Source of the DNA: Niastella koreensis GR20-10
GTDB lineage: Bacteria > Bacteroidota > Bacteroidia > Chitinophagales > Chitinophagaceae
Direction of reading: 5' to 3'
NCBI RefSeq assembly: GCF_000246855.1
Contig: NC_016609.1
Location: 4,340,001 to 4,404,000, forward strand
Length of the DNA stretch: 64,000 nt
Numbering within the stretch: the first letter of the stretch is position 1; each line of letters opens with the position of its first letter. Below, one piece after another: positions 1 through 64,000 of this stretch. A model generated the notes under the pieces. It searched no databases and was not told where the DNA came from. It saw nothing but the letters and a program-made list of their open reading frames with translations. The position numbers and the translations under genes are program-made.

Positions 1-2
1 CT

Positions 3-125
3 TTAGTTGAAATGGAATATAAAGCCGGACAGATGGTTATTTGCGAGCTTAATGACTGCCGGTTTATGAATAACTATATCAGTGTGGAGGAAACAACTCC
101 CACTAATAATTCTGCCTTTAAGTAA
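3..125 (+). CDS. C-terminal end of an unidentified protein (5' truncated by window edge)
   Basis: An open frame enters from the left edge and stops at TAA 123-125, giving the last 40 residues of a protein whose start lies outside the window. The tail is polar, has two cysteines and ends in a Thr/Asn-rich stretch. No family can be assigned from this piece. It is read as coding because the frame stays open from base 3 and the next gene follows on the same strand. The antisense frame over 137-373 was judged a shadow. Confidence 0.45.
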   Translation, partial: LVEMEYKAGQMVICELNDCRFMNNYISVEETTPTNNSAFK

Positions 126-221
126 CTATGGCCGATTTAACGGTTTTCAGGTTCTATATTATAGTAATTGATCAGGAACAGAATAAACGGGTCTGTAGTA
201 TATAACCAATAAAAATAAGAC

Positions 222-473
222 ATGAACATACAGGTTTTTAATCTTAGTTTGAGTACAGAGGACCGTGACTTGCGAAGATTATTTTCTGCTTTTGGCATTG
301 TAACATCTGCAGAAGTCGTAAGGGATAAATTGAATGGTCGCTCAAAGTGCAAGGCTTTGATTGACATGCCCATTTATGGTGAAGCCCTGCAGGCGATTGA
401 ATCACTTCATCAAACAATGTTGGATGGAAAGAAGATATCGGTGAGTGAGCTTCAGACTAAACCTGAATGGTAA
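222..473 (+). CDS. Small RRM-type RNA-binding protein with degenerate RNP motifs
   Basis: This 83-residue protein spans one RRM fold, the size of the stand-alone RRM proteins common in Bacteroidota and cyanobacteria. RNP2 lies at residues 3-8 (IQVFNL) and the RNP1 position at 42-49 reads KCKALIDM. In canonical members RNP2 has an aromatic at position 2 and RNP1 reads KGFGFVEM; these aromatics stack on RNA bases. Here all three are replaced (Gln4, Lys44, Leu46), while the helix residues (DLRRLFSAFG and EALQAIESL) are well kept. The fold is therefore likely intact but canonical RNA stacking is probably lost. It may bind RNA by another face or bind protein. It starts at ATG 222 and appears monocistronic. 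Confidence 0.8.
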   Translation: MNIQVFNLSLSTEDRDLRRLFSAFGIVTSAEVVRDKLNGRSKCKALIDMPIYGEALQAIESLHQTMLDGKKISVSELQTKPEW

Positions 474-508
474 ATTTAACAAATATTGCCTTGCTCCTTG
501 TTTCCCCC

Positions 509-688
509 TTAATTTATAACCTTCGCTATTGAATACAGTTTAGTGATTTGTTCAGCCGCCCGGCTTTTATCGATCATAGGCAATGGCCCCTCACTGATTC
601 CATTCCTTTTTTTATCAAAATACAAGGTGCTTCCAACCGAAAGAAAATCCGATAAGTAAGGATGCACCGTAATTGCCGCCAAATAATA
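509..688 (-). pseudogene. Probable 3' remnant of an unidentified gene
   Basis: The minus strand holds a 59-codon open stretch ending at TAA (509-511), with an in-frame stop (689-691) just upstream and no start codon in a sensible place. Its composition is protein-like, with motifs such as HPYLSDFLSVGSTLYFD and a charged end (SRAAEQITKLYSIAKVIN), unlike random AT-rich spacer. I read it as the C-terminal scrap of a decayed or deleted gene. I do not recognise the family. It fills most of the roughly 300-base gap before the next gene. Confidence 0.35.
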
Positions 689-732
689 TTATACAAATAC
701 TGCTATTTAAGCTGTTGAATTTGAATAAGAGC

Positions 733-746
733 ACCGATATATCGGT
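733..746. promoter_or_regulatory. 14-bp perfect palindrome upstream of the gene at 810
   Basis: ACCGATATATCGGT reads the same on both strands. It lies about 65 bp upstream of ATG 810 (25 bp upstream of the alternative ATG 771), a position suited to a dimeric repressor or activator site. No matching second copy was noticed in the window, and the binding protein is unknown. Confidence 0.35.
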
Positions 747-809
747 ACGAAATTTATTTCCGGGCTTTTTATGCATATCTTAGTCTGGTCAGATAATAAA
801 ATCCGTTAT

Positions 810-1370
810 ATGAAATTCACCATTATTTGTTTTGTTGCCTTATTGGTTACACTCACCACCACTGCACAAACCGCACAGGTAGGTATAAAAATTATTCAGG
901 ATGGCAAAACCTACCTGCCTGGCAAAAACGAAATTCAACTACAACGCAAACCATTTGAAATAGAAGTGACCCTGCAAAATACAACCGGAGTGTTTGTTAA
1001 AGCCGATTTTACAGACAGCATTTATCGCCTGAAAGACAATGAGCCGGTCCCTGATCTGCAAAAATTATTCATCGAAACCATGACAGAGGAGAATTATAAT
1101 AAAGATAAAGAAATAGCTGTTAGCACGGAAGGTTGGTCAAATTGGTCTTATCAACCTAAAGAGAAATGGAGCTCTTTTGATAAAGAGGTGAAAATTATAA
1201 ATGACCATACTGTAACAGGCAGTAGAACCGTTCAACAATTCTATACCGATGACCGGCAAACCATAAAAGTGCAAGACATAAAAACGCCGCTCTACCTGTT
1301 TTTTTTAACCACCACCAACGATATGAAAACGGAATTAAAGCGGCAAAAGATAAAAATAAGCTGGCGATAA
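810..1370 (+). CDS. Exported hypothetical protein
   Basis: The frame could begin at ATG 771, but ATG 810 gives a clean Sec signal peptide (MKFTIICFVALLVTLTTTAQ, cleavage near residue 20) and is preferred; the mature protein has about 165 residues. After the signal the protein is soluble, rich in Thr, Lys and Asp, with alternating hydrophobic patterns suggesting beta-sheet (for example FEIEVTLQNTTGVFVKADF). I do not recognise a family. It stands alone, with a minus-strand gene ending 42 bp downstream, and probably acts in the periplasm or at the outer membrane. Confidence 0.65.
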   Translation: MKFTIICFVALLVTLTTTAQTAQVGIKIIQDGKTYLPGKNEIQLQRKPFEIEVTLQNTTGVFVKADFTDSIYRLKDNEPVPDLQKLFIETMTEENYNKDKEIAVSTEGWSNWSYQPKEKWSSFDKEVKIINDHTVTGSRTVQQFYTDDRQTIKVQDIKTPLYLFFLTTTNDMKTELKRQKIKISWR

Positions 1371-1412
1371 TTGATCCCGGTAAAACATCCCAGGGGTTAA
1401 GTCTTTGAATAT

Positions 1413-2135
1413 CTACCCGATTGGTGGATACGCTGTCCAGCCGCCACTTATATCCACTGAGCCTTCTTTAATCCAGTCTTCCGATTTGTAGTATTCGTTG
1501 CCGATTGTACTGTTAACTGCCAGATCAATGTGATCGTTAAACAAAGCATGAAACACGGTATTCAGATTTTCGGCAGAATAACGAACATTCAATCCGTCGA
1601 TGACCTGTCTGCAAAGATCGATTGGTATAAACCGAAATCCTTCGAAACGGGTTTCAATTTTGTCACATAACAATCGAAATATTTGGGCAAACTCATTTTC
1701 AGGAGAAACCACCAAATAATTTGTGCTTCTGTAATTTTTTTCTTCGATTTTTACAGTATTGCTGTCAAGACCAATAATTGTATAGTACGGTCCAACCAGG
1801 CTCACAAAAAAGTGTACTTCCTTTGTCCTTGTCAAATTATCAAAAGTGCTTTTTTCAAGCAACACAAAAGCACTGAATGAAGGAGCTTGCCCGTAAGTTG
1901 TTCCGATGGTCTCTTTGTTAAATTCAGCCTCTATTTCCCTTATAAATACGCTCCACCGATCTTCAAAGTGTTTGACGCTATGAATGTTGTCAATTATAAT
2001 GGATTCAAGTTCTTTAAAGCCAGGATATGAGAAGTCCAACCTGCTCTCGTTTTTCTTTACGCCGATTGGATAGAAGTGTTTGATGCTGTCGAACACCTTC
2101 CCAAAGTCAAACATATCAGGGTTAAAATACTGCAT
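1413..2135 (-). CDS. Hypothetical cytoplasmic protein
   Basis: A 240-residue protein with no signal peptide or membrane segment, starting at ATG 2135. It is acidic, with many aromatic residues and a central stretch with alternating hydrophobics (SAFVLLEKSTFDNL and VHFFVSLVGPYYTIIGLD), suggesting an alpha/beta fold. Codon composition matches surrounding real genes and the frame is open throughout, so it is likely real. I do not recognise the family. It is convergent with the gene at 810-1370 and divergent from the aldo/keto reductase, with a 241-bp spacer in which I see no clear promoter. Confidence 0.6.
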   Translation of the reverse strand: MQYFNPDMFDFGKVFDSIKHFYPIGVKKNESRLDFSYPGFKELESIIIDNIHSVKHFEDRWSVFIREIEAEFNKETIGTTYGQAPSFSAFVLLEKSTFDNLTRTKEVHFFVSLVGPYYTIIGLDSNTVKIEEKNYRSTNYLVVSPENEFAQIFRLLCDKIETRFEGFRFIPIDLCRQVIDGLNVRYSAENLNTVFHALFNDHIDLAVNSTIGNEYYKSEDWIKEGSVDISGGWTAYPPIG

Positions 2136-2376
2136 AATTTGAAGTTTTGTAGTTGCGGCTAATCCTCAAATTTAAAATTGATAACCGTTCGGTGAACCTG
2201 TTGTGGCAATTTTTTTTCAGGAAAATGACGAACCAGTTACCGGTTACCTTCGGGGAACCACCTATTCCGGAACGCTTTAGTTGAAACGTTTGCAGATGCT
2301 GATCATTCCCTGATTTGCTTACAAGCTTCAGGGATTTGCATACATGCGTACGATTTGACCTACCGACCTTTGGATC

Positions 2377-3381
2377 ATGAAAATAAAACAAATAGCATTA
2401 GGCAACCAGGGTTTAGTAGTGCCTTTGATCGGCCTCGGCTGTATGGGCATGACAGGTTTTGAAGAAGGGCATATGTACGGTCCTGCGGATGAGCAGGAAG
2501 CCATCTCGACGATCCATCGTTCTCTTGAGTTAGGCGGTAATTTCCTAGATACTGCCGATCTGTACGGACCGCTGAAGAATGAGCAGTTGATCGCTAAAGC
2601 GATCAGTGGCAAACGTGATCAGTATATTCTGGCGAGTAAGTTTGGCTGGGAGATCGATGATAACAATAAGCTAACCTGGGCCATCAATGGTAAGAAAGAG
2701 TATGTAAGGAAATCTTTGGAGCGTTCGCTCAAAAATCTGAAAACGGATTACATCGATCTGTATTACCTGCACCGCCTGGATAAAAATACGCCGATCGAGG
2801 AAACGGTTGAGGCGATGGCTAAGCTGGTTCAGGAAGGTAAAGTGGGGTATCTCGGTTTATCGGAAGTTTCGTCCGAAACGGTTAAGCGGGCACATGCCGT
2901 GCACCCGATCACTGCCGTACAAAGCGAGTATTCTTTATTCGAGCGGACGGTGGAAGAACGAGGGGTTTTAACAACCTTAAAGGAATTGGGTATTGGTTTT
3001 GTAGCTTACTCACCACTGGGCCGTGGATTCTTATCCGGACAGATCAAAAGCATCGACGACCTGCCGGAGAATGATTTTCGCAGAGCGATCCCGCGTTTTC
3101 AGGGTGAAATGTTTAATAAAAATATTGAATTGGTTAAGGCAATTGAAGCTATGGCTAAAGCCAGGCGCGTCACTTCTTCGCAGCTGGCTTTAGCCTGGAT
3201 CATGAGCAAAGGCATCCTGCCGATCCCGGGAACGAAACGCCGGAATTACCTGGAGCAAAACATTGCGGCAACAACTATTGTATTAACTCAGGCGGATCTA
3301 TCACAACTGGAAAGTATCGTGCCTTTAGGTACGGATACCGGCGCGCCTTATGATGAGTTCAGTATGGGCTTAATTGATTAA
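2377..3381 (+). CDS. Aldo/keto reductase
   Basis: A 334-residue NADPH-dependent aldo/keto reductase of the bacterial AKR type that starts with a glycine-rich strand (PLIGLGCMGMTGF). The catalytic tetrad is visible: Asp58 and Tyr63 in DTADLYG, Lys88 in LASKFGW, and His in YYLHRLD. The C-terminal cofactor-binding region includes PIPGTKRRNYLEQN, typical of the AKR phosphate-binding loop. Length is normal. It reduces aldehydes or ketones in the cytosol; the substrate cannot be told. The AraC-family gene follows after 8 bp and is probably co-transcribed, suggesting stress- or aldehyde-linked control. Confidence 0.93.
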   Translation: MKIKQIALGNQGLVVPLIGLGCMGMTGFEEGHMYGPADEQEAISTIHRSLELGGNFLDTADLYGPLKNEQLIAKAISGKRDQYILASKFGWEIDDNNKLTWAINGKKEYVRKSLERSLKNLKTDYIDLYYLHRLDKNTPIEETVEAMAKLVQEGKVGYLGLSEVSSETVKRAHAVHPITAVQSEYSLFERTVEERGVLTTLKELGIGFVAYSPLGRGFLSGQIKSIDDLPENDFRRAIPRFQGEMFNKNIELVKAIEAMAKARRVTSSQLALAWIMSKGILPIPGTKRRNYLEQNIAATTIVLTQADLSQLESIVPLGTDTGAPYDEFSMGLID

Positions 3382-3389
3382 TTTTGTTT

Positions 3390-4277
3390 ATGAATGCCAT
3401 TAATTCCATATCGGAATTTCACCGGTTGCTGTCATTGCCCCAACCCCGCCACCCGCTGGTGAGTGTGATCAATCTCGCGGAAAGTGTTTTTTTGGAAGAC
3501 GAGATCTGGAAAGGTTTTGTTAACCGCTTTTATTGTGTGGCGCTCAAACGCGAAGCCAAAGGAAAGATCAGGTACGGACAGCAGCATTATGATTACGATA
3601 AAGGAGTATTGAGTTTTACCGCGCCTAACCAGGTGCAACAACTGGACCTGCAAAATATGGAATGCGGGTCCGGTTATCTGCTGATCTTTCACCCGGACTT
3701 CCTGTTACAGCATACCCTGGCGAACAGCATTCATCATTACGGTTTTTTCGATTACGCGGTTAACGAAGCGCTGCATCTATCGGCGGAGGAAGAAGATGAC
3801 CTGATCACGATTCTCCATAAAATTGATAAGGAGTGCCAGCATATCGATAAGCATACCCAGGAGATCATTCTGACACAGATCGAGAGCCTGTTAAAATACT
3901 CCAACCGTTTTTATGAACGGCAGTTTTTGACCCGCAAGAATAATAATTTAGCGCTGCTCACCAGGTTCGGGCAGTTGCTCGATGATTACTTTAACAGCGA
4001 TGTACAGGGTTTGCTCACGGTGCAATATATTGCTGCGCAGATGAACCTGTCGCCGAACTATCTGAGTGACCTGCTTCGTGTTCATACGGGGCAGAACACA
4101 CAGCAGCATATCCATGAAAAACTGATCGCGAAAGCCAAAGAAAAACTTTCCACGACCAGTCTTTCTATAAGCGAGATCGCCTATGCCCTGGGCTTTGAGC
4201 ACGCGCAATCTTTCAGCACGCTTTTCAAAAAGAAGACGAATGTATCGCCGCTGGAATTTCGTAAGGCTTTTAACTGA
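3390..4277 (+). CDS. AraC-family transcriptional regulator
   Basis: A 295-residue regulator with an N-terminal sensor region of cupin-like character (residues about 1-180) and a C-terminal double helix-turn-helix AraC domain (about 195-293). The latter contains YIAAQMNLSPNYLSDLLR and the signature ISEIAYALGFEHAQSFSTLF. ATG 3390 is preferred over TTG 3384, six bases upstream. It lies 8 bp after the aldo/keto reductase on the same strand and probably controls that operon. The gene ends just before a strong hairpin terminator. Confidence 0.92.
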   Translation: MNAINSISEFHRLLSLPQPRHPLVSVINLAESVFLEDEIWKGFVNRFYCVALKREAKGKIRYGQQHYDYDKGVLSFTAPNQVQQLDLQNMECGSGYLLIFHPDFLLQHTLANSIHHYGFFDYAVNEALHLSAEEEDDLITILHKIDKECQHIDKHTQEIILTQIESLLKYSNRFYERQFLTRKNNNLALLTRFGQLLDDYFNSDVQGLLTVQYIAAQMNLSPNYLSDLLRVHTGQNTQQHIHEKLIAKAKEKLSTTSLSISEIAYALGFEHAQSFSTLFKKKTNVSPLEFRKAFN

Positions 4278-4298
4278 TTGCCCGACATACCGCTAATA

Positions 4299-4333
4299 AA
4301 ACAGGCCATCCGCCGATGGCGGATGGCCTGTTT
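4299..4333. terminator. Bidirectional intrinsic terminator
   Basis: A perfect 16-bp inverted repeat (arms 4299-4314 and 4318-4333) with a 3-base loop separates the convergent genes ending at 4277 (+) and 4364 (-). The outer pairs are A/T, giving a short U-rich end on either strand. Confidence 0.85.
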
Positions 4334-4363
4334 ATAAGTTTCAAAAAAAAGTAAATTAGATGC

Positions 4364-4777
4364 TTACATTTTAGAGATCGTAACATCTTCCACAACTCTC
4401 TGCGTGGTAACGATCTTATATTGCTCTAAAGATCTTGCTTTCTCCTTCAATTTAATGGTATACGTAAGGATGTTATCGGATTTTGGAAATCTAAGTCTGT
4501 AACGGAAACCGGCTTTGTCAATCTCCTTACTGTATAACTCATCGCCACGTTCGTTTTCAACAACTAATACAAGTCTTTTAGCTTCTTCATTGGAAATTTT
4601 TACTTCAACCACTATTTCAGCTTCAGTAGCGTCAGCCATGCGAACTTCCATTTTGTCTGACTTTATTTTATCGCCATCATGTACAGGCGCTGCATTTACA
4701 ACTGAAGCGAAGGTTATTGCAGTTACAAATAATACTGCTTTGATTAATTGGTTGAAGCGGTTGTTTGTCATGCTCAT
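4364..4777 (-). CDS. Small exported hypothetical protein
   Basis: A 137-residue protein (ATG 4777; ATG 4771 gives 135) with a Sec signal peptide whose core is AVLFVTAITFASVVNA, cleavage near residue 29. The mature part of about 108 residues is charged and has repeated beta-type hydrophobic alternation (EIVVEVKISNEEAKRLVLVVEN, FRYRLRFPKS). The layout resembles small exported DUF3244-type proteins of Bacteroidota, but I cannot confirm membership. It likely folds as one beta-sandwich in the periplasm or outside the cell. It is monocistronic, followed by the shared terminator at 4299-4333, with a -7 element upstream. Confidence 0.7.
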   Translation of the reverse strand: MSMTNNRFNQLIKAVLFVTAITFASVVNAAPVHDGDKIKSDKMEVRMADATEAEIVVEVKISNEEAKRLVLVVENERGDELYSKEIDKAGFRYRLRFPKSDNILTYTIKLKEKARSLEQYKIVTTQRVVEDVTISKM

Positions 4778-4849
4778 ATATTAACATTTATAGTTTCAAT
4801 GGAAGGCAAACAACGTTACGGAGAGAAAAATAAGCTTTCGGTTACACCA

Positions 4850-4857
4850 CAAATTTA
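4850..4857 (-). promoter_or_regulatory. Candidate Bacteroidota -7 element
   Basis: On the minus strand the bases read TAAATTTG, an exact match to the Bacteroidota -7 consensus TAnnTTTG. It sits about 70 bp upstream of the start of the small exported protein. No good -33 TTG was found at the expected distance, so confidence is limited. The rest of the 400-bp spacer (4778-5177) shows no gene. Confidence 0.4.
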
Positions 4858-5177
4858 GCACACAGCTTTATTTGAATGTTTTGTCGCTGCAAAGCTAATG
4901 CATAGTTGACAGGGATGCAAGCGGGCAATGTTAAGCAATTTTAAATCACATGAAGTGCAGTCGATCTCTCATACAGTAAGCAATTCAGGAATTTACCAGA
5001 AATTGTATCGCTGGCTGTTGATAAAGACCATGGTTGACTGCTTTTTTATTTTTACAGGCCCCTGTTGGCGGTTTATATAAATGATTTGTCTGCAAATATT
5101 ACTTATTAAATAAATGATAATATGTGCTGGCCAGGTCTGGAATGTGAATATCTTTTTGTTCACCCGGATATGAAGTG

Positions 5178-5930
5178 CTACCAGAATTTAAAAAACCTGT
5201 GCACCAAATTCTTTCTGCGGACCGATACCGGGAGTTGTGTTCCATCTTTTAAGTGTAGCGAGCCTTCTTTAGAATAATAGCGACGGATATAAATTTTATT
5301 GACCAGGTAAGACTGATGGATTCGCAGGAAGGAATCGGGTAATATTTCTTCGTAATACTTAAGCGGCTTGGAGATCACTTCCTTCATTCCGTTATTCAGG
5401 AAAAAATTAGTATAGCAGTCATCCGATTGCAGGTAACAGATGTCCTTAAAGTATACTTTCTGTGAAGATTGCTGCGACCGCAATACGATGTAGTCCAGTT
5501 GTTTACTTTCCAGGTAACTATCCAGGGTTACGTTAAGTTGTTCCTGCAGCAGGGGTTGCACATTGTTCACTTTTTGCAACGCCTCTTTAAATTCATCTTC
5601 ATCTAAGGGCTTCAATAGAAAATCAATAGCGCCATACCGAAAGGCCCGGACGGCATATTCCTCGTAACAGGTGAGGAAGATTACTTTACACTGGAAAGGC
5701 AACATTTTTTCCAGGATGGTAAAACCGTTGCCATCTGGAAGGCGGATATCCAATAACAGCAAATCCGGTTTGGTAGCTTTAATAAGAGCAAGCGATTCTC
5801 GCACGGTAGCACAGGTTCCAATAAGCGTAAATCCGGGTTGCTGTGCAAGCAGCTTTTCCGCGTTTTCCTGGAAGGAAGGCAGGTCTTCAACGATAATGAC
5901 TTTGAGGGGAGCGGGTGGGTTCGGGTTCAT
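5178..5930 (-). CDS. LytTR-family response regulator
   Basis: A 250-residue response regulator. The receiver domain (about 9-125) keeps the acidic pair Glu15/Asp16, phosphoacceptor Asp61 in LLLLDIRLPDGNG, Thr87 and the conserved Lys107 in LLKPLDEDEF. The C-terminal half (about 150-248) is a LytTR DNA-binding domain, seen in YLQSDDCYTNFFL, the FLRIHQSYLVN strand and LPVSVRRKNLV. Such regulators in Bacteroidota usually pair with a membrane histidine kinase of the LytS/YehU type; none is adjacent, so it is an orphan here. The start at ATG 5930 gives a short proline-rich leader. Confidence 0.93.
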   Translation of the reverse strand: MNPNPPAPLKVIIVEDLPSFQENAEKLLAQQPGFTLIGTCATVRESLALIKATKPDLLLLDIRLPDGNGFTILEKMLPFQCKVIFLTCYEEYAVRAFRYGAIDFLLKPLDEDEFKEALQKVNNVQPLLQEQLNVTLDSYLESKQLDYIVLRSQQSSQKVYFKDICYLQSDDCYTNFFLNNGMKEVISKPLKYYEEILPDSFLRIHQSYLVNKIYIRRYYSKEGSLHLKDGTQLPVSVRRKNLVHRFFKFW

Positions 5931-6111
5931 GGCTAATATGAATTAAACAATAGTTATTAAATTTAAATTTTTTTAAGGTTATAATTCATACCCATAGAAA
6001 ATACCAGAAAAAAACGGTACGATCTTTTTCCTGGTAGATCCGAATCTTCTACACCCACCGGCGAACGTTATAGTAGATAATACACAGTAACAGGTACTGA
6101 AAATGTTGTAT

Positions 6112-6147
6112 AAAAAACAGGGAGTTCCGCCATGGTGGAACTCCCTG
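6112..6147 (-). terminator. Intrinsic terminator of the FN3-like gene
   Basis: Arms 6118-6128 and 6137-6147 form an 11-bp perfect stem. On the minus strand the stem is followed by a six-base T run (plus-strand A run 6112-6117). It lies 28 bp beyond the stop of the gene at 6175-6789. Confidence 0.85.
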
Positions 6148-6174
6148 GCTATCAAAAACAGATTGGACAATTAT

Positions 6175-6789
6175 CTATCCCTGAATGATCCTGGCAACAA
6201 GCGGAGAAGCTGCCTTCTGGCCGTTTAAACCCACGGCTATTACCTGGAACCAGTATTTCTCTTTCGATTTAAGACCGGTAAAGGTATAACTGAGGTCGGT
6301 TGTAACCTGGTTAATCCATACATTGTCACCGGTAAGCGGGTCAGTTGTATACTGGTGAATGTACGCTTTGGCGCCTGGCACCCTTTTAATGAGGGTAACC
6401 GCTTCACCGGCCTGATCAATAGTGACCTTCAGCTCTTTAATAGATGATAAAAGCGTTGCCCCCCTCGCCTTTCGCAGCCTAAAACCGCTGCTGACCAACA
6501 GGGCCGGATCTCCATTACAGATGGCGGTTACATAGGCTGCCAGTTCGGCTAATAAGGCAATTACCTCAGCCCTTTTTGCATTTCTGACAAACCGCATTTT
6601 TTCATCGCCCCCGCGTGCGCCGGTAATGGCGCTCTGGTATTCAGGAAGTACTTTTTCAAGAGTGCCCAAAGCAGCAGGCGGCGCGGTAAAAACAGGATTA
6701 CCCGTCATGCCGGTTTTAACATCGTAGCCAAAACTGATCAAATCGTTATCGGGCATTTGTTTAAACCCGTTTGTTATTTGATGGTTCAT
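6175..6789 (-). CDS. Fibronectin type III-like domain protein
   Basis: A 204-residue protein without an obvious signal peptide. Residues about 40-110 form a helical region rich in Ala and Arg (KMRFVRNAKRAEVIALLAEL). Residues about 118-203 look like a fibronectin type III fold: a Lys/Val strand, YIHQYTTDPLTG, then YTFTGLKSKEKYWFQVIAVG and a final ARI strand. Proteins of this helical-plus-FN3 layout recur in Bacteroidota with no assigned function. It is monocistronic with its own terminator; a surface or intracellular scaffolding role is possible but unproven. Confidence 0.7.
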   Translation of the reverse strand: MNHQITNGFKQMPDNDLISFGYDVKTGMTGNPVFTAPPAALGTLEKVLPEYQSAITGARGGDEKMRFVRNAKRAEVIALLAELAAYVTAICNGDPALLVSSGFRLRKARGATLLSSIKELKVTIDQAGEAVTLIKRVPGAKAYIHQYTTDPLTGDNVWINQVTTDLSYTFTGLKSKEKYWFQVIAVGLNGQKAASPLVARIIQG

Positions 6790-7199
6790 ACATTTACATT
6801 TAATTGTTAGAAAATAAAAATACCAGCTACCAAACCAGTGCCTGTTACTTTATTGGCCAATAAAAGTGACTTACAATTTGCGTATACAATTAGCCGTTCC
6901 GTTAGAAAGAAGGCCGTTTGCAGGATCAAAATAAATGAAGATGTAAATACAAAATACAGTAAACCGGTATTCGTTGAGGGATTTTAAGTATTCGTACGGA
7001 TTCTGCAAAAATTCGTCGGATTTTCGTTCGTCAAAAACACCTTGTACTACAAACACAAAGCATGGTTCATAGCCCTGTTAGGGCTTATAAGATCATTTGT
7101 ATTAATCAGGCGGCGTTTATTTGTAACCGGCGGGCTTGTAGCAAAAATGTTCCGTTCATAACGTAAAATATTGCTGCATTAAGGTATTAATAAGGCCGC
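6790..7199. other. Gene-free stretch leading into the repeat array
   Basis: The region is AT-rich and contains only short frames without start context or protein-like composition, including a 61-codon frame at 6871-7056 that I reject. No RNA gene is recognised. It sits upstream of the FN3-like gene and probably carries that gene's promoter, though no clean TAnnTTTG/TTG pair was seen. Confidence 0.5.
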
Positions 7200-7690
7200 C
7201 CAAAGTAACTTCTTCCGGTTTTTAAGTGAAAGAACAGGTAAATGAGTGAACCTGCGCAACAAAAAGGTAGTTATTATAAATTACAAGTGAACTTTTACTG
7301 AAATCAATGGAGTTACAATAAAAAATGTTAGCCAATAAGAATAAAAATCTATTCCCGCCGTCAGGTAATGAACTTCAACCAAAAAGTAATTAACTTTTAC
7401 TAAAAACATGTTACAACCGGCAAAAAAGTAATTATCTTCTCTTCAAATAATGTTATCGGTGATAAAAAATAATTATCTCCCATGCAGATTATGTTATAAC
7501 GGCCGGTTATGATGTTATCGCCCGGTAAAAAGTAAGTATAGTTCTAAAAATGTAATTATCTCCGGGGAAAAAGTAAGTATCGCCAGGCAAAAAGTAAGTA
7601 TAGGCCTCAAAAAATAATTATCGCCCGGTAAAAAGTAAATATCGGCCCCCAAAAAGTAATTATAACCCGTAAAAAGTAATTATCGGCCGC
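7200..7690. repeat. Degenerate tandem array of A-tract units with ~21-bp period
   Basis: From 7527 to 7690 at least eight units follow the pattern A5-G-T-A-A-(T/G)-T-A-T followed by a C/G-rich CGCCCGG-like half. The A runs start at 7527, 7546, 7568, 7589, 7609, 7630, 7651 and 7671, so steps are 19-22 bp, close to two helical turns. More diverged units are in register upstream: A runs at 7381, 7422 and 7464, interleaved with units ending ATGTTATCGG. Traces reach back to about 7200. Helically phased A tracts are known to curve DNA. Nothing in the array is coding, and unit length and lack of unique spacers rule out CRISPR. Confidence 0.75.
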
Positions 7691-7839
7691 GATCTGGCTA
7701 ATTGCCGGGCGATTTTATGATGTGGGTGCTTATTTGGCATTAAGTTTTGCCGCCACAGCCCCTCCCCTCCCCAAAGAGAACCCGGGTTCGCGCGGTCCGG
7801 GTATTGGTAAAGAGTTTTGGCGCCATGGTCAAAAGTACG

Positions 7840-7859
7840 AAATGTGAGCTGTCACATTT
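7840..7859. promoter_or_regulatory. Perfect 8-bp inverted repeat, TGTGA-type
   Basis: AAATGTGA and TCACATTT flank a 4-base loop. The half-site TGTGA/TCACA resembles Crp-type sites, but the spacing is 4 rather than 6. It lies 27 bp beyond the stop of the minus-strand gene 7886-9139, so it may instead be a weak transcript-end hairpin. Confidence 0.35.
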
Positions 7860-7885
7860 TGCCCTGTATTTGTCGCGTTATTTCA

Positions 7886-9139
7886 TCATTCAATGATAAT
7901 CTGATTGTCAAACAGCGATTTGAAAATCGAGTAAGATTGTGCATGGATGTCCTCGCAGGTATCGAGCAGGATGGCATAAAAGATTTTACCCTTAAACCTG
8001 TCCTTACAGTCGTTTGCCTGGTAATACGACACTTCACCCGTATTTCCTTCCGGAAATGCCCCCGCACTTTCAATAAGTAATCCGGGATATTGGGGTGCGT
8101 TCCGTTCAATACCCAGAATATACATGTGTGCGCCTCCTACTTCAGGATACATTGTCTTGTCTTTGATTTCATAAGCTACCATTTTATCATATTTGGTACT
8201 GAAGGAAATACTGCTTTTGTCTTTATATTTTGAAACAAAGTTGTTGATGTAGTCATTCAATTTATCATTATCATTCGCTGTTTTCATAAGTATCGCAATT
8301 GTGTAGTGAATTTCCCTTCCCTCCTTGTTTTTCAACGTAGATGGTTTAATTATGAATGCCTCCTGATTTTTTTTATAATCGTTAATTGTTAGCCCCCAGG
8401 TTGAATCGATCATAACTTTAATACCTAATGGCCGGCAGGTAAAGGTTGCCAGTTCTTCCCTGGTGGCTGCCCAGATGTCTTCCTTAGCGTAAGCATTGTT
8501 TTTATCAACAGGCACAATTCTTTTATAAATTGTTTCTCCGAGTTGTTGTTGAAAACTTCCTTCTTTACCAGAGATCTTTTTTACTTTATCCATTGCGTAA
8601 ATGCAATTGGAAGGCATATTAGCTATGGCGGCTGCCAAAGCATAATCGTTCCAGAAATCCGCAGGTTGTTCAGCAGGTAATAGTTTCTTTGCTTTAACAA
8701 AATTGTCAATGCCCAATTGCAAGGCATTTGCAAGCGCATAGTGATTGCCCAAAAACCAATGGGGCCGGTAATCAGTTGAATTTCTCTTTACTGCCTCTTC
8801 AAAATTTTTAACAGCGATGTCGTAATAAGCCGTATCGTCCAGGTTATACAGATAATGAGCGATGTCGCCGAGCAACAAAAATGTTTCTTCGTTCTTTGTT
8901 GTGAGCGCTGAAAAGCTATTGTAGTGTTCACGAAGTTGGGTTACCAGGCCCTGTTTCGGCTTGTCGTACTTCCATTCGTTTGTCCAGGTTTCGTAGTAAT
9001 TCCTGTTGTTTTTAATAAAATTAAAAGCCGAAATAAGTTTGTTGTCATTGCTGATTTTTGAAATGTCGATATAGTCAACGTTAGCAAATGATCGAACAGC
9101 TGTCAGCGTAAGGATAAAAAGGGTAACTACGGATCTCAT
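7886..9139 (-). CDS. Exported TPR-like hypothetical protein
   Basis: A 417-residue protein with an N-terminal Sec signal peptide (core VVTLFILTLTAVRSFA, cleavage near 19). Residues about 75-200 form helix pairs of TPR/Sel1 character (AYYDIAVKNFEEAVKRNSTDYRPHWFLGNHYALA). The C-terminal half (about 225-410) is a mixed alpha/beta domain with YTIAILMKTANDNDKLNDY and FKGKIFYAILLD. I do not recognise the second domain. The gene is transcribed away from arsR across a 105-bp spacer and could share its control, but its product has no evident link to that operon. Confidence 0.7.
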   Translation of the reverse strand: MRSVVTLFILTLTAVRSFANVDYIDISKISNDNKLISAFNFIKNNRNYYETWTNEWKYDKPKQGLVTQLREHYNSFSALTTKNEETFLLLGDIAHYLYNLDDTAYYDIAVKNFEEAVKRNSTDYRPHWFLGNHYALANALQLGIDNFVKAKKLLPAEQPADFWNDYALAAAIANMPSNCIYAMDKVKKISGKEGSFQQQLGETIYKRIVPVDKNNAYAKEDIWAATREELATFTCRPLGIKVMIDSTWGLTINDYKKNQEAFIIKPSTLKNKEGREIHYTIAILMKTANDNDKLNDYINNFVSKYKDKSSISFSTKYDKMVAYEIKDKTMYPEVGGAHMYILGIERNAPQYPGLLIESAGAFPEGNTGEVSYYQANDCKDRFKGKIFYAILLDTCEDIHAQSYSIFKSLFDNQIIIE

Positions 9140-9161
9140 TATCTATTTGATTTATACAACT

Positions 9162-9169
9162 CAAAGATA
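9162..9169 (-). promoter_or_regulatory. Candidate -7 element of the exported TPR-like gene
   Basis: The minus strand reads TATCTTTG, matching TAnnTTTG, 22 bp upstream of ATG 9139. No well-spaced -33 was found: the nearest TTTG is only 13 bp away. Confidence 0.45.
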
Positions 9170-9192
9170 GACGAAAAAAAATCAAAGAAAAA

Positions 9193-9224
9193 ATTGCGCA
9201 AGTCAAAACTTGCGCATAAATTTG
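9193..9224 (+). promoter_or_regulatory. arsR operon promoter
   Basis: TAAATTTG at 9217-9224 is an exact Bacteroidota -7 element, and ATTG at 9193-9196 sits 20 bp upstream as the -33 element. Transcription would begin near 9231, about 14 bp before ATG 9245. Confidence 0.7.
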
Positions 9225-9242
9225 CAAGAAATCACTTGCGCA
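9195..9242. promoter_or_regulatory. Putative ArsR-family operator cluster
   Basis: TGCGCAAGT (9195-9203), four bases, then ACTTGCGCA (9208-9216) form a perfect 9-bp inverted repeat that fills the space between the -33 and -7 elements. A third exact half-site ACTTGCGCA lies at 9234-9242, preceded by a degenerate partner TTTGCAAG (9221-9228). Binding here would block RNA polymerase, which fits autorepression by the ArsR-family protein encoded just downstream. Confidence 0.7.
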
Positions 9243-9244
9243 TT

Positions 9245-9571
9245 ATGACTCAAACAAGAGATGTTTTTCAGGCGATAGCAGATCCCACCCGCAGGCAAAT
9301 TATAGATATGCTGGCCCGGGAATCTCTTAATGTCAATGCTATTGCCAGCGAATTCAATATTACCCGGCAGGCAGTTTCGTTGCATGTACAATTCCTTAAC
9401 GAATGTGGCCTTATCGTGATCAGGCAACAAGGCAGGGAAAGATATTGCGAAGCCAAACTGGATAAATTAAATGAAGTGACAGCCTGGGTAGACCAATACC
9501 GGAAATATTGGGATAAAAAATTCGATTCCCTGGAAGGTTACCTGGAAAAAATTCAAAAAAAGAAAAAATAG
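9245..9571 (+). CDS. ArsR-family winged-helix repressor
   Basis: A 108-residue winged-helix regulator. ATG 9245 is chosen over ATG 9194, which lies inside the operator and the promoter. The helix-turn-helix spans about 25-65 (SLNVNAIASEFNITRQAVSLHVQFLNE) with a wing after it (LIVIRQQGRERYCEA). No cysteine metal-binding motif is visible, so it belongs to the metal-independent group usually linked to AHSA1/SRPBCC genes. It leads a three-gene operon and most likely represses it through the inverted repeat at 9195-9216; the inducer is unknown. Confidence 0.92.
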   Translation: MTQTRDVFQAIADPTRRQIIDMLARESLNVNAIASEFNITRQAVSLHVQFLNECGLIVIRQQGRERYCEAKLDKLNEVTAWVDQYRKYWDKKFDSLEGYLEKIQKKKK

Positions 9572-9575
9572 CCAG

Positions 9576-10055
9576 ATGGAGAAATACAACACTTTCAGCC
9601 AGGAAGATAATATTCTTATCCATACCAGGATTCTTAATGCCCCAAGAGATTTGGTTTGGGAAGTTTGGACAAATCCGGAACACATAAAAAAATGGTGGGG
9701 ACCAAATGGGTTTTCGTTAACTACAAAATCGATGGATGTAGCACCAGGCAAAACATGGGATTTTATTATGCATGGTATGGGAAAGGACTGGATTAACAAA
9801 ATTGAGTACACAGCAGTAAAGAAACCTTCCCTCATTTCCTACAGGCACTCTGGTGAAAGAAGCGAAGACTATAACTTTTCTGTTACCATTTTATTTGAGG
9901 AGGTTGAAGGAAAAACATTGCTGACCATGAAGTCCGTATTTAAATCCAAAGAAATTATTGAGGAATTGAACAGAAAGGTAAATGCCATTGAAGGTGGTAA
10001 GCAAACTTTAAACCGTCTTGGTGATTATCTTAAAGAACTGTCGGATAACTATTAA
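9576..10055 (+). CDS. SRPBCC/AHSA1-type ligand-binding protein
   Basis: A 159-residue START/Bet-v1-like protein of the AHSA1 family. The signature for this group is at residues 15-55: ILNAPRDLVWEVWTNPEHI, then KKWWGPNGF. It forms a hydrophobic ligand pocket in the cytosol. The gene begins 4 bp after the arsR stop, so it is translationally close to the repressor. ArsR-AHSA1 pairs are a common bacterial arrangement in which the second protein is thought to bind or handle the compound sensed. The ligand is unknown. Confidence 0.9.
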   Translation: MEKYNTFSQEDNILIHTRILNAPRDLVWEVWTNPEHIKKWWGPNGFSLTTKSMDVAPGKTWDFIMHGMGKDWINKIEYTAVKKPSLISYRHSGERSEDYNFSVTILFEEVEGKTLLTMKSVFKSKEIIEELNRKVNAIEGGKQTLNRLGDYLKELSDNY

Positions 10056-10095
10056 CCATGGAGCATATCATTCAAAATAAATTAACATCAGTAAA

Positions 10096-10716
10096 ATGAG
10101 CAAAATTATCTTTGACAGCGGAATATCCCTTGATGGCTTTTTTGCCGGCGAAAACAGAAGTCCGGCCAACCCAATGGGCGGTGTTGCAGCAGACATTCAT
10201 TCGTGGATGTTTAAACAAAAAGCATTTTGGAAACACGTCAATATGGAAGGCGGTGAGGAATATGGCGCAGACAGTAAATTAATAGATGAGGTGTTCGAAA
10301 GAACAGGTTCTTATATCATGGGAAAACGAATGTTTGAAGAAGGCGAGGTACATTGGAAAGAAGATCTTTACAAAGCAGATGTTTATGTGCTGACACACGA
10401 AAAACGGGAACCCTGGATTCAAAAGGGAACAACAACTTTCTACTTCATCAATGACGGCATACAAAGCGCATTGGAAAAAGCAAAACAATCAGCCAAAGGA
10501 AAGGATATAAGAATACAAGGCGGCGCCAATACTATTCAACAATTCCTGAACGCCGGGCTTATCGACGAATTTTTGATTCACATTACCCCTGTTTTTTTAG
10601 GACGTGGTATCCGGCTGTTTGATGGCATCGACAAGGATATTTATGATCTTCAATTGGCAGAAATAATACCTTCCGGCTTAACCACACATTTAAGATACAA
10701 ACTAACCAGGAAATAA
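10096..10716 (+). CDS. Dihydrofolate reductase-like (RibD C-terminal domain) protein
   Basis: A 206-residue protein with a RibD_C/DHFR-like fold: N-terminal IIFDSGISLDGFFAG, the central YIMGKRMFEEGEVHW, the nucleotide-binding IRIQGGANTIQQFLNAGLIDE and the end strand ITPVFLGRGIRLFDG. Members are NADPH-dependent reductases of uncertain substrate and are not the essential DHFR. It is the third gene of the arsR operon (40-bp gap) and ends at a strong terminator. An NADPH-dependent detoxifying reduction is a reasonable inference. Confidence 0.88.
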   Translation: MSKIIFDSGISLDGFFAGENRSPANPMGGVAADIHSWMFKQKAFWKHVNMEGGEEYGADSKLIDEVFERTGSYIMGKRMFEEGEVHWKEDLYKADVYVLTHEKREPWIQKGTTTFYFINDGIQSALEKAKQSAKGKDIRIQGGANTIQQFLNAGLIDEFLIHITPVFLGRGIRLFDGIDKDIYDLQLAEIIPSGLTTHLRYKLTRK

Positions 10717-10723
10717 GCGCAGG

Positions 10724-10755
10724 TAAGCCTTCCCGCATTGTAACGGGAAGGCTTA
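10724..10755. terminator. Bidirectional intrinsic terminator
   Basis: Arms 10724-10735 and 10744-10755 (TAAGCCTTCCCG and its complement) form a perfect 12-bp stem with an 8-base loop. It separates the convergent arsR operon and the membrane protein gene ending at 10762. Confidence 0.85.
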
Positions 10756-10761
10756 AGCAGG

Positions 10762-11238
10762 TTAACTGATCTTTAAAACCGCCAGTACAATTATTCCCAA
10801 AAACAACATTAGTTGAATGGTGTAAAACGCTGCGATTTTAGGTATTGCTATTTTTATCAGGGTAGCGTTATCGGGATTATTTTCAAAAAAAGCGGTCTTT
10901 AATTGTTTAAGTTGCTTTTTGCCTACCAGCAATTCATTAAGGGGCAGCAGCAGAATAAGTGATAATTTCAGCTGAAGCCATAGCATGTGCAGGAATACCC
11001 AACCGGTTATAAACGTAAGCCCAATACCGGAAATTATCAGCAAAATACCACCTATCCCTTTTATTGGGTCCAGGTTCAACAGGAGTTGTAAAAGACCTGC
11101 TGAATTTTCACTTTTTAGGTAAAATTTCTTTGTGAAAGCACGAAAAGTGACAAAAGAGGCTACCGTGGTGCCGACCATCAGTATCAGACCGGAAAGATGC
11201 ATAATGAGCAGTAACTGTCGTACAATTTGTGGATACAT
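10762..11238 (-). CDS. Small integral membrane protein (four predicted helices)
   Basis: A 158-residue, strongly hydrophobic protein with four likely membrane helices: about 6-30, 60-82, 83-102 and 132-156. It begins MYPQIVRQLLLIMHLSGLIL with a conserved-looking His14 in the first helix, and loops carry Lys/Arg on the cytosolic side. The pattern resembles small CopD/DUF2269-like membrane proteins, but I cannot assign it firmly. The gene is convergent with the arsR operon and stands alone. Confidence 0.7.
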   Translation of the reverse strand: MYPQIVRQLLLIMHLSGLILMVGTTVASFVTFRAFTKKFYLKSENSAGLLQLLLNLDPIKGIGGILLIISGIGLTFITGWVFLHMLWLQLKLSLILLLPLNELLVGKKQLKQLKTAFFENNPDNATLIKIAIPKIAAFYTIQLMLFLGIIVLAVLKIS

Positions 11239-11291
11239 GAGGCTGTTATTTTATGTTTATTACCTGTTTGTTCCACAAAGTTCAGCATTGA

Positions 11292-12764
<1,473 letters not shown>

Positions 12765-12765
12765 A

Positions 12766-12800
12766 AGCCCTCCCCTCCCTGACGGACGGGAGGCTTTTTT
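12766..12800 (+). terminator. Intrinsic terminator after rtcB
   Basis: An AGCC(C)TCCC / GGGAGGCT stem with one bulged base is followed by six T residues (12795-12800). It starts directly after the rtcB stop codon and also separates rtcB from the convergent SDR gene ending at 12807. Confidence 0.8.
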
Positions 12801-12806
12801 AATATA

Positions 12807-13406
12807 CTAACATCCTACACTATAAGTTTGCCCGGTTTGCGCACCCAAAGCACTTCTTACATATGCCTGTGCAACCTGGTGCATAGTGGCTGGTATATGG
12901 CCTGGAAAATAAGGGAAATACTGAGGTGATGCCTCTATAACACCCGGAGCAACGGAATTAATGCGAACCCCATTTTCCAACTCTATAGCCGCTCCCCTGA
13001 CAAAACCGTCGATAGCTGCATTCACTGCGCTTACAGACGCTGCAAATGGAACCGGATCATTGGCCAGGCTTCCGGAGGTAAGGGTAAAAGAACCCTTTGG
13101 TGAAATATATTTCTGCCCAATCAACACCAGGTTTACCTGCGACATAAATTTTCCCTCAACACTAACGCGGAAGTTGGCATCCGTCATGCCTGAAAGCGGT
13201 CCAAAGTATCCATCCCCTGCTGCACATATCAACGCGTCAAAGGAATCGATCTTTTTATACATTTCTTCTATAGACACCGGATCACTGATATTAGCCTGAA
13301 TAACTCCACTTTTAACGCCGACCTTAATGATCTGATGATCTTTTTCCAACGCACCAACAATGGAAGAACCAATTGTACCATTGGCTCCGATAACAATAAT
13401 TCTCAT
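12807..13406 (-). CDS. Short-chain dehydrogenase/reductase
   Basis: A 199-residue compact SDR. The N-terminal nucleotide-binding motif is GANGTIGSSI (residues 7-16), followed by the CAAGDGYFG strand and the YISPKGSFTLTSGSLAND segment with the catalytic Ser. The usual YxxxK is replaced: the region reads FAASVSAVNAAIDGFVRG, lacking an evident Tyr, as in several atypical short SDRs. It is divergent from an HxlR regulator, a very common pairing for redox/electrophile response. The promoter and HxlR-type repeats lie in the 110-bp spacer. Confidence 0.88.
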   Translation of the reverse strand: MRIIVIGANGTIGSSIVGALEKDHQIIKVGVKSGVIQANISDPVSIEEMYKKIDSFDALICAAGDGYFGPLSGMTDANFRVSVEGKFMSQVNLVLIGQKYISPKGSFTLTSGSLANDPVPFAASVSAVNAAIDGFVRGAAIELENGVRINSVAPGVIEASPQYFPYFPGHIPATMHQVAQAYVRSALGAQTGQTYSVGC

Positions 13407-13426
13407 ACAATGATTTATTTAAAACA

Positions 13427-13457
13427 CAAACCTATACCAATACTTTACCTTTGTCAA
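13427..13457 (-). promoter_or_regulatory. SDR gene promoter
   Basis: On the minus strand TAGGTTTG (13427-13434) is an exact -7 element and TTG (13455-13457) lies 20 bp upstream as -33. The start site would fall near 13420, just before ATG 13406. The -33 end abuts the direct repeats thought to bind HxlR. On the plus strand TACCTTTG at 13446-13453 is a second possible -7 element, for hxlR. Confidence 0.6.
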
Positions 13458-13458
13458 G

Positions 13459-13487
13459 TAGTTACCTGTTGGTACAATAGTTACCTG
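13459..13487. promoter_or_regulatory. Putative HxlR operator (two direct repeats)
   Basis: TAGTTACCTG occurs at 13459-13468 and again at 13478-13487, 19 bp apart, in the spacer between the divergent SDR and HxlR genes. Placed directly upstream of the SDR -33 element, it suits dual control by a dimeric HxlR protein. Confidence 0.55.
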
Positions 13488-13516
13488 GAGGTTGTAATTA
13501 AAGCCTGATATGCATT

Positions 13517-13861
13517 ATGGAAAAGAAAAAAAATGAAATAATAAAACATGGCGCCAATGAATGTCCCATAACCGCAACAATCAGTGTTATTGGAGGAAAA
13601 TGGAAACCGCCGATTGTATGGTTGTTGTTAAAAGGCCCGATGCGCTATGGCGCTTTAAGCAAGACCATGCCCGAGATGTCGTTGAAAGTACTTTCCAAAC
13701 AACTAAAGGAATTAGAAGCGGATGGAATTATTACCAGGAAAGTGTACCCGGAAACGCCTCCGCGCGTAGAGTATTCACTGACTGAAAAAGGAGCCGCCTT
13801 ACGTCCGGCGCTAACATTATTATCTGAATGGAGTGAAACTTATATCTTAGCTAATAACTAA
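13517..13861 (+). CDS. HxlR-family transcriptional regulator
   Basis: A 114-residue winged-helix protein. It shows the family hallmarks: a Cys near the N-terminus in NECPITATISVIGGKWKPPI, GPMRYGALSKTMPEMSLKVLSKQLKELEADG (recognition helix about 50-75) and the wing VYPETPPRVEYSLTEKG. In characterised members (HypR, QorR-like) the N-terminal Cys senses electrophiles. It probably controls the divergent SDR gene through repeats in the shared spacer. Confidence 0.95.
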   Translation: MEKKKNEIIKHGANECPITATISVIGGKWKPPIVWLLLKGPMRYGALSKTMPEMSLKVLSKQLKELEADGIITRKVYPETPPRVEYSLTEKGAALRPALTLLSEWSETYILANN

Positions 13862-13898
13862 CCGTTTCCTATGGATAAATTAAGACAACACATTGAAC

Positions 13899-14018
13899 AG
13901 TAATGCGGCAGTGGAGGAACACCGTAATACAGCCTATTTTCAACAGGTAGTTATTGGTCAAATCATTCCCAGCCTGGAGAGCCGGGAGGTTATTCTGGCA
14001 TCGCAGCTTGATGTTTAA
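13899..14018 (+). pseudogene. Remnant of an antibiotic-biosynthesis-monooxygenase-like gene
   Basis: An open stretch of about 39 codons ends at TAA 14016-14018 and carries EEHRNTAYFQQVV and IPSLESREVI, the look of the C-terminal half of ABM/quinol-monooxygenase (YgiN-like) proteins. There is no start codon in frame. A separate 10-codon frame (ATG 13871 to TAA 13901) overlaps it in another frame and may be the 5' end of this or another gene, pointing to an internal deletion. Such small monooxygenases often accompany SDR/HxlR pairs, so this is probably a lost member of that locus. Confidence 0.5.
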
Positions 14019-14126
14019 ATCAATTGTCACCAGAGAAATAACTTGATTGATATCAATAAATTAAGGGGTACAAAAACTAATTATATTAGTATTTGTAGGT
14101 ATCTTTAGGGTAATCATTAGTACTTT

Positions 14127-14417
14127 ATGCCTACTATTACAATAACCAGGCTCTATGACCTTGTGTCTGTTAAACTGGGTAAGGAAACCGCTGAGAATTT
14201 GACTACCTTTATTGAGGAAAAAATCAAATGTGAAGTGGATATAAAAAACTCCATACTTGCTTCAAAAGAAGATGTTGCCCGTGTCGAAACAAAAATTGAA
14301 ACCATTATAAAAGATGCTGCTAATAATAGAGCGGAAATGATAAAATGGATGTTCGTTTTTTGGATCGGTCAAATGGCGGCTATGTTTGGCTTTATTGTAC
14401 TATTCCTAAAAAAATAA
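14127..14417 (+). CDS. Small membrane-anchored coiled-coil protein
   Basis: A 96-residue protein starting at ATG 14127. Residues 1-35 include a LYDLVSVKLGKETAENLTTFI segment, 40-70 form a coiled coil (ASKEDVARVETKIETIIKDA), and 74-93 form one C-terminal membrane helix (MFVFWIGQMAAMFGFIVLFL). This is the layout of the DUF1640/CCDC90-like (MCU-regulator-type) small proteins found across bacteria, often near toxin-antitoxin or DUF genes. The function is unknown. The stop lies 17 bp before the convergent SulP gene end. Confidence 0.7.
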   Translation: MPTITITRLYDLVSVKLGKETAENLTTFIEEKIKCEVDIKNSILASKEDVARVETKIETIIKDAANNRAEMIKWMFVFWIGQMAAMFGFIVLFLKK

Positions 14418-14434
14418 CACCTTCCCTTAGTGGC

Positions 14435-15832
14435 TTAATGGATCGCAGTAACGTTTACCTTTTCAATACCTACAGTATACAGGGTTATATGCCTGTCCTT
14501 TGCCTTTACTTCAAACTCACTTATTATTTCAAGGATATCGTAGTCGATGAAATTGCAGTTACTGCCATCGATCGTTAATATACTATGCGCTGGAACTACA
14601 TCCAGCGCTTTTTTTAGTTTTACCTTGTTCAGGAAAGTTACATTGCTGTTCAATTTAATAAGCTCTGTTTCTATTCCCTTCACAACCGTTTTGCTGATCC
14701 GGTATTCCGCCCTGAAGTTATTCTGAATGATAAAATAAACAGACAACAACAAACCTATACTTACGCCAATCAACAGATCCGTTGTCAGGATCATACCGAT
14801 GGTGAGTATAAATGGCAGAAATTGCTTCCAGCCCAGGCTTAACATATTCTTATACAGTTTGGGCAGGGTAAGGTTATAACCGGTGATCAGCAAAATAGCA
14901 GAAAGGGATGCATAGGGGATCCGGTTCAGGACAAATGGCGCCCCTACAATAGCCAGCAACAACAGCACCCCATGAGTAATGGCAGCCATTTTAGTACGCG
15001 CGCCCGCATCTACGTTAGCAGCTCCGCGCACCACTACTGCCGTTAAAGGAATAGCTCCCAGCAGGCCGCAAGCTATATTGCCAATGCCTTGTGCTATTAA
15101 CTCCCTGTTTACCGGGGTGATGCGATTATGCTTGTCCAGCTTATCTATTGCCTCAATACACAACAGGGTTTCCAGGGTAGCCAGCAACCCGATAACAATA
15201 CCATCTTTCCAGATTTGTTGATTGGAAAAAAGCCGGCCGAATGCAGGAAAGGAAATATTTGAAAAAAGGTGAGCCGGAATAGTAACCAGCCGGGTGGTTG
15301 TAAAAAACGAGCCCAGGATGCCCAAACCCACTACGAGTAATGGTGCAGGTATGAAGTTTAATTTGTGGGCAAATGGTTGACGCAGCAGGATCAGTAACAA
15401 CAGGGAGAACAGGGTAATAACCAGCGAAGAAGTACTGCCCAACACCAGTGGAACCTGTTTTATGATCAGCATAATTCCAATGGCTGCTAACATGCCTTTG
15501 ATCACCGCCGATGGAAAATAATTGGCTATGCCTCCCCACTTCAGCAAACCCAGCAGTACCTGGAAAGCGCCCGCAATAATAACAGCCAGCAAAAACACCT
15601 GGTAGTTCCCCAGCGAAAGAATGGCCGAGGCTACTACTGTTGTTAACCCCGCTGCCGGACCGGAGACAGCCAATGGAGAAGCACTGAGCGGCGCCACAAG
15701 GATGCCGCCGATAATTCCCGACATAAGACCTGCATACAGCGGCGCACCCGAGGCCAGCGCAATTCCCAGGCACAGCGGTAACGCTATTAAAAAAACAGAC
15801 AGGCCTGCGGAAAGATCGTACCGCAGCCACAT
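14435..15832 (-). CDS. SulP-family anion transporter
   Basis: A 465-residue SulP/SLC26-type carrier for sulfate, bicarbonate or related anions. Ten or more membrane helices fill residues 5-365; the first contains the family-typical SVFLIALPLCLGIALASGAP and the next GGILVAPLSASPLAVSGPAAGLTTVV. Residues about 375-465 form a short C-terminal STAS-like domain (FLNKVKLKKALDVVPAHSILTIDGSNCNFIDYD), trimmed compared with 550-600-residue family members. It is the last gene of a minus-strand run with methyltransferases and DUF983; no carbonic anhydrase is adjacent. Confidence 0.9.
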   Translation of the reverse strand: MWLRYDLSAGLSVFLIALPLCLGIALASGAPLYAGLMSGIIGGILVAPLSASPLAVSGPAAGLTTVVASAILSLGNYQVFLLAVIIAGAFQVLLGLLKWGGIANYFPSAVIKGMLAAIGIMLIIKQVPLVLGSTSSLVITLFSLLLLILLRQPFAHKLNFIPAPLLVVGLGILGSFFTTTRLVTIPAHLFSNISFPAFGRLFSNQQIWKDGIVIGLLATLETLLCIEAIDKLDKHNRITPVNRELIAQGIGNIACGLLGAIPLTAVVVRGAANVDAGARTKMAAITHGVLLLLAIVGAPFVLNRIPYASLSAILLITGYNLTLPKLYKNMLSLGWKQFLPFILTIGMILTTDLLIGVSIGLLLSVYFIIQNNFRAEYRISKTVVKGIETELIKLNSNVTFLNKVKLKKALDVVPAHSILTIDGSNCNFIDYDILEIISEFEVKAKDRHITLYTVGIEKVNVTAIH

Positions 15833-15845
15833 GATGCGGTAATAT

Positions 15846-16157
15846 TTAAATGCCCGTTTCGTTTGATCGTTTTTTATCTATAGAAATTAACACCTTCATG
15901 CCATCTCCGGGATGGCTGGCCCAATCCTGCAACAATTTACTATTGATGGATTCATAGATCTCTACTTTACCTGAATCAACAGGCAGGGCCATTATAGGGA
16001 TCAAAACAAGGTACCGGGGCTCCATATAGTCCAGGCGTTTGTCGGCAGTAAAACCTTTCACCTGAACATACCTGAACCCCCTTTTCTTTAAGGTTTCCAA
16101 CGCTGCCATGGTTAATGGGGCCGTAGATCCAAAATTTTCCCTTGTTTCATTTTTCAT
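15846..16157 (-). CDS. Hypothetical protein, 103 aa
   Basis: A small soluble protein starting at ATG 16157 and ending 13 bp before the SulP start. It has a basic N-terminal half (LETLKKRGFRYVQVKGFTADK), a hydrophobic strand (YLVLIPIMALP) and a basic tail. I do not recognise the family. Its tight position suggests it is co-transcribed with, and perhaps works with, the SulP transporter. Confidence 0.6.
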   Translation of the reverse strand: MKNETRENFGSTAPLTMAALETLKKRGFRYVQVKGFTADKRLDYMEPRYLVLIPIMALPVDSGKVEIYESINSKLLQDWASHPGDGMKVLISIDKKRSNETGI

Positions 16158-16188
16158 TTATAAGTTGGCTTAATGGTATTTAAATAGA

Positions 16189-16797
16189 TCACAACTTTAT
16201 CCAGAACTTTAATAAGTTGTCGAAATGTGTTTCTGCCAATTGATAACCTGGTGGTATTTCATCGCCCCAGCTGCAATACGTGGCAATCCTGGTACCTACC
16301 GGCATTTTCTCCAATTGATTATAGAGGTAAATACAATAGTAGTTGTACAATTCATTCGAATACACGATCTCATTATCTATCTTTTCGGCGCCATTCAGGT
16401 TTTCAAAAAAAGAATTGTAGAAATAAAAATGATCGAACTCGGTCAGGTTAAGCTGGGTAAAGTTCCCGTGTATAAAGCTTACATTTTGAATGCCCAGTTT
16501 TTCCCGGGCATCCTCTGCCACTTCTACCAGCTTCTTTCGTTGTTCAACACCAAAAAAGGGTACGGATTGATTGTAATATGCGCCAGCCAGACAAAATGTA
16601 CCTACCCCACTACCGATATCCAATACTTTTACTCTATCATTCGGCGTGAGGTAAGGTATTACCTTTTGTATGATGTATAACGGCGACCAGTGCATGCGGG
16701 CCAATGATCTTATTGCTTCCGGGTACAATTGATATAAACGGACATCGGTGCTAAACCAATCCTTTAAACGAAGCGGTGTTTTAACCTTGGGCTTCAT
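16189..16797 (-). CDS. Class I SAM-dependent methyltransferase-like protein (paralog A)
   Basis: A 202-residue Rossmann protein. Motif I is VLDIGSGVGTF (about 59-69), followed by the acidic-residue strand FFGVEQRKKLVEVAEDA and the post-motif FIHGNFTQLNLTEFDHFYFYNSFFENL. The substrate is unknown. It is clearly paralogous to the gene at 17236-17850 (shared WFxTDxxLxxLYPE, HWxPLxI, LAGAYY, IPPGYQ and LLKFWIK). The two flank a DUF983 gene, so the cluster likely arose by duplication. Confidence 0.85.
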   Translation of the reverse strand: MKPKVKTPLRLKDWFSTDVRLYQLYPEAIRSLARMHWSPLYIIQKVIPYLTPNDRVKVLDIGSGVGTFCLAGAYYNQSVPFFGVEQRKKLVEVAEDAREKLGIQNVSFIHGNFTQLNLTEFDHFYFYNSFFENLNGAEKIDNEIVYSNELYNYYCIYLYNQLEKMPVGTRIATYCSWGDEIPPGYQLAETHFDNLLKFWIKL

Positions 16798-16803
16798 AAA
16801 ATC

Positions 16804-17235
16804 TTATGCAATTTTGTTCACTACTTCTTTTTCTTCCTGCCAGTTTTCATTATAGCGTACAAAAAACGACAACCAGATTGCCCTGGACAATCGCATTAAA
16901 TATGGCTGCAGTACAACCAGGAGCGTTATATTTAATCCCAGCCACCAGAAAAACCGGTTATCATGCACCGACAACCCAACCAATACCCACCAGGCAACAA
17001 ACGTAGTTACAGACAATGCCACGGTTAAGGCATAGCTAACATACCCTGTACCATAATAAAACCCCACTTCAATTTCCATACGCTGACCACAAGCCGGGCA
17101 GTGCTCATACATTTTCATAAAATGTGTCAACCTGTATACCTGCTTCTCCTGAAACATGTCTCCTGTTCTGCATCTGGCGCATTTTTGATGTAAAAGGCTC
17201 CATACATAACCTGGCTTTCGAACTTTATTCTCCAT
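16804..17235 (-). CDS. DUF983 membrane protein with zinc-ribbon-like cysteines
   Basis: A 143-residue protein of the DUF983 family. The N-terminus has two Cys pairs, HQKCARCRTGDMF (CxxC at about 19-22) and YEHCPACGQRM (about 45-48), forming a probable zinc ribbon, followed by two membrane segments (about 63-90 and 94-115). The sequence continues GFYYGTGYVSYALT, which is typical. Function is unknown. It starts at ATG 17235, one base before the stop of the upstream methyltransferase, and is followed by paralog A after 6 bp, so the three are translationally tight. Confidence 0.9.
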   Translation of the reverse strand: MENKVRKPGYVWSLLHQKCARCRTGDMFQEKQVYRLTHFMKMYEHCPACGQRMEIEVGFYYGTGYVSYALTVALSVTTFVAWWVLVGLSVHDNRFFWWLGLNITLLVVLQPYLMRLSRAIWLSFFVRYNENWQEEKEVVNKIA

Positions 17236-17850
17236 TTACAATATTTTTATCCAGAATTTTAATAGGGTTTGAACCTGCGCGTCTACTTCCTGGTAACCCG
17301 GCGGTATTTTATTATCCAGGCAATGAAAGGTGGCAACCCTTGTTCCAATAGGCATTGCGTTCAACTTTTTATACAATTGCTTATGATAATAATTGAACAG
17401 ATAAGTTGAATAGGTGACGTTGTCATCTATCAGGTCCTTATCCATCAGATTCTCGTAAAACGAATTGAAGAAATAAAAATGGTCGTATTGCAGGAAGTCG
17501 AGGTCGGTAATATTGCCATGTATAAAATGAACATTTTGTAACCCAAGCACATCCCTGGCATGCTCGGCATGCGTCACCAGATCTTTACGTTGCTCGATCC
17601 CGTAAAACGAAGCATGCCGTTTATAATAGGCGCCGGCCAGGCAAAACTTGCCTACTCCACTGCCGATATCCAGGATGTTTACACCGGGATGTGTTACCAG
17701 GAATTGGGAAACCAGCTGCGTAATTTGTAATGGGGTCCAATGTCTTTTGGCCAATAACTGAATTGATTCAGGATATAATTTATCTAACTGGGCATCGGTT
17801 CTAAACCATTTATCTATGACATTGGAGTAAGTGGATGTTGCCTGGTACAT
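17236..17850 (-). CDS. Class I SAM-dependent methyltransferase-like protein (paralog B)
   Basis: A 204-residue Rossmann protein with motif I ILDIGSGVGKF and the adjoining FYGIEQRKDLVTHAEHA, then FIHGNITDLDFLQYDHFYFFNSFYENL. It is the first gene of the run toward SulP. The paralog at 16189-16797 shares the whole layout. Both lack an obvious substrate-binding insert, and the substrate is not predictable. An FNR-like palindrome lies about 60 bp upstream of its ATG, between it and the Crp gene. Confidence 0.85.
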   Translation of the reverse strand: MYQATSTYSNVIDKWFRTDAQLDKLYPESIQLLAKRHWTPLQITQLVSQFLVTHPGVNILDIGSGVGKFCLAGAYYKRHASFYGIEQRKDLVTHAEHARDVLGLQNVHFIHGNITDLDFLQYDHFYFFNSFYENLMDKDLIDDNVTYSTYLFNYYHKQLYKKLNAMPIGTRVATFHCLDNKIPPGYQEVDAQVQTLLKFWIKIL

Positions 17851-17907
17851 GCTGCAAAATTACCTCGTTTAATAACCGGCAGCGGTAAACCTTATCACTG
17901 AAAAAAG

Positions 17908-17919
17908 TGACATTTGTCA
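17908..17919. promoter_or_regulatory. FNR/Crp-type palindrome
   Basis: TGAC, four bases, GTCA (17908-17919), with a neighbouring TCACT/AGTGA pair just 5' on the plus strand. It lies 58 bp upstream of the methyltransferase operon start and directly beyond the stop of the Crp/Fnr gene, which suggests that the operon is controlled by that regulator. Confidence 0.55.
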
Positions 17920-17934
17920 ATTTTCCAGCTATCC

Positions 17935-18642
17935 TTATTTGTAGTTGGCAATCTTTATAAGCTGGTTAACGTCTAAAACAATGATCTTCCGGCCCTTTGT
18001 TTGAACTATACCGGCCTCTTTAAATTCTGTAAGAATACGCACGGCACTTTCGCGAACAGTGCCTACAATATTTGCCAGGTCGTTCCGGCTGATATTTATT
18101 TCTACCGGCATGCCTGGTTGAAAGTTTACCTTGTATTTTTCCCTAAGTACTATTAACTGCAAAGCCAGTCGTTCCCTTACCGATTTCTGGGCAAAAGCGG
18201 AGATGCTATTGGCCAGTACAGCAAATTCATGGCTTAAGGTCTTCAGCAGGCGCTTGCTTAGTACGGCAGATTGTTGTAAGGTGTTCAAAAAATCTTCCCG
18301 GGGAATAAATGCAATCCTGCTTTTTTCCAGGGCTGCCGCAGAATCGGGATACCTGTCTTCAGAAAGGATGGCGTGGTAACCAAGGATCTCGCCCTGGTTG
18401 GCTACATAAATAATCTGCTCCCTGCCGTCTTTATCTACCTTATATTTCTTTACTTTCCCTTCTATAATATAAAAAATACCGGCCGGATAAGCAGCCTCCC
18501 TGAAGATGATCTCGCCTTTTGAATAGAGTTGTTCGGTTTTATTGGCGGTGAGTAAGGCAAAATCTTCGGCAGGCAAATCCATTAAAACAGATTCGCTTTT
18601 AAAATCCCATTTATCTATTGGAAAAATGCCGTGGATACTCAT
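17935..18642 (-). CDS. Crp/Fnr-family transcriptional regulator
   Basis: A 235-residue regulator. ATG 18642 is chosen; the longer frame would need TTG 18654. Residues about 25-140 form a cNMP-binding-type beta-roll (LYSKGEIIFREAAYPAGIFYIIEGKVKKY), a long dimer helix follows, and residues about 170-230 form the Crp winged helix (ISRNDLANIVGTVRESAVRILTEFKEAGIV). No N-terminal cysteine cluster for an Fe-S centre is seen, so oxygen sensing as in FNR is not supported. It probably controls the downstream SulP/methyltransferase genes. Confidence 0.93.
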   Translation of the reverse strand: MSIHGIFPIDKWDFKSESVLMDLPAEDFALLTANKTEQLYSKGEIIFREAAYPAGIFYIIEGKVKKYKVDKDGREQIIYVANQGEILGYHAILSEDRYPDSAAALEKSRIAFIPREDFLNTLQQSAVLSKRLLKTLSHEFAVLANSISAFAQKSVRERLALQLIVLREKYKVNFQPGMPVEINISRNDLANIVGTVRESAVRILTEFKEAGIVQTKGRKIIVLDVNQLIKIANYK

Positions 18643-18669
18643 GTATGCCTGCAATTTACCTATTTATCA

Positions 18670-19362
18670 TCACCGATAACCAACATTCCCCTTTCTGATC
18701 TCAAATTCATCGCAGCAGTATGTTTCCTGCACATATCCGGCAGGAGCGCCTAATTTCAAATATTCAGCCTTGGTAGTCACTTTGCTGTATGCCTCCTTCT
18801 GGTTCCTGAAGCACAGCATCGAACCAAAAGTACTTTGTCCATACACACTGTAGTCGCTATACAAACAACCATAACAATTCTTAAAATGGTAGTTGTTTTT
18901 GATCTGTTTATAGATCCCATCAAAGGCGCCTTCAAAATCGCTACTGATTCCGGAATAATTGGCGCCGGTTATTGTCAGCGAAAGTGTCACACTCTCATGA
19001 TCTATCCCTCTGCCTGGTTCAGACCGGGGACTGCCCAATAAAGTGGTAATGGTTAGGTCCGAAGAAAACTCCTTATTGTTCAGCTTGTCAATGACAACCT
19101 GGGGCATCACCACTTCAATGGAACAATTACAAAGCGTTTCTACAAAACGGTATGTTTGATATATGGGTGTTTTAAGAAAGGTGAACCGGGACAATTGTTC
19201 AGCTGTATATTTCGATTTATCGTCAACGGACAGGTCATCAAATTCAGAACCGGTAAACACCACGCCATCGATCTCTGTTGTTAATGTGCGGAAATCATTA
19301 ATAACTTCAATTGCATGGGTGCCCCAACTGTCTTTGTAAAATCCATTATACGTAATTGCCAT
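18670..19362 (-). CDS. Hypothetical protein, cysteine-rich
   Basis: A 230-residue protein. ATG 19362 is preferred (MAITYNGFYKDSWGTHAIEV); the frame extends upstream to 19428 but that piece looks non-coding. Eight cysteines are present, some in pairs (ETLCNCSIEV, NCYGCLY, TYCCDEFEI), with beta-rich stretches between (VTLSLTITGANYSGISSDFEGAFD). No signal peptide is visible after the preferred start. I do not recognise the family. It ends 27 bp before the Crp gene start and may share a transcript with it. Confidence 0.6.
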   Translation of the reverse strand: MAITYNGFYKDSWGTHAIEVINDFRTLTTEIDGVVFTGSEFDDLSVDDKSKYTAEQLSRFTFLKTPIYQTYRFVETLCNCSIEVVMPQVVIDKLNNKEFSSDLTITTLLGSPRSEPGRGIDHESVTLSLTITGANYSGISSDFEGAFDGIYKQIKNNYHFKNCYGCLYSDYSVYGQSTFGSMLCFRNQKEAYSKVTTKAEYLKLGAPAGYVQETYCCDEFEIRKGNVGYR

Positions 19363-19463
19363 ATGTCTAAAGTATAAATTTTTATGGAAACCCTCGCTAT
19401 GCGCAAAATGCATGATAATACTCAGCACAAAGAAAAACAGGTAGTGAGCCAGATCAAAAAGCC

Positions 19464-20249
19464 CTAGATCTTCTCCCCTATTGTCAACGACATGGAGAAA
19501 TACTTATCCACTTTACCCTGAAACTGGTCGTTTATCAATGCCTCCATGTCTTTATAAAATGCCTGTTGAACGGCCTGCGGTGCGGCCAGGTGATTGGAGT
19601 AGGTATTCAGTAATTTCACAAACTGGGTAGCTGTGTACGTTATCACTACCGGAAACGATTCAAAATATTTCAGTCTGAACAGGTTTTCGTCCAGCTCAGT
19701 TGGTTGCAGGTCTTTATGTTTAGCAAATTCCGGCTTTTTATCCTTGTCGGTAAAATCGTATTTGTCGTAAATAGCCTGGGAAGCATTAAAAAACACATTG
19801 CCTTGTTCGTCGGAGGTATGGTGGGTGTGAATAATAGCCAACTGTCCGCCTGTCTTTAACAAGCTATGGATCTTTACAAACCGTACGGCCGGATCGAGCC
19901 AATGAAATGCAGTGGCTGCAAAAACCAGGTCGAATGAGCTTTCCGGCAGTATAACCTCTTCAAATGCACCGGTTATTATTTGTACGTTTTTAAACTCCTG
20001 CAACTCATAACGCGCTACATCTGCCAGGCCTGCCCCCAGTTCAACGGCCGTGATCTTAAATCCGTTCACTGCCAAAGGCCTTGTAGCCTGGCCGGTACCC
20101 GGACCAATTTCCAATAAGGTGGAACCGGGTTGTAAGCCGGCCTCTTCTATTAGTGTTAAAAATAATCTATCAGGATACCGGGGCCTTATTTCATTATACA
20201 GCAAGGCTACTTCATCAAAGGTGCGCTTAAGGAGATTATTGTCGGTCAT
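19464..20249 (-). CDS. Class I SAM-dependent methyltransferase
   Basis: A 261-residue methyltransferase of the UbiE/BioC-like superfamily. Motif I is LLEIGPGTGQATRPLA, motif II/III follow in VQIITGAFEEVILPESSFDLVFAATAFHWLD, and LLKTGGQLAIIHTHH is the post-motif strand. Small-molecule substrates are typical and cannot be specified. It follows the broken regulator at 20274-20930 by 24 bp on the same strand, and was perhaps once its neighbour in an operon. Confidence 0.88.
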   Translation of the reverse strand: MTDNNLLKRTFDEVALLYNEIRPRYPDRLFLTLIEEAGLQPGSTLLEIGPGTGQATRPLAVNGFKITAVELGAGLADVARYELQEFKNVQIITGAFEEVILPESSFDLVFAATAFHWLDPAVRFVKIHSLLKTGGQLAIIHTHHTSDEQGNVFFNASQAIYDKYDFTDKDKKPEFAKHKDLQPTELDENLFRLKYFESFPVVITYTATQFVKLLNTYSNHLAAPQAVQQAFYKDMEALINDQFQGKVDKYFSMSLTIGEKI

Positions 20250-20273
20250 GATCTTCTAAAAATAACCCTTTTC

Positions 20274-20930
20274 TCACATCCCCTGCACAAATCCGGTCAA
20301 ACTTTCATCCTGGCCCAGGTTCAATTTCTTTTTCAGGCGATAGCGGCTTACCCGCAAACTGTCCTGCGAAATACCTAACAGGGTGGCCATGTCTTTACTC
20401 GCCATGTTGAGTTTAATGAGCGAGAGCATGCGCAGATCGTTACTGGTGAGTTCTTCGCAATGTTTTTTCAGGTTGTCGAAAAACGGCTGGTGAAGCTGTT
20501 CAAAGGTTTCGCGGAATTCGTTCCAGTACTGGTCGTGGTTAAAGCTCTGGTTAATGTGCCGGATCAATTGCTGCAGCTGTTTCTTTTGGTCGCGTTTGTC
20601 GTCTTTTATTGGCGCGGGCCAGCGCTTCATTACTTTTACTGATCGCGTCGCGGTAGCGGCCGGTTCTGCGATAGATATCTCCCAGGTTATTAATCACCTC
20701 AATACCCGCCACCTGGTCGTTCGCCTGGTCATACAATTGCAGCGACTGGTTGAAATAATTCCAGGCGGAATCATATTTTTCCAGGTCTTCGTAAATACTG
20801 CCAATCTTCCTGGTTTCCCAGTTTATAATAGATAGATAATGCTTCGTCGTATTGTTTGCGCGCAACCGGCAGCTGGCGGTTCTGGTAATACTGGTCGCCC
20901 GAAACGATCATTCCTTTAAGCGCCAATATT
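20274..20930 (-). pseudogene. Broken TPR-LuxR-type regulator
   Basis: The minus strand encodes three pieces in different frames: an N-terminal TPR segment (GDQYYQNRQLPVARKQYDEALSIYY, frame change near 20825), a second TPR segment (GSIYEDLEKYDSAWNYFNQS and GDIYRRTGRYRDAISKSNEA, 20551-20865), and a C-terminal helix-turn-helix segment (20274-20630) with LRMLSLIKLNMASKDMATLLGISQDSLRVSRYRL. Intact Bacteroidota regulators of this type have more TPRs, a membrane helix and a coiled coil between; those are missing here. The gene is therefore truncated at the start, internally deleted and frameshifted twice. Confidence 0.75.
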
Positions 20931-21116
20931 CAATGGATCATTTACTCCAATGGCGCAGATTATTTGGTGAAAGTATTGCTGAACGAAAAGGAAACTTCAT
21001 TACCCATTTTAACAAAGCATTGGCCTTATTACAATTGGGAAGCAGTGAAGCAATATTACATGAAGAAATTAGAAAATATCGAATATCAAACCGCTGAATA
21101 TCGAACGTCGAAGTAA
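20928..21116 (+). pseudogene. C-terminal remnant of an unidentified enzyme, possibly a histidine-type phosphatase
   Basis: A plus-strand frame of about 62 codons ends at TAA 21114-21116 with protein-like composition (YLVKVLLNEKETSLPI, WPYYNWEAVKQYYMKKLE). It lacks a start and begins at the same point where the broken TPR gene ends, so the two pieces meet at a rearrangement junction near 20925-20932. It reminds me of the C-terminus of Bacteroidota histidine-type phosphatases, but that is a weak call. Confidence 0.4.
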
Positions 21117-21123
21117 AACTTCG
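21075..21123. repeat. Dispersed AATATCGAA-type element
   Basis: Repeated AATATCGAA words end in CGAAGT-aaa-ACTTCG, a perfect 6-bp hairpin (21109-21123), five bases before the fucosidase stop. Related words recur at 41945-42042 and 63944-63979, so this is one member of an interspersed family. Confidence 0.5.
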
Positions 21124-21127
21124 GCGC

Positions 21128-22519
21128 TCATTCCAGCTTAAATACGGCGCTATATTTAAGACCAGACTTATGTTGCCACTTTACCGGCACCTGTACTGTT
21201 ACCAGGTTACTGGCATATGTCCATTTTAATTTCTGTTCAGGCGCTGCCAGCAGTGTAACACGTTTTGGTTTTCCTGGTTTATTCACAGGTATTTGAATAA
21301 CGGTAGGCAATTCAACAGTTTCCTTTTCGGAAAGCCAGCAAGCATAGATCTTATTGCCGTCCTTTGACTGCGTATAATACAAGTTGTTAGTAGAATAAGG
21401 AGCAACTGGCCGGGAGGCATATATACACTCACCGTTGATAGCCATCCAGGCGCCTATTTCTTGCAATCGTTGATACACCACCGGGTCCCAATCGCCATTT
21501 CCGTCGGGGCCAACATTCAACAACAAGTTACCGCCCCTTGAAACGATCTTTACCAGCAATTCCAATATATGATGAGCGCTTTTATACTGATCGTTCTTAC
21601 TATAGCTCCATGAATTGCCCATGGTCATACAGGTTTCCCAGGGATATGTCAATGGCTTTTCTGGTACTTCCTGCTCAGGCGTGCTATAATTTTCATATTC
21701 GCCGGGTACGGTACGGTCTACCATTATTAATCCCGGCTGAAGTTTATTGGCCATAGTTGCAATACGTCGCATATTTATATCCATATTAAGCGGATCATTC
21801 TCTTTTTGCGAAGGACGCACCCAACCGCCATCGAGCCACAAGATATCTATCGGCCCATACCCTGTCATCAACTCTTCAATCTGGTTGTAGGTAAAGTCCT
21901 GAAATTTTTTCCAGCGATCGGGATATTTGATAGTGCTGTAATTAACATTATGATCTTTGGGTGGAAAATAGGGCCACCAGAAATTTTCGCTGTGCCAGTC
22001 GGGCTTTGAAAAGTAAGCGCCGGTCATAAAGCCTGCTGCGCGAAAAGCATCAAAGATCACTTTTGTTACATTACTATTGGGATTGTGGGAAAAGGGGGTT
22101 TGCGAACCGGTTATTTTATAATCGGTTTGTTTGGTATCAAACATACAAAACCCATCGTGGTGCTTAGTGGTAAAAACCACATATCGCATACCCGCTGCCT
22201 TGGCCGCCTTTACCCATTTCTCCGGATTGAATGCTACCGGGTTAAATGTTGTGGATAGATTTTCATACGCCTTTTTATATTCAAAATAATTATTAGCATA
22301 GGTGCCGGTGCGTGTTACCCAATCATCGGGGCAAATACTCCAGCTTTCCACTACCCCCCACTGACTGTAAGGGCCCCAATGCATAAACAGGCCAAATTTC
22401 TGATCCTGCCATTCAGCCAGTTTTTTAATCACCAGCGGATCTTTAGGCGGCACGTATTCGATTTGAGCATGCAATATGTTACAGGCTAAAAAAATAATTA
22501 CAGTTAATAATTGCTTCAT
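21128..22519 (-). CDS. Alpha-L-fucosidase (GH29)
   Basis: A 463-residue exported glycosidase with a Sec signal peptide (LLTVIIFLACNILHA, cleavage near residue 18). The GH29 TIM barrel is clear: WQDQKFGLFMHWGPYSQWG, YVVFTTKHHDGFCMFDT, and the nucleophile Asp230 in GPIDILWLDGGW. GH29 enzymes release alpha-L-fucose from glycan ends with retention. It is the last gene of the polysaccharide locus, 3 bp after the GH89-GH29 fusion, so translation is probably coupled. Its barrel differs from that of the fusion partner, suggesting distinct linkage preference. Confidence 0.95.
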   Translation of the reverse strand: MKQLLTVIIFLACNILHAQIEYVPPKDPLVIKKLAEWQDQKFGLFMHWGPYSQWGVVESWSICPDDWVTRTGTYANNYFEYKKAYENLSTTFNPVAFNPEKWVKAAKAAGMRYVVFTTKHHDGFCMFDTKQTDYKITGSQTPFSHNPNSNVTKVIFDAFRAAGFMTGAYFSKPDWHSENFWWPYFPPKDHNVNYSTIKYPDRWKKFQDFTYNQIEELMTGYGPIDILWLDGGWVRPSQKENDPLNMDINMRRIATMANKLQPGLIMVDRTVPGEYENYSTPEQEVPEKPLTYPWETCMTMGNSWSYSKNDQYKSAHHILELLVKIVSRGGNLLLNVGPDGNGDWDPVVYQRLQEIGAWMAINGECIYASRPVAPYSTNNLYYTQSKDGNKIYACWLSEKETVELPTVIQIPVNKPGKPKRVTLLAAPEQKLKWTYASNLVTVQVPVKWQHKSGLKYSAVFKLE

Positions 22520-22522
22520 GAT

Positions 22523-25500
22523 CTATGGTTGTAAAGTCAATTCAATAACCGGGATTTCGACATTCGGTTTTTGTGGCAATTTTATTTGAAGATCATTTGT
22601 ATTATCACCAACCGGTTGATATTTTATTTCTGAGTTATCATGCAGGAACTGCGCATATTTTATCTTCCCTTTATACCCGGACAATGTAAGCGTGGACTGG
22701 TCATATTGCATCAGGTGCAGGTATATTTTTTTAGTAACCGGGTTGTAGGTCAGCAATGTATTCTCAGGCGCTTTATATTCAGCCGGCGCCTGCGTACAGC
22801 CATAAATGGCCTGCTGATTATATTTCATCCAAACCCCAATGCTATCCAGGGCGTGAACGGCGCGATAATCAAAATATCCCCTGGCAGTGGGCCCTACATT
22901 AAGGATCAGGTTACCACTTTTGCTTACGGCTGTGATCAACAGAGTAAGCAGCTCCCTGTTCGATTTCCAACTGTTCTCGTCCCGGAAATACCCCCACGAT
23001 CCGGAGAAGGTCTGGCAGGTTTCAAACGGCATTCCGCCATATTCACTTTGCAATTCCGATGGTTTCACCTGTTCGGGGGTAGCAAAATCAGCGCCATCTG
23101 AATACTCATCGAGATCGAGCCGGTTATCAACAATAATACCGGGTTGCAGTTGCCGGATCATTTTCAACAACTCCACGGAACCCCAGTCGCTTTTTCCCTT
23201 ACCATGCCCGTTTGAATTGGGATAGGAGAAATCCAGCCACAGGATATCTATCTTTCCATAATTGGTTAATAATTCCCTGACCTGGTTATGCAGGTAAGCT
23301 TTATATTTATTCCAGTCGCGGCCTTTATTTATTTTGGCGTAATCTGAATCAGCTTCGCTTTTTGGTTGTAACGGGTGAACGCCATCAACAGTAAAATCAG
23401 GATGATGCCAGTCGATAAGAGAATAATAAAATCCTACCCTTATCCCTTCAGCCCTGAACGCATCTACAAACTCTTTTACCAGGTCGCGGTTGGCTTTGGT
23501 TTTGGTAGATTTATAATCTGTAAATTTTGAATCGAACAAACAAAAGCCTTCATGATGCTTGGTGGTCAATACGGCATATTTCATTCCGGCTGCCTTTGCC
23601 TGTTTCGCCCACGTTTTGGGATCGAACATATCGGGATTGAATGTATCAAAGTAAGGCTGGTATTGTTCGTTACTCATCCGTTCCCAGCGTTTCACCCATT
23701 CATGCCGCGCGGCCTGAGAATACAATCCCCAGTGAATGAACATACCAAAGCGATCGTGCGTCCACCAGGCCATTCGCTTTTCTTTTTGTTCGTGCGTTTC
23801 ATTCCCGATCTTCTTTTGGGCATGTGCTGTTTGTAATGGCAAAACTTTCCGTACTACTTTTTCCAGTGACGGATAAGGCTGAACCTCGCTTTTCACCTGC
23901 TCATTTTGGGTTACCCACTCCCGTTCCCAGGCAAAGAAATCAGGCGGAGTGACTGATTTACCTGCCAGGTTATTACGCAGGTAATCGAAATACAACTTCC
24001 ACCGCTGCTGGTAAAACGTGGTCATCATTCCGCCCCATTCTTTATAAGCATATTCATGTAGATAATCCTCCTGCCGGTTGTTCTCGCCCCAATAGGTGAT
24101 CAACATCATGGCATTGTGCAGGTTATTCTTTCTTTCTATAGGCGTATTGCCTGACCGCAAAGCCTGCTGCTGATAGCTGGTTAACCGGTAATACGAATGG
24201 CTATTAAGCAGTTCATTCGTGAGCGCATGCAGCGATAAAAATGCTTCGGCTGCCGCATTGAAGGCGACTGTGTTTTCTTCCTTATAGGCTGTTACCAGGC
24301 TGGCAAATACGGTATCGGCACGGTTTGATAATACCTGCCGTGTAAAATTGATGAGATCGATCTTATACGTTTCGCTGTTGCCAAATAAAGGTGCTGCTGC
24401 AGCAAACGCCTGTACCCCTTTTTCAAACAAGGCCGTATCATATCCTTTTTTCAGCTTACCCCAGCTGGAAACAGATTTTACCTGTAAAGCCGGCCGGGCA
24501 CATAAAATATTCTCGGGGGGCCCTTCCTGGTACCCGGGATTGCTGTAAATGGTTTGCAGGAACAATGTCCAGGCGGTGGCAATTTGGTCATTAGCCTTTC
24601 CATACCGCGCTTTCACATAATCATTGATCCATTTACCAGTTTCAACCGGTTGGTTATGCCACCCCAGTTCCAGCACCAGGTCGTAGGATGCCGGGTTATT
24701 ATTTATTCCTTCCGGCATAATACCCACGCCTTTCATGTATTCGCGAAACGGACCGGTAGCTGCCCGGTACACTTCACCGGCATATCTTTCCAGCTTGCCA
24801 TTCAAGCCCGGCCGCTCTCCGAAATTGTTTACACAACACCATATAAAGGGCGTGCCTTCGTACCCATTTCTTGTTTCCCAGTTGTTGGTATTCTCGCCAA
24901 ATAATTCCTGGATCAGCAAAGCAGACTTATCTGTTTCTGCCAGCAATTCTTTTTTCGGATTATCCTGCCATCCCTGCAATACCCAAATAGCGCCGGGAAA
25001 ATATTGTTGCATAGCCTTTTGTATATTGGCGCCGGCTTTCCCCAGGTTTACCCCATTTGTTATACCACCTTCATGAAAGGGATCACCCGAAAAAAAGCGG
25101 ATGTTCCTGCCATATAACTTTTTCGTTTCCTCGTAAAAAATACCGGCTACCCGGTCAAAAGCAGTATCGGTAGGGTCAAGTATAGCCGGACGAATAAATG
25201 CGCCCCAGTTGCCCTGTGTTATTACACGGGCTTTCGATTTGGTGTTGAAGTTATGCGGTACCATTCCATAAAAACCGGGCATCACCGGTTCAATGCCCAA
25301 TGCCTGCATGCGGGCGATCATTTTTTGCACCAATATTTTGCGACTATCGATCTGGCTTTGCGGCATAGGCCCACCCCACCCTTCAATATTACCCATCAGC
25401 CACCAGGCATTGTATGCAGGCCCGGTAATAAAATCGCTGGTCTCTTTTTCGCTGAACCCGGTGCGTCGTAAAACATTTTGCCAAACGGCTTCTTCCCCAT

Positions 25501-25966
25501 TAGCTACCAGCATCAGGTTTACTCCGTTCAATGCCATCCAATCCAATTCATGTTCCCAATCGCTCCAGCTGTAAAAGCTCATGGTATAATTATAGGTGCA
25601 ATAATTCAATGCATAGCGGTATTGCGACGCAGCATCTATTGTTACCGCTTCTGTTACCACCGGTAATGACGATACAGGAGATAAATTATCGCCCATGTGC
25701 GACATGGAGCGATGACAATAATATTTCAGGTACCAGTTTAACCCAACGGCAGCGGCATTGGGGCCGGTTGCCGCGATCATTATTTTTCCGTTCTTCGTTT
25801 GTAATTGAAAGGCCTCCTTTTTATCACAGGCTTCCATTTTTTTAAACGCCAGGTTATTTACCAGCCAGGACACTCTTCGTTTTGCCAATTGCATTACACC
25901 GTCAAAGTCGCCAGCCCAGGCACAACAAGGCAGTAACAACAATAAAACGTATATACTTTTTCGCAT
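22523..25966 (-). CDS. Alpha-N-acetylglucosaminidase-alpha-L-fucosidase fusion (GH89-GH29)
   Basis: A 1147-residue exported two-enzyme protein; ATG 25966 is used because the frame's first codon is TTG. After the signal (YVLLLLLPCCAWA), residues about 20-690 form a NAGLU/GH89 enzyme. Glu299 (DPFHEGG) and Glu419 (GIMPEGI) match the two catalytic Glu of human NAGLU (316, 446). Residues about 720-1145 form GH29: FGMFIHWGLYS, LTTKHHEGFCLF and nucleophile Asp912 in KIDILWLDFSY. The linker (about 704-717) reads VVRKVLPLQTAHAQ, which looks like a leftover signal peptide of a once separate fucosidase. The product would remove alpha-GlcNAc and alpha-fucose. Confidence 0.93.
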   Translation of the reverse strand: MRKSIYVLLLLLPCCAWAGDFDGVMQLAKRRVSWLVNNLAFKKMEACDKKEAFQLQTKNGKIMIAATGPNAAAVGLNWYLKYYCHRSMSHMGDNLSPVSSLPVVTEAVTIDAASQYRYALNYCTYNYTMSFYSWSDWEHELDWMALNGVNLMLVANGEEAVWQNVLRRTGFSEKETSDFITGPAYNAWWLMGNIEGWGGPMPQSQIDSRKILVQKMIARMQALGIEPVMPGFYGMVPHNFNTKSKARVITQGNWGAFIRPAILDPTDTAFDRVAGIFYEETKKLYGRNIRFFSGDPFHEGGITNGVNLGKAGANIQKAMQQYFPGAIWVLQGWQDNPKKELLAETDKSALLIQELFGENTNNWETRNGYEGTPFIWCCVNNFGERPGLNGKLERYAGEVYRAATGPFREYMKGVGIMPEGINNNPASYDLVLELGWHNQPVETGKWINDYVKARYGKANDQIATAWTLFLQTIYSNPGYQEGPPENILCARPALQVKSVSSWGKLKKGYDTALFEKGVQAFAAAAPLFGNSETYKIDLINFTRQVLSNRADTVFASLVTAYKEENTVAFNAAAEAFLSLHALTNELLNSHSYYRLTSYQQQALRSGNTPIERKNNLHNAMMLITYWGENNRQEDYLHEYAYKEWGGMMTTFYQQRWKLYFDYLRNNLAGKSVTPPDFFAWEREWVTQNEQVKSEVQPYPSLEKVVRKVLPLQTAHAQKKIGNETHEQKEKRMAWWTHDRFGMFIHWGLYSQAARHEWVKRWERMSNEQYQPYFDTFNPDMFDPKTWAKQAKAAGMKYAVLTTKHHEGFCLFDSKFTDYKSTKTKANRDLVKEFVDAFRAEGIRVGFYYSLIDWHHPDFTVDGVHPLQPKSEADSDYAKINKGRDWNKYKAYLHNQVRELLTNYGKIDILWLDFSYPNSNGHGKGKSDWGSVELLKMIRQLQPGIIVDNRLDLDEYSDGADFATPEQVKPSELQSEYGGMPFETCQTFSGSWGYFRDENSWKSNRELLTLLITAVSKSGNLILNVGPTARGYFDYRAVHALDSIGVWMKYNQQAIYGCTQAPAEYKAPENTLLTYNPVTKKIYLHLMQYDQSTLTLSGYKGKIKYAQFLHDNSEIKYQPVGDNTNDLQIKLPQKPNVEIPVIELTLQP

Positions 25967-25986
25967 CAACTAATAAGTTTTGATTT

Positions 25987-27765
25987 TTACTTTTTTAAAT
26001 AAGGTTGAATGGCTACGGCAAGTTTATCGTACCCAACAGCATTCGGATGCAATCCATCCCCAAATAATGATTCCTCAATTTTATGTTGCCTGTTCAACAG
26101 GGCCAAACCGGGATTTACATACTGTACATGTAACCGGCGGGCCAATGCGGCTATGCGGATGTTAAGTATCACAATACGTTTTTCCATAGCTCTGCGTGGC
26201 AATATGCCCGATAATACAATGGCGGCTTTAGGTTGACGGACCTTTATTGCGGTAATCAACTGCCGCAATCCTTCAGCAATTTCCACGTCTGAATTAATGG
26301 TTAAATTATTCGTGCCTGCCATTACCCAGATCTGAGCCGCGTTAAACCCATCCAGCTCATCGTGATATACGCGCCACAATATATTTTCAATGCGGTCCCA
26401 GCCAAACGCACCATTTCTTACGCCTGCCGGTTCCAGGTATTTATTCCACGAACCAGCACCACGGGTTAAGGGTGCTGAAGGTTGTCCACCCCAGTAATGA
26501 ATAATAGAATTGCCAAAGAAGATAATGCGGGGAGCATTGGTTTTATTTAAGACAATGATCTCGCTGTGCCTGGAGCGCCAGTTGTAATAGCCATCGCGGC
26601 TTTGCACAACCGGAATAGTAGTAGACAGCAGCCCGGCCGGTTCATTCAAAATATGGCGAATTATTTTTTCATAGGCCCGTGCATATTCCATCATACCCAC
26701 ATCATTTGGATGCACGCCATCTACCGTACTATATATTGATAAACCAATCTCTTTATTCGACAACAAATAAATACCCGAAATGCCGTCCCCCTTCATTTTA
26801 TCAAAACTGCGACGCAGTACTACGCTTGCATTCTCATAATCATGTTGTGCTGCGGTATCAATTATACCTGTTTGGGCGCCAACACTGTGTTCAACCAGCA
26901 AAACCGGCACGGCTGGTCTTTTTTCTTTTAATGCTTTTACCGCTGCAATAATCCTGTTTTCCAGCTCCTGCGCTGAAATACCGCTAAAGGCAGTAAGGTT
27001 GGGAAGACAATCCAGTACATATAAGCGGGCATCAATTTCATTCATCAATGCAATAACCGGTTGCTCTAACCGGCCTGATCCTGAAAAGCCTAAATTGATT
27101 AGTGGCCGGTCTAATTGCTGTTGTAGTAAAGCCGTCCAGGCCATGCCTGGCCGCGATGCACAAGCCCCCTGTGCAATGGAAGTACCATATACCACAATTG
27201 GCTTTTCGGGTGACAGAGGCATAAAATTAAATGAATGGTTATTGGGCACACCAATTGAAAGCCAGCTCACGGTATTATATAATGGCAGGTACAACCTGTA
27301 TTCATAATCCCGGCCCGGAAATTCGCTGCTCACCACCAGGTTGGAGAAACGATATTCAATGGTATCGCCAAACGAACGGCTTGATGGCGCCCACTTCCAT
27401 TGTCCATTGGGATCAATAGCATATAAGTCAACGCCACTTACACCGGTTGCGGGCATATGCGTCATTTCCAGGGCGCCTTTTACAACATACCGGACTACCA
27501 GGTTGGCAGCATTTGTTTTGAACTTTATATATAACCCGGCACTGCTGTGTGAGAGATTCCACACATTTGGATTAAGCGTTTTTTCTGCCCGTATAGGAAA
27601 ACGGTCGTACCGCGAGGCCACTTCCGCCGGCCAGGCTTGTCCTTCCACAACCGGGAAATTGCTGGCAGCCGGGTTTTGCCAGGTGTAGGGTTGCGCTATC
27701 TGAGCAAATGAAACCAGGCACCTGAAAAACAACACTGGAAAAATAATGTATAGTTTATAACACAT
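25987..27765 (-). CDS. Exported double SGNH hydrolase (probable carbohydrate esterase)
   Basis: A 592-residue exported protein (signal IIFPVLFFRCLVSFAQ) with two SGNH/GDSL hydrolase domains. Residues 25-180 are the GxDLY-type N-terminal domain (GVDLY at 111-115). SGNH domain 1 (about 190-370) has the nucleophile motif VVYGTSIAQG (Ser196) and DGVHPND (Asp349/His352). Domain 2 (about 400-590) has IIFFGNSIIHYWGG (Ser420), the MAGTNN block and DGLHPNAVGY (Asp570/His573). Both triads look intact. Such enzymes often remove acetyl groups from sugars. The start codon directly follows the stop of the GH20-like gene with no gap, indicating tight coupling. Confidence 0.88.
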   Translation of the reverse strand: MCYKLYIIFPVLFFRCLVSFAQIAQPYTWQNPAASNFPVVEGQAWPAEVASRYDRFPIRAEKTLNPNVWNLSHSSAGLYIKFKTNAANLVVRYVVKGALEMTHMPATGVSGVDLYAIDPNGQWKWAPSSRSFGDTIEYRFSNLVVSSEFPGRDYEYRLYLPLYNTVSWLSIGVPNNHSFNFMPLSPEKPIVVYGTSIAQGACASRPGMAWTALLQQQLDRPLINLGFSGSGRLEQPVIALMNEIDARLYVLDCLPNLTAFSGISAQELENRIIAAVKALKEKRPAVPVLLVEHSVGAQTGIIDTAAQHDYENASVVLRRSFDKMKGDGISGIYLLSNKEIGLSIYSTVDGVHPNDVGMMEYARAYEKIIRHILNEPAGLLSTTIPVVQSRDGYYNWRSRHSEIIVLNKTNAPRIIFFGNSIIHYWGGQPSAPLTRGAGSWNKYLEPAGVRNGAFGWDRIENILWRVYHDELDGFNAAQIWVMAGTNNLTINSDVEIAEGLRQLITAIKVRQPKAAIVLSGILPRRAMEKRIVILNIRIAALARRLHVQYVNPGLALLNRQHKIEESLFGDGLHPNAVGYDKLAVAIQPYLKK

Positions 27766-28908
27766 TTAATTCATAACCTCCTCTTTTCGTATCTGTGCAA
27801 ATACTGCTTTAAAGGTTTCTGCTGAAGGCAATTTTTTTCCATTACGGCCATAATAGGCGTCAATAAATTCTTTCGAATCTTCCCACATGGTAACAAATAC
27901 GCCCTGCATTCTTTCGGCAAGGGTAACAGCCCAGGGTGCGCGGGTGCCATCTTTACGCGCCAAACGAACCTGCGCTAACTGCGCCAGCGCAACTTCGGAA
28001 TTAGAACACGAACTGGGCAACACATTGAATCCTTTTATCGCAAAGTAGCCGGGTGTGGGCGGTGCACTTTCGTACTTCCAGTCGCAGATCATGATGTCAG
28101 TAGGTATCAGATCAATAGCGCGGAAAGTAGCGTTCATACTAGCCTGCCAGCCCAGGAGGTTGGTGGTTTTTCCATCAATCAACCGGTCGCTCCACATCCA
28201 CATCTGGCATTTCTTTTCTTTTAAATGATCGTGCAGCTTTGTGGCATATTCTGCAAACAGGGCAGCTTTATCGCGACCGCCGCAACGCGGACATTTTTCA
28301 TAACCCAAAATCCATACTTCATCCAACCCTACATGAAATGCATCGGCGCCGCATACATCGATCAGTTCATCCATCAGGGGAAAAATAGTTTTCAGCAGAT
28401 CGGGATGCGAAGGACAAAGGCTTTTACAATAAAAATCGAAAGGGCCTGCGTCTTTCCAGGGAACGGGTGGATTATAATCGGGCGATTCATCAAACTGCGG
28501 ATATTTTGCCAGCAGGGGATCTATGTGGTCGCGGTCCGACTGATGCCCCAGTAAATTCATTTTAGGTATGAACCGGATCTTTGCTTCTTTACAGGTCTGT
28601 ACAATTTGTTTCAATTGTTGTTCCGAAATAGCTCTTTCACCGGCCAGTTCAGGATGCGATTTAAACTTATAATTATAACGTATCCGCAATACCAGCGTAT
28701 TCACCCCTTCTTTGGGCAATACTTCTTTTATAAAACGGCAGAACTCCGGCACATCTTCAGGATGGGGTACAGTTAACAACATTGCTTTAACCGGTAACTT
28801 ATTCCATTCAAATTGTTCACTTGTTTGCGCCGATGCAAAATTGATAGCCGCTATCATTGAATAGAATAATAGCAGCGCTGAAAAAAAACAGGTTCTCGGA
28901 TATTTCAT
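27766..28908 (-). CDS. GH20-like beta-N-acetylhexosaminidase
   Basis: A 380-residue exported TIM-barrel protein (signal CFFSALLLFYSMIAAINFASA, cleavage near 28). The hallmark GH20 acid/neighbouring pair is present in FHVGLDEVW (Asp196, Glu197), with IRFIPKMNLLGHQ upstream and CPRCGGRDK and WMWSDRLID downstream. Length is short, as for single-domain GH20-like enzymes without the usual N-terminal GH20b domain. It probably removes terminal beta-linked GlcNAc or GalNAc. The call is family-level; substrate specificity is inferred from the neighbours. Confidence 0.82.
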   Translation of the reverse strand: MKYPRTCFFSALLLFYSMIAAINFASAQTSEQFEWNKLPVKAMLLTVPHPEDVPEFCRFIKEVLPKEGVNTLVLRIRYNYKFKSHPELAGERAISEQQLKQIVQTCKEAKIRFIPKMNLLGHQSDRDHIDPLLAKYPQFDESPDYNPPVPWKDAGPFDFYCKSLCPSHPDLLKTIFPLMDELIDVCGADAFHVGLDEVWILGYEKCPRCGGRDKAALFAEYATKLHDHLKEKKCQMWMWSDRLIDGKTTNLLGWQASMNATFRAIDLIPTDIMICDWKYESAPPTPGYFAIKGFNVLPSSCSNSEVALAQLAQVRLARKDGTRAPWAVTLAERMQGVFVTMWEDSKEFIDAYYGRNGKKLPSAETFKAVFAQIRKEEVMN

Positions 28909-28962
28909 TGCATTGTGTATTATGTATTGCTTGTTGCCTTTATACCTTGTTGCCTTTTTTTC

Positions 28963-30411
28963 TTACTGCTTCACTATCTCCGTGTCGCCACCGCCTCTCA
29001 GGGTAAGATCAACTGGTTTATTCGTTTTCCATGAGCCGCCGGTGAAATCAGGCATATCGATAGAATTGGAACGATGCGCCACCGACCATACACTGAGCGG
29101 AGTGACCGCACACCAGCTAGCCAGATCATATACATCCATATCTAACGGCAACCCGTTTCGCAAACAATCGATCATACGCCAGTCCATAATAAAGTCCATA
29201 CCGCCGTGACCGCCGATCTTTTTGGCCGCCTGCTCCACATGGCGGATCAGCTCGGGCGTGTATTGTTCTTCGAGTTGTTTCATTTTTGCATCGGAAACCG
29301 GCTCGTGTCCCAATGATATCCTGGCGGGTTCGGGGAACTTCTGCACAAACCCTTTGGTGCCGCTTATTGCATGAATACGGCTGTAAGGGCGGGGCGACGA
29401 TATATCGTGCTGCACCATGATGGTTTTTCCTTTATTGGTTTTAATAACGGATGTATTCATATTACCCCGGTACTGTTTGCCGGTGTACCGTTTATAATAG
29501 GGATCACCAGCCGCCAGTTTTTCAGCAAGCGCCTCCATCATAAAATCGTTCGACGACATAGAGGTCAGGTACTCCATTTTATCGCCCCGGTTAATGTTCA
29601 TGGCCTGCGCTACGGGTCCTAACCCATGGGTGGGATACAGGTTGCCGCTCTTCTGGTTCTCTTTCCAGCGCCACGCGCCCTCGCCGGCATAATCACCGGC
29701 ATTTTTCGGCGGTGCGCCAAACAAGCCATCCAGCAATGCATGTATATACGCGCCTTCACCATGTACCAGTTCTCCGAACACACCCTTTTGCGCCATACTG
29801 ATGGTAAGGGTCTCAAAAAAATCATAGCAGCAATTTTCGAGTTGCATGCAATGTTTTTTGGTACGCTCCGATGTTTCAACCAGTTGCCAGCATTCTTCCA
29901 GTGTGCGGGCGCCGGGCACCTCAACCGCCACATGCTTTCCATGTTCCATGGCATACATCGCTATGGGCACATGCCATTCCCAGGGCGTAGCTATATACAC
30001 CAGGTCGATATCATCCTGCTCACACAATTTCTTCCAGGCATAGTCATCGCCATAATACTCTTTAGCAGCAGGCCAGCCTGCCTGTTTCAATGTTTGCTGG
30101 TTGCTTTTAACCGCCGCTTCACGCACATCGCACAAGGCTTTTATTTCAACATTCTTAATATTGGTCATGCGGTTCACCGCCCAACTTCCTCTGCCGCCAA
30201 TGCCAACATATCCAATGCGCACTACCGGTATCTTAGGTGCCGCATAGCCGCACATATTGAATACCTGTTTCCTGTTCTTTGATTTATTGGCTGAGTCTAT
30301 TACGGCATTATGCAATGCATTCTCAGAAGCATATCCGCTTAGTGCGGGTAATAATAAGCCACCGGCAGCGGCTGTTGTATTTTTTAAAAAATTCCTACGA
30401 CTGAAACTCAT
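28963..30411 (-). CDS. GH109-like alpha-N-acetylgalactosaminidase (Gfo/Idh/MocA fold)
   Basis: A 482-residue protein with a Tat-like twin-arginine signal (MSFSRRNFLKNTTAAAGG). It has the NAD-binding motif GYVGIGGRG (residues 67-75) followed by the Gfo/Idh/MocA layout. The segment EVPGARTLEECWQLVETSE and HCMQLENCCYDFFE closely follow what I know of GH109 enzymes such as the Elizabethkingia blood-group A enzyme, which use NAD in an elimination-addition mechanism. Mature GalNAc-releasing activity is inferred. It sits among fucosidase and hexosaminidase genes, in keeping with attack on blood-group-A-like or mucin chains. Confidence 0.82.
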   Translation of the reverse strand: MSFSRRNFLKNTTAAAGGLLLPALSGYASENALHNAVIDSANKSKNRKQVFNMCGYAAPKIPVVRIGYVGIGGRGSWAVNRMTNIKNVEIKALCDVREAAVKSNQQTLKQAGWPAAKEYYGDDYAWKKLCEQDDIDLVYIATPWEWHVPIAMYAMEHGKHVAVEVPGARTLEECWQLVETSERTKKHCMQLENCCYDFFETLTISMAQKGVFGELVHGEGAYIHALLDGLFGAPPKNAGDYAGEGAWRWKENQKSGNLYPTHGLGPVAQAMNINRGDKMEYLTSMSSNDFMMEALAEKLAAGDPYYKRYTGKQYRGNMNTSVIKTNKGKTIMVQHDISSPRPYSRIHAISGTKGFVQKFPEPARISLGHEPVSDAKMKQLEEQYTPELIRHVEQAAKKIGGHGGMDFIMDWRMIDCLRNGLPLDMDVYDLASWCAVTPLSVWSVAHRSNSIDMPDFTGGSWKTNKPVDLTLRGGGDTEIVKQ

Positions 30412-30421
30412 ATATTTTGTT

Positions 30422-31984
30422 TTATTGTTGGGCGCCCTTACTTATTTTGTTGTTTACTATTCGTTCATTTCCATCTATATCGGTGCTGCCATTTATAGTT
30501 GCAGCTATCACCACACCGGTATTTTTAGCGGGTGATGCAGCCTGAATATGCAAATCGGGCGTGGAAGTGCTTACCAGTAAAGGATCGGTACCATTGGCTG
30601 TACCGGCATCGCCGCCGCAGGCTGTTTTCCAGACCGCGAAATCAGTGCATTCCGTGCCATTCCATATCCACTTAGCCGTACCGGTGGTATAATACAGGTT
30701 ATTATCAATGATATTATTGCTGCCGGTAGCGGTGTATTTATGAACAAATACGTCCGTGGGCCTTGCATAAACGATATTATTTTTCACTACATTACTATCG
30801 CAGTTTTCGGTAAGGCGTATCTCGCCTTCTATTTCGCCAAATGCGCCTGTTACCCGGTCGTTCTGATATAAGGTATTGTTTACTACGTAACAGTTCTTAG
30901 TGCCCCCCTTTGTATAGTTTAAATAATCGCCCATGTAAATACCGGTACGCCAGCAGTTGTATACAAAATTATTTCTTACAGTGCAGGTTCTGGTGGCATA
31001 AACATTACTTTCACTTACCAAACCAATACCCCTGTCGCTGTTATATACTTTATTTCTTTCAATGACGGTACCTGCGCCACCGCAAACATAAATGGCAATG
31101 GCGCCATAGTTGTTGGCCCCCCAGACATTTACGCTATTCGCCATGGAGATATTATTCAATACATTATCGCTTACTATGCCATTACGCGCATAATTGGTTG
31201 CTACATTGCCGGTTGGATTCAATCCATCGCCGCCCGCAATAATGATCCCGATGTTCTCCGTATTATAAAGTGTATTTTGACTAACCGTAAAGCCGTCGAT
31301 ATTTCCTGCCAGGGTAATATTTTCACTGGTACCAGTTTGTGTGTCATGAACCGTGCAACCGGTAATAACCAGGTTGCTGATGGCTGCAGTTCCATTACCA
31401 ATAGCCAGTATGGCGTGGCCGCTTCGCCCGTTGTTTAGACTGGCGCTGTTTTTTATATTATAGATATTACAATTTTTAATAGTAATATCTTTCGAATTAC
31501 CATTGATGGTTATGCCTTCCGGGTCGGTATTAACAGTTGAAGAATACAGGTTGCAGATATCAACTCCTTCCAGTGTAATATAGCGAACGCCACTAAATGT
31601 TACAAGTGCCGTCCAGCCGCTTACCGTAATAGCACTGCCATCAATAACCGGTTTTTCACCCGGATAGGCTTTAACCGTAATTATTCTATCCGCGGTACCC
31701 GATTTAGGAAAGTTTATTTTATCATAATAAGTACCACCTCTCACTAATATAGTATCACCGGCAACCGCTTTATTTAAGGCTGCGGTTATTGTTTTTAATG
31801 GCGCGCTTACTATTCCGGTATTGGCATCGCTGCCATTGGGTGAAACATAATAAATTTTAGCTGTTACTGCGGTTTCGGAGGATGTTAAACTGCTTTTTTT
31901 ACTGCAACCGAAAGCAATCCATACCAACAAAAAAGCCATTCTGCATAGGACATTGCCCAATGCCTGTATAAAGATTGTCAACAT
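30422..31984 (-). CDS. Right-handed beta-helix surface lipoprotein
   Basis: A 520-residue exported protein (ATG 31984; ATG 31939 would give a shorter leader) with a probable lipoprotein signal ending FGCSKK. Residues about 45-110 carry the DUF1565-type opening (IYYVSPNGSDANTG, then SAPLKTITAALNKA). The rest is made of repeated parallel beta-helix rungs rich in Asn (ITIKNCNIYNIKNSA, NYGAIAIYVCGGAG, VVKNNIVYARP). Proteins of this fold are often polysaccharide lyases or epimerases, or glycan-binding. No catalytic residues can be set with confidence. It lies 10 bp downstream of the GH109-like gene start side and is followed by it. Confidence 0.8.
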   Translation of the reverse strand: MLTIFIQALGNVLCRMAFLLVWIAFGCSKKSSLTSSETAVTAKIYYVSPNGSDANTGIVSAPLKTITAALNKAVAGDTILVRGGTYYDKINFPKSGTADRIITVKAYPGEKPVIDGSAITVSGWTALVTFSGVRYITLEGVDICNLYSSTVNTDPEGITINGNSKDITIKNCNIYNIKNSASLNNGRSGHAILAIGNGTAAISNLVITGCTVHDTQTGTSENITLAGNIDGFTVSQNTLYNTENIGIIIAGGDGLNPTGNVATNYARNGIVSDNVLNNISMANSVNVWGANNYGAIAIYVCGGAGTVIERNKVYNSDRGIGLVSESNVYATRTCTVRNNFVYNCWRTGIYMGDYLNYTKGGTKNCYVVNNTLYQNDRVTGAFGEIEGEIRLTENCDSNVVKNNIVYARPTDVFVHKYTATGSNNIIDNNLYYTTGTAKWIWNGTECTDFAVWKTACGGDAGTANGTDPLLVSTSTPDLHIQAASPAKNTGVVIAATINGSTDIDGNERIVNNKISKGAQQ

Positions 31985-32029
31985 ACGAGGTTGAATACAT
32001 TAATTTAAAAAAAAGGAAATCGTTAAAAA

Positions 32030-32063
32030 GAAGAAGGCAGCGCACATTCATACAGGGCTGCCT
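32030..32063 (-). terminator. Intrinsic terminator within the polysaccharide locus
   Basis: On the minus strand AGGCAGC and GCTGCCT (plus-strand arms 32035-32041 and 32057-32063) form a stem followed by a CTTTTT run. It lies just beyond the stop of the IPT/NHL gene, so it may separate the SusCD binding module from the enzyme genes or reduce read-through to them. Confidence 0.6.
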
Positions 32064-32075
32064 CCTTTATAGCTG

Positions 32076-33395
32076 TTATTCAGAAATAATTTTTCTGATG
32101 CGGTTATTGTTTTTATCCAGCACATACAACGTTCCGTTTTTATCAACGGCTATGCCGGTGGGCGCACTGAATGCAGCCGCTTCTCCTACCGCATCCGCAT
32201 AACCGGCGCTACCGCTTCCGGCAAATGTGCTTACGTTGAAGGAAGCTGCTTCAATATAACGAATGGCCTGATCGCTATTGCCGGTGTTGCCATCGTAGGT
32301 ACCATTACCGGCCACATACAGATTGCCAGCAGTATCTATTGCCAGTCCCCAGGGATGATCGAATTTGGCCACCGCAGCGGCGCCATTTACATACCCGGGA
32401 ACACCCGTTTGCCCTGCAATGGTGCTGCCGGCCCAGGCACCGGCCGTATATTTTTTAATTACATGATCGCCATTCAACACCACAAATAAATTACCGCTCT
32501 TATCAAACCTGATCCCCGCCGGATAGTTCAGCCCCGAAACGATAGCAGAGCCGGTAGTCCATTGTGCGGTGACCGGGTAAATATTTCCCGGCGAGCTGTT
32601 ACTGCCATAATATACAATGCCTGTTGTTTTATCTACCGATACGCTCCAGGGCGACTGGCTTCCCCAGGCCCAGGTTGTAGCTGTTCCATCGGGTGCTATT
32701 TTGCGAATGTCCCAGTTTGCGGGATCAACACACCATATATTTCCCTGGGCATCGAAGGCCACATCATAAGGCAGACTGAATTTTGCCGCTGTTCCCTTGC
32801 CATCTGCATATCCCGCGCCTGACGGGCTTCCACAAAAGGTTGTTACATTGGCATTGCTGTCGATCTTCCGAATACAATGATTGCCCGGATCAGCCACATA
32901 CAGGTTCAAATTATCGTCAACTATTATGCCCATGCTCCGGTACCACGATTGGCCGCCGAAGTCAAACATGGCATCGGTGCCCATGCCATTTGCAAACCCG
33001 GCTTTTCCACTGCCGGCAAAAGTGCTTACCGTTCTGGTATATACGTAATTAAAAATACCCGTGCTTACCGCGCTGTCGGCCCCGATCTTTACTACAAAAT
33101 GGCCTGAACCGGCTTTCTTAGGCACAACAGCCATTATTTGCGACCCGTTCACACCTACTACTTTCAACGGTTTGCCATTCAGCGTAACTGTGATCTGGTT
33201 AGTATCGTTTATGTAATTGGAACCGGAGAACAACACTTCGGTGCCACCGCCACCCTGTACAGGTAAAAAGGTATTTACGACAATGGGCGTGCCGGCATCG
33301 TGCCCGGTGCCGCTGCTGTCTTTTTTACAACCCGCCAGGCAGGCTATCATACAAAGACAACCGAATAATATATATTGGTTTATATTTTTAGTCAT
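32076..33395 (-). CDS. IPT/TIG and NHL-repeat surface lipoprotein
   Basis: A 439-residue lipoprotein. ATG 33395 is preferred (MTKNINQYILFGCLCMIACLAGCKKD, lipobox LAGC). Residues about 35-115 form an IPT/TIG beta-sandwich (LPVQGGGGTEVLFSGSNYIN); the remainder is an NHL-type beta-propeller with repeated FAGSG-G-A/G-DG and LYVAD-NHCIRKI-type blades. Such proteins occur directly downstream of SusD in Chitinophagaceae loci and are thought to bind glycan at the surface (SusE-like place). No catalytic residues are seen. Confidence 0.85.
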   Translation of the reverse strand: MTKNINQYILFGCLCMIACLAGCKKDSSGTGHDAGTPIVVNTFLPVQGGGGTEVLFSGSNYINDTNQITVTLNGKPLKVVGVNGSQIMAVVPKKAGSGHFVVKIGADSAVSTGIFNYVYTRTVSTFAGSGKAGFANGMGTDAMFDFGGQSWYRSMGIIVDDNLNLYVADPGNHCIRKIDSNANVTTFCGSPSGAGYADGKGTAAKFSLPYDVAFDAQGNIWCVDPANWDIRKIAPDGTATTWAWGSQSPWSVSVDKTTGIVYYGSNSSPGNIYPVTAQWTTGSAIVSGLNYPAGIRFDKSGNLFVVLNGDHVIKKYTAGAWAGSTIAGQTGVPGYVNGAAAVAKFDHPWGLAIDTAGNLYVAGNGTYDGNTGNSDQAIRYIEAASFNVSTFAGSGSAGYADAVGEAAAFSAPTGIAVDKNGTLYVLDKNNNRIRKIISE

Positions 33396-33476
33396 AGCGT
33401 TTACTGTAATTACATGAATAAAATGCTTGCTTAACATCCCTGCCTGTCAACCGGCAGGCAGGGCTTCACTCATTAC

Positions 33477-35309
33477 TTACCAGCCCGGATTCTGAACCAA
33501 TGCCCGGTCTCTTTCCACGTCGCTTTGCACAATGGGGAACAGGTACATCCGGTCGTCCCAATATCTTTTTTGGAATAAGGTTCGCTGATAAAAACCGGTA
33601 AATGAAAAGCCCAGACCGGCATCATCGGCATTCACATTCATACCATAAATCGTTTGGTTTTCGGTCTTACCTAATAACAACCTTCTTACCAGCGTATAAT
33701 ACCGGTCGCCTTCAAAACACAATTCCACTTCGCGTTCACGCAAAATATGCTTACGCATCTCCTCTTTATTTCCTATTGCTGATGGATATACCGTTTCAAT
33801 ACCGGGAAGCCCCGCGCGGGCACGAACCAGGTTCAGATAATTTACAATATCTGCCTGGGAAGGATCGTATTCATTCAGCGCTTCTGCATAATTCAGCAAT
33901 ATTTCAGCATACCTGATCAAAATGTAGGGCCGGTAAGTACTTACATCATTACGAATATTATCAGAGGGATTAATTCTTTTCAACACATCGTACCCGGTGA
34001 TATTATTGGTGCCTGCGGATTTTTGTCCCGATTTACCATTGTAATACAATTCCACCCGGCCATTACCGTCTTTATTGGCATCGGATGAATAATAATTCTT
34101 ATCATCAACCGTGGGGGCCGGTAATACGGGGCGGCCGTTGTATTGGATATAGGCATAAAAGCGGGGTTCGCGGTTGGCATACATGTTCCAGTCGCCTTTT
34201 TTATGCCCCCAGCTATTTGAACCATTAGCAGCTGCAAACCCGGTTTCAACATAACCCGAGGCCGGATCATCGATCGTTCTTCCGTTGCTCATGCTAAATG
34301 CATCCACTACATTCTGCGTGGCGTTGTACATGTTATAACCGCCCGGGCCTGGAGAAGAACATTTCGTCCAGCCCCAGTACAACCAGTTATTAATGGAAAG
34401 GACAATTTCATTGTTCCAGTTGGTGAGGAAAACATTACGGCACGACAGGTAAGGATCAAATGTATTGCCGCCATCATCGAGGTTGGTGTATAATTTATAA
34501 GCATTCAGGTCGATGGTTGCTTTGGCTGCATCGGCGGCGGCTTTCCATTTAGAAGCATCGTATTGAGCAGGCGCCAGGGGGGTACCATCCTGGTTCTTCA
34601 ATGCTGCAAACCGGGCATTACCATTCCATAACGGACTGGCAGCCAACAAAGCCACCTGGGCTTTTACCGCCAGGCAGGCGCCTTTGGTTGGCCGGCCATA
34701 ATTGGCGGAGGAGCCCCAGGTAACCGGCAAGGCCTGCGCCGCAGTGTTCATAAGCTCATTGATATAAGCCACGCAGGTATCAAAAGGCGCTCTTGCATAT
34801 TGATTATAATCTTCGCTTTGGCTTAACACACCGGTGACCTTAACAAAGGGGCCGTATTGTTTTAATAATTGCCAGTAGAACCACCCTCTCAAAAAAGCAT
34901 TCTCGGCTTTATATTGCGCTTTCAGGTTGTCACTTAACTCAACTGCAGGCACCTTATCTATATTGCTTTCAAATACAAAGGTTTGCCTGATGCCAACATA
35001 ATAGGTTCCCCAATTATAAAAATAACCGCTGGCAGCACTCCAGTTGCCGGCTACCATTTGCCGCACGCCCACGCCACCAATGCATACGCTCGATTCATCG
35101 CTGGCGCCCATGGAGGCATAGTCGCCCCCATCGGAAGTGTGCATATATCCATAAATGTTGTACAGGTACGATTCGGCATTTGCCCTGGTTTGCCATATCA
35201 TATCTTCAGTTAACAGGTTATCCGGCTTTTTATCCAGGTAATAGCAGGATACCATTACAACAGGCATTAACAAAAACAGCATGCCTTTTATATATTTATT
35301 GTTAGTCAT
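33477..35309 (-). CDS. susD: SusD/RagB-family glycan-binding lipoprotein
   Basis: A 610-residue SusD-like protein with a lipoprotein signal (FLLMPVVMVSCYY, Cys22). The RagB/SusD region spans most of the protein, with the N-terminal helical TPR-like part (AYLYNIYGYMHT-like, GWFYWQLLKQYGPFV) and the C-terminal IRYAEILLNYAEALNEY and REREVELCFEGDRYYTLVRR signatures. It would bind glycan outside the outer membrane and form a lid on the SusC barrel encoded just upstream (22-bp gap). Confidence 0.96.
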   Translation of the reverse strand: MTNNKYIKGMLFLLMPVVMVSCYYLDKKPDNLLTEDMIWQTRANAESYLYNIYGYMHTSDGGDYASMGASDESSVCIGGVGVRQMVAGNWSAASGYFYNWGTYYVGIRQTFVFESNIDKVPAVELSDNLKAQYKAENAFLRGWFYWQLLKQYGPFVKVTGVLSQSEDYNQYARAPFDTCVAYINELMNTAAQALPVTWGSSANYGRPTKGACLAVKAQVALLAASPLWNGNARFAALKNQDGTPLAPAQYDASKWKAAADAAKATIDLNAYKLYTNLDDGGNTFDPYLSCRNVFLTNWNNEIVLSINNWLYWGWTKCSSPGPGGYNMYNATQNVVDAFSMSNGRTIDDPASGYVETGFAAANGSNSWGHKKGDWNMYANREPRFYAYIQYNGRPVLPAPTVDDKNYYSSDANKDGNGRVELYYNGKSGQKSAGTNNITGYDVLKRINPSDNIRNDVSTYRPYILIRYAEILLNYAEALNEYDPSQADIVNYLNLVRARAGLPGIETVYPSAIGNKEEMRKHILREREVELCFEGDRYYTLVRRLLLGKTENQTIYGMNVNADDAGLGFSFTGFYQRTLFQKRYWDDRMYLFPIVQSDVERDRALVQNPGW

Positions 35310-35331
35310 ATGAATGTCCGTTTAATGGCAT

Positions 35332-38300
35332 TTAAAATTGTGCTCTTACCCCCACGGTTATGGTACGGGCAGGCGGATAAGTTGCTCCGGAAGAGCCCAG
35401 TTCAGGGTCCCACAATTTGAATTTGGAAAAAGTGAACAGGTTTTGAGCCGCTGCATAAAAGTAAAGACTTGCAATACCGGCCCTTTTAAGAGAGGGTATA
35501 CCCAGATCGTAGCCGATGGAAGCCTGTTTTAACCGGCAAAAGCTGCCATCTTTTAACCACCAGGTACTGTTCTGGTAATTATTACTGCTTTGGTTCGATA
35601 CACTCAACCTGGGATAATCCACGTTCTGCACCGGGTTGTCTTTTGTCCACCTGCTGGTTACATTCGACAATACATTACCAGGGTACTGGCCAATACCGGC
35701 AAAGGGAACAATCCCTACGCCACCGGCAGCGCCATTTATACCGGCGATACCCGATCCGTTGGCCATAATGCCTACATCAGATACGCCCTGCAAGAATATC
35801 GAGATATCGAAACGTTTAACACCCACCGTAAAGCCAAGTCCATATAATAAAGCCGGGAAAGAAGATTTATCCAGATAACTCCAGTCATTGGCATCTACTG
35901 TACCATCGCCATTCAGATCGCGGTATTTTATATCGCCGGGCTGAATGAGCGCGCTTCCCAATTTTTGTTCGGCGCTTTTATCTATATCATTCTGATCAAC
36001 AAATAAACCCTGCGATGAATAACCGGTAAACTCGCCGAAACGGTGTCCTTCCCATTGCTGATAGGCATTGGTGCGTTTAGGCTGATCGGCATAAATGATC
36101 TTATTCTTTGCATAGGTGAAGTTGCCAAACAACCGTAATCGTACATTTTTACCAAACTTGTCATTGTATTCAATGCTACCATCCACACCTTTGTTTTGCA
36201 TCTCCCCCATATTGGCGTAAATACTGCTCAGCGAGTATCCGCCCACTGAAGAAATGGATTGCCGCAGGATCAATATATCTTTTCGTTTATCACGGAATAC
36301 ATCTGCTACGATATTTATCTTATTCAATAGTCCCACCTCAATGCCCAGGTTATCCTTGGTAGATTTTTCCCAACGCAGGTTCTCTACGCCAAACACACTC
36401 TCCGTAATACCGGAATAATAACTGGGGCCCAGCCCGAATGCAGTCGTATTGCCGCCTGAGATATAGGTTAAGTAACCAAACCGGTCGCCGTATCCTATTT
36501 GGTCGTTACCGGTAACGCCATGCGAGGCTCTTACTTTTAACAGATTTACCGTACCGGCCAGCGGATCAAAAAAAGATTCACGGGAAATTACCCAGCCAAC
36601 AGATACCGCAGGAAAAAACCCAAACCGCTCGCCTTTTTTAAAGTTTTCTGAACCGGTATAACCGGCATTCAATTCGGCAAGGTATTTATCGTTGTACGAA
36701 TACGTTATACGGCTGGCAAAGCTCTGGTTACGGTAAGGAATGGCATATTTTACACTGGATGCCGTACCGGTTACGCGGTTACGCATATTATACAACAGCA
36801 AACCGCCAAAACTGTGTGCACCGAAACTACGATCGTAAGTAATATTCCCTTCGAGGTACATGACCCGTTCCCCGGTAGAACTGGAAGAATATCCCAGGAA
36901 CTGGTTACCTGTTCTCACATGCTCATACACCAGGTTACCACTGCCATCTCTCGACCCTGTATACCACAGATCATTTGTACCAGTACGATTGTTATCAAAT
37001 TGACCGTAGGAATCAAAAGAAAAACGGGTCATGGCTGCCAGGCCTTTGGTTACGCCATCAAGCCGCTGATTTAAACTGATAATTGATTGTATGGTGGGCC
37101 TGAACTCTGTACTGTAGCCCGAATTCTGCACCAGGTTAAACGGGTTGGAACCGCCGTTGTTGCGGGGACCGGCCCATTTATCACCGGGATAAGAAACCGG
37201 AAATGCGGTCGGATTCGTTGCATAGGCTGCATACCAGATACTGGAAGCTGAATTACCCGGGTATCGGCTATTTACCAGCATGGCATCCAGGTTCAACGAC
37301 AACAGGGTGGTTTTGGTTACATTCACATCGACATTACTGCGGAAGTCGTACCGCTTGAAATTCAAATTGGGATTGTATCCGTTCACCCTGGTTACTTTAT
37401 AACTTCCATCCTGGTCGTAAAAAGAGGCGGACATATAATAACGCATGGCTTCACCGCCACCGCTTACATTTACATTCCCATTGTATAAGGGCGCCCAGTT
37501 TTTATAAATTGTTTTGATCCAGTTTACGTTTGGATAGAGGTACGGGTCAAGCCCGCTGGCTGTTTTCTGGATCACGTCATCACTGTATGCCGGCGTTTCG
37601 CCCATATTGGTTTTGGCTTCATTCAACAGCTTCATATAGGTTACCCCATCCAGCATCTTGGGTGTTTTGGTCAATCCCGTCATACCAGATTCCATTTTCA
37701 TGGAAATTTTCGGTTTACCGGCTACCCCTTTCCTTGTAGTAATGATCAATACACCATTGGCGCCCCTGGCGCCATATACGGCCGTGGCTGAGGCATCTTT
37801 CAGTAAAGAGATGGATGCCACATCTTCGGGATCGATATTATTGTAGGCGCCGCCAAAAGTGCTGTTTACGTCATCGCGCTGCACCCCGTCTATTATGATC
37901 AATGGCGACGTACCGCCGGTGAAAGTGCCAATACCGCGAATGGTAAAAGTGGGATTATCATATCCCGGTTCGCCACCGGTTTGCATGGAAATGATACCAG
38001 CCACTTTTCCGGCGAGCGCATTGGTCAATGAACGCACCGGGGTACGCATATCCTGCATATTGACCGAGGTTACCGAACCGGTAACGCTTATCTTTTTTTG
38101 TTTTCCATAAGCTACCACCACGGTTTCATCGAGCCCTTTTTCTGCCAGCTTCATCACCACGGCAAAAAAAGTTCTATCCCCTATTCTAACTTTCTGGGGT
38201 TCGTAACCCGTGTAAGTGATCGTTATAATATCATCAGGCAATACCTCTTTAAGAAGGAATACACCGTCTGCGTCTGTTTGGGTGCCACGCCCACCTGGTA

Positions 38301-38781
38301 AACTTACGGAGGCCTTTGCAAGGGGTTCGCCCTGCTCATTAAGCACCCGGCCTGTTATATCAACTGGCAGGGGCGTATTGGCCAACTCCGGCTTAGTTTC
38401 CGGCGTTGTACTTTCTATTTCCTTAATGGCAACGGTTTTTCCAATAACCTCGTAGGTAAAGGGCTGATTGGTGAACACTTTTTTCAGCGCTACATCCAAC
38501 GGTTCGTTTTGTACAGAAATACTTACCGGCCGTGCTTTTTGCAACAGCTTGTCTTCGTACCAGAACTGGTACCCGGTTTGTTTTTTGATTTGCTGGATTA
38601 CTTTTTCAAGGGGCGCATTTTTTTCTGATAAAGAGACCTTTTGCGCATACCCATTGGCACAAACCTGTAAACAGGTCGCCAATAAAAGAATGGCTGTCAG
38701 CTTCATGATCTGCAGTGTTTTGGTTGTTCGGCTTCGCCCAGGGCTTTCCATGCGAATAACCGAATGAATTTCTAAATCCAT
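35332..38781 (-). CDS. susC: SusC/RagA TonB-dependent receptor with STN domain
   Basis: A 1149-residue outer-membrane receptor; ATG 38781 is chosen over TTG 38808. A signal sequence of the MKLTAILLLATCLQVCA type ends near residue 47. An STN (secretin/TonB short N-terminal) domain at about 48-105 (SLSEKNAPLEKVIQQIKKQTG) is the part that talks to FecR. A CarboxypepD-like beta-sandwich follows (ITGRVLNEQGEPLAKASV), then a DETVVVAYG TonB box, a plug (ITGSVTSVNMQ-like, SLLKDASATAVYGARGANG) and the 22-strand barrel. It imports oligosaccharides and, with the sigma/FecR pair, senses them. Confidence 0.96.
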   Translation of the reverse strand: MDLEIHSVIRMESPGRSRTTKTLQIMKLTAILLLATCLQVCANGYAQKVSLSEKNAPLEKVIQQIKKQTGYQFWYEDKLLQKARPVSISVQNEPLDVALKKVFTNQPFTYEVIGKTVAIKEIESTTPETKPELANTPLPVDITGRVLNEQGEPLAKASVSLPGGRGTQTDADGVFLLKEVLPDDIITITYTGYEPQKVRIGDRTFFAVVMKLAEKGLDETVVVAYGKQKKISVTGSVTSVNMQDMRTPVRSLTNALAGKVAGIISMQTGGEPGYDNPTFTIRGIGTFTGGTSPLIIIDGVQRDDVNSTFGGAYNNIDPEDVASISLLKDASATAVYGARGANGVLIITTRKGVAGKPKISMKMESGMTGLTKTPKMLDGVTYMKLLNEAKTNMGETPAYSDDVIQKTASGLDPYLYPNVNWIKTIYKNWAPLYNGNVNVSGGGEAMRYYMSASFYDQDGSYKVTRVNGYNPNLNFKRYDFRSNVDVNVTKTTLLSLNLDAMLVNSRYPGNSASSIWYAAYATNPTAFPVSYPGDKWAGPRNNGGSNPFNLVQNSGYSTEFRPTIQSIISLNQRLDGVTKGLAAMTRFSFDSYGQFDNNRTGTNDLWYTGSRDGSGNLVYEHVRTGNQFLGYSSSSTGERVMYLEGNITYDRSFGAHSFGGLLLYNMRNRVTGTASSVKYAIPYRNQSFASRITYSYNDKYLAELNAGYTGSENFKKGERFGFFPAVSVGWVISRESFFDPLAGTVNLLKVRASHGVTGNDQIGYGDRFGYLTYISGGNTTAFGLGPSYYSGITESVFGVENLRWEKSTKDNLGIEVGLLNKINIVADVFRDKRKDILILRQSISSVGGYSLSSIYANMGEMQNKGVDGSIEYNDKFGKNVRLRLFGNFTYAKNKIIYADQPKRTNAYQQWEGHRFGEFTGYSSQGLFVDQNDIDKSAEQKLGSALIQPGDIKYRDLNGDGTVDANDWSYLDKSSFPALLYGLGFTVGVKRFDISIFLQGVSDVGIMANGSGIAGINGAAGGVGIVPFAGIGQYPGNVLSNVTSRWTKDNPVQNVDYPRLSVSNQSSNNYQNSTWWLKDGSFCRLKQASIGYDLGIPSLKRAGIASLYFYAAAQNLFTFSKFKLWDPELGSSGATYPPARTITVGVRAQF

Positions 38782-38827
38782 AACTTTGTTTTGTTTTGGG
38801 TTAAGCAATAAACAGTCAATGTTCGTT

Positions 38828-38894
38828 CCCGACTACGTCGGGGCTATTGGTTTAATCCAAACTATTCACCGTTCCGGCTGCAACCCGGGACGGT
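38828..38894. other. Two hairpins between fecR and susC
   Basis: CCCGAC-tac-GTCGGG (38828-38842) is a perfect 6-bp stem, and ACCGTTCCGG with CCGGGACGGT (38868-38877 and 38885-38894) forms a 10-bp stem with one mismatch, followed on the plus strand by a T run. There is no U run on the coding strand, so they are not clean terminators for fecR; an effect on the susC leader is possible. Confidence 0.35.
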
Positions 38895-38916
38895 TTTTTG
38901 TTGGATATCCCTTTTC

Positions 38917-40164
38917 TTAGGCCATCACCACCAGCCTGTTACCTTCAATGCGAAAATTCACTTTACTCACTTCCAGCAAATGAAGCAACTCAGAAAGCCG
39001 GGCATCCCTTGAAATACCGCCGGTAAAACTGCGTTGCGGAATTGTGCCTTCATACACCACCTCAACATTATACCACCGGGCCACCTGCCGCATGATGCTT
39101 TTGATATCAGCCCTTTTAAAAGCGGTGAACCCATTCTTCCAGGCCATGGCCAGTTCAATATCGGCATCATCGATCTTTTTTAATTGTCCCGAAGTGAACA
39201 ACTGCGCCTGTTGCCCGGGTTGTAATAATGCTTCCTGTTTTTTTCCTGTTGATCTGCCATTGCCCGCAGCCCACTCACCGCTCACTATCCGAACTTTCCC
39301 TTCCAGCAAAGTTGTTTTCGTAGCCTCTTCATCGTTGTAGGCGCTAACATTAAAATGGGTTCCCAGCACTTCGATCATGCTCCTGCCCGCTTTTGTTGAG
39401 GAGGGAATAATAACTTTAAATGGCATAGCCGGGTTTTTCGCTACTTCAAAATAGGCTTCGCCGGTCAATTCAACATTCCGTTCATTACCGGTGAAAGCAA
39501 CCGGGTAACGAATAGAGGACGCAGCGTTCAACCATACTTTACTGCCATCGGGCAGTACCAGTTGATACTGTCCGCCTTTGGGTGTTGCCAGCATGTTCCA
39601 GGTAACAGCCAGGTCCTTTCCACCAACAGGTTTATAGGCTACTTCTCCATTCCTTTTCTTTATTATACTGACATTTCCCTGTTGCGACAATATGCCGTTC
39701 TGTGCACTGTCTAACACAATGGCTGTTCCATTAGCCAGAGTTAAAACGGCTTTGTTGCCACCAGGTAATACATCCCCAACAGGCTGCTGCACCGGGTTTT
39801 CATTATCAGCGACAGGTTGTTTGGTTAATCGGTTCATGAACCAGAAACCACCCAGCCCCAACGCCAGAACTATTGCCGCAGCTGCTGCAACCCATTTCCA
39901 CCCAAAGCGGCCGGGGCTACCCAAAGGGATTATGCCAGCATCTGTTTTTTGTGTAACCTGCTGAAAGATATATTCCCAGTCAACATCCTCTGCCACACTC
40001 AACGGTTGCAACACCTCGTATTCGGCTTCCATCATTGTTTCAAGCTGTTCGCGGTTTTGGGGCTGCGCTATAAAGGCAAACAATTCCTGCAGTTCTTCGA
40101 GGGTACATGCTTTTTGCGTGTACTGCCTGAGCAGGTATTGCATCCGGTTTGTATTGATAGACAT
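38917..40164 (-). CDS. fecR: FecR-family anti-sigma factor
   Basis: A 415-residue inner-membrane regulator. Residues 1-85 form the cytosolic sigma-binding part, about 88-110 a membrane helix (WKWVAAAAAIVLALGLGGFWF), about 190-300 the FecR domain (PKGGQYQLVLPDGSKVWLNAASSIRYP) and about 340-413 a DUF4974 domain (ADIKSIMRQVARWYNVEVVYE). In the family it holds an ECF sigma factor until the STN domain of a loaded SusC signals. Its place between sigma and susC fits. Confidence 0.95.
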   Translation of the reverse strand: MSINTNRMQYLLRQYTQKACTLEELQELFAFIAQPQNREQLETMMEAEYEVLQPLSVAEDVDWEYIFQQVTQKTDAGIIPLGSPGRFGWKWVAAAAAIVLALGLGGFWFMNRLTKQPVADNENPVQQPVGDVLPGGNKAVLTLANGTAIVLDSAQNGILSQQGNVSIIKKRNGEVAYKPVGGKDLAVTWNMLATPKGGQYQLVLPDGSKVWLNAASSIRYPVAFTGNERNVELTGEAYFEVAKNPAMPFKVIIPSSTKAGRSMIEVLGTHFNVSAYNDEEATKTTLLEGKVRIVSGEWAAGNGRSTGKKQEALLQPGQQAQLFTSGQLKKIDDADIELAMAWKNGFTAFKRADIKSIMRQVARWYNVEVVYEGTIPQRSFTGGISRDARLSELLHLLEVSKVNFRIEGNRLVVMA

Positions 40165-40270
40165 TTAATGAATTATTAATGATTTATTGGCAATGGTGTA
40201 ATATGAATAATACAGACAATTGAAAAAAGAAGAAGGACCGGGGAAAACAGCAGTTTCTTAAAAATATTTT

Positions 40271-40882
40271 TTACAGGGCAAAATTCCCAAAAAGACTGTA
40301 GCTTATCCAGCATAATGCGGATACCAGAGTAGCATAATGCGCGAGATGATCTTTTATATGCTTTAATATTTCAACCAGGATATTCTTTATCCTGCTTTTG
40401 GAGAGATCTAACCGGGCAGCTATTTCTTCATGGGTAAATCCCTGCTCACGGCTTAGTTTAAAGATCGTTTGACGTTGAATGGATAGCCGGCTTATGGCCT
40501 CATCAATCAGCCGCTGGCTTTCCTGCGCCTGTAATATGGCTTCAGTGGGATTATCAACATGTGATACATTCAACCAAACCTGCTGAAGCAACTGCCTGTC
40601 GCGGGCCAGCCTGGTTAAATGGTTCAATGTTTTATTACGTGCGATGGTGTATATATATTTACCAGGGTATTCAACATGCAACAGGCTGGTGCGGGATTCC
40701 CATAATTTAGTGAACACATCCTGCACAATTTCTTCTGCATCTACTTTTGAATGGGTCAATTGCAATACAAAGGCATACAACCGTAGCTTGTACAGGTCAA
40801 ATAACTGCCTGAAGGCTAATTTATCCCCATTGGCCACTTGTGCCAGTAATTCCCGATCGGTATATAAATTATCCAATGGCAC
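40271..40882 (-). CDS. ECF RNA polymerase sigma factor
   Basis: A 203-residue ECF sigma factor with GTG start at 40882. Sigma region 2 spans about 12-85 (LFDLYKLRLYAFVLQLTHSKVDAEEIVQDVFTKLWE), region 4 about 125-178 (AISRLSIQRQTIFKLSREQGFTHEEIAARLDLSKSRIKN). A C-terminal hydrophobic tail (YATLVSALCWISYSLFGNF) is unusual for a soluble factor but recurs in Bacteroidota members and may tie it to the membrane. It heads the locus and should direct transcription of the susCD module when FecR releases it. Confidence 0.95.
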   Translation of the reverse strand: MPLDNLYTDRELLAQVANGDKLAFRQLFDLYKLRLYAFVLQLTHSKVDAEEIVQDVFTKLWESRTSLLHVEYPGKYIYTIARNKTLNHLTRLARDRQLLQQVWLNVSHVDNPTEAILQAQESQRLIDEAISRLSIQRQTIFKLSREQGFTHEEIAARLDLSKSRIKNILVEILKHIKDHLAHYATLVSALCWISYSLFGNFAL

Positions 40883-41041
40883 CCTGTGCTTTGGTTATAT
40901 AAATGAGAACAATAAATAAAATGTAAAGCAGGCAATGAGGTAAGGTTTCCTGAAGCCAGTCAGATTTAAAAATACTGTTTTTAAATAGCCGGCGAATTAA
41001 AAAAATAAATCTTTCAAAATTTTAAAAACAAATGATGGGCC

Positions 41042-41074
41042 GCAAACGGTTGCTACAATAACGCAATCGTTTGC
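41042..41074. promoter_or_regulatory. Two LacI-type palindromes, 21 bp apart
   Basis: GCAAACGGTTGC (41042-41053) and GCAATCGTTTGC (41063-41074) each fit the central CpG palindrome typical of LacI-family operators, and the second matches the reverse complement of the first at 11 of 12 bases. Centres are 21 bp apart. They lie about 160-190 bp upstream of the ECF sigma gene. No LacI-family gene is in the window. Confidence 0.5.
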
Positions 41075-41155
41075 GCTATATTTTTTGGCGGCACAGGTAT
41101 ATTAGTGAAGTAGTGAATCGGCTTTTTAATTTTTCATTCTTCATTTCTCAGCGTT

Positions 41156-41200
41156 GCCGCGTCGCGGCTGTTTGCCGTCTGCTTTTTGCCGTTTGCCAAT
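41156..41200. repeat. Spacer with GCCGCG/CGCGGC hairpin and TTTGCCGT words
   Basis: A perfect 6-bp hairpin (41156-41168) is followed by repeated TTTGCCGT-like words, just beyond the surE stop. It resembles the other dispersed spacer elements in this window but is of a different word family. Confidence 0.35.
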
Positions 41201-41203
41201 TCT

Positions 41204-41938
41204 TTAAACAGGAAGCATCTCTTTTACCCGCCTCAGCATCTGCTCATCCGTAAGATCCAACCTAAGCGGCGTAATAGAAACGTAATTGTTTTCAACAGCC
41301 CAGCGGTCCGTGCCTTCTTCAGCCGGCTCCAGGGGTGTTACGGTAAACCAGTAATGTTTACGGCCCATGGGGTCAACCCCGGGAACTATTTTCCCATCGT
41401 ACAGGCGAACCGACTGGCGCGTCCATTTGAGATCTGTTGGCTGCGTCGGAAAATTCACATTATATAAAGCCAGGTCTTTATTTTCAAATAGCAAGGCCAG
41501 CGTCCTTTCTATATAGGGCTCCAGCGCATCAAAGTCGGGCTCGCTTTTACCAACCGGTGTACTTAAAGCAATGCCTCGTATTCCCAATAATACCGCCTGT
41601 TTGGCGCCAGCGAGGGTACCCGAATGCCACATGGAATTGCCGAGGTTGGGGCCCATATTAATGCCCGATAACACCACATCGGTTTTAGCATATAAATGAC
41701 TGCCCACGGCCACACAATCGGCCGGTGTTCCGTTTACTTTCCAGGCCTCTACTCCCTCCACTGCAATCGTCGCTTTTTTTATGGACAGGGGCCGGGAATG
41801 GGTGACCGCATGGCCCATTGAGCTTTGTTCATGATCGGGTGCAATGACCGTTACTTTTCCAAAACGGGCGGCAATACGGGCCAGCGCCGCAATACCCGGA
41901 CTGTAAATTCCATCGTCATTGGTTATCAATATAGTCAT
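41204..41938 (-). CDS. surE: 5'/3'-nucleotidase SurE
   Basis: A 244-residue SurE enzyme of usual length. It starts MTILITNDDGIYSPGI with metal-binding Asp8/Asp9, then SGTLAGAKQAVLLGIRGIALS and NVNFP in the family order. SurE removes phosphate from nucleoside monophosphates and related compounds in the cytosol. It is divergent from the lipid kinase gene across a 143-bp spacer that holds a large imperfect palindrome. Confidence 0.95.
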   Translation of the reverse strand: MTILITNDDGIYSPGIAALARIAARFGKVTVIAPDHEQSSMGHAVTHSRPLSIKKATIAVEGVEAWKVNGTPADCVAVGSHLYAKTDVVLSGINMGPNLGNSMWHSGTLAGAKQAVLLGIRGIALSTPVGKSEPDFDALEPYIERTLALLFENKDLALYNVNFPTQPTDLKWTRQSVRLYDGKIVPGVDPMGRKHYWFTVTPLEPAEEGTDRWAVENNYVSITPLRLDLTDEQMLRRVKEMLPV

Positions 41939-41944
41939 AGGTCA

Positions 41945-42042
41945 AATATTGAATATTGAATGTCCAATATCGAAGTAAATACAATTCAATTATTTACGGT
42001 TTTGTATTTCACTTCAACATTCAATATTCAACATTCGATATT
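41945..42042. repeat. ~100-bp imperfect palindrome (dispersed element)
   Basis: The left arm (41945-41984, AATATTGAATATTGAA words) and right arm (42002-42042) are nearly reverse-complementary for about 40 bases each, and share the AATATCGAA/TTCAATATT words seen at 21075 and 63944. The whole would fold into a long hairpin. It fills the spacer between the divergent surE and lipid kinase genes. Confidence 0.65.
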
Positions 42043-42058
42043 AAAATCGTGCCTGGTA

Positions 42059-42066
42059 TAATTTTG
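42059..42066 (+). promoter_or_regulatory. Candidate -7 element of the lipid kinase gene
   Basis: TAATTTTG matches TAnnTTTG and lies 15 bp before ATG 42082, so the transcript would have a very short leader. No matching -33 was found, as the palindrome occupies that space. Confidence 0.45.
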
Positions 42067-42081
42067 TAAAGCAGATAGCTA

Positions 42082-42978
42082 ATGAGAACCACCTATCTGA
42101 TACACAACCCCGGCGCCGGTGATGAGGCGCACTCAAAAGAAGTGTTAGTAAAACTGATTGAAGCAGCTGGTTATGAATGTAGATATAGTTCTACAGATGA
42201 TAAAGACTGGCAAAATATCCCACCGCATACTGATTTTATTGTAATTGCCGGGGGTGACGGCACCGTGAAGGAGGTGGTTGCCGTACTGTTAAAAAAAGAG
42301 CATCCGGTAAAACGGCTGCCGGTAGCCATTCTTCCCTGCGGCACCGCCAATAACATTGCAGAGTCGCTGGAAATAAAAGGCGAGTTGATTGATGTTATCC
42401 GCTCCTGGAGTTCCCCGCAAACCACTGCCATCGATGTAGGCGAGATCTTCGACATTGAACAGCAACCCGATTTTTTTATTGAAAGTTTCGGCTACGGCCT
42501 GTTCCCCTACCTGATGATGGAAATGAAAAAAGAAGGCAGGAATGAAATCCCTGATAAGGATCAGAAAATGAAGGTAGCCCTGCAACAGATGCATGCCATC
42601 AGTCATTCATACAAACCACATTATTGCGAACTGATCATCGATGGGGAAGATCATTCCGGTGAATACCTGATGGCAGAGGTGATGAATACCCGCTTTATAG
42701 GACCTAATCTTTTTCTGGCGCCTTACGGGCATCCGGGCGATGGTCATTTTGAAGTAGTGCTGATACCGGGAAACGACCAGGAAAAATTCGCGGCCTATAT
42801 CGACAGCAAGCTGAACGATGCTGAAGTGGTATTTGATTTCATAACTATAAAAGCAGAAGACGTACACATTAAATGGAAGGGCAAGCATGTACATCTGGAT
42901 GACGAACAACTGACCCTGAAGGAAAATACGCCGGTGCATGTACGAATTAAGAAGAACGCATTAGTATTCTTGAAATAA
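42082..42978 (+). CDS. Diacylglycerol kinase-family lipid kinase
   Basis: A 298-residue protein of the DAGK catalytic family (YegS/DgkB-like). The ATP-binding segment IVIAGGDGTVKEVV (about 53-66) and LPCGTANNIAESL are the classic signatures, with AYGHPGDGHFEVVLIP farther on. It phosphorylates a lipid such as diacylglycerol or a related sphingolipid; the exact lipid cannot be told. It is monocistronic with a terminator downstream. Confidence 0.9.
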   Translation: MRTTYLIHNPGAGDEAHSKEVLVKLIEAAGYECRYSSTDDKDWQNIPPHTDFIVIAGGDGTVKEVVAVLLKKEHPVKRLPVAILPCGTANNIAESLEIKGELIDVIRSWSSPQTTAIDVGEIFDIEQQPDFFIESFGYGLFPYLMMEMKKEGRNEIPDKDQKMKVALQQMHAISHSYKPHYCELIIDGEDHSGEYLMAEVMNTRFIGPNLFLAPYGHPGDGHFEVVLIPGNDQEKFAAYIDSKLNDAEVVFDFITIKAEDVHIKWKGKHVHLDDEQLTLKENTPVHVRIKKNALVFLK

Positions 42979-43086
42979 CTGGCAACAATCATATAAATTA
43001 GTGACCACCATCATTAATTACTATACGAACCTGTTATACATTCGCATTACGGGTTTTTCATAGGATATTTAAAAAATCAGAGACTA

Positions 43087-43120
43087 AGCTCCGATGTCTA
43101 TCGGAGCTTTCTTTTTTTTA
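43087..43120 (+). terminator. Intrinsic terminator after the lipid kinase gene
   Basis: AGCTCCGAT (43087-43095), a 4-base loop, ATCGGAGCT (43100-43108) and then a T-rich run. It lies about 109 bp after the stop codon. Confidence 0.8.
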
Positions 43121-43144
43121 TAACTGTCGATGAACGTTATAAAT

Positions 43145-43176
43145 GAAAAAACCTTCCCCGGCTTAACCGAAGAAGG
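43145..43176 (-). terminator. Intrinsic terminator of the receiver-Crp gene
   Basis: On the minus strand a CCTTCTTCGG / CCGGGGAAGG stem (with G-U pairs) is followed by six T residues. It lies about 55 bp beyond the stop of the gene at 43230-44291. Confidence 0.65.
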
Positions 43177-43229
43177 CATTCACTTTTTAATTAATTTAAC
43201 AAGTTTGGGCAGCTTCGTTATTCAACTCA

Positions 43230-44291
43230 TCAGTTCAATAAATTCTCGAGTTCCTTTTCATTTAAAATGGTAATGGCGCCATCGTGAATATCGATCAGTT
43301 TTTCACTTTTAAATTCACTGAGTGTTCTTATCATGGAGGCTGTAGCCGTACCGGCAATGGCTGCCAGGTTTTCGCGGCTGATATTAATGGAGGTTTTGTA
43401 TTTTCTGTTTACCGTGATCAATGCATCGGCCACTTTTTTGCGCAGGGAGTTATAAGCCAATCCAAGCAACAGTTGTTCTTTTTCGGTAATGTTGCGGGCC
43501 ATCATGGTCATAAAACGCACCACCACTTCCTTGCGGGTATTCATCAATGCATCAAACTCATCTTTAGGAATGACAGACAGTTCGGTATTCTCCATGGTCT
43601 CTGCCCTTTCTTTATAAACCGTTCCTTCCAGCAGGGCCACATAACCCAGGAAATCGCCTTCGCCATAAATTCCAACTATCAGCTCCTTCCCTTCTTCGTT
43701 GGTCTTATATGTTTTTACTTTTCCTTTCTTTATATAATAGAGCCGCGCCGGGCGGTTCCCTTCTACATAAATGATCTGTTTTCTTTTATACTTGCATACA
43801 TCCCGGTTATCGCTGAGCAGGCAAAGGATATCGCGCTCATTGCCGATTTTGGGCATCTCGGCCAATTGGTGGCCATTTCCATTTATGTGCGATTCATGGC
43901 TCACAAACTCCTGTTTAATCCATTCAGCACGTTTTAAACGGCATTCTATTGCCTGTAACAGCTCGGTTTTCTGAAACGGTTGAACCATGTAATCATCTGC
44001 GCCCAACTCCATGCCTTTTCGCATTTCGGCACGGTCGGCAATAGCCGACATAAAAATGAAAGGTGTGTTGCGGATGGTGGGATTTTTGTGAAGCAAATGT
44101 AAAACGCCATAACCGTCTAATTGCGGCATCACCACATTGCATAAAATGAGGTCAGGTTTGTGATGCAATGCGATTTCAATTCCTGTTTTTCCATCTTCAG
44201 CAGCAAATACCTTGTAATTAGCCAACTCGAGGATCTCTGCAATATTTTCCCTGATCCCGGCATTGTTTTCAATAACAAGAATCTTCTTCAT
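43230..44291 (-). CDS. Pseudo-receiver fused to a Crp/Fnr regulator
   Basis: A 353-residue fusion. Residues 1-120 are a receiver fold, but the phosphoacceptor position reads DLILCNVVMP with Asn52 in place of Asp, and the conserved Lys is Gln104 (YMVQPF). Phosphorylation is therefore unlikely. Residues about 150-270 form a cNMP-type beta-roll (VCKYKRKQIIYVEGNRPARLYYIKKGKVKTY) and about 285-345 the Crp winged helix (INISRENLAAIAGTATASMIRTLSEF). It would act as a DNA-binding regulator whose input is ligand or protein rather than phosphate. It is monocistronic; a palindrome lies 43 bp upstream. Confidence 0.9.
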   Translation of the reverse strand: MKKILVIENNAGIRENIAEILELANYKVFAAEDGKTGIEIALHHKPDLILCNVVMPQLDGYGVLHLLHKNPTIRNTPFIFMSAIADRAEMRKGMELGADDYMVQPFQKTELLQAIECRLKRAEWIKQEFVSHESHINGNGHQLAEMPKIGNERDILCLLSDNRDVCKYKRKQIIYVEGNRPARLYYIKKGKVKTYKTNEEGKELIVGIYGEGDFLGYVALLEGTVYKERAETMENTELSVIPKDEFDALMNTRKEVVVRFMTMMARNITEKEQLLLGLAYNSLRKKVADALITVNRKYKTSINISRENLAAIAGTATASMIRTLSEFKSEKLIDIHDGAITILNEKELENLLN

Positions 44292-44333
44292 GTTTTTGGT
44301 CGGGTTTTAAAAATGAGCAAAAGCTGTTTATCA

Positions 44334-44348
44334 TGCTATGGCATAGCA
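44334..44348. promoter_or_regulatory. 15-bp palindrome upstream of the receiver-Crp gene
   Basis: TGCTATG, one base, CATAGCA, perfect on both arms, centred 50 bp upstream of ATG 44291. It could be an operator, perhaps for the encoded regulator itself. Confidence 0.4.
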
Positions 44349-44817
44349 CAGTCATTTAGACCTGGTTGGTCACAGTCTTCTAAGGAACAATATGAGCTAT
44401 TTATGAACGGGCCTGGATAAGGTTGAAAGAGCTTTGTTACGGAGTACTTTTTCAAAAAACACGGAGAGGCTATATTTCCCTATGGCGCACTGTAATGGCA
44501 ATTTAACCAGTGTTGAAAGTTGCTATTTAATTAACCTGCAAAGGATCGGGTTACTGCTATCGAATATGACTCGGCTGGACTATGTACTTAAAGATAACGT
44601 ATTTTATACATCATCCCTAGCCTCATCATAATTTTTTTTATGAATTCATCAGGCTAATAACAGTGAAATGAAACTGTTTATGGATTATTGTTTCCAGGTA
44701 AGACACGGTGGGAAAGTGCAAAGTTGCATAATTCTATTATTTTTTCATCCTGTACTATCAGGTTTTTTTTTAAATAATGCGAATACGTTGTAGCACATAC
44801 CAACAAACTGACCTGCA
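44349..44817. other. Gene-free spacer
   Basis: About 470 bp of AT-rich sequence between two minus-strand genes. Only a 65-codon plus-strand frame (44434-44631) without protein-like composition is present. I see no RNA gene, repeat or clear promoter here. Confidence 0.5.
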
Positions 44818-47640
44818 TCATTGTGTTACTTCATCGAGCAGGTATAATACTGACCGGTAGTTTTTCCCTGATGATTCAGCCAATGCCATTTCACAAGTTT
44901 TGGCAGTTGAGTAGCAATCTCCACAACCCGAATTGTTCACCTCCTCCACTTCCGCTTTTGTTGCTGATGCTGTTAAGCCCGGATAATAAAACCCGCGATC
45001 ACCAGCCATACCACAACAACCGGCAGTACTTGGAATTACAGGCGCTGTAACGGTTTGCGCGGCCAGCTGTAAAAGGTTTTTGTTCAGGTTCATTTTATGC
45101 AGGGAACATACCGGATGAAATACCGCGCTGTCTTTTTTCTTCGTGATGGTTAAGCGGGGCAAGAGTATATCTGTAGCAAACTGAAGACTATCAATAATTT
45201 TTAACTGGTCGAAGCGCTGTTGATTCTCCGGCGACAAATACGGCCGGCAGGTTTGCAGGGAGTGCGTGCAACTTGTAATATCGAGCACAACGGGCAAACT
45301 TCCGCCCTTGCTCCATGTCCACAACGTGTCGATGGTTTTATTTACAATAACGCGGTAGGCAGGCGTAAAGCCTTTTGAAGCAAATGGCTGTGCGCAGCAA
45401 GTGCCGGTGAGATTGTCAGGAATCAGCAGGCCTACATTGGCCTTCCGTGACAGGCGGCGGCAAACATCTACAATGGATTCTTTCTTCTCCATGTCCTTAC
45501 CCATAGTACGGCTGATGCAGGAAACAAAATACACCACATCTGCCTGTTCGGGCTTTTGTGATTTAACTGTTACCGGCGCTGTTAACTGTTGCGGCCACAA
45601 AGGGAATGCAGGCGCTATTTTGCGAACGCCACTGGTTAATTTGAACATGGCCTTTTTGCCGAATACTTTGTTCACCAGTCCGCCACTGCGCAAACCGGTT
45701 TTAATAAGCCGTTCAACAAGGCCAAAGTTTTTAGCCACCTGCATGGCAATGGCATTGCCGGTTTTGGAATGATTTTCTTTTCGCAACCGTTTAACCAGCT
45801 CGCCTGTATTGATGGATACGGGGCATTCGGTAGCGCACATGCCATCTACCGCACAGGTATCCAACCCATCATAGGCATAATCCTTTAAGATACTATTGTA
45901 GGTTTGGGTATCGCCGGCTTTTTTCAACCGCGATAAAGAACGGCGCAGCACAATGCGTTGCCTCGGGGTAAGGGTAAAGTTGCGGCTTGGGCATTTATGC
46001 TCGCAATACCCGCACTCCACACATTTGTCAACTTCCTCTTCCACTACAGGTAAAGGCTTAAGGTTCTTTAAATGACAATCTTTATCCGGATTGATGATAA
46101 CACCCGGGTTCAGGATATTACCGGGGTCAACGAGGGCTTTCAACTCCTTCATGATAGTATAGCCATCTGTGCCCCATTCCGTTTCCACATAAGGAGCAAT
46201 CTGCCTGCCAGTACCATGTTCCGCCTTTAGCGCACCATTGTACCTTTTTATGACCAATTCCGCCAATTCATCATTAAAAGCGCCAAAAACGCCCACTTCC
46301 TCTGGGGTGTCGATCGATTGCGATACCAGGAAGTGCAGGTTGCCTTCCTTGGCATGACCGAAGATGATGGCGTCGAAATATTTATATTTAATAAACAGCT
46401 GCTGCAGGTCTTCCACGCATTTGCCAAGGTTCTGGATGGGAACCGCTATATCTTCCAGCATGGCCGAAGTGCCTTTTTGCCGCACCGCTGCTACGGAAGG
46501 GTACATGCCCTTGCGCAGCTTCCAGTAACTGGCCTGCAGGTATTCATCGGTAGTAAATTCAGTTTTGTAAGTAATGGGCAATGTATTGAGGTACTGGGCA
46601 GCCCGGGTTAATTTTTCCTGTAAACCTGCGGCTGTATCAGATTGATATTCGCACAAAATACCCGCGCTGTTTCCCGGCAGGGTTTTCAAAAAAGCCGGTG
46701 CGCCTGCCTGGTCTTCAATGGAACGGATAGCGGCGCGGTCCATAAACTCCAGCGCTTCAGCGTCGCTATCGCGGAGAGCCGGAATGGCGTTACAGGCGAT
46801 AGCTGTTGATTCAAAGAACAACAGTCCGGTACTTTTATAGGGTTTATCGGGAATGGTGTTCAACACCGCTTCGGCAATAAAGGCCAGCGTGCCCTCTGCC
46901 CCTATCAGCAAATGCGCCAGGATATCCAGCGGATGCTCATAATCAAGAAAAGCATTGATGCTGTATCCCACGGTATTCTTGATCTTATACTTGTCCCTGA
47001 TCTTTTCTGTGAGAGCCGGGTTATTTTTTACGCGTTGCGCCAGTTGCAGTATGCCACCGGCCAGCTGTGGCCGGGCTGTTTCAAATCTTTTATAGTCGTC
47101 CTTATTTTCAGTATCAAACACCTCTCCATCGGGCAGCACAAACTTTAGATGCTTCAGGGTATGATAGCTGTTATTAACCACCCCGCAACACATGCCGCTG
47201 GAGTTGTTCGACAAAATGCCCCCCATCATGGCGGCATTGATGGAAGCGGGATCAGGACCTATCTTCTTTTTGTATTGTTTCAGGAAAAAATTTACGCGGC
47301 TGCCGGTGATCCCCGGTTGTACGCGTACGGCGCCCCCCTGTTGCTCGGCCTTTATCAGCGGCCAGTTGCGCGACAGATCAACCAGAATGCCCTCGGTTAC
47401 CGACTGGCCCGATAAACTGGTACCGCCGGTACGAAATGTAAGCGAGGTTTGGTGTTGTTTGGCCAGTTTGAACAACAACTGCACTTCTTCAATATTCACG
47501 GGAAACACAATGGCCTGCGGCACCAGGGTATAAAAACTCGCGTCCGATGAATACGCATGCAGGTCTATTGGACGGGTTTTTAATCTGTCTGCCGGAAACT
47601 GTGCTGCCAGGGCCTCCTGTACTTGCTTTGCCTTTGTCAT
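44818..47640 (-). CDS. FAD-linked oxidase/Fe-S dehydrogenase (D-2-hydroxyacid dehydrogenase type)
   Basis: A 940-residue protein; ATG 47640 is used because the longer frame starts with TTG. Residues about 30-250 form the FAD-binding type 4 (PCMH) domain (TFRTGGTSLSGQSVTEG, NAAMMGGILSNNSSGMCCG), then a glycolate/lactate oxidase-type C-terminal domain. About 535-610 hold two 4Fe-4S motifs (CVECGYCEHKCPS; CAVDGMCATECPV), and the end carries two CCG domains (CCAQPFASKGF, CCGMAGDRGF). It joins the parts of GlcD and GlpC into one chain and would oxidise a D-2-hydroxyacid such as D-lactate, passing electrons to the membrane chain. Confidence 0.92.
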   Translation of the reverse strand: MTKAKQVQEALAAQFPADRLKTRPIDLHAYSSDASFYTLVPQAIVFPVNIEEVQLLFKLAKQHQTSLTFRTGGTSLSGQSVTEGILVDLSRNWPLIKAEQQGGAVRVQPGITGSRVNFFLKQYKKKIGPDPASINAAMMGGILSNNSSGMCCGVVNNSYHTLKHLKFVLPDGEVFDTENKDDYKRFETARPQLAGGILQLAQRVKNNPALTEKIRDKYKIKNTVGYSINAFLDYEHPLDILAHLLIGAEGTLAFIAEAVLNTIPDKPYKSTGLLFFESTAIACNAIPALRDSDAEALEFMDRAAIRSIEDQAGAPAFLKTLPGNSAGILCEYQSDTAAGLQEKLTRAAQYLNTLPITYKTEFTTDEYLQASYWKLRKGMYPSVAAVRQKGTSAMLEDIAVPIQNLGKCVEDLQQLFIKYKYFDAIIFGHAKEGNLHFLVSQSIDTPEEVGVFGAFNDELAELVIKRYNGALKAEHGTGRQIAPYVETEWGTDGYTIMKELKALVDPGNILNPGVIINPDKDCHLKNLKPLPVVEEEVDKCVECGYCEHKCPSRNFTLTPRQRIVLRRSLSRLKKAGDTQTYNSILKDYAYDGLDTCAVDGMCATECPVSINTGELVKRLRKENHSKTGNAIAMQVAKNFGLVERLIKTGLRSGGLVNKVFGKKAMFKLTSGVRKIAPAFPLWPQQLTAPVTVKSQKPEQADVVYFVSCISRTMGKDMEKKESIVDVCRRLSRKANVGLLIPDNLTGTCCAQPFASKGFTPAYRVIVNKTIDTLWTWSKGGSLPVVLDITSCTHSLQTCRPYLSPENQQRFDQLKIIDSLQFATDILLPRLTITKKKDSAVFHPVCSLHKMNLNKNLLQLAAQTVTAPVIPSTAGCCGMAGDRGFYYPGLTASATKAEVEEVNNSGCGDCYSTAKTCEMALAESSGKNYRSVLYLLDEVTQ

Positions 47641-47709
47641 AGGGGAAAACTCAATGATTTCACTTTGCAAGGTACGTCATTGAGGCTAAACGCGGAACGC
47701 TTAATGCAA

Positions 47710-47743
47710 AACGCCTGATGAAAGCGTTCTTTCGTCAGGCGTT
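47710..47743 (-). terminator. Strong hairpin terminator
   Basis: A 15-bp stem with one mismatch (arms 47710-47724 and 47729-47743, around the word AACGCCTGA) and a 4-base loop, followed on the minus strand by a short T run. It lies downstream of the minus-strand remnant at 47770-47922, presumably its former terminator. Confidence 0.65.
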
Positions 47744-47769
47744 GACTCCAATTGCAGAAAACCGCAGGT

Positions 47770-47922
47770 CTAAGGCCGGTACCGGTATTGTTGCGTTACA
47801 GTAGGCATGCCAAGACCATCGTAAGGTACCAACCGTGCAAGGGAAGTCAGGTTTCCATTGGCATCAAATGTATTGGTAAAAGGAACCACTACATTTTCAA
47901 CGTTTATAGATTGTACTGTACC
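47770..47922 (-). pseudogene. C-terminal remnant of an exported, repeat-type protein
   Basis: A minus-strand frame of about 50 codons ends at TAG (47770-47772) with VENVVVPFTNTFDANGNLTSLARL and GMPTVTQQYRY, the look of a DUF4595/RHS-like lipoprotein C-terminus. A TAG stop at 47923-47925 directly upstream in the same frame and the absence of a start mark it as 5'-deleted. A terminator still lies below it. Confidence 0.55.
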
Positions 47923-48018
47923 CTATTAGGCCCCCGCGTATGTCATGAACGGGTAACCGCATAAAGGGATTACAATTAAAAATATGCGTGCCTGTTTGCA
48001 CTAATTTGACTAAATTCA

Positions 48019-48579
48019 TTGAATTATTTTTTTCCGCTGAAACGGTGCCTTGCCATATTACTGCTTGCAGTTCATCTGTTTAACCTTGCAGGCTATACGC
48101 TGTTGTTTGATTATTTCATGCAACAGAGCGACCAGCAACTAACCCAACAACTCGACAACGACGAGTATAACGACAGCGAGCTTATTGAAGTAAAGATCGC
48201 ATTACACACACCTTATCTTTCCAGTTGGAATGCTTATGAGCGGGTAGATGGAGAGGTAGAAGCGAATGGTGTTTATTATAATTATGTAAAAAGAAAGGTG
48301 CACAACGACACCCTGTACCTGTTGTGTTTGCCCAATGAAAACAAAACCCGGTTACACGCAGCCCGCATGGCTTATGCCGGCAAAGTGAATGATGTACCCA
48401 CCAATGCAAAGGATCCCGGGGCACTTAAAAAAAATCCGGCTGGTTCTGAATATCGTCAACCGGCAACCCATTTTACAATAATCCATCCATTGCCTTCAAC
48501 CGGTGAAAAGGCGCAATCGCCAGTACCACCATTGATATTACCCTATACAAACGCTCCATTCCATCCGCCACAGGTCTAA
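48019..48579 (+). CDS. Hypothetical protein with N-terminal membrane helix (TTG start)
   Basis: A 186-residue protein. Only TTG 48019 offers a start in frame, since an in-frame stop lies at 48007-48009. Residues about 8-32 form a membrane helix (CLAILLLAVHLFNLAGYTLLF), followed by a Gln/Asp/Asn-rich segment, a beta-rich domain (GVYYNYVKRKVHNDTLYLLCLPN) and a proline-rich tail. I do not recognise the family. It probably sits in the inner membrane with its body in the periplasm and may be linked to the FG-GAP protein downstream. Confidence 0.6.
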   Translation: MNYFFPLKRCLAILLLAVHLFNLAGYTLLFDYFMQQSDQQLTQQLDNDEYNDSELIEVKIALHTPYLSSWNAYERVDGEVEANGVYYNYVKRKVHNDTLYLLCLPNENKTRLHAARMAYAGKVNDVPTNAKDPGALKKNPAGSEYRQPATHFTIIHPLPSTGEKAQSPVPPLILPYTNAPFHPPQV

Positions 48580-48689
48580 CCTGCTAACGCTTATCATTAG
48601 TAAACCTGGTGGGGTTCAACTCCCCTGCCCATTCATTCACGCGGCTACTGGTCAATGATCCATTGATCACTGCCTCAACATATACTTCC

Positions 48690-50933
48690 ATGACCATTGC
48701 CTTTCCTCGAGGATGGCTGGCCATATTTTTATGGCTGGCCCTCTCTTGTAATACGCATCGTTCGCCCAATAAAGAAATGATAGACCTGTTGCATACTGTT
48801 GCCGAAAGTGAAAATGTACCCGGCAATTCATTTGCCTCAGAAAGGAAAAAAATATTTTACGATTCGCTGCTGCAGGCGGCCACCAGCTATCCTGATTCGG
48901 CCTCGGCCAGCTTTGGCCTGGCCAATACCCTGCTGGAGCTTGGTCAGGAAGACAAGGCCATTCCGATTTTTGAAAGCCTGATCCGCAATTTGCCACCTTA
49001 CCTGATCGATAATAAAAAATTGGTCACGAAAAGCCTGGCCATTGCATACCTGCGCCTGGGCGAAAGAATGAACTGTATTTATAATCACACTGGTGAGTCG
49101 TGTATTTATCCCATTGCCAATAAAGGCATCCACGTAAACAAACAGGGGGCCGAAAAAGCCATTGAGCTGTATACCGACTTGCTTAGATACGACGGCGACC
49201 TGGAATCACGATGGCTGCTCAACATTGCGTACATGGCTGCGGGCAGGTATCCGCAGGACGTACCACCGAATTTACTGATTACTTTACCGCCCGCCGACAG
49301 CACTGTTAGTATTAAACCGTTTACTGACCTTTCGGCCCGGCTTTCGCTGAATGTAAAGAATATGGCCGGCGGCAGCATTGTGGAAGATTTTAACAACGAT
49401 GGGTATGTAGACATCGTTACCAGCAGCTGGGGATTGCAGGAAGGCATGCATTACTATATCAATAACCGCAATGGTACCTTTACCGATGCTACAGCCACCT
49501 CCGGACTAAAAGAGCTTACCGGCGGCTTGAACATGGTGCAAACCGATTATAACAATGATGGGCTGAAGGACATTTTTGTTTTACGGGGCGCCTGGAAAGG
49601 CAAATATGGAAAAGAACCCAACTCGTTACTAAGAAACAATGGTGATGGCACGTTTACCGATGTTACCATAGCAGCAGGGTTGTTATCTTTTCACCCCACC
49701 CAAACGGCCACCTGGGCCGATTTTAACAACGATGGCTGGCTGGATGTATTTATCGGCAATGAAACAAGTAATCCCGAAGAAATGCATCCCTGTGAATTTT
49801 ATCTCAATAACCGGGACGGCACCTTCACGGAAGCTTCGGCTAAAGCCGGTTGTACCACGATCGCGTTTGTAAAAGGTGTAACCTCCGGCGACTATAACAA
49901 TGATGGTTATGTAGATCTTTTTATTTCTACGCTAAACGGGAAAAAGATCCTGTTTAAAAATGAAGGCGTAGTAAATGGCGTTTGTCATTTCAAAAATGTT
50001 TCGGAAGAAGCCGGGTTAACCAATAATACCACATCCACCTTCACTACCTGGTTCTGGGATTATGATAATGATGGCTGGCCCGACATCCTGGTTTGCGGTT
50101 ATGAATTCAGCCGTTCACTGGCCTGGTATGCCGCTGCAGAAGCACTGCATGCCAACCCGGGTAATTCGGGACATATCTTCCTGTTCCATAACAAACACGA
50201 TGGAACGTTTGAAGACGTATCGGAAAAAACGGGGTTGAACCGCATTGCTTTTGCCATGGGCGGCAATTTTGGCGATATCGACAATGATGGCTGGAGTGAT
50301 TTTTACCTGGGTACCGGCAATCCGCAATACTCCTCGCTGGTACCAAACAAGCTGTTCAAAAACGTGGACGGTAAGCGCTTTGCCGATGTTACCATTCCGG
50401 CGCGTGTCGGTAACCTGCAAAAAGGCCATGGCGTTTCTTTTATTGACCTGGATAATGATGGCGACCAGGACATTTATATTGAAATGGGTGGCGCCTATGT
50501 AGGCGATGCGTACGAAAATTCATTGTATATAAATCCCGGCCAAAACAACAACCACCGGCTGCTGCTGAGCTTACAAGGTAACGGGAGTAACCGCGCAGCA
50601 ATTGGTGCGCGCCTGAAAATATCTTTTACTGAAAATGGCAACAAACGAACGGTGTACCGAGATGTAAATTCCGGCGGCAGTTTTGGCGCCAATCCGTTGA
50701 TGCAACACATAGGCACAGGCGCCGCCACCACCATTGATGAAGTTTCCATCCTATGGCCTGGCGATTTAACAACGCAGGTATTCACCAATGTGCCGGCAGA
50801 TGTACTGATTTCCATCAAAGAGGGCGTTCATACATTTACCACTAAACGCCTGCAGCCTTTTAATTTTAATAACATAACACCAAATATTATCGATTGTTTT
50901 CCGGCAACCAGGTCGGCAGTGACCGTTAAATAA
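48690..50933 (+). CDS. CRTAC1-like FG-GAP/ASPIC-UnbV lipoprotein with TPR region
   Basis: A 747-residue lipoprotein. ATG 48690 is chosen because it yields a signal ending LALSC; the longer frame starts with GTG 48609. Residues about 40-160 are TPR-like. Then come at least seven FG-GAP calcium loops (DFNNDGYVDIV, DYNNDGLKDIF, DFNNDGWLDVF, DYNNDGYVDLF, DYDNDGWPDIL, DIDNDGWSDFY, DLDNDGDQDIY), enough for a seven-bladed propeller, and an ASPIC/UnbV domain (AAIGARLKISF, RDVNSGGSFGANPL). Such proteins in Bacteroidota are surface, calcium-binding and of uncertain role. A strong terminator follows. Confidence 0.9.
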   Translation: MTIAFPRGWLAIFLWLALSCNTHRSPNKEMIDLLHTVAESENVPGNSFASERKKIFYDSLLQAATSYPDSASASFGLANTLLELGQEDKAIPIFESLIRNLPPYLIDNKKLVTKSLAIAYLRLGERMNCIYNHTGESCIYPIANKGIHVNKQGAEKAIELYTDLLRYDGDLESRWLLNIAYMAAGRYPQDVPPNLLITLPPADSTVSIKPFTDLSARLSLNVKNMAGGSIVEDFNNDGYVDIVTSSWGLQEGMHYYINNRNGTFTDATATSGLKELTGGLNMVQTDYNNDGLKDIFVLRGAWKGKYGKEPNSLLRNNGDGTFTDVTIAAGLLSFHPTQTATWADFNNDGWLDVFIGNETSNPEEMHPCEFYLNNRDGTFTEASAKAGCTTIAFVKGVTSGDYNNDGYVDLFISTLNGKKILFKNEGVVNGVCHFKNVSEEAGLTNNTTSTFTTWFWDYDNDGWPDILVCGYEFSRSLAWYAAAEALHANPGNSGHIFLFHNKHDGTFEDVSEKTGLNRIAFAMGGNFGDIDNDGWSDFYLGTGNPQYSSLVPNKLFKNVDGKRFADVTIPARVGNLQKGHGVSFIDLDNDGDQDIYIEMGGAYVGDAYENSLYINPGQNNNHRLLLSLQGNGSNRAAIGARLKISFTENGNKRTVYRDVNSGGSFGANPLMQHIGTGAATTIDEVSILWPGDLTTQVFTNVPADVLISIKEGVHTFTTKRLQPFNFNNITPNIIDCFPATRSAVTVK

Positions 50934-50945
50934 AATAATGCGTAT

Positions 50946-50984
50946 AAAAATCCTCCGGATAAGCAATATTTCCGGAGGATTTTT
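50946..50984 (+). terminator. Intrinsic terminator after the FG-GAP gene
   Basis: AAAAATCCTCCGGA and its complement (50946-50959, 50971-50984) form a perfect 14-bp stem with an 11-base loop, T-rich at the 3' end. Confidence 0.85.
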
Positions 50985-51292
50985 ATTTGCAAAACTTTTT
51001 TAATTTCCCCTATTAATTACCCTGATTTTCATACTCTTACCCTTGCTAAATATTGTCATTAGGAAAATTTGGCCTCATGATTGCTGTGTTGGTATTGAAC
51101 AACCTCCAAGACTGGTTATTGCCCTGACAGTACGCATACATTTTCTTTCCGTATACACCCTACAGCAACACCTGTAGTTGCTGAAGTATTTATTACAGCT
51201 AACTAATCTCATGAAAAAAAGTAATTGACCAACCCGGCTTTAAACCTGGGCGGCCATCTTTTATCCAAACCACAAATCTATTATCAGAAAGT
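50985..51292. other. Gene-free spacer
   Basis: About 310 bp of ordinary AT-rich sequence before the response regulator. I see no gene, RNA or repeat in it. An AAGAAAG-like purine tract just upstream of ATG 51293 may serve as ribosome binding site. Confidence 0.4.
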
Positions 51293-51703
51293 ATGAAGCG
51301 TGTACCAATGACGATATTATACATTGACGATGACCAGGATGATCTGTTGATATTTGAAGAATCTGTTAATACTTTGTTCCCTGACATTACCCTCTTCAAA
51401 GCACAAAGCAGTGAAGCGGGCATCTATATCCTGAACCAGCTTGAGGCTGAAAAAAAGCCTTACCCGTCCTTGATCATGATCGATTTGAACATGCCTAAAA
51501 CGGACGGAAGGAAAACCTTACAGCATATCCGAAGTATTGAGAAATGGCAGGACATCCCGATTGCCATTTTCACCACCTCTGCGACCAAAGACGATATTGA
51601 GTTTTGCCAAATGTATGGGTCGGCGTGTATCACCAAACCCATGAACTTTATTGATTTCAGCAAAACTTTACAAAAATTGTTTAGTCAGATTACACCGCTT
51701 TAA
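51293..51703 (+). CDS. Single-domain response regulator (CheY/Rcp1-like)
   Basis: A 136-residue receiver domain with no output domain. Acidic residues Asp12-Asp14 (ILYIDDDQDD), phosphoacceptor Asp64 (LIMIDLNMPKTDG), Thr in FTTSATKDD and the conserved Lys in ITKPMNF are all present. ATG 51293 or 51308 could be the start. Such proteins act as phospho-relay partners of hybrid or phytochrome-like kinases; none is adjacent. A repeat element follows directly. Confidence 0.92.
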   Translation: MKRVPMTILYIDDDQDDLLIFEESVNTLFPDITLFKAQSSEAGIYILNQLEAEKKPYPSLIMIDLNMPKTDGRKTLQHIRSIEKWQDIPIAIFTTSATKDDIEFCQMYGSACITKPMNFIDFSKTLQKLFSQITPL

Positions 51704-51707
51704 AACA

Positions 51708-51857
51708 AATAGACAGTAGGCAATAGACAATAGGCCCTCCTATGCTAAAGCTTGCGCCTCTTCCGCCGGTTGGCGGATTCAGCGACATGCGGACAGTAGG
51801 CAGTGGAAAAAATCCTGACATCATTGCCAATTGTCTATTGTCTATTGATCACTGCCC
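51708..51857. repeat. Dispersed element with inverted CAATAGACAATAG words
   Basis: GACAGTAGGCAATAGACAAT-type words on the left and CAATTGTCTATTGTCTATTG on the right are reverse-complementary, with a CCGCCGGTTGGCGG hairpin between. GACAGTAGGCA occurs twice. The right arm reaches into the end of the GH106-like gene and supplies its TGA stop (51849-51851). Confidence 0.6.
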
Positions 51858-54800
51858 TTTAGTGATCACTACCGGTCCTAAGAGCCCTGAAGGCATTAAA
51901 GGGGCATCGGGTTTAAATACTATATTGGTATGGGTGAGTCTTTTTTCAGCAGGCAAAGCGGCATCACCGATGAGGCGGTTGGGCCAGCAATTGACCACTA
52001 TAATCTCCAGCACATTACCGGTTTGTTGCAGCAAGCCGGTCACTTCAACGCGCCAGGGAGCAGTCCACAGAATGCCGAGCGCTTTGCCATTTAATTTTAT
52101 TTCGGCAATGTTATGCACCACACCGGTTTCCAGGAAGTACCGGCTACCCGGTTGAATGCCGGTTGCATCAAAACGCTTTTCATATACAGCCTTGCCGGAA
52201 TAATACTTTATTCCTTCTTCAGGCCTTTTGGTCCAGTCTTCCAGTGCAGGAAATTCAACACTGGCAGGTCCACCCCAGGCGGTATCAAAATGCACCGCCC
52301 AGCCGCCGGTTAATTCCTGCACAGGTGAATAAGAAAGAAAATTGGCGGCTGCTTTTTTAGCAACGGGCTGCTTTTGTAAAGTAGCTTTTTTGAAAACAAT
52401 GAACCACGATTGAAAGGGTGCAAACTGTAAAGGAATGCTGGTATAACCATCTGCCTGTGTACTTACGTTAACAGGAATGGTTTCCCCGGTTGTTGCATCC
52501 CAGATCTCCGGCTGACGGCCGTTGATGCGGAACCGGCAGTTCATCTGCTCCTCGCGCTTATTGCGATTGGCTACAAAATACACTTCTGTATCGCCAATGC
52601 TGCGATGGATAAAATCAATAAATGCATTGTTGTTGTCGTAAATAAAATCAGGCCCTACCTTTTTTTCTTTCAGGATTTCTTGCAAAGAAACATTCCAGTA
52701 AATCTTTCCTTTGCCCAATGTATTTTGTTTGATGCTTTTGCCATCACATTTGCCCCAGATGGATGCCGCCAGTTCCTGTACGCGTGCATCGCATTGCGGA
52801 TAATCTTTCAGTCCGCTATCTTTTTCCGGCTTTGGTCCTACGATGGTAGCTCCGGCCAGCACCAGTTCTTTTAATTTTTGCAATACGGCAACCGGCATAT
52901 TGGTATTACCGCGTAACACCAACAGGTGGTAGCTCATACCATCAGGCAATACCAGTTTGCCGTTCTTAACGCTTATGCGGGTCAGCAACACTTCTTCATT
53001 GCACACATCATAATCATATCCTTTACCGGCTGAAGGGTCCACATGTTTGGGCAGCACGATATTTGGCGTGATGTCGCCATTATAATACAGGATATCGGCC
53101 ACAAACAAACCCTGCTGCAACAGGTACTGGCAACGGCTGATATAATCCAGGAAGGGCCCCGATTGGTTCCACCACGTTACATTGGGATTAAAGTGCGTAC
53201 CTGCGCCATATTCTATACCCGGTTTACCATCTTTAGGCCGCGTAGCCGTTGAGGTATGAAAAAGAAAACGGTTGATGCCTTCACAAAAAGCGCGGTCGGC
53301 CGCCTGTTTCATATTACCGGGATAATCGTACCAGTGACGGAAAGAGGTGAATGATTCGGCTGAAGCCGTTTTCTTTCCATAGATATGCGCGGCAGAAGTC
53401 ACCATTTTGGTTACTTTGTTCTGTCCCTGTTCCAGCCGCACCACGCCATAACCCAGCTTTTCATCCAGCCCACCTTCTTCATCGTGTTTACCACCCAGCC
53501 AGAATTCACCCTGTGGCATATCGCTGCGGCCCAGGTTCTTTAATGCATCCATACACATGGTGCCGGAGCGACTGGGACCTGCAGCTTCGTTCTGTACCTG
53601 CAGTCCGTTTTGATGACACAAGTCGGCAAAATGTTTATAATGTTCATCAGCCAGGCAATCCCCTATCGTTTTACGATAGTCGTTCAAAAACCGGTCGCTG
53701 ATTTCCACACTGCCGATGATAAAGCCATTCAGTACGGGCAGGTATGGGGTGGGATCGTACCCGCGGTATTTTTTAAATTGAGGAATGATGTCTTCTGTCC
53801 AGTTAGGGAAACCATCTTCAAAACTATCGTCACAGAAATATTTAAGCGTTTTGCCGGCATACTCGCCTGCTTCCTGTACCAGCACCTTTCCCAGGTTTTC
53901 AAATTGCAGATCAACACCAGTATGACTTAACCAGTCAACCGAAAGCCCGCTGGCTTCGGGTTGGGCAATCATCACTTTGGAACCCGTCATCCGATGACCG
54001 GTGCGAACGATGGTCCATTCACCGGCGGGCACGTCCCAGTCGAGCTGACCATCGGCGTTTAGTTTACCAGTAAGGTCGATCACCTTATCTACCGGAATGG
54101 GTTGGTCGCCGGGCATCACCTCCCAGGGTGTTGATACCGGCCCCATCACGTCATTTGCTTTTATAAAATTGCTGGCGTCTTTGCGGTTGGTTTTGGCTAT
54201 AAAAAGCGTTGACCGTTTATCCGTGCGTAAAGGATTGTTATCGGCGGCTGAAGGAATGGCTACAACAGCTGTATCGCGATAATCTAATTTCTCCAATGGC
54301 AGATCGATGTATTCCTTCCAGCCGGGTGCATTTACCAGGTTGTCGTACCCATCCCGGTTACCCGGTAACGGTAATTTACCAGAGAATTTTTGCGGGCCCT
54401 TCACCGTTATTTTCGATTGCAGGAACCAGCGGCAGCTGTGCTGTGGCGGGATCCAGGGACCACCCATACACCAGCCCGAACTCATGTTCACGCCAAATTT
54501 TATTCCGAGGCGATTGGCTTCTTTTAATGCAAACCGGTACAGCTCCCGCCATTCGGGTGATAAGAATCTGGCGCCTTGCGGAACTTTGGCGCCGCCTAAT
54601 CCATCCGCCGAATTGATCATCAGTACCTCACCCATACCCTTGGCTTTATACTCCTCCAGGTCGCGGGTAATACCTTCTTTATCCATAAGGCCATTGAACC
54701 ACCACCAGTAACAACCGGGTTGAAACTCCTGGCCGGGCGACAAAAACTTTTCTTTCAGCGTCGTAATCGTAGGTATACCACCAATACCAGGTGTCCATTT

Positions 54801-54875
54801 CACTATTCCAGCCTTAGCCGTGGCTAAATGAGCAGTGGTTAACGAAGTGAGGGCTATGAATTTGCGACGGTCCAT
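51849..54875 (-). CDS. GH106-like glycoside hydrolase (alpha-L-rhamnosidase type)
   Basis: A 1008-residue exported enzyme with a Tat-like signal (MDRRKFIALTSLTTAHLATA). The layout matches large GH106-type proteins of Bacteroidota: N-terminal YWWWFNGLMDKEGITRDLEEYKAKGMGEV, LGIKFGVNMSSGWCMGGPW, KYFCDDSFEDGFPNW, a middle region with SAAHIYGKKTASAESFT, and a C-terminal beta-domain (YFLETGVVHNIAEIKLNGKALG). Members of GH106 cleave alpha-L-rhamnosides. Activity is inferred from the family. It is first in the second carbohydrate locus by position but last in transcription order. Confidence 0.82.
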   Translation of the reverse strand: MDRRKFIALTSLTTAHLATAKAGIVKWTPGIGGIPTITTLKEKFLSPGQEFQPGCYWWWFNGLMDKEGITRDLEEYKAKGMGEVLMINSADGLGGAKVPQGARFLSPEWRELYRFALKEANRLGIKFGVNMSSGWCMGGPWIPPQHSCRWFLQSKITVKGPQKFSGKLPLPGNRDGYDNLVNAPGWKEYIDLPLEKLDYRDTAVVAIPSAADNNPLRTDKRSTLFIAKTNRKDASNFIKANDVMGPVSTPWEVMPGDQPIPVDKVIDLTGKLNADGQLDWDVPAGEWTIVRTGHRMTGSKVMIAQPEASGLSVDWLSHTGVDLQFENLGKVLVQEAGEYAGKTLKYFCDDSFEDGFPNWTEDIIPQFKKYRGYDPTPYLPVLNGFIIGSVEISDRFLNDYRKTIGDCLADEHYKHFADLCHQNGLQVQNEAAGPSRSGTMCMDALKNLGRSDMPQGEFWLGGKHDEEGGLDEKLGYGVVRLEQGQNKVTKMVTSAAHIYGKKTASAESFTSFRHWYDYPGNMKQAADRAFCEGINRFLFHTSTATRPKDGKPGIEYGAGTHFNPNVTWWNQSGPFLDYISRCQYLLQQGLFVADILYYNGDITPNIVLPKHVDPSAGKGYDYDVCNEEVLLTRISVKNGKLVLPDGMSYHLLVLRGNTNMPVAVLQKLKELVLAGATIVGPKPEKDSGLKDYPQCDARVQELAASIWGKCDGKSIKQNTLGKGKIYWNVSLQEILKEKKVGPDFIYDNNNAFIDFIHRSIGDTEVYFVANRNKREEQMNCRFRINGRQPEIWDATTGETIPVNVSTQADGYTSIPLQFAPFQSWFIVFKKATLQKQPVAKKAAANFLSYSPVQELTGGWAVHFDTAWGGPASVEFPALEDWTKRPEEGIKYYSGKAVYEKRFDATGIQPGSRYFLETGVVHNIAEIKLNGKALGILWTAPWRVEVTGLLQQTGNVLEIIVVNCWPNRLIGDAALPAEKRLTHTNIVFKPDAPLMPSGLLGPVVITKGQ

Positions 54876-54936
54876 TTATTCTTGTTATTAGGTTGTTAGG
54901 TTCGTAGTTTCTGAAAAAACGTATTAAACACTACAC

Positions 54937-54950
54937 GTTGAACGTTCAAC
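54937..54950. repeat. 14-bp palindrome in spacer
   Basis: GTTGAACGTTCAAC is self-complementary and sits just beyond the stop of the GDPD gene. The flanking words (AGTTTCTGAA-type, CGTTGAACG-type) resemble the other dispersed spacer elements. Confidence 0.35.
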
Positions 54951-54956
54951 TTTAAA

Positions 54957-55895
54957 CTACTTTTTACCAAAGAATTTATTCTTATCACTCGAAGCCGGTG
55001 CTAACGATTTAACAGCAGCCGCCGCTTCTATAGCCCGGTCTGCTTCAATTACATCAACACCACTTTTGATGATTGCGGTATAAGCTTTGGCGCGTTCTTC
55101 GGTAGTAGGCAATTTATCGTAGGTAGGCGCGCTGGAGATCATACACATTACGCCGCGCTGGTGCAACAGCTCTATCAATTCTTTGTTCTCCGGTTTAATG
55201 TCGGGCCCAATGTAGGCCATGATCTGTTGCCAGGGTATACCGGCTTGCTCATATTCTTCCATTGCCTGTTTTGTTTTTACAAATGCCTCAAACATCACGT
55301 TTTTATTATCATCATAATAAAACTTCGCCTGTTTGGCATTATGAACAGTAATCATTACCCAGGCTTCGGCATGGTGCTTTTTGATGAGCTTTGCCGTTGT
55401 TTCCATGGGCACATCTTTTTTATCGAGAATCAATACCGTTCTGCCCTTTGCCCAAATGATGGCTTCTTCCAGGGTGGGAATACGGTAAGGCGTTACATTA
55501 CCGTTTACATCTTTCAGCTTAAACTTTTTGGCTTCTTCCCAGGTGTAGCTATTCAGCTTTCCCTTGCCGGTAGTAGTACGATCGAGTGTATCATCGTGCA
55601 GCAGCACCACCACGCTGTCTTTTGTTAAATGCGGATCTATCTCAAACGTTGCCGGGGTAAACTGCAGGGAATGTTCAAAAGCTTCGAGGCTGTTTTCGGG
55701 TGCATTCACATCGGGACCACCGCGGTGCCCGCTGATCAGTGGCACATCATGACCGGTGTATTTGAAGTATTGTTGTAATTGCTGCGGCGTACTGATGTTA
55801 AGTACGTTTAACTTTTTCGACTGTCCCATTACCTGGGCAGCCACAAAACAACTGGCTGCTACAGCGAGTTGCCTGCTGACGCGACGTAGGTTCAT
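54957..55895 (-). CDS. Exported glycerophosphodiester phosphodiesterase-like enzyme
   Basis: A 312-residue protein with a signal sequence (RQLAVAASCFVAAQVMG). The GDPD TIM barrel shows SGHRGGPDVNAPENSLEAF with the catalytic His/Arg and Glu, FEIDPHLTKDSVVVLLHDDTLDRTT, and VDVIEADRAIEAA at the end. It would hydrolyse glycerophosphodiesters or related phosphodiesters in the periplasm to a polyol phosphate and alcohol. It precedes the phosphatase and kinase genes in the locus by sequence order. Confidence 0.93.
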   Translation of the reverse strand: MNLRRVSRQLAVAASCFVAAQVMGQSKKLNVLNISTPQQLQQYFKYTGHDVPLISGHRGGPDVNAPENSLEAFEHSLQFTPATFEIDPHLTKDSVVVLLHDDTLDRTTTGKGKLNSYTWEEAKKFKLKDVNGNVTPYRIPTLEEAIIWAKGRTVLILDKKDVPMETTAKLIKKHHAEAWVMITVHNAKQAKFYYDDNKNVMFEAFVKTKQAMEEYEQAGIPWQQIMAYIGPDIKPENKELIELLHQRGVMCMISSAPTYDKLPTTEERAKAYTAIIKSGVDVIEADRAIEAAAAVKSLAPASSDKNKFFGKK

Positions 55896-55918
55896 AGATA
55901 ATTATTTTAGGCTTGCAA

Positions 55919-56515
55919 TCAGAATTTTGAATTAAGGTAGCGCAACATAAAAGTTCCATCCGGTTCCAGCGTAAACATAGAAGCAGCGGAGTTCTCCATA
56001 AAAAACATGCGGTAATTGCGCAGCGGCATGCCCAGTTTATGCGCCAGGTATAAGCGGTTTACGCCGTTATGCGCCGCCACCAGGAAGTTACCGGATGTAT
56101 ATCGATTTTGTAACCACTGAAAAAATGCATCCACCCGCTGTACGATCTCCGCACCGGTCTCGCCCGTGCCACCGGCCCGGTTGTTGGCAGGATCATTCAT
56201 CCAGTTGCGCCACAGCTGCGCATTCTCGGCCATGAACTCTTCTTTTGTTTTTTTTTCCCAGCCGCCAAAATCGGCTTCTATCAGGCGTTCATCTTTTATC
56301 ACCTGCGCGCCGGTTGCTATTTGCGCAGTCGTATACGCACGTTGCAACGGCGAAGAAAACACGCCATCCCATTTAATCGATGATAACTGCTGACGCAAGG
56401 TTTCGGCCTGTTTTAATCCTTTTTCGGTAAGCGGAATATCTGTTCTGCCGCAATAGCGGTTGTTATCGGCGTTCCAGGCGGTTTCTCCATGCCTGATCAA
56501 ATAAATATTAAGCAT
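55919..56515 (-). CDS. Histidine phosphatase-family protein
   Basis: A 198-residue phosphoglycerate mutase-like enzyme without signal peptide. The catalytic RHG motif is at the start (IYLIRHGETAWNADN) and the second histidine lies in FLVAAHNGVNRLYL. The phosphate-binding region GRTDIPLTEKGLKQAE is typical. It removes phosphate from a small phosphorylated metabolite. It overlaps the next kinase gene by 8 bp, so both are tightly coupled. Confidence 0.9.
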   Translation of the reverse strand: MLNIYLIRHGETAWNADNNRYCGRTDIPLTEKGLKQAETLRQQLSSIKWDGVFSSPLQRAYTTAQIATGAQVIKDERLIEADFGGWEKKTKEEFMAENAQLWRNWMNDPANNRAGGTGETGAEIVQRVDAFFQWLQNRYTSGNFLVAAHNGVNRLYLAHKLGMPLRNYRMFFMENSAASMFTLEPDGTFMLRYLNSKF

Positions 56516-57965
56516 ATGCTGTTTTGCTGATATAGCCTTTACCGGCCAGGGTATCTATAAATTGCTGGTAATTCTGTTTGTAAATAGCTACCGCATCCGA
56601 TCGCGGATTGACTTCTTTTTCAATTTGTGTTAAGGCTTTGGCCGCTTCGGTCAACGACGTAAAATGCGTTTGTGACGCAGCAATGATGGCAGCGCCTACG
56701 GCGCCTGTAACATGTTTCATTTTGTATACGGGTAATTGCAGCACGTTGCTCCTGATCTGCAACCACAGCTCGCTGTTACTGCCGCCACCTGCGGTGAATA
56801 CGGCCGTTACGCTTTCGCCCGACAATTCCTCTATTACTTCATACGCATACTTTTCAATATAGGCCACGCCTTCCATACAGGCGGCAAACAATTCAGCGGG
56901 CGGCAGTCCTACCGGGTGAAACCCCGTTGCCTGCGGTGCTATAAACGGGAATCGTTCGCCCTGTTGTTTCAACGGCCAGGCCATATGCCTGGTGGGTACC
57001 AATGCAGCTGCCTGCGTTGTTAATTCATGCAGGTCATTACCAAAATCCCTTGTCACCCAATCAGCCCCGGTATTACTGGCTCCACCAGGCATCCAATAAC
57101 CTTCGGGGTGACGGTGACAATATAATCGCCCATAAGGGTCGTTAATCTCTTTGGTGGTTACGCCTTTTACTACCAGCGTAGTGCCAATGGTTGTGTTCCA
57201 GTCGCCCACCTGCACAGCGCCTGAGGCGATCTGTGCGGCACAACCATCCGTCATGCCTGCTACTACTTTAATATGTTTTGGCAATCCTAATTCAGCTGCG
57301 AGTTTGGGCAGGATATTCGCTACGGTTGTACCGGAAGGTTGTACCGTTTGTAACCAGTTTTGTTGAATGGGCAGTTTTTCCCGGATGTAGGCAGGCCATT
57401 CTTTTTTACGCACATCATAGCCCGATTTCAGGGCATTGGTATAATCAGTAACATCATACCGGCCACATAATTTACCAATAATAAAATCAGCGGCATGAAT
57501 GAATTTACCCAGCTGCTCCACCTTACCGGGATACCGGTTTATGAACCATAACATTTTGGGCAAACCGCTGCTGGCATTAAAGGCCGTATAACCTTCGCTG
57601 TTTTCTGCCAGCGCCACCTTTTTACAAAAGCTGGCTTCTTCAGCCGAACGCGGATCGCTGTACATAATGGCATTGTACAACGGTTCATTATTTTTATCAA
57701 TAGGAATGATGGTGCCTGAAGTGGAGGTAACAGAAATCGCCACAATATCTGCCAGGTTGATTGTCAACCTCACCTGCCCTACTACCTGTTGTAAACACAA
57801 CATACAATCGTGCCACCACTGTTCCGGCGATTGTTCTTCGCGGGATTGATTATTTAATGGAAATGCCTGCTCACCACTGCCCAGTACTTCACCAATCGAG
57901 TTGATTAATACAGCTCTTGCACCTTGTGTACCTATATCAATACCAACGAAATATGGTTTATTCAT
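56508..57965 (-). CDS. FGGY-family carbohydrate kinase (xylulokinase-like)
   Basis: A 485-residue kinase; ATG 57965 is used because the longer frame starts with TTG. The N-terminal FGGY domain reads YFVGIDIGTQGARAVLINSIGEVLGSG and VAISVTSTSGTIIPIDKNNEPLYNAIMYSDPRS; the C-terminal domain has VTAVFTAGGGSNSELWLQIRSNVLQLPV. It phosphorylates a sugar or polyol; the close match to the xylulokinase group suggests a ketopentose. Length is normal. It overlaps the histidine phosphatase gene by 8 bp. Confidence 0.92.
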   Translation of the reverse strand: MNKPYFVGIDIGTQGARAVLINSIGEVLGSGEQAFPLNNQSREEQSPEQWWHDCMLCLQQVVGQVRLTINLADIVAISVTSTSGTIIPIDKNNEPLYNAIMYSDPRSAEEASFCKKVALAENSEGYTAFNASSGLPKMLWFINRYPGKVEQLGKFIHAADFIIGKLCGRYDVTDYTNALKSGYDVRKKEWPAYIREKLPIQQNWLQTVQPSGTTVANILPKLAAELGLPKHIKVVAGMTDGCAAQIASGAVQVGDWNTTIGTTLVVKGVTTKEINDPYGRLYCHRHPEGYWMPGGASNTGADWVTRDFGNDLHELTTQAAALVPTRHMAWPLKQQGERFPFIAPQATGFHPVGLPPAELFAACMEGVAYIEKYAYEVIEELSGESVTAVFTAGGGSNSELWLQIRSNVLQLPVYKMKHVTGAVGAAIIAASQTHFTSLTEAAKALTQIEKEVNPRSDAVAIYKQNYQQFIDTLAGKGYISKTAYA

Positions 57966-57994
57966 ATTAGTTCTTTGTTCCAAGTTTAGAGTTT

Positions 57995-58043
57995 CAAGTT
58001 CCGAGTTCCAACTTGGACCCTGGAACTCGGAACCTGGAACTTG
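57995..58043. repeat. Inverted repeat with AAGTTCC/GGAACTT words
   Basis: TTCCGAGTTCCA (57999-58010) and TGGAACTCGGAA (58021-58032) form a perfect 12-bp stem around a 10-base loop, with CAAGTT words at both outer ends. It lies between the two kinase genes and would fold into a hairpin in the transcript. Confidence 0.5.
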
Positions 58044-58045
58044 TT

Positions 58046-59491
58046 TTATTGCATACTCCTAAAATTCGTTCTCGTTTTCTTCCACTCTTTATACAACCTT
58101 GTATAGTACTCCTGCTGCTGCGGATATACCACTTCAATACTATCATCAAATTCAACAGTGGCTTTCAACGCTTCATTACAAATAAGCGCGCCACCGATAA
58201 CCGATGATTGTTCAAAGCCGCGCCGCACCTGCACTTTCTTGTTCAACAAACCCGCCAGTAAACTACGAAGGGCAAGGCTTTGCAAACCGCCGCCACAGGC
58301 CCACACATAATCGGGCTGGTGACCAGCCACTTCGCCAAGGATCTTATAATTCTCTGCAATAGAGCAGGCGATATCCAGGATGGTAGCCCATACAAAATGT
58401 CCGCGCGTTAACTGATGCGAGACCGGCGTTGGGAATATAAACCCACCTTTTATCAACGGTGTTTTTTCATCGGCCACCACTGAACCGAGCGAGGCCATAC
58501 AAAACGTATCTTTGGTAGCAGCCAGCTCCTGTTCAATAACGGTATAACTTTCGTTGGGGTAAAAGATCTCCTTCAGGCGTTGAAAGTTCAACCCGGTTAC
58601 CCCGGCATTGGCTTCAAACACCAGTCTGTTGGTTTCAATATCGCGGCTCGTCCAGGTACGTTGGTGCGCATCCAGCATATATGTATCCACCAGTTTTACA
58701 ATGGGCGTGGTGGTACCGGAAACAATTACAATGTCTTCTACAGCAGGCTGCGTGCTTTTTATAGCCAGCTGTGTATCGCCACCGCCTGCAACCACCACTG
58801 CATCTTTTGAAATAGCAAAGGAAGCGGCAATCTCAGGCAATACAGGCCCCAGGATCTCACCTGAGTTCTTTAGTGGTGGCAGCAACGAGCTGTCCAACGC
58901 AAACACATCGCACAGGTCTTCACTCCATTCCCTGAACTGTACGTCGTACAACAGGGTTTCTGAAGCCTGTGAGTGTTCGTATTTTATTACGCCGCTCAAC
59001 TGGTACTCAACCCAGTCACTGATGCTTACAAAACTCACGGTATTCTGCCAGATCTCTTTCCACCGTTTTTTTATTCCAATTAATTTAAAGGCCGAAAACA
59101 GGGAAGTGGGATACCGGCCGGTGAGTTTATACACGATGGTTTTATCGGGCACTATGTCTTCCCACTCGCGGCCGCGGTGATCGATGTTTGGCAAACCTAT
59201 AAGCGATTCGCCGTTTTTACCCAACAATACAATGCCCTCACGCTGGCTGGTAGCCGTAACTGCGCGCACCGTAACACCGGGCATTTGAGCGATGACCTGT
59301 TTGGCTAATGCAGTCACCTGTTTCCATAAGGCATTGGGATCGAAATACAGGGCATCGGCATATTTATCGTCACGAATGTATTGAAGATCTTCCCGGGCCA
59401 CCCCCAATACCGTTCCATTGGCGCTGGCAGCAGCCACCCGTACATTCCCGGTGCCGATATCAATAATTATGTATGCTTCTTTTGTGGTCAT
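58046..59491 (-). CDS. FGGY-family kinase of the autoinducer-2 kinase (LsrK) type
   Basis: A 481-residue kinase with FGGY signature (AYIIIDIGTGNVRVAAASANGTVLG) and VRAVTATSQREGIVLLGKNGESL, which matches the LsrK pattern. The C-terminal end holds the ATP-binding DYVWACGGGLQSLALRSLL. LsrK phosphorylates autoinducer-2, but other sugars are possible for distant members, and no luxS or lsrB gene is seen here. It stands between the second FGGY kinase and the 2-hydroxyacid dehydrogenase. Confidence 0.9.
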   Translation of the reverse strand: MTTKEAYIIIDIGTGNVRVAAASANGTVLGVAREDLQYIRDDKYADALYFDPNALWKQVTALAKQVIAQMPGVTVRAVTATSQREGIVLLGKNGESLIGLPNIDHRGREWEDIVPDKTIVYKLTGRYPTSLFSAFKLIGIKKRWKEIWQNTVSFVSISDWVEYQLSGVIKYEHSQASETLLYDVQFREWSEDLCDVFALDSSLLPPLKNSGEILGPVLPEIAASFAISKDAVVVAGGGDTQLAIKSTQPAVEDIVIVSGTTTPIVKLVDTYMLDAHQRTWTSRDIETNRLVFEANAGVTGLNFQRLKEIFYPNESYTVIEQELAATKDTFCMASLGSVVADEKTPLIKGGFIFPTPVSHQLTRGHFVWATILDIACSIAENYKILGEVAGHQPDYVWACGGGLQSLALRSLLAGLLNKKVQVRRGFEQSSVIGGALICNEALKATVEFDDSIEVVYPQQQEYYTRLYKEWKKTRTNFRSMQ

Positions 59492-59498
59492 GGTTATA

Positions 59499-60500
59499 TT
59501 ATATCTGAACAGTCAGTAATTCTTTATTGGCCAGCCTGGCGCCGGATCTTTTATTGTCAATATACCAGTCAACCAGGGTTTTGTTTAAGATGGTTACATG
59601 ATGGTCTTCCACCTCAAAGGTAGCGCCCGCAATATGCGGTGTGGGCAGTACGTTGGGATGATCGATTATTTTATAATCAATTTCATCGGGCGGCTCATGA
59701 TCGAACACATCGAGAATGGCGCCGCGGATAGTACCCTCTTCCAGTACCCGCAAGAGGTCGTTCCGTTGTACTACTACCGCACGGGCCGTATTTACAAAAA
59801 TGGCATTCGGTTTCATCTTTGATAATAAGGAATAATCGATGATGCCTTTTGTTTCTTCCGTCACCGGCAGGTGAATGGAAACAATGTCGCTGGTTGCAAA
59901 CAGCTCTTCCAGCGAAACGGAACGGTACGCTTTATCATAAGTGGTTACATAGGGATCATAAAACTGGATTGGACAGGGATAGCATTGCAGCATGGTGGCT
60001 ATCAACTGACCAATAGCGCCAAAGCCAACCATGCCCACGGTTTTACCCGCCAGTTCGGTGCCTTTGAACTGTAAATAGGAAGTATGCGCACCGGCGGCCC
60101 AGTTACGGCCTTTTAACCATTCCACCCCGGCCAGGGTATTACGCATAAACGTTATCACATTGGCAACAAACATTTCCGCCACCGCCTGTGCATTGCGGGC
60201 TGGCGTATAAAAAACGGGAATGCCGTGTTTGGTGGCAGTTTCAATGGCCACATTAGAGGGCGTGCCCCTGCATACACCTATAAATTGCAAATGAGGATGT
60301 GCATTTATTACATCGGCTGTCACGTGATCGTGTTCGGTTATCAATGCATTGGCAGCAGTGGCAGTTAACAACGCCGTTAATTCATCGGCATAATATGCCC
60401 GGCCATTGGGTTTCCAGGGTCTGTAAATTACCTCGCCAAAACGTTCCTGCAATGTTATTAACCCGCTTTCATTGTACGGCGCCGTCACAAGGATCTTCAT
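59499..60500 (-). CDS. D-isomer-specific 2-hydroxyacid dehydrogenase
   Basis: A 333-residue NAD-dependent dehydrogenase. The Rossmann motif is VGMVGFGAIGQLIATML, the active-site Arg is in FVNTARAVVVQ, and the His near the end lies in LPTPHIAGATFEVED. This is the layout of phosphoglycerate/erythronate-4-phosphate dehydrogenases. It interconverts a D-2-hydroxyacid and 2-keto acid. It follows the LsrK-like gene after a 7-bp gap and is part of the same operon. Confidence 0.92.
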   Translation of the reverse strand: MKILVTAPYNESGLITLQERFGEVIYRPWKPNGRAYYADELTALLTATAANALITEHDHVTADVINAHPHLQFIGVCRGTPSNVAIETATKHGIPVFYTPARNAQAVAEMFVANVITFMRNTLAGVEWLKGRNWAAGAHTSYLQFKGTELAGKTVGMVGFGAIGQLIATMLQCYPCPIQFYDPYVTTYDKAYRSVSLEELFATSDIVSIHLPVTEETKGIIDYSLLSKMKPNAIFVNTARAVVVQRNDLLRVLEEGTIRGAILDVFDHEPPDEIDYKIIDHPNVLPTPHIAGATFEVEDHHVTILNKTLVDWYIDNKRSGARLANKELLTVQI

Positions 60501-60525
60501 AATGCTTTTATTTTATTTCTGTGTG

Positions 60526-61815
60526 TTAGATAGTAGCTTCTAATGTTGTATTGTCTGCCTTCACCTGATGCAATGTTTTGGCGTTATCGGGCAGCGTAAT
60601 AAATTTTGTTAACAGGGCACTGATAAAATATAAAACAGCCAGGATCCAGATGATGCCTTCTTCCCCAACTGCGCTAAAGAACAAACCTACCAGGGCGGGC
60701 CCTACAAAAACCGGCAACCCCGCACCCAGGTTCAGGATGGCGATGGCAGCGCCTTTGTCTTTTTTTACCAATGATGGTACCAATGCCGAAAGCGGTACAT
60801 AACCGGCTAAACAGGCGCCCCACAAGATACCAGCCGCCAGTACAATGGCGAAATTGCCGGGTGCGGCTTGTGGCACATAGTACAACCCCAGGGTAGTAAT
60901 GGCGCAACCGATGCCCCCAAACCACATGATGGTATTGCGCCAGCCCAGGCGATCTCCTACAAAACCAAAGATGAGGTTGAAGATGATGTTGCTGGTAAAG
61001 ATGGTACCCCAGATCTGTAACCAGGTGGTGGTATCGAACCCATGTTTTTCCATGTACATAGGCAGGAACACCGGGAACGCAAATTGCGCCGTGGTATTGA
61101 TGATGCGTACAATACCGCCGATCAGTACTTTCGGTTCCTCCTGTATGATGGTCAATCCCTTCAACAACTCGCGCGCTTTACCACCGGCACCGTTTCCGTT
61201 TGAACCGGTTTTAAAAGAGGCTTTATTCAACAGCAGCGCAAAAAAAGCGCCGATCAACACCCAGAAAACAGAGCTCCATAAGGTATTGATGTAACCGAGG
61301 CTTTTAATGGCCCAGCTGCTGTAAAAAGCACCCAGTACGTTCAGTCCGCCCGTGAATACAAACCAGAACCAGCCCACTGCGCGGCCCAGCTTTTCCTTCG
61401 GACTTTGATAAGCGATCCATACCATGAAGGAATACGCGAATAAAGGATAACCAAACCCGCGTAAGGCATAGGTGATAATCATAACAGGGAAGTTCAGGTG
61501 CGCCAGTCCGTACCCCACAAAACCGGTGGTACCGGCCAGGTATAGTAATAAACCGGCCAGCATGGTTTTCTTTGGGCCAAAGCCTTCGGCCAGCACTCCT
61601 GAAAACCAGGCTGAAATGGCCACGGTAATGCCATAGGCCGTGAACAGGGTAGCATTTTGTTCAATAGTCATGCCCTGCGCTTTTAAGTACGGACTTAACC
61701 AACCGGTTTCCATCCCGTCGCCCATCATGAATATGAGAATACCTACGTAGCCCCAGAGCAGGGACATGGGAATGCCGGTTTTATCGGCGAATGAATTGTT
61801 GTTTTTTTGTAGCAT
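60526..61815 (-). CDS. MFS transporter of the polyol-permease (ribitol/arabinitol) type
   Basis: A 429-residue MFS carrier with about twelve membrane helices. The N-terminal LLWGYVGILIFMMGDGMETGWLSPYLKAQG closely matches RbtT/DalT ribitol and D-arabinitol permeases, and the rest follows the same plan (FGYPLFAYSFMVWIAY, GWFWFVFTGGLNVLG, RIINTTAQFAFPVFLPMYM). It would import a polyol by proton symport. This is the best clue to the locus's substrate, a five-carbon or related polyol. Confidence 0.85.
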   Translation of the reverse strand: MLQKNNNSFADKTGIPMSLLWGYVGILIFMMGDGMETGWLSPYLKAQGMTIEQNATLFTAYGITVAISAWFSGVLAEGFGPKKTMLAGLLLYLAGTTGFVGYGLAHLNFPVMIITYALRGFGYPLFAYSFMVWIAYQSPKEKLGRAVGWFWFVFTGGLNVLGAFYSSWAIKSLGYINTLWSSVFWVLIGAFFALLLNKASFKTGSNGNGAGGKARELLKGLTIIQEEPKVLIGGIVRIINTTAQFAFPVFLPMYMEKHGFDTTTWLQIWGTIFTSNIIFNLIFGFVGDRLGWRNTIMWFGGIGCAITTLGLYYVPQAAPGNFAIVLAAGILWGACLAGYVPLSALVPSLVKKDKGAAIAILNLGAGLPVFVGPALVGLFFSAVGEEGIIWILAVLYFISALLTKFITLPDNAKTLHQVKADNTTLEATI

Positions 61816-61862
61816 ATGGCTTATTGAGAATCGTTATTGAATTCAGGATCCACATGGTCAAC

Positions 61863-62861
61863 TTACTTACACACCTTCACATCACCACCTCCGTCATAAC
61901 TAAATGTATTCACCAGCAACCACCTACCCTTATACGCTTTTAGCCCGGTCAACTGCAACACGGTATTTCCTTTAAAATCGATCACTTTATCGTTGTACCA
62001 CTGCTGATCGGTATCGATGGACTGCATGAGAATAGTGGGATAGTTTTCATTGGGTCCGGATGAAACACTTTTCACGCGGGCCAGGGCGCTTTGTTCGGTC
62101 ACGGTTTTTGTTTGCAGGTTGATGGCCCAGATCTTACTGCTGGTTGATAACCACAATGAATCTTTTCCATATACCGGATACAGGTCGTGACAACCGCTGG
62201 CGGGCAGCGTTATACTATCCTTCAACGTAAGATCGGGTGCTGCACAATTGAAATTATAAGTAAAGCCGTACAGCTTGTTTACAGATGCGGTCCACAGTTC
62301 CTGCCGCTTTTTATCCCACACTACATTATGTGCATCGGCTACGGTTATTTTTTTGGTATACCCGCTGTATGGCAGCGTTGTGGTATCCATTCTTAACAAC
62401 ATCAGGTAAGCACCGGTGCTGGCGGCTACCACCAGGTTGCCATCGGGCAATACTTCGGTTGAATGCACATTGCCATTGCCGGCATAGGCATAAAAAACGG
62501 TTTTCTTGTCAGCGATGCGCACCAGCGCCACGCCGCCGGTAGAGGCATTGGCCAGGATGTATTTATTATTATACACCGGTTTTGCATCGGACATGTTCAC
62601 AAACCATTTTACATCACCTGCTGCTACATTTGAAGTGGCTGGGCTCCATTCCCAAACTACTTTCTTACTGTCCACATCGGCAATCGCCACCCGGTTTACC
62701 GACTGATCGGCAAAAACGATCTGATGCACTTCTTTTTGATCAATACCGGTGGTATCGTTTCCATTATCGGTTGTGTTGCCAGAAGACGACTTTGAACATT
62801 GCATCATACATACGGCTATCAGGCCTGCCACCACCATAGTTTTAATAGGTAAAGTTTTCAT
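61863..62861 (-). CDS. DUF6528-like beta-propeller lipoprotein
   Basis: A 332-residue lipoprotein (signal VVAGLIAVCMMQCSKSSS, lipid Cys near 22) made of propeller-like blades with WEWSP, VHSTEVLPDGNLVVAAS, ADAHNVVWDKKRQELWTAS and KSVSSGPNENYPTILMQ. It resembles DUF6528 proteins of Bacteroidota. Function is unknown; a surface binding or sensing protein for the polyol locus is plausible. It is first in the minus-strand run that ends with the GH106-like gene. Confidence 0.7.
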   Translation of the reverse strand: MKTLPIKTMVVAGLIAVCMMQCSKSSSGNTTDNGNDTTGIDQKEVHQIVFADQSVNRVAIADVDSKKVVWEWSPATSNVAAGDVKWFVNMSDAKPVYNNKYILANASTGGVALVRIADKKTVFYAYAGNGNVHSTEVLPDGNLVVAASTGAYLMLLRMDTTTLPYSGYTKKITVADAHNVVWDKKRQELWTASVNKLYGFTYNFNCAAPDLTLKDSITLPASGCHDLYPVYGKDSLWLSTSSKIWAINLQTKTVTEQSALARVKSVSSGPNENYPTILMQSIDTDQQWYNDKVIDFKGNTVLQLTGLKAYKGRWLLVNTFSYDGGGDVKVCK

Positions 62862-62960
62862 ACTGCTTAGTTTGTCTAATCGCTTTAAATTTTGTTTTAA
62901 TTTCTATAAAATCAACCCGCGATTATTAACAATTGACAACCTGTAAGCCTAAAAAGTACT

Positions 62961-63045
62961 AGTGTGTGAGATAAATTCACGCAATCGTGACACCAAAATA
63001 AACAATTTTAAATACAATTAAACATAATTAAACCATTATTTAAAC
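62961..63045. promoter_or_regulatory. Regulatory region between the DUF6528 and deoR genes
   Basis: GTGTGAG (62963-62970 region), TCACG-caat-CGTGA (62977-62990, perfect inverted repeat) and then three ATTAAAC-type direct repeats (63017-63023, 63027-63033, 63039-63045), spaced 10-12 bp or one helical turn apart. The first group resembles Crp-type half-sites and the second may be the DeoR/GlpR operator. Both lie in the shared spacer of the divergent genes. Confidence 0.45.
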
Positions 63046-63147
63046 ACAAATCAGCGTGCAATCGAGTGCGCCAATATTATCCTTATTTAAAAAATTAAAG
63101 GATATGTAAGCTTTTTACAGAAAAGCCAATATCTTCGACTGGGATAA

Positions 63148-63942
63148 ATGGGATTATTTAGCCATAAATCACAGTCCATGACGATTACAGACAGACATCA
63201 GCTTATTATTCAGAAATTACAGGAAAAGGGACGGGTAGATATTCAGGAGCTCAGTGAGGAACTGCAGGTTTCGGGTGTTACCATTCGCAAGGACCTGAAA
63301 TTGCTGGAGGAAAAGAACCTGTTGTTCCGGACAAAGGGCGGTGGCTCGGTAAATAATCCCTATGCTGCGGAACGCCCCATCAATGAGAAGGAGTTCATCA
63401 ACTCAGATCAAAAAAAGAAGATCGCCAAAGCGGCGCTTACCCTGCTGGGTCAAAACGACAGCATTATCATAGGTTCTGGCACTACAGTATTTGAGCTGGC
63501 ACAGGCGTTGTTCCCTTCCAGACATATAACGGTTATCACCCCTGCCCTGCGGGTGGCATTGGAGCTATGCAATCGGCCCAATGTAGACATCCTGCAAATT
63601 GGCGGACTGATCCATCACAGTTCGGCTTCTGCAGCCGGCGCTTTTGGCGAGCGTTTGCTCGAAGATATTTCCTGTGGATTGTTATTTATGGGTGTTGATG
63701 GTATTGAGCCTGAATTTGGTTTAAGCATTACCAACCTGGCAGAGGCCAGCCTGGATAAAAAAATGATCCAGGTAGCGCAACAGGTTGTAGTGTTGGCGGA
63801 CAGCACCAAGTTTGGCCGCCGCGGCATCGGCCGCATCTGCGGGCTCGACCAGGTTGATTATATAATCACGGACGCCGGCGCCCCCATGGAAGCCATCAAA
63901 CAACTGGAAGAAAAAGGCGTTAAAACCATTATAGCTGAATAA
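63148..63942 (+). CDS. DeoR/GlpR-family repressor
   Basis: A 264-residue regulator (ATG 63148; the typical family start would be ATG 63178, MTITDRHQLII). Residues about 12-65 form the helix-turn-helix (ISELSEELQVSGVTIRKDLKLLEE-type; DIQELSEELQVSGVTIRKDL). The effector part holds DSIIIGSGTTVFELAQ and the CDLVIADSTKF-like VVLADSTKFGRRGIG. DeoR/GlpR repressors sense a phosphorylated sugar or polyol. It is divergent from the polyol locus and is its likely repressor. Confidence 0.92.
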   Translation: MGLFSHKSQSMTITDRHQLIIQKLQEKGRVDIQELSEELQVSGVTIRKDLKLLEEKNLLFRTKGGGSVNNPYAAERPINEKEFINSDQKKKIAKAALTLLGQNDSIIIGSGTTVFELAQALFPSRHITVITPALRVALELCNRPNVDILQIGGLIHHSSASAAGAFGERLLEDISCGLLFMGVDGIEPEFGLSITNLAEASLDKKMIQVAQQVVVLADSTKFGRRGIGRICGLDQVDYIITDAGAPMEAIKQLEEKGVKTIIAE

Positions 63943-63943
63943 C

Positions 63944-64000
63944 GAATATCGAACCGCAGAATGTTGAATATCGAAATGAAAGCCAACTGTATTTTACTCC
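63944..64000. repeat. Dispersed AATATCGAA-type element at the window edge
   Basis: GAATATCGAAC (63944 onward) and GAATATCGAAA (63966 onward) repeat within 30 bp just after the deoR stop. These words belong to the same family as those at 21075-21123 and 41945-42042. Confidence 0.5.

Follow-up and report, generated by a model that had tools for sequence, protein, structure and literature searches.

The window, the 64,000-nucleotide stretch from 4340001 to 4404000 of the Niastella koreensis GR20-10 genome analysed here, holds a polysaccharide utilization locus (PUL) that encodes, in order, a SusC-like receptor, SusD, an NHL/TIG protein, a beta-helix protein, a GH109-type protein, a GH20-like protein, an SGNH hydrolase, a GH89-GH29 fusion protein and a separate GH29 protein, GH29-b (Table 1). 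The fusion gene belongs to this locus. Further upstream, ORFs 38917-40164 and 40271-40882 have homologues in relatives, and those in a Niastella soil metagenome-assembled genome (MAG) scored as FecR and Sigma70 in Pfam. In the window, two further genes (41204-41938 and 42082-42978) are found upstream of the locus, and their counterparts in N. caeni, Niastella sp. OAS944 and N. vici DJ57 lie beyond the GH29 end; this opposite placement indicates that either the locus or the gene pair has moved. The GH20-like gene sits between the GH109 and SGNH genes, at the place where N. caeni has a GH123 gene. The GH20-like protein had no match among the compared ORFs of the relatives, and the GH123 of N. 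caeni had none among the window ORFs of the region.

Table 1. Positions of the genes and sequence features in the window.
Feature	Position	Strand	Basis
Separate second GH29 gene (GH29-b), 3 bp past the fusion	21128..22519	-	ORF, Pfam
GH89-GH29 fusion gene, 1147 aa + stop	22523..25966	-	ORF, Pfam
GH29 part, residues 717-1147; first residue is the old +1 Q717; nucleophile candidate D912	22526..23818	-	Pfam; 6gn6 alignment
Remnant of the GH29 signal peptide, PLQTAHA (residues 710-716), homologue of LLQTARA in G006 GH29-a; low-confidence stretch 711-716 within	23819..23839	-	Alignment, AF2 model
Seam, TTG codon 709; TTG at both edges in unfused G006	23840..23842	-	Window-G006 alignment
GH89 part, residues 1-709; E299 and E419; C-terminal tail helix 701-708	23840..25966	-	Pfam; 2vc9/4a4a alignment; AF2 model
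Signal peptide at the GH89 N-terminus, MRKSIYVLLLLLPCCAWA/GDF, cleavage site by eye	25913..25966	-	Sequence, hydropathy
SGNH/GDSL acylhydrolase, upstream of the fusion, same locus	25987..27765	-	Pfam
GH20-like protein	27766..28908	-	Pfam
GH109-type protein	28963..30411	-	Pfam
SusD	33477-35309	-	Pfam
SusC-like TonB-dependent receptor	35332-38808	-	Pfam

The fusion chain is a single open frame (22523-25969, reverse strand) of 1148 residues counted from an upstream TTG. The ATG at 25966 was taken as the start, giving 1147 residues, and residue numbers are counted from it. The secreted GH89 (NAGLU) half comes first and the GH29 half second. PF12971 (NAGLU_N), PF05089 (NAGLU), PF12972 (NAGLU_C) and PF01120 (Alpha_L_fucos, 305.2 bits) were all above their curated cut-offs, and NCBIfam assigned no family to any of the four proteins tried. 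The chain has two catalytic domains and SusC/SusD encoded nearby, the arrangement of a multicatalytic PUL enzyme. The N-terminal signal peptide of the GH89 half reached a hydropathy maximum of 2.71 over 11 residues and is, as judged from sequence, the sole full export signal of the fusion.

The GH89 half resembled CpGH89 (PDB 2vc9, 4a4a), an alpha-N-acetylglucosaminidase, in sequence match and in the catalytic Glu pair. In the alignment to both structures, Glu299 and Glu419 lined up with the two Gln of 4a4a, which is given as the E483Q/E601Q double mutant of CpGH89 (PMC8225759). The matched CpGH89 chains span GH89 only, with no GH29 partner seen, unlike the fusion. For the GH29 half, the best-scoring solved relative was 6gn6 (E 9.7e-122), which we take to be the Paenibacillus thiaminolyticus alpha-L-fucosidase isoenzyme 1, a single enzyme unlike the fusion. 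The title of a paper by Kovalova et al., cited in PMC10154630, names a hexamer with active-site complementation. Asp912 lined up with the Asp of WFDFSY in 6gn6 and closes strand 908-912 of the AF2 model, taken as beta4; the conserved GH29 nucleophile is described as an Asp at the end of strand beta4 (PMC10154630). Glu965 in ATPEQ aligned with a Glu of 6gn6, in a family where GH29-A acid/base residues are described as aligning poorly in sequence (PMC10154630). The original prediction had placed both enzymes in one chain, named Glu299, Glu419 and Asp912 and noted a second GH29 gene after 3 bp, and the frame, the four Pfam domains, the structure alignments and the ORF of GH29-b agreed with it throughout.

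The relatives compared were Niastella sp. OAS944 (G007), N. caeni (G002), N. vici DJ57 (G008) and the Niastella soil MAG (G006), which is 61% complete and has GH89 as a 164-aa fragment at a contig end. In G006, 9697 bp separate GH89 from GH29. This interval holds a Sigma70-type factor, FecR, SusC- and SusD-like genes (named from their match to the SusC/SusD of the window), a DUF4959/5126/5000 protein and a DUF4998/5013 protein, the last two being lipoprotein-like. N. caeni has the same module order between the enzymes, plus a second GH89 (NAGLU-b). Between N. caeni and G006, five intervening genes (FecR left out) had 75.1-78.6% nucleotide identity and three flanking enzymes 77.6-81.9%. Because the intervening genes are as diverged as the flanking enzymes, the interval was probably already in the common ancestor of N. 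caeni and G006.

N. vici has no such module between the enzymes and kept NAGLU-b, whose ATG lies about 10 bases after the stop of NAGLU-a, the first GH89 (L033 15040-15130); we regard this arrangement as the unfused end point of a similar loss. A 1905-aa open frame of N. vici was rejected as a fusion, as its ORFs show three genes, GH89 (711-aa frame), a second GH89 and GH29. The second module is absent from three of the five Niastella loci (window, OAS944, N. vici), and two of these three are fused. A GH29-b homologue comes after GH29-a in N. caeni, G006 and N. vici. Among the 150 of 176 candidates scored in the window genome, nothing closely resembled the second SusC of G006 (60% identity at best), and relocation of the lost module to another place in that genome was rejected on this ground. 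Neither half had a close relative in G005 or G009, two neighbours of the window on the species tree, where matches were 34-36% for GH89 and at most 42% for GH29.

A linker, VVRKVLPLQTAHAQ, is present between the two halves. In the unfused G006, GH89 ends in RKVLY and a stop, and GH29 starts MYKIKKIAVFILSLLLLQTARA/QKKIGNETHE; the window protein reads RKVL-PLQTAHA/QKKIGNETHE across the seam. In the DNA, GH89 of G006 terminates CGGAAAGTATTGTATTGA and the sequence for its 22-residue GH29 signal peptide contains TTATTGCTATTACAAACAGCCCGTGCCCAAAAG, and the window has CGGAAAGTTTTGCCATTACAAACAGCACATGCCCAAAAG at the seam. The window similarity tracks GH89 of G006 as far as TTG and GH29 of G006 from TTG onward, and this TTG encodes Leu in frame in either gene. 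As a sign of microhomology, a TTG of 3 nt is weak. Window and G006 are identical at 30 of the 33 nt that run from TTGC to CAAAAGAAG (hand count on the alignment), so the AxA-Q at the seam is not chance; a chance motif was ruled out by this homology to the GH29 signal peptide of G006. Hydropathy at the seam was 0.71, while three intact GH29 signal peptides gave 2.66, 3.27 and 3.74.

The original prediction of a fossil signal peptide in the linker was borne out, as the second part of the linker is homologous to the end of the G006 GH29 signal peptide. Relatives with two separate genes, which it had named as a result against the fusion, were seen (N. caeni, G006, N. vici), yet they favour the fossil reading because those genes keep the whole signal peptide. 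Its proposal that two exported enzymes fused through a lost stop held for the fusion; simple stop loss is probably wrong, with a module standing between the enzymes in N. caeni and G006.

Since the module stands between the enzymes in N. caeni and G006, the preferred reading of the seam is a deletion of about 9.7 kb, one of its edges falling among the final GH89 codons and the other within the signal peptide of GH29. We consider the fusion a multicatalytic exo-glycosidase created by this deletion, at a probability of roughly 0.87. In the ancestor, GH89 (NAGLU-a) would have been the last enzyme of one PUL, followed by a second module (ECF sigma, FecR, SusC, SusD and two lipoprotein-like genes) with GH29-a and GH29-b at its end. 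The deletion would have joined the TTG Leu before the last sense codon of GH89 in frame to the TTG Leu in the GH29 signal peptide. If the ancestor resembled G006, about 9.75 kb would have been lost including the gene ends (our own sum). The GH29 signal peptide would have lost its start and hydrophobic core, and its last residues would remain as the short hinge (L)PLQTAHA. Both enzymes would reach the periplasm through the GH89 signal peptide, in one chain, at 1:1, under control of the first locus. From family knowledge, the fusion would act there as an exo-enzyme on imported glycans with alpha-GlcNAc and alpha-fucose, beside the GH109-type and GH20-like partners. If both activities work, one polypeptide may strip two caps off the same glycan end, as had been predicted, and the coupling may bring a benefit.

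Alternatively, a stop loss or a small deletion could have fused directly adjacent genes, and the module would have entered N. caeni and G006 later. Chitinophaga sp. CF418 and C. ginsengisoli have separate GH89 and GH29 genes 25 bp apart, and a small deletion would be possible from such a layout if the lineage of the window never had the second module. However, this origin demands insertion of the same module at the same place twice, and the module genes are as diverged between N. caeni and G006 as their neighbours. G006 is the sister of the window in the gene trees, and GH89 of both Chitinophaga lacks the C-terminal tail that the window GH89 retains. An adjacent-gene origin is thus unlikely.

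A search of relatives, which the original prediction had suggested, found the same pair fused in OAS944. This is its own in-frame fusion of 1122 aa, with a different seam in which WVKQHEQL is joined to QIGNET and both the GH89 tail and the AxA are missing. The gene trees paired the window with the unfused G006 (support 100 for GH29-a, 99 for GH89), and a grouping of window and OAS944 without G006 was rejected by the AU test (p 0.0008 for GH29-a, 0.00014 for GH89, 0.0002 for both). In the rpoB+gyrB tree, OAS944 fell outside the clade of window, G006, G009 and G005 (support 100; 99 for the clade plus OAS944). G006 stood next to the window with a support of 68, from a 555-nt rpoB piece only. Two fusion events are likely because the trees reject the fused genes grouped apart from the unfused G006, and separate events in the window and OAS944 are the simplest account. 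A single old fusion common to both would need G006 to have been restored to separate genes by gene transfer. The same two genes are joined in both, and the OAS944 seam EQLQIGN could contain two signal-peptide residues (LQ). Against it stand the AU tests, the differing seams, and the complete signal peptide and orthologous intervening genes of G006, and we hold one shared event to be quite improbable.

The AF2 model of the fusion, made from a 28-row alignment, had a mean pLDDT of 81.2 and a pTM of 0.63, with both halves largely modelled. The GH89 tail formed the helix 701-708, residues 711-716 (LQTAHA) had pLDDT below 50, and the GH29 half opened with the helix 725-737. Thirteen further segments, several in the GH29 half, were likewise below 50, with a total of 116 residues, so the scar does not stand out by low confidence alone. 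With these other loops below 50 and a pTM of 0.63, domain placement is undefined in the model. The persistence of AxA-Q and a low-confidence stretch at the seam could suggest that the old AHA/Q site is still cleaved, the fusion then being processed into two separate enzymes. Signal peptidase I needs a hydrophobic core. This core is gone from the seam, and OAS944 is fused without such a site, which makes cleavage very unlikely. An assembly or sequencing artefact is barely credible, as the window genome is a single contig of 9,033,684 bases, another assembly (OAS944) has its own in-frame fusion of the same pair, and assembly collapse was rejected because no direct repeat of at least 18 bp was found in 20500-28000.

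Among the five Niastella loci, dN/dS was 0.035 to 0.173 in 19 of 20 pairs. GH29-a gave 0.104 for window-G006 and 0.055 for window-OAS944, and GH89 gave 0.076 for window-OAS944; the 20th pair, GH89 of window-G006, gave 0.29 on the 164 codons of the G006 fragment. Polarised synonymous/nonsynonymous changes in GH29-a were 13.5/7.5 in the window and 14.5/6.5 in the unfused G006, with no relaxation relative to G006. For the GH89 fragment they were 4/3 and 4/5, respectively, too few to judge. On these substitution patterns, both halves of the fusion look to be under purifying selection.

The fused protein matched at least 25 of 195 sampled family genomes (evidently a sample without OAS944) at E <= 1e-140, and among these matches both halves were covered only in the window's own genome. 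Among 394 sampled family genomes, the GH89 domain was found in at least 120 frames from at least 73 genomes (hand count). Six of these frames had at least 900 aa, with the partners GH29 (window, OAS944), GH123 (G601), GH35 and GH92 (G764) and alpha/beta hydrolase (G153, G074). Among 395 sampled phylum genomes, at least 33 frames were found in at least 26 genomes, four of them with at least 900 aa: the window, G541 (GH123), G214 (CHB_HEX/PA14) and G424 (N-terminal Exo_endo_phos). The 39 named loci included one with GH89 and GH29 in one frame, L041 (= G007), and one with GH89 and GH123, L051, whose frame runs off the contig end.

GH89-GH123 fusions were seen at L134 4722-8507 (+) (G601), L130 87-3992 (-) (G541) and L051 9989-13618 (+). 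Like the window fusion, they join GH89 at or past its C-terminal tail to another glycosidase; unlike it, the partner is GH123 and the seam has no AxA-Q remnant. Support around them in the GH89 protein tree (read without row G000_2nd) was mostly low, 32 to 66, with one node of 90, and GH123 was perhaps joined to GH89 more than once. GH89 stood with an alpha/beta-hydrolase (esterase-like) domain at L136 1864-4965 (-) (G153) and L137 2954-5965 (+) (G074). At L135 2764-10905 (-), genome G764 has a 2713-aa chain with GH89, GH35, GH92 and Laminin_G_3 in one frame.

Tentatively, GH89 may be a hub of repeated fusion in Bacteroidota. Its C-terminal tail would take on enzymes encoded next to it, namely GH29 (two cases in Niastella), GH123 (perhaps on more than one occasion) and, on a different branch of GH89, GH35-GH92 or an esterase-like domain. 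Niastella deletions of the second SusC/SusD module would then turn tandem loci into a multicatalytic enzyme whose linker is a signal-peptide scar. A multi-enzyme particle with GH89 outside could result if the GH29 half still forms a hexamer, as in its closest solved relative.

Multicatalytic PUL enzymes of Bacteroidota are already established, for example BeCE15A-Rex8A, in which, as in the fusion, a short linker connects two catalytic domains of one PUL within a single chain, and for such enzymes synergy is described as not always seen (PMC8417218). In the fusion, by contrast, both halves are members of families of exo-glycosidases, and living relatives allow the fusion event and its scar to be read. 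The titles and abstract openings from a targeted literature search held no GH89-GH29 and no GH89-GH123 fusion, and those among the matches listed held no GH89 fusion with GH35/GH92. The origin of multicatalytic enzymes usually has to be inferred. In this case the unfused sister genes, the lost interval, the seam codon and the signal-peptide remnant are all readable, and the OAS944 fusion of the two genes, which has a different seam, offers a natural replicate. The case makes it testable whether selection favours the coupling of two enzymes or their control by a single promoter.
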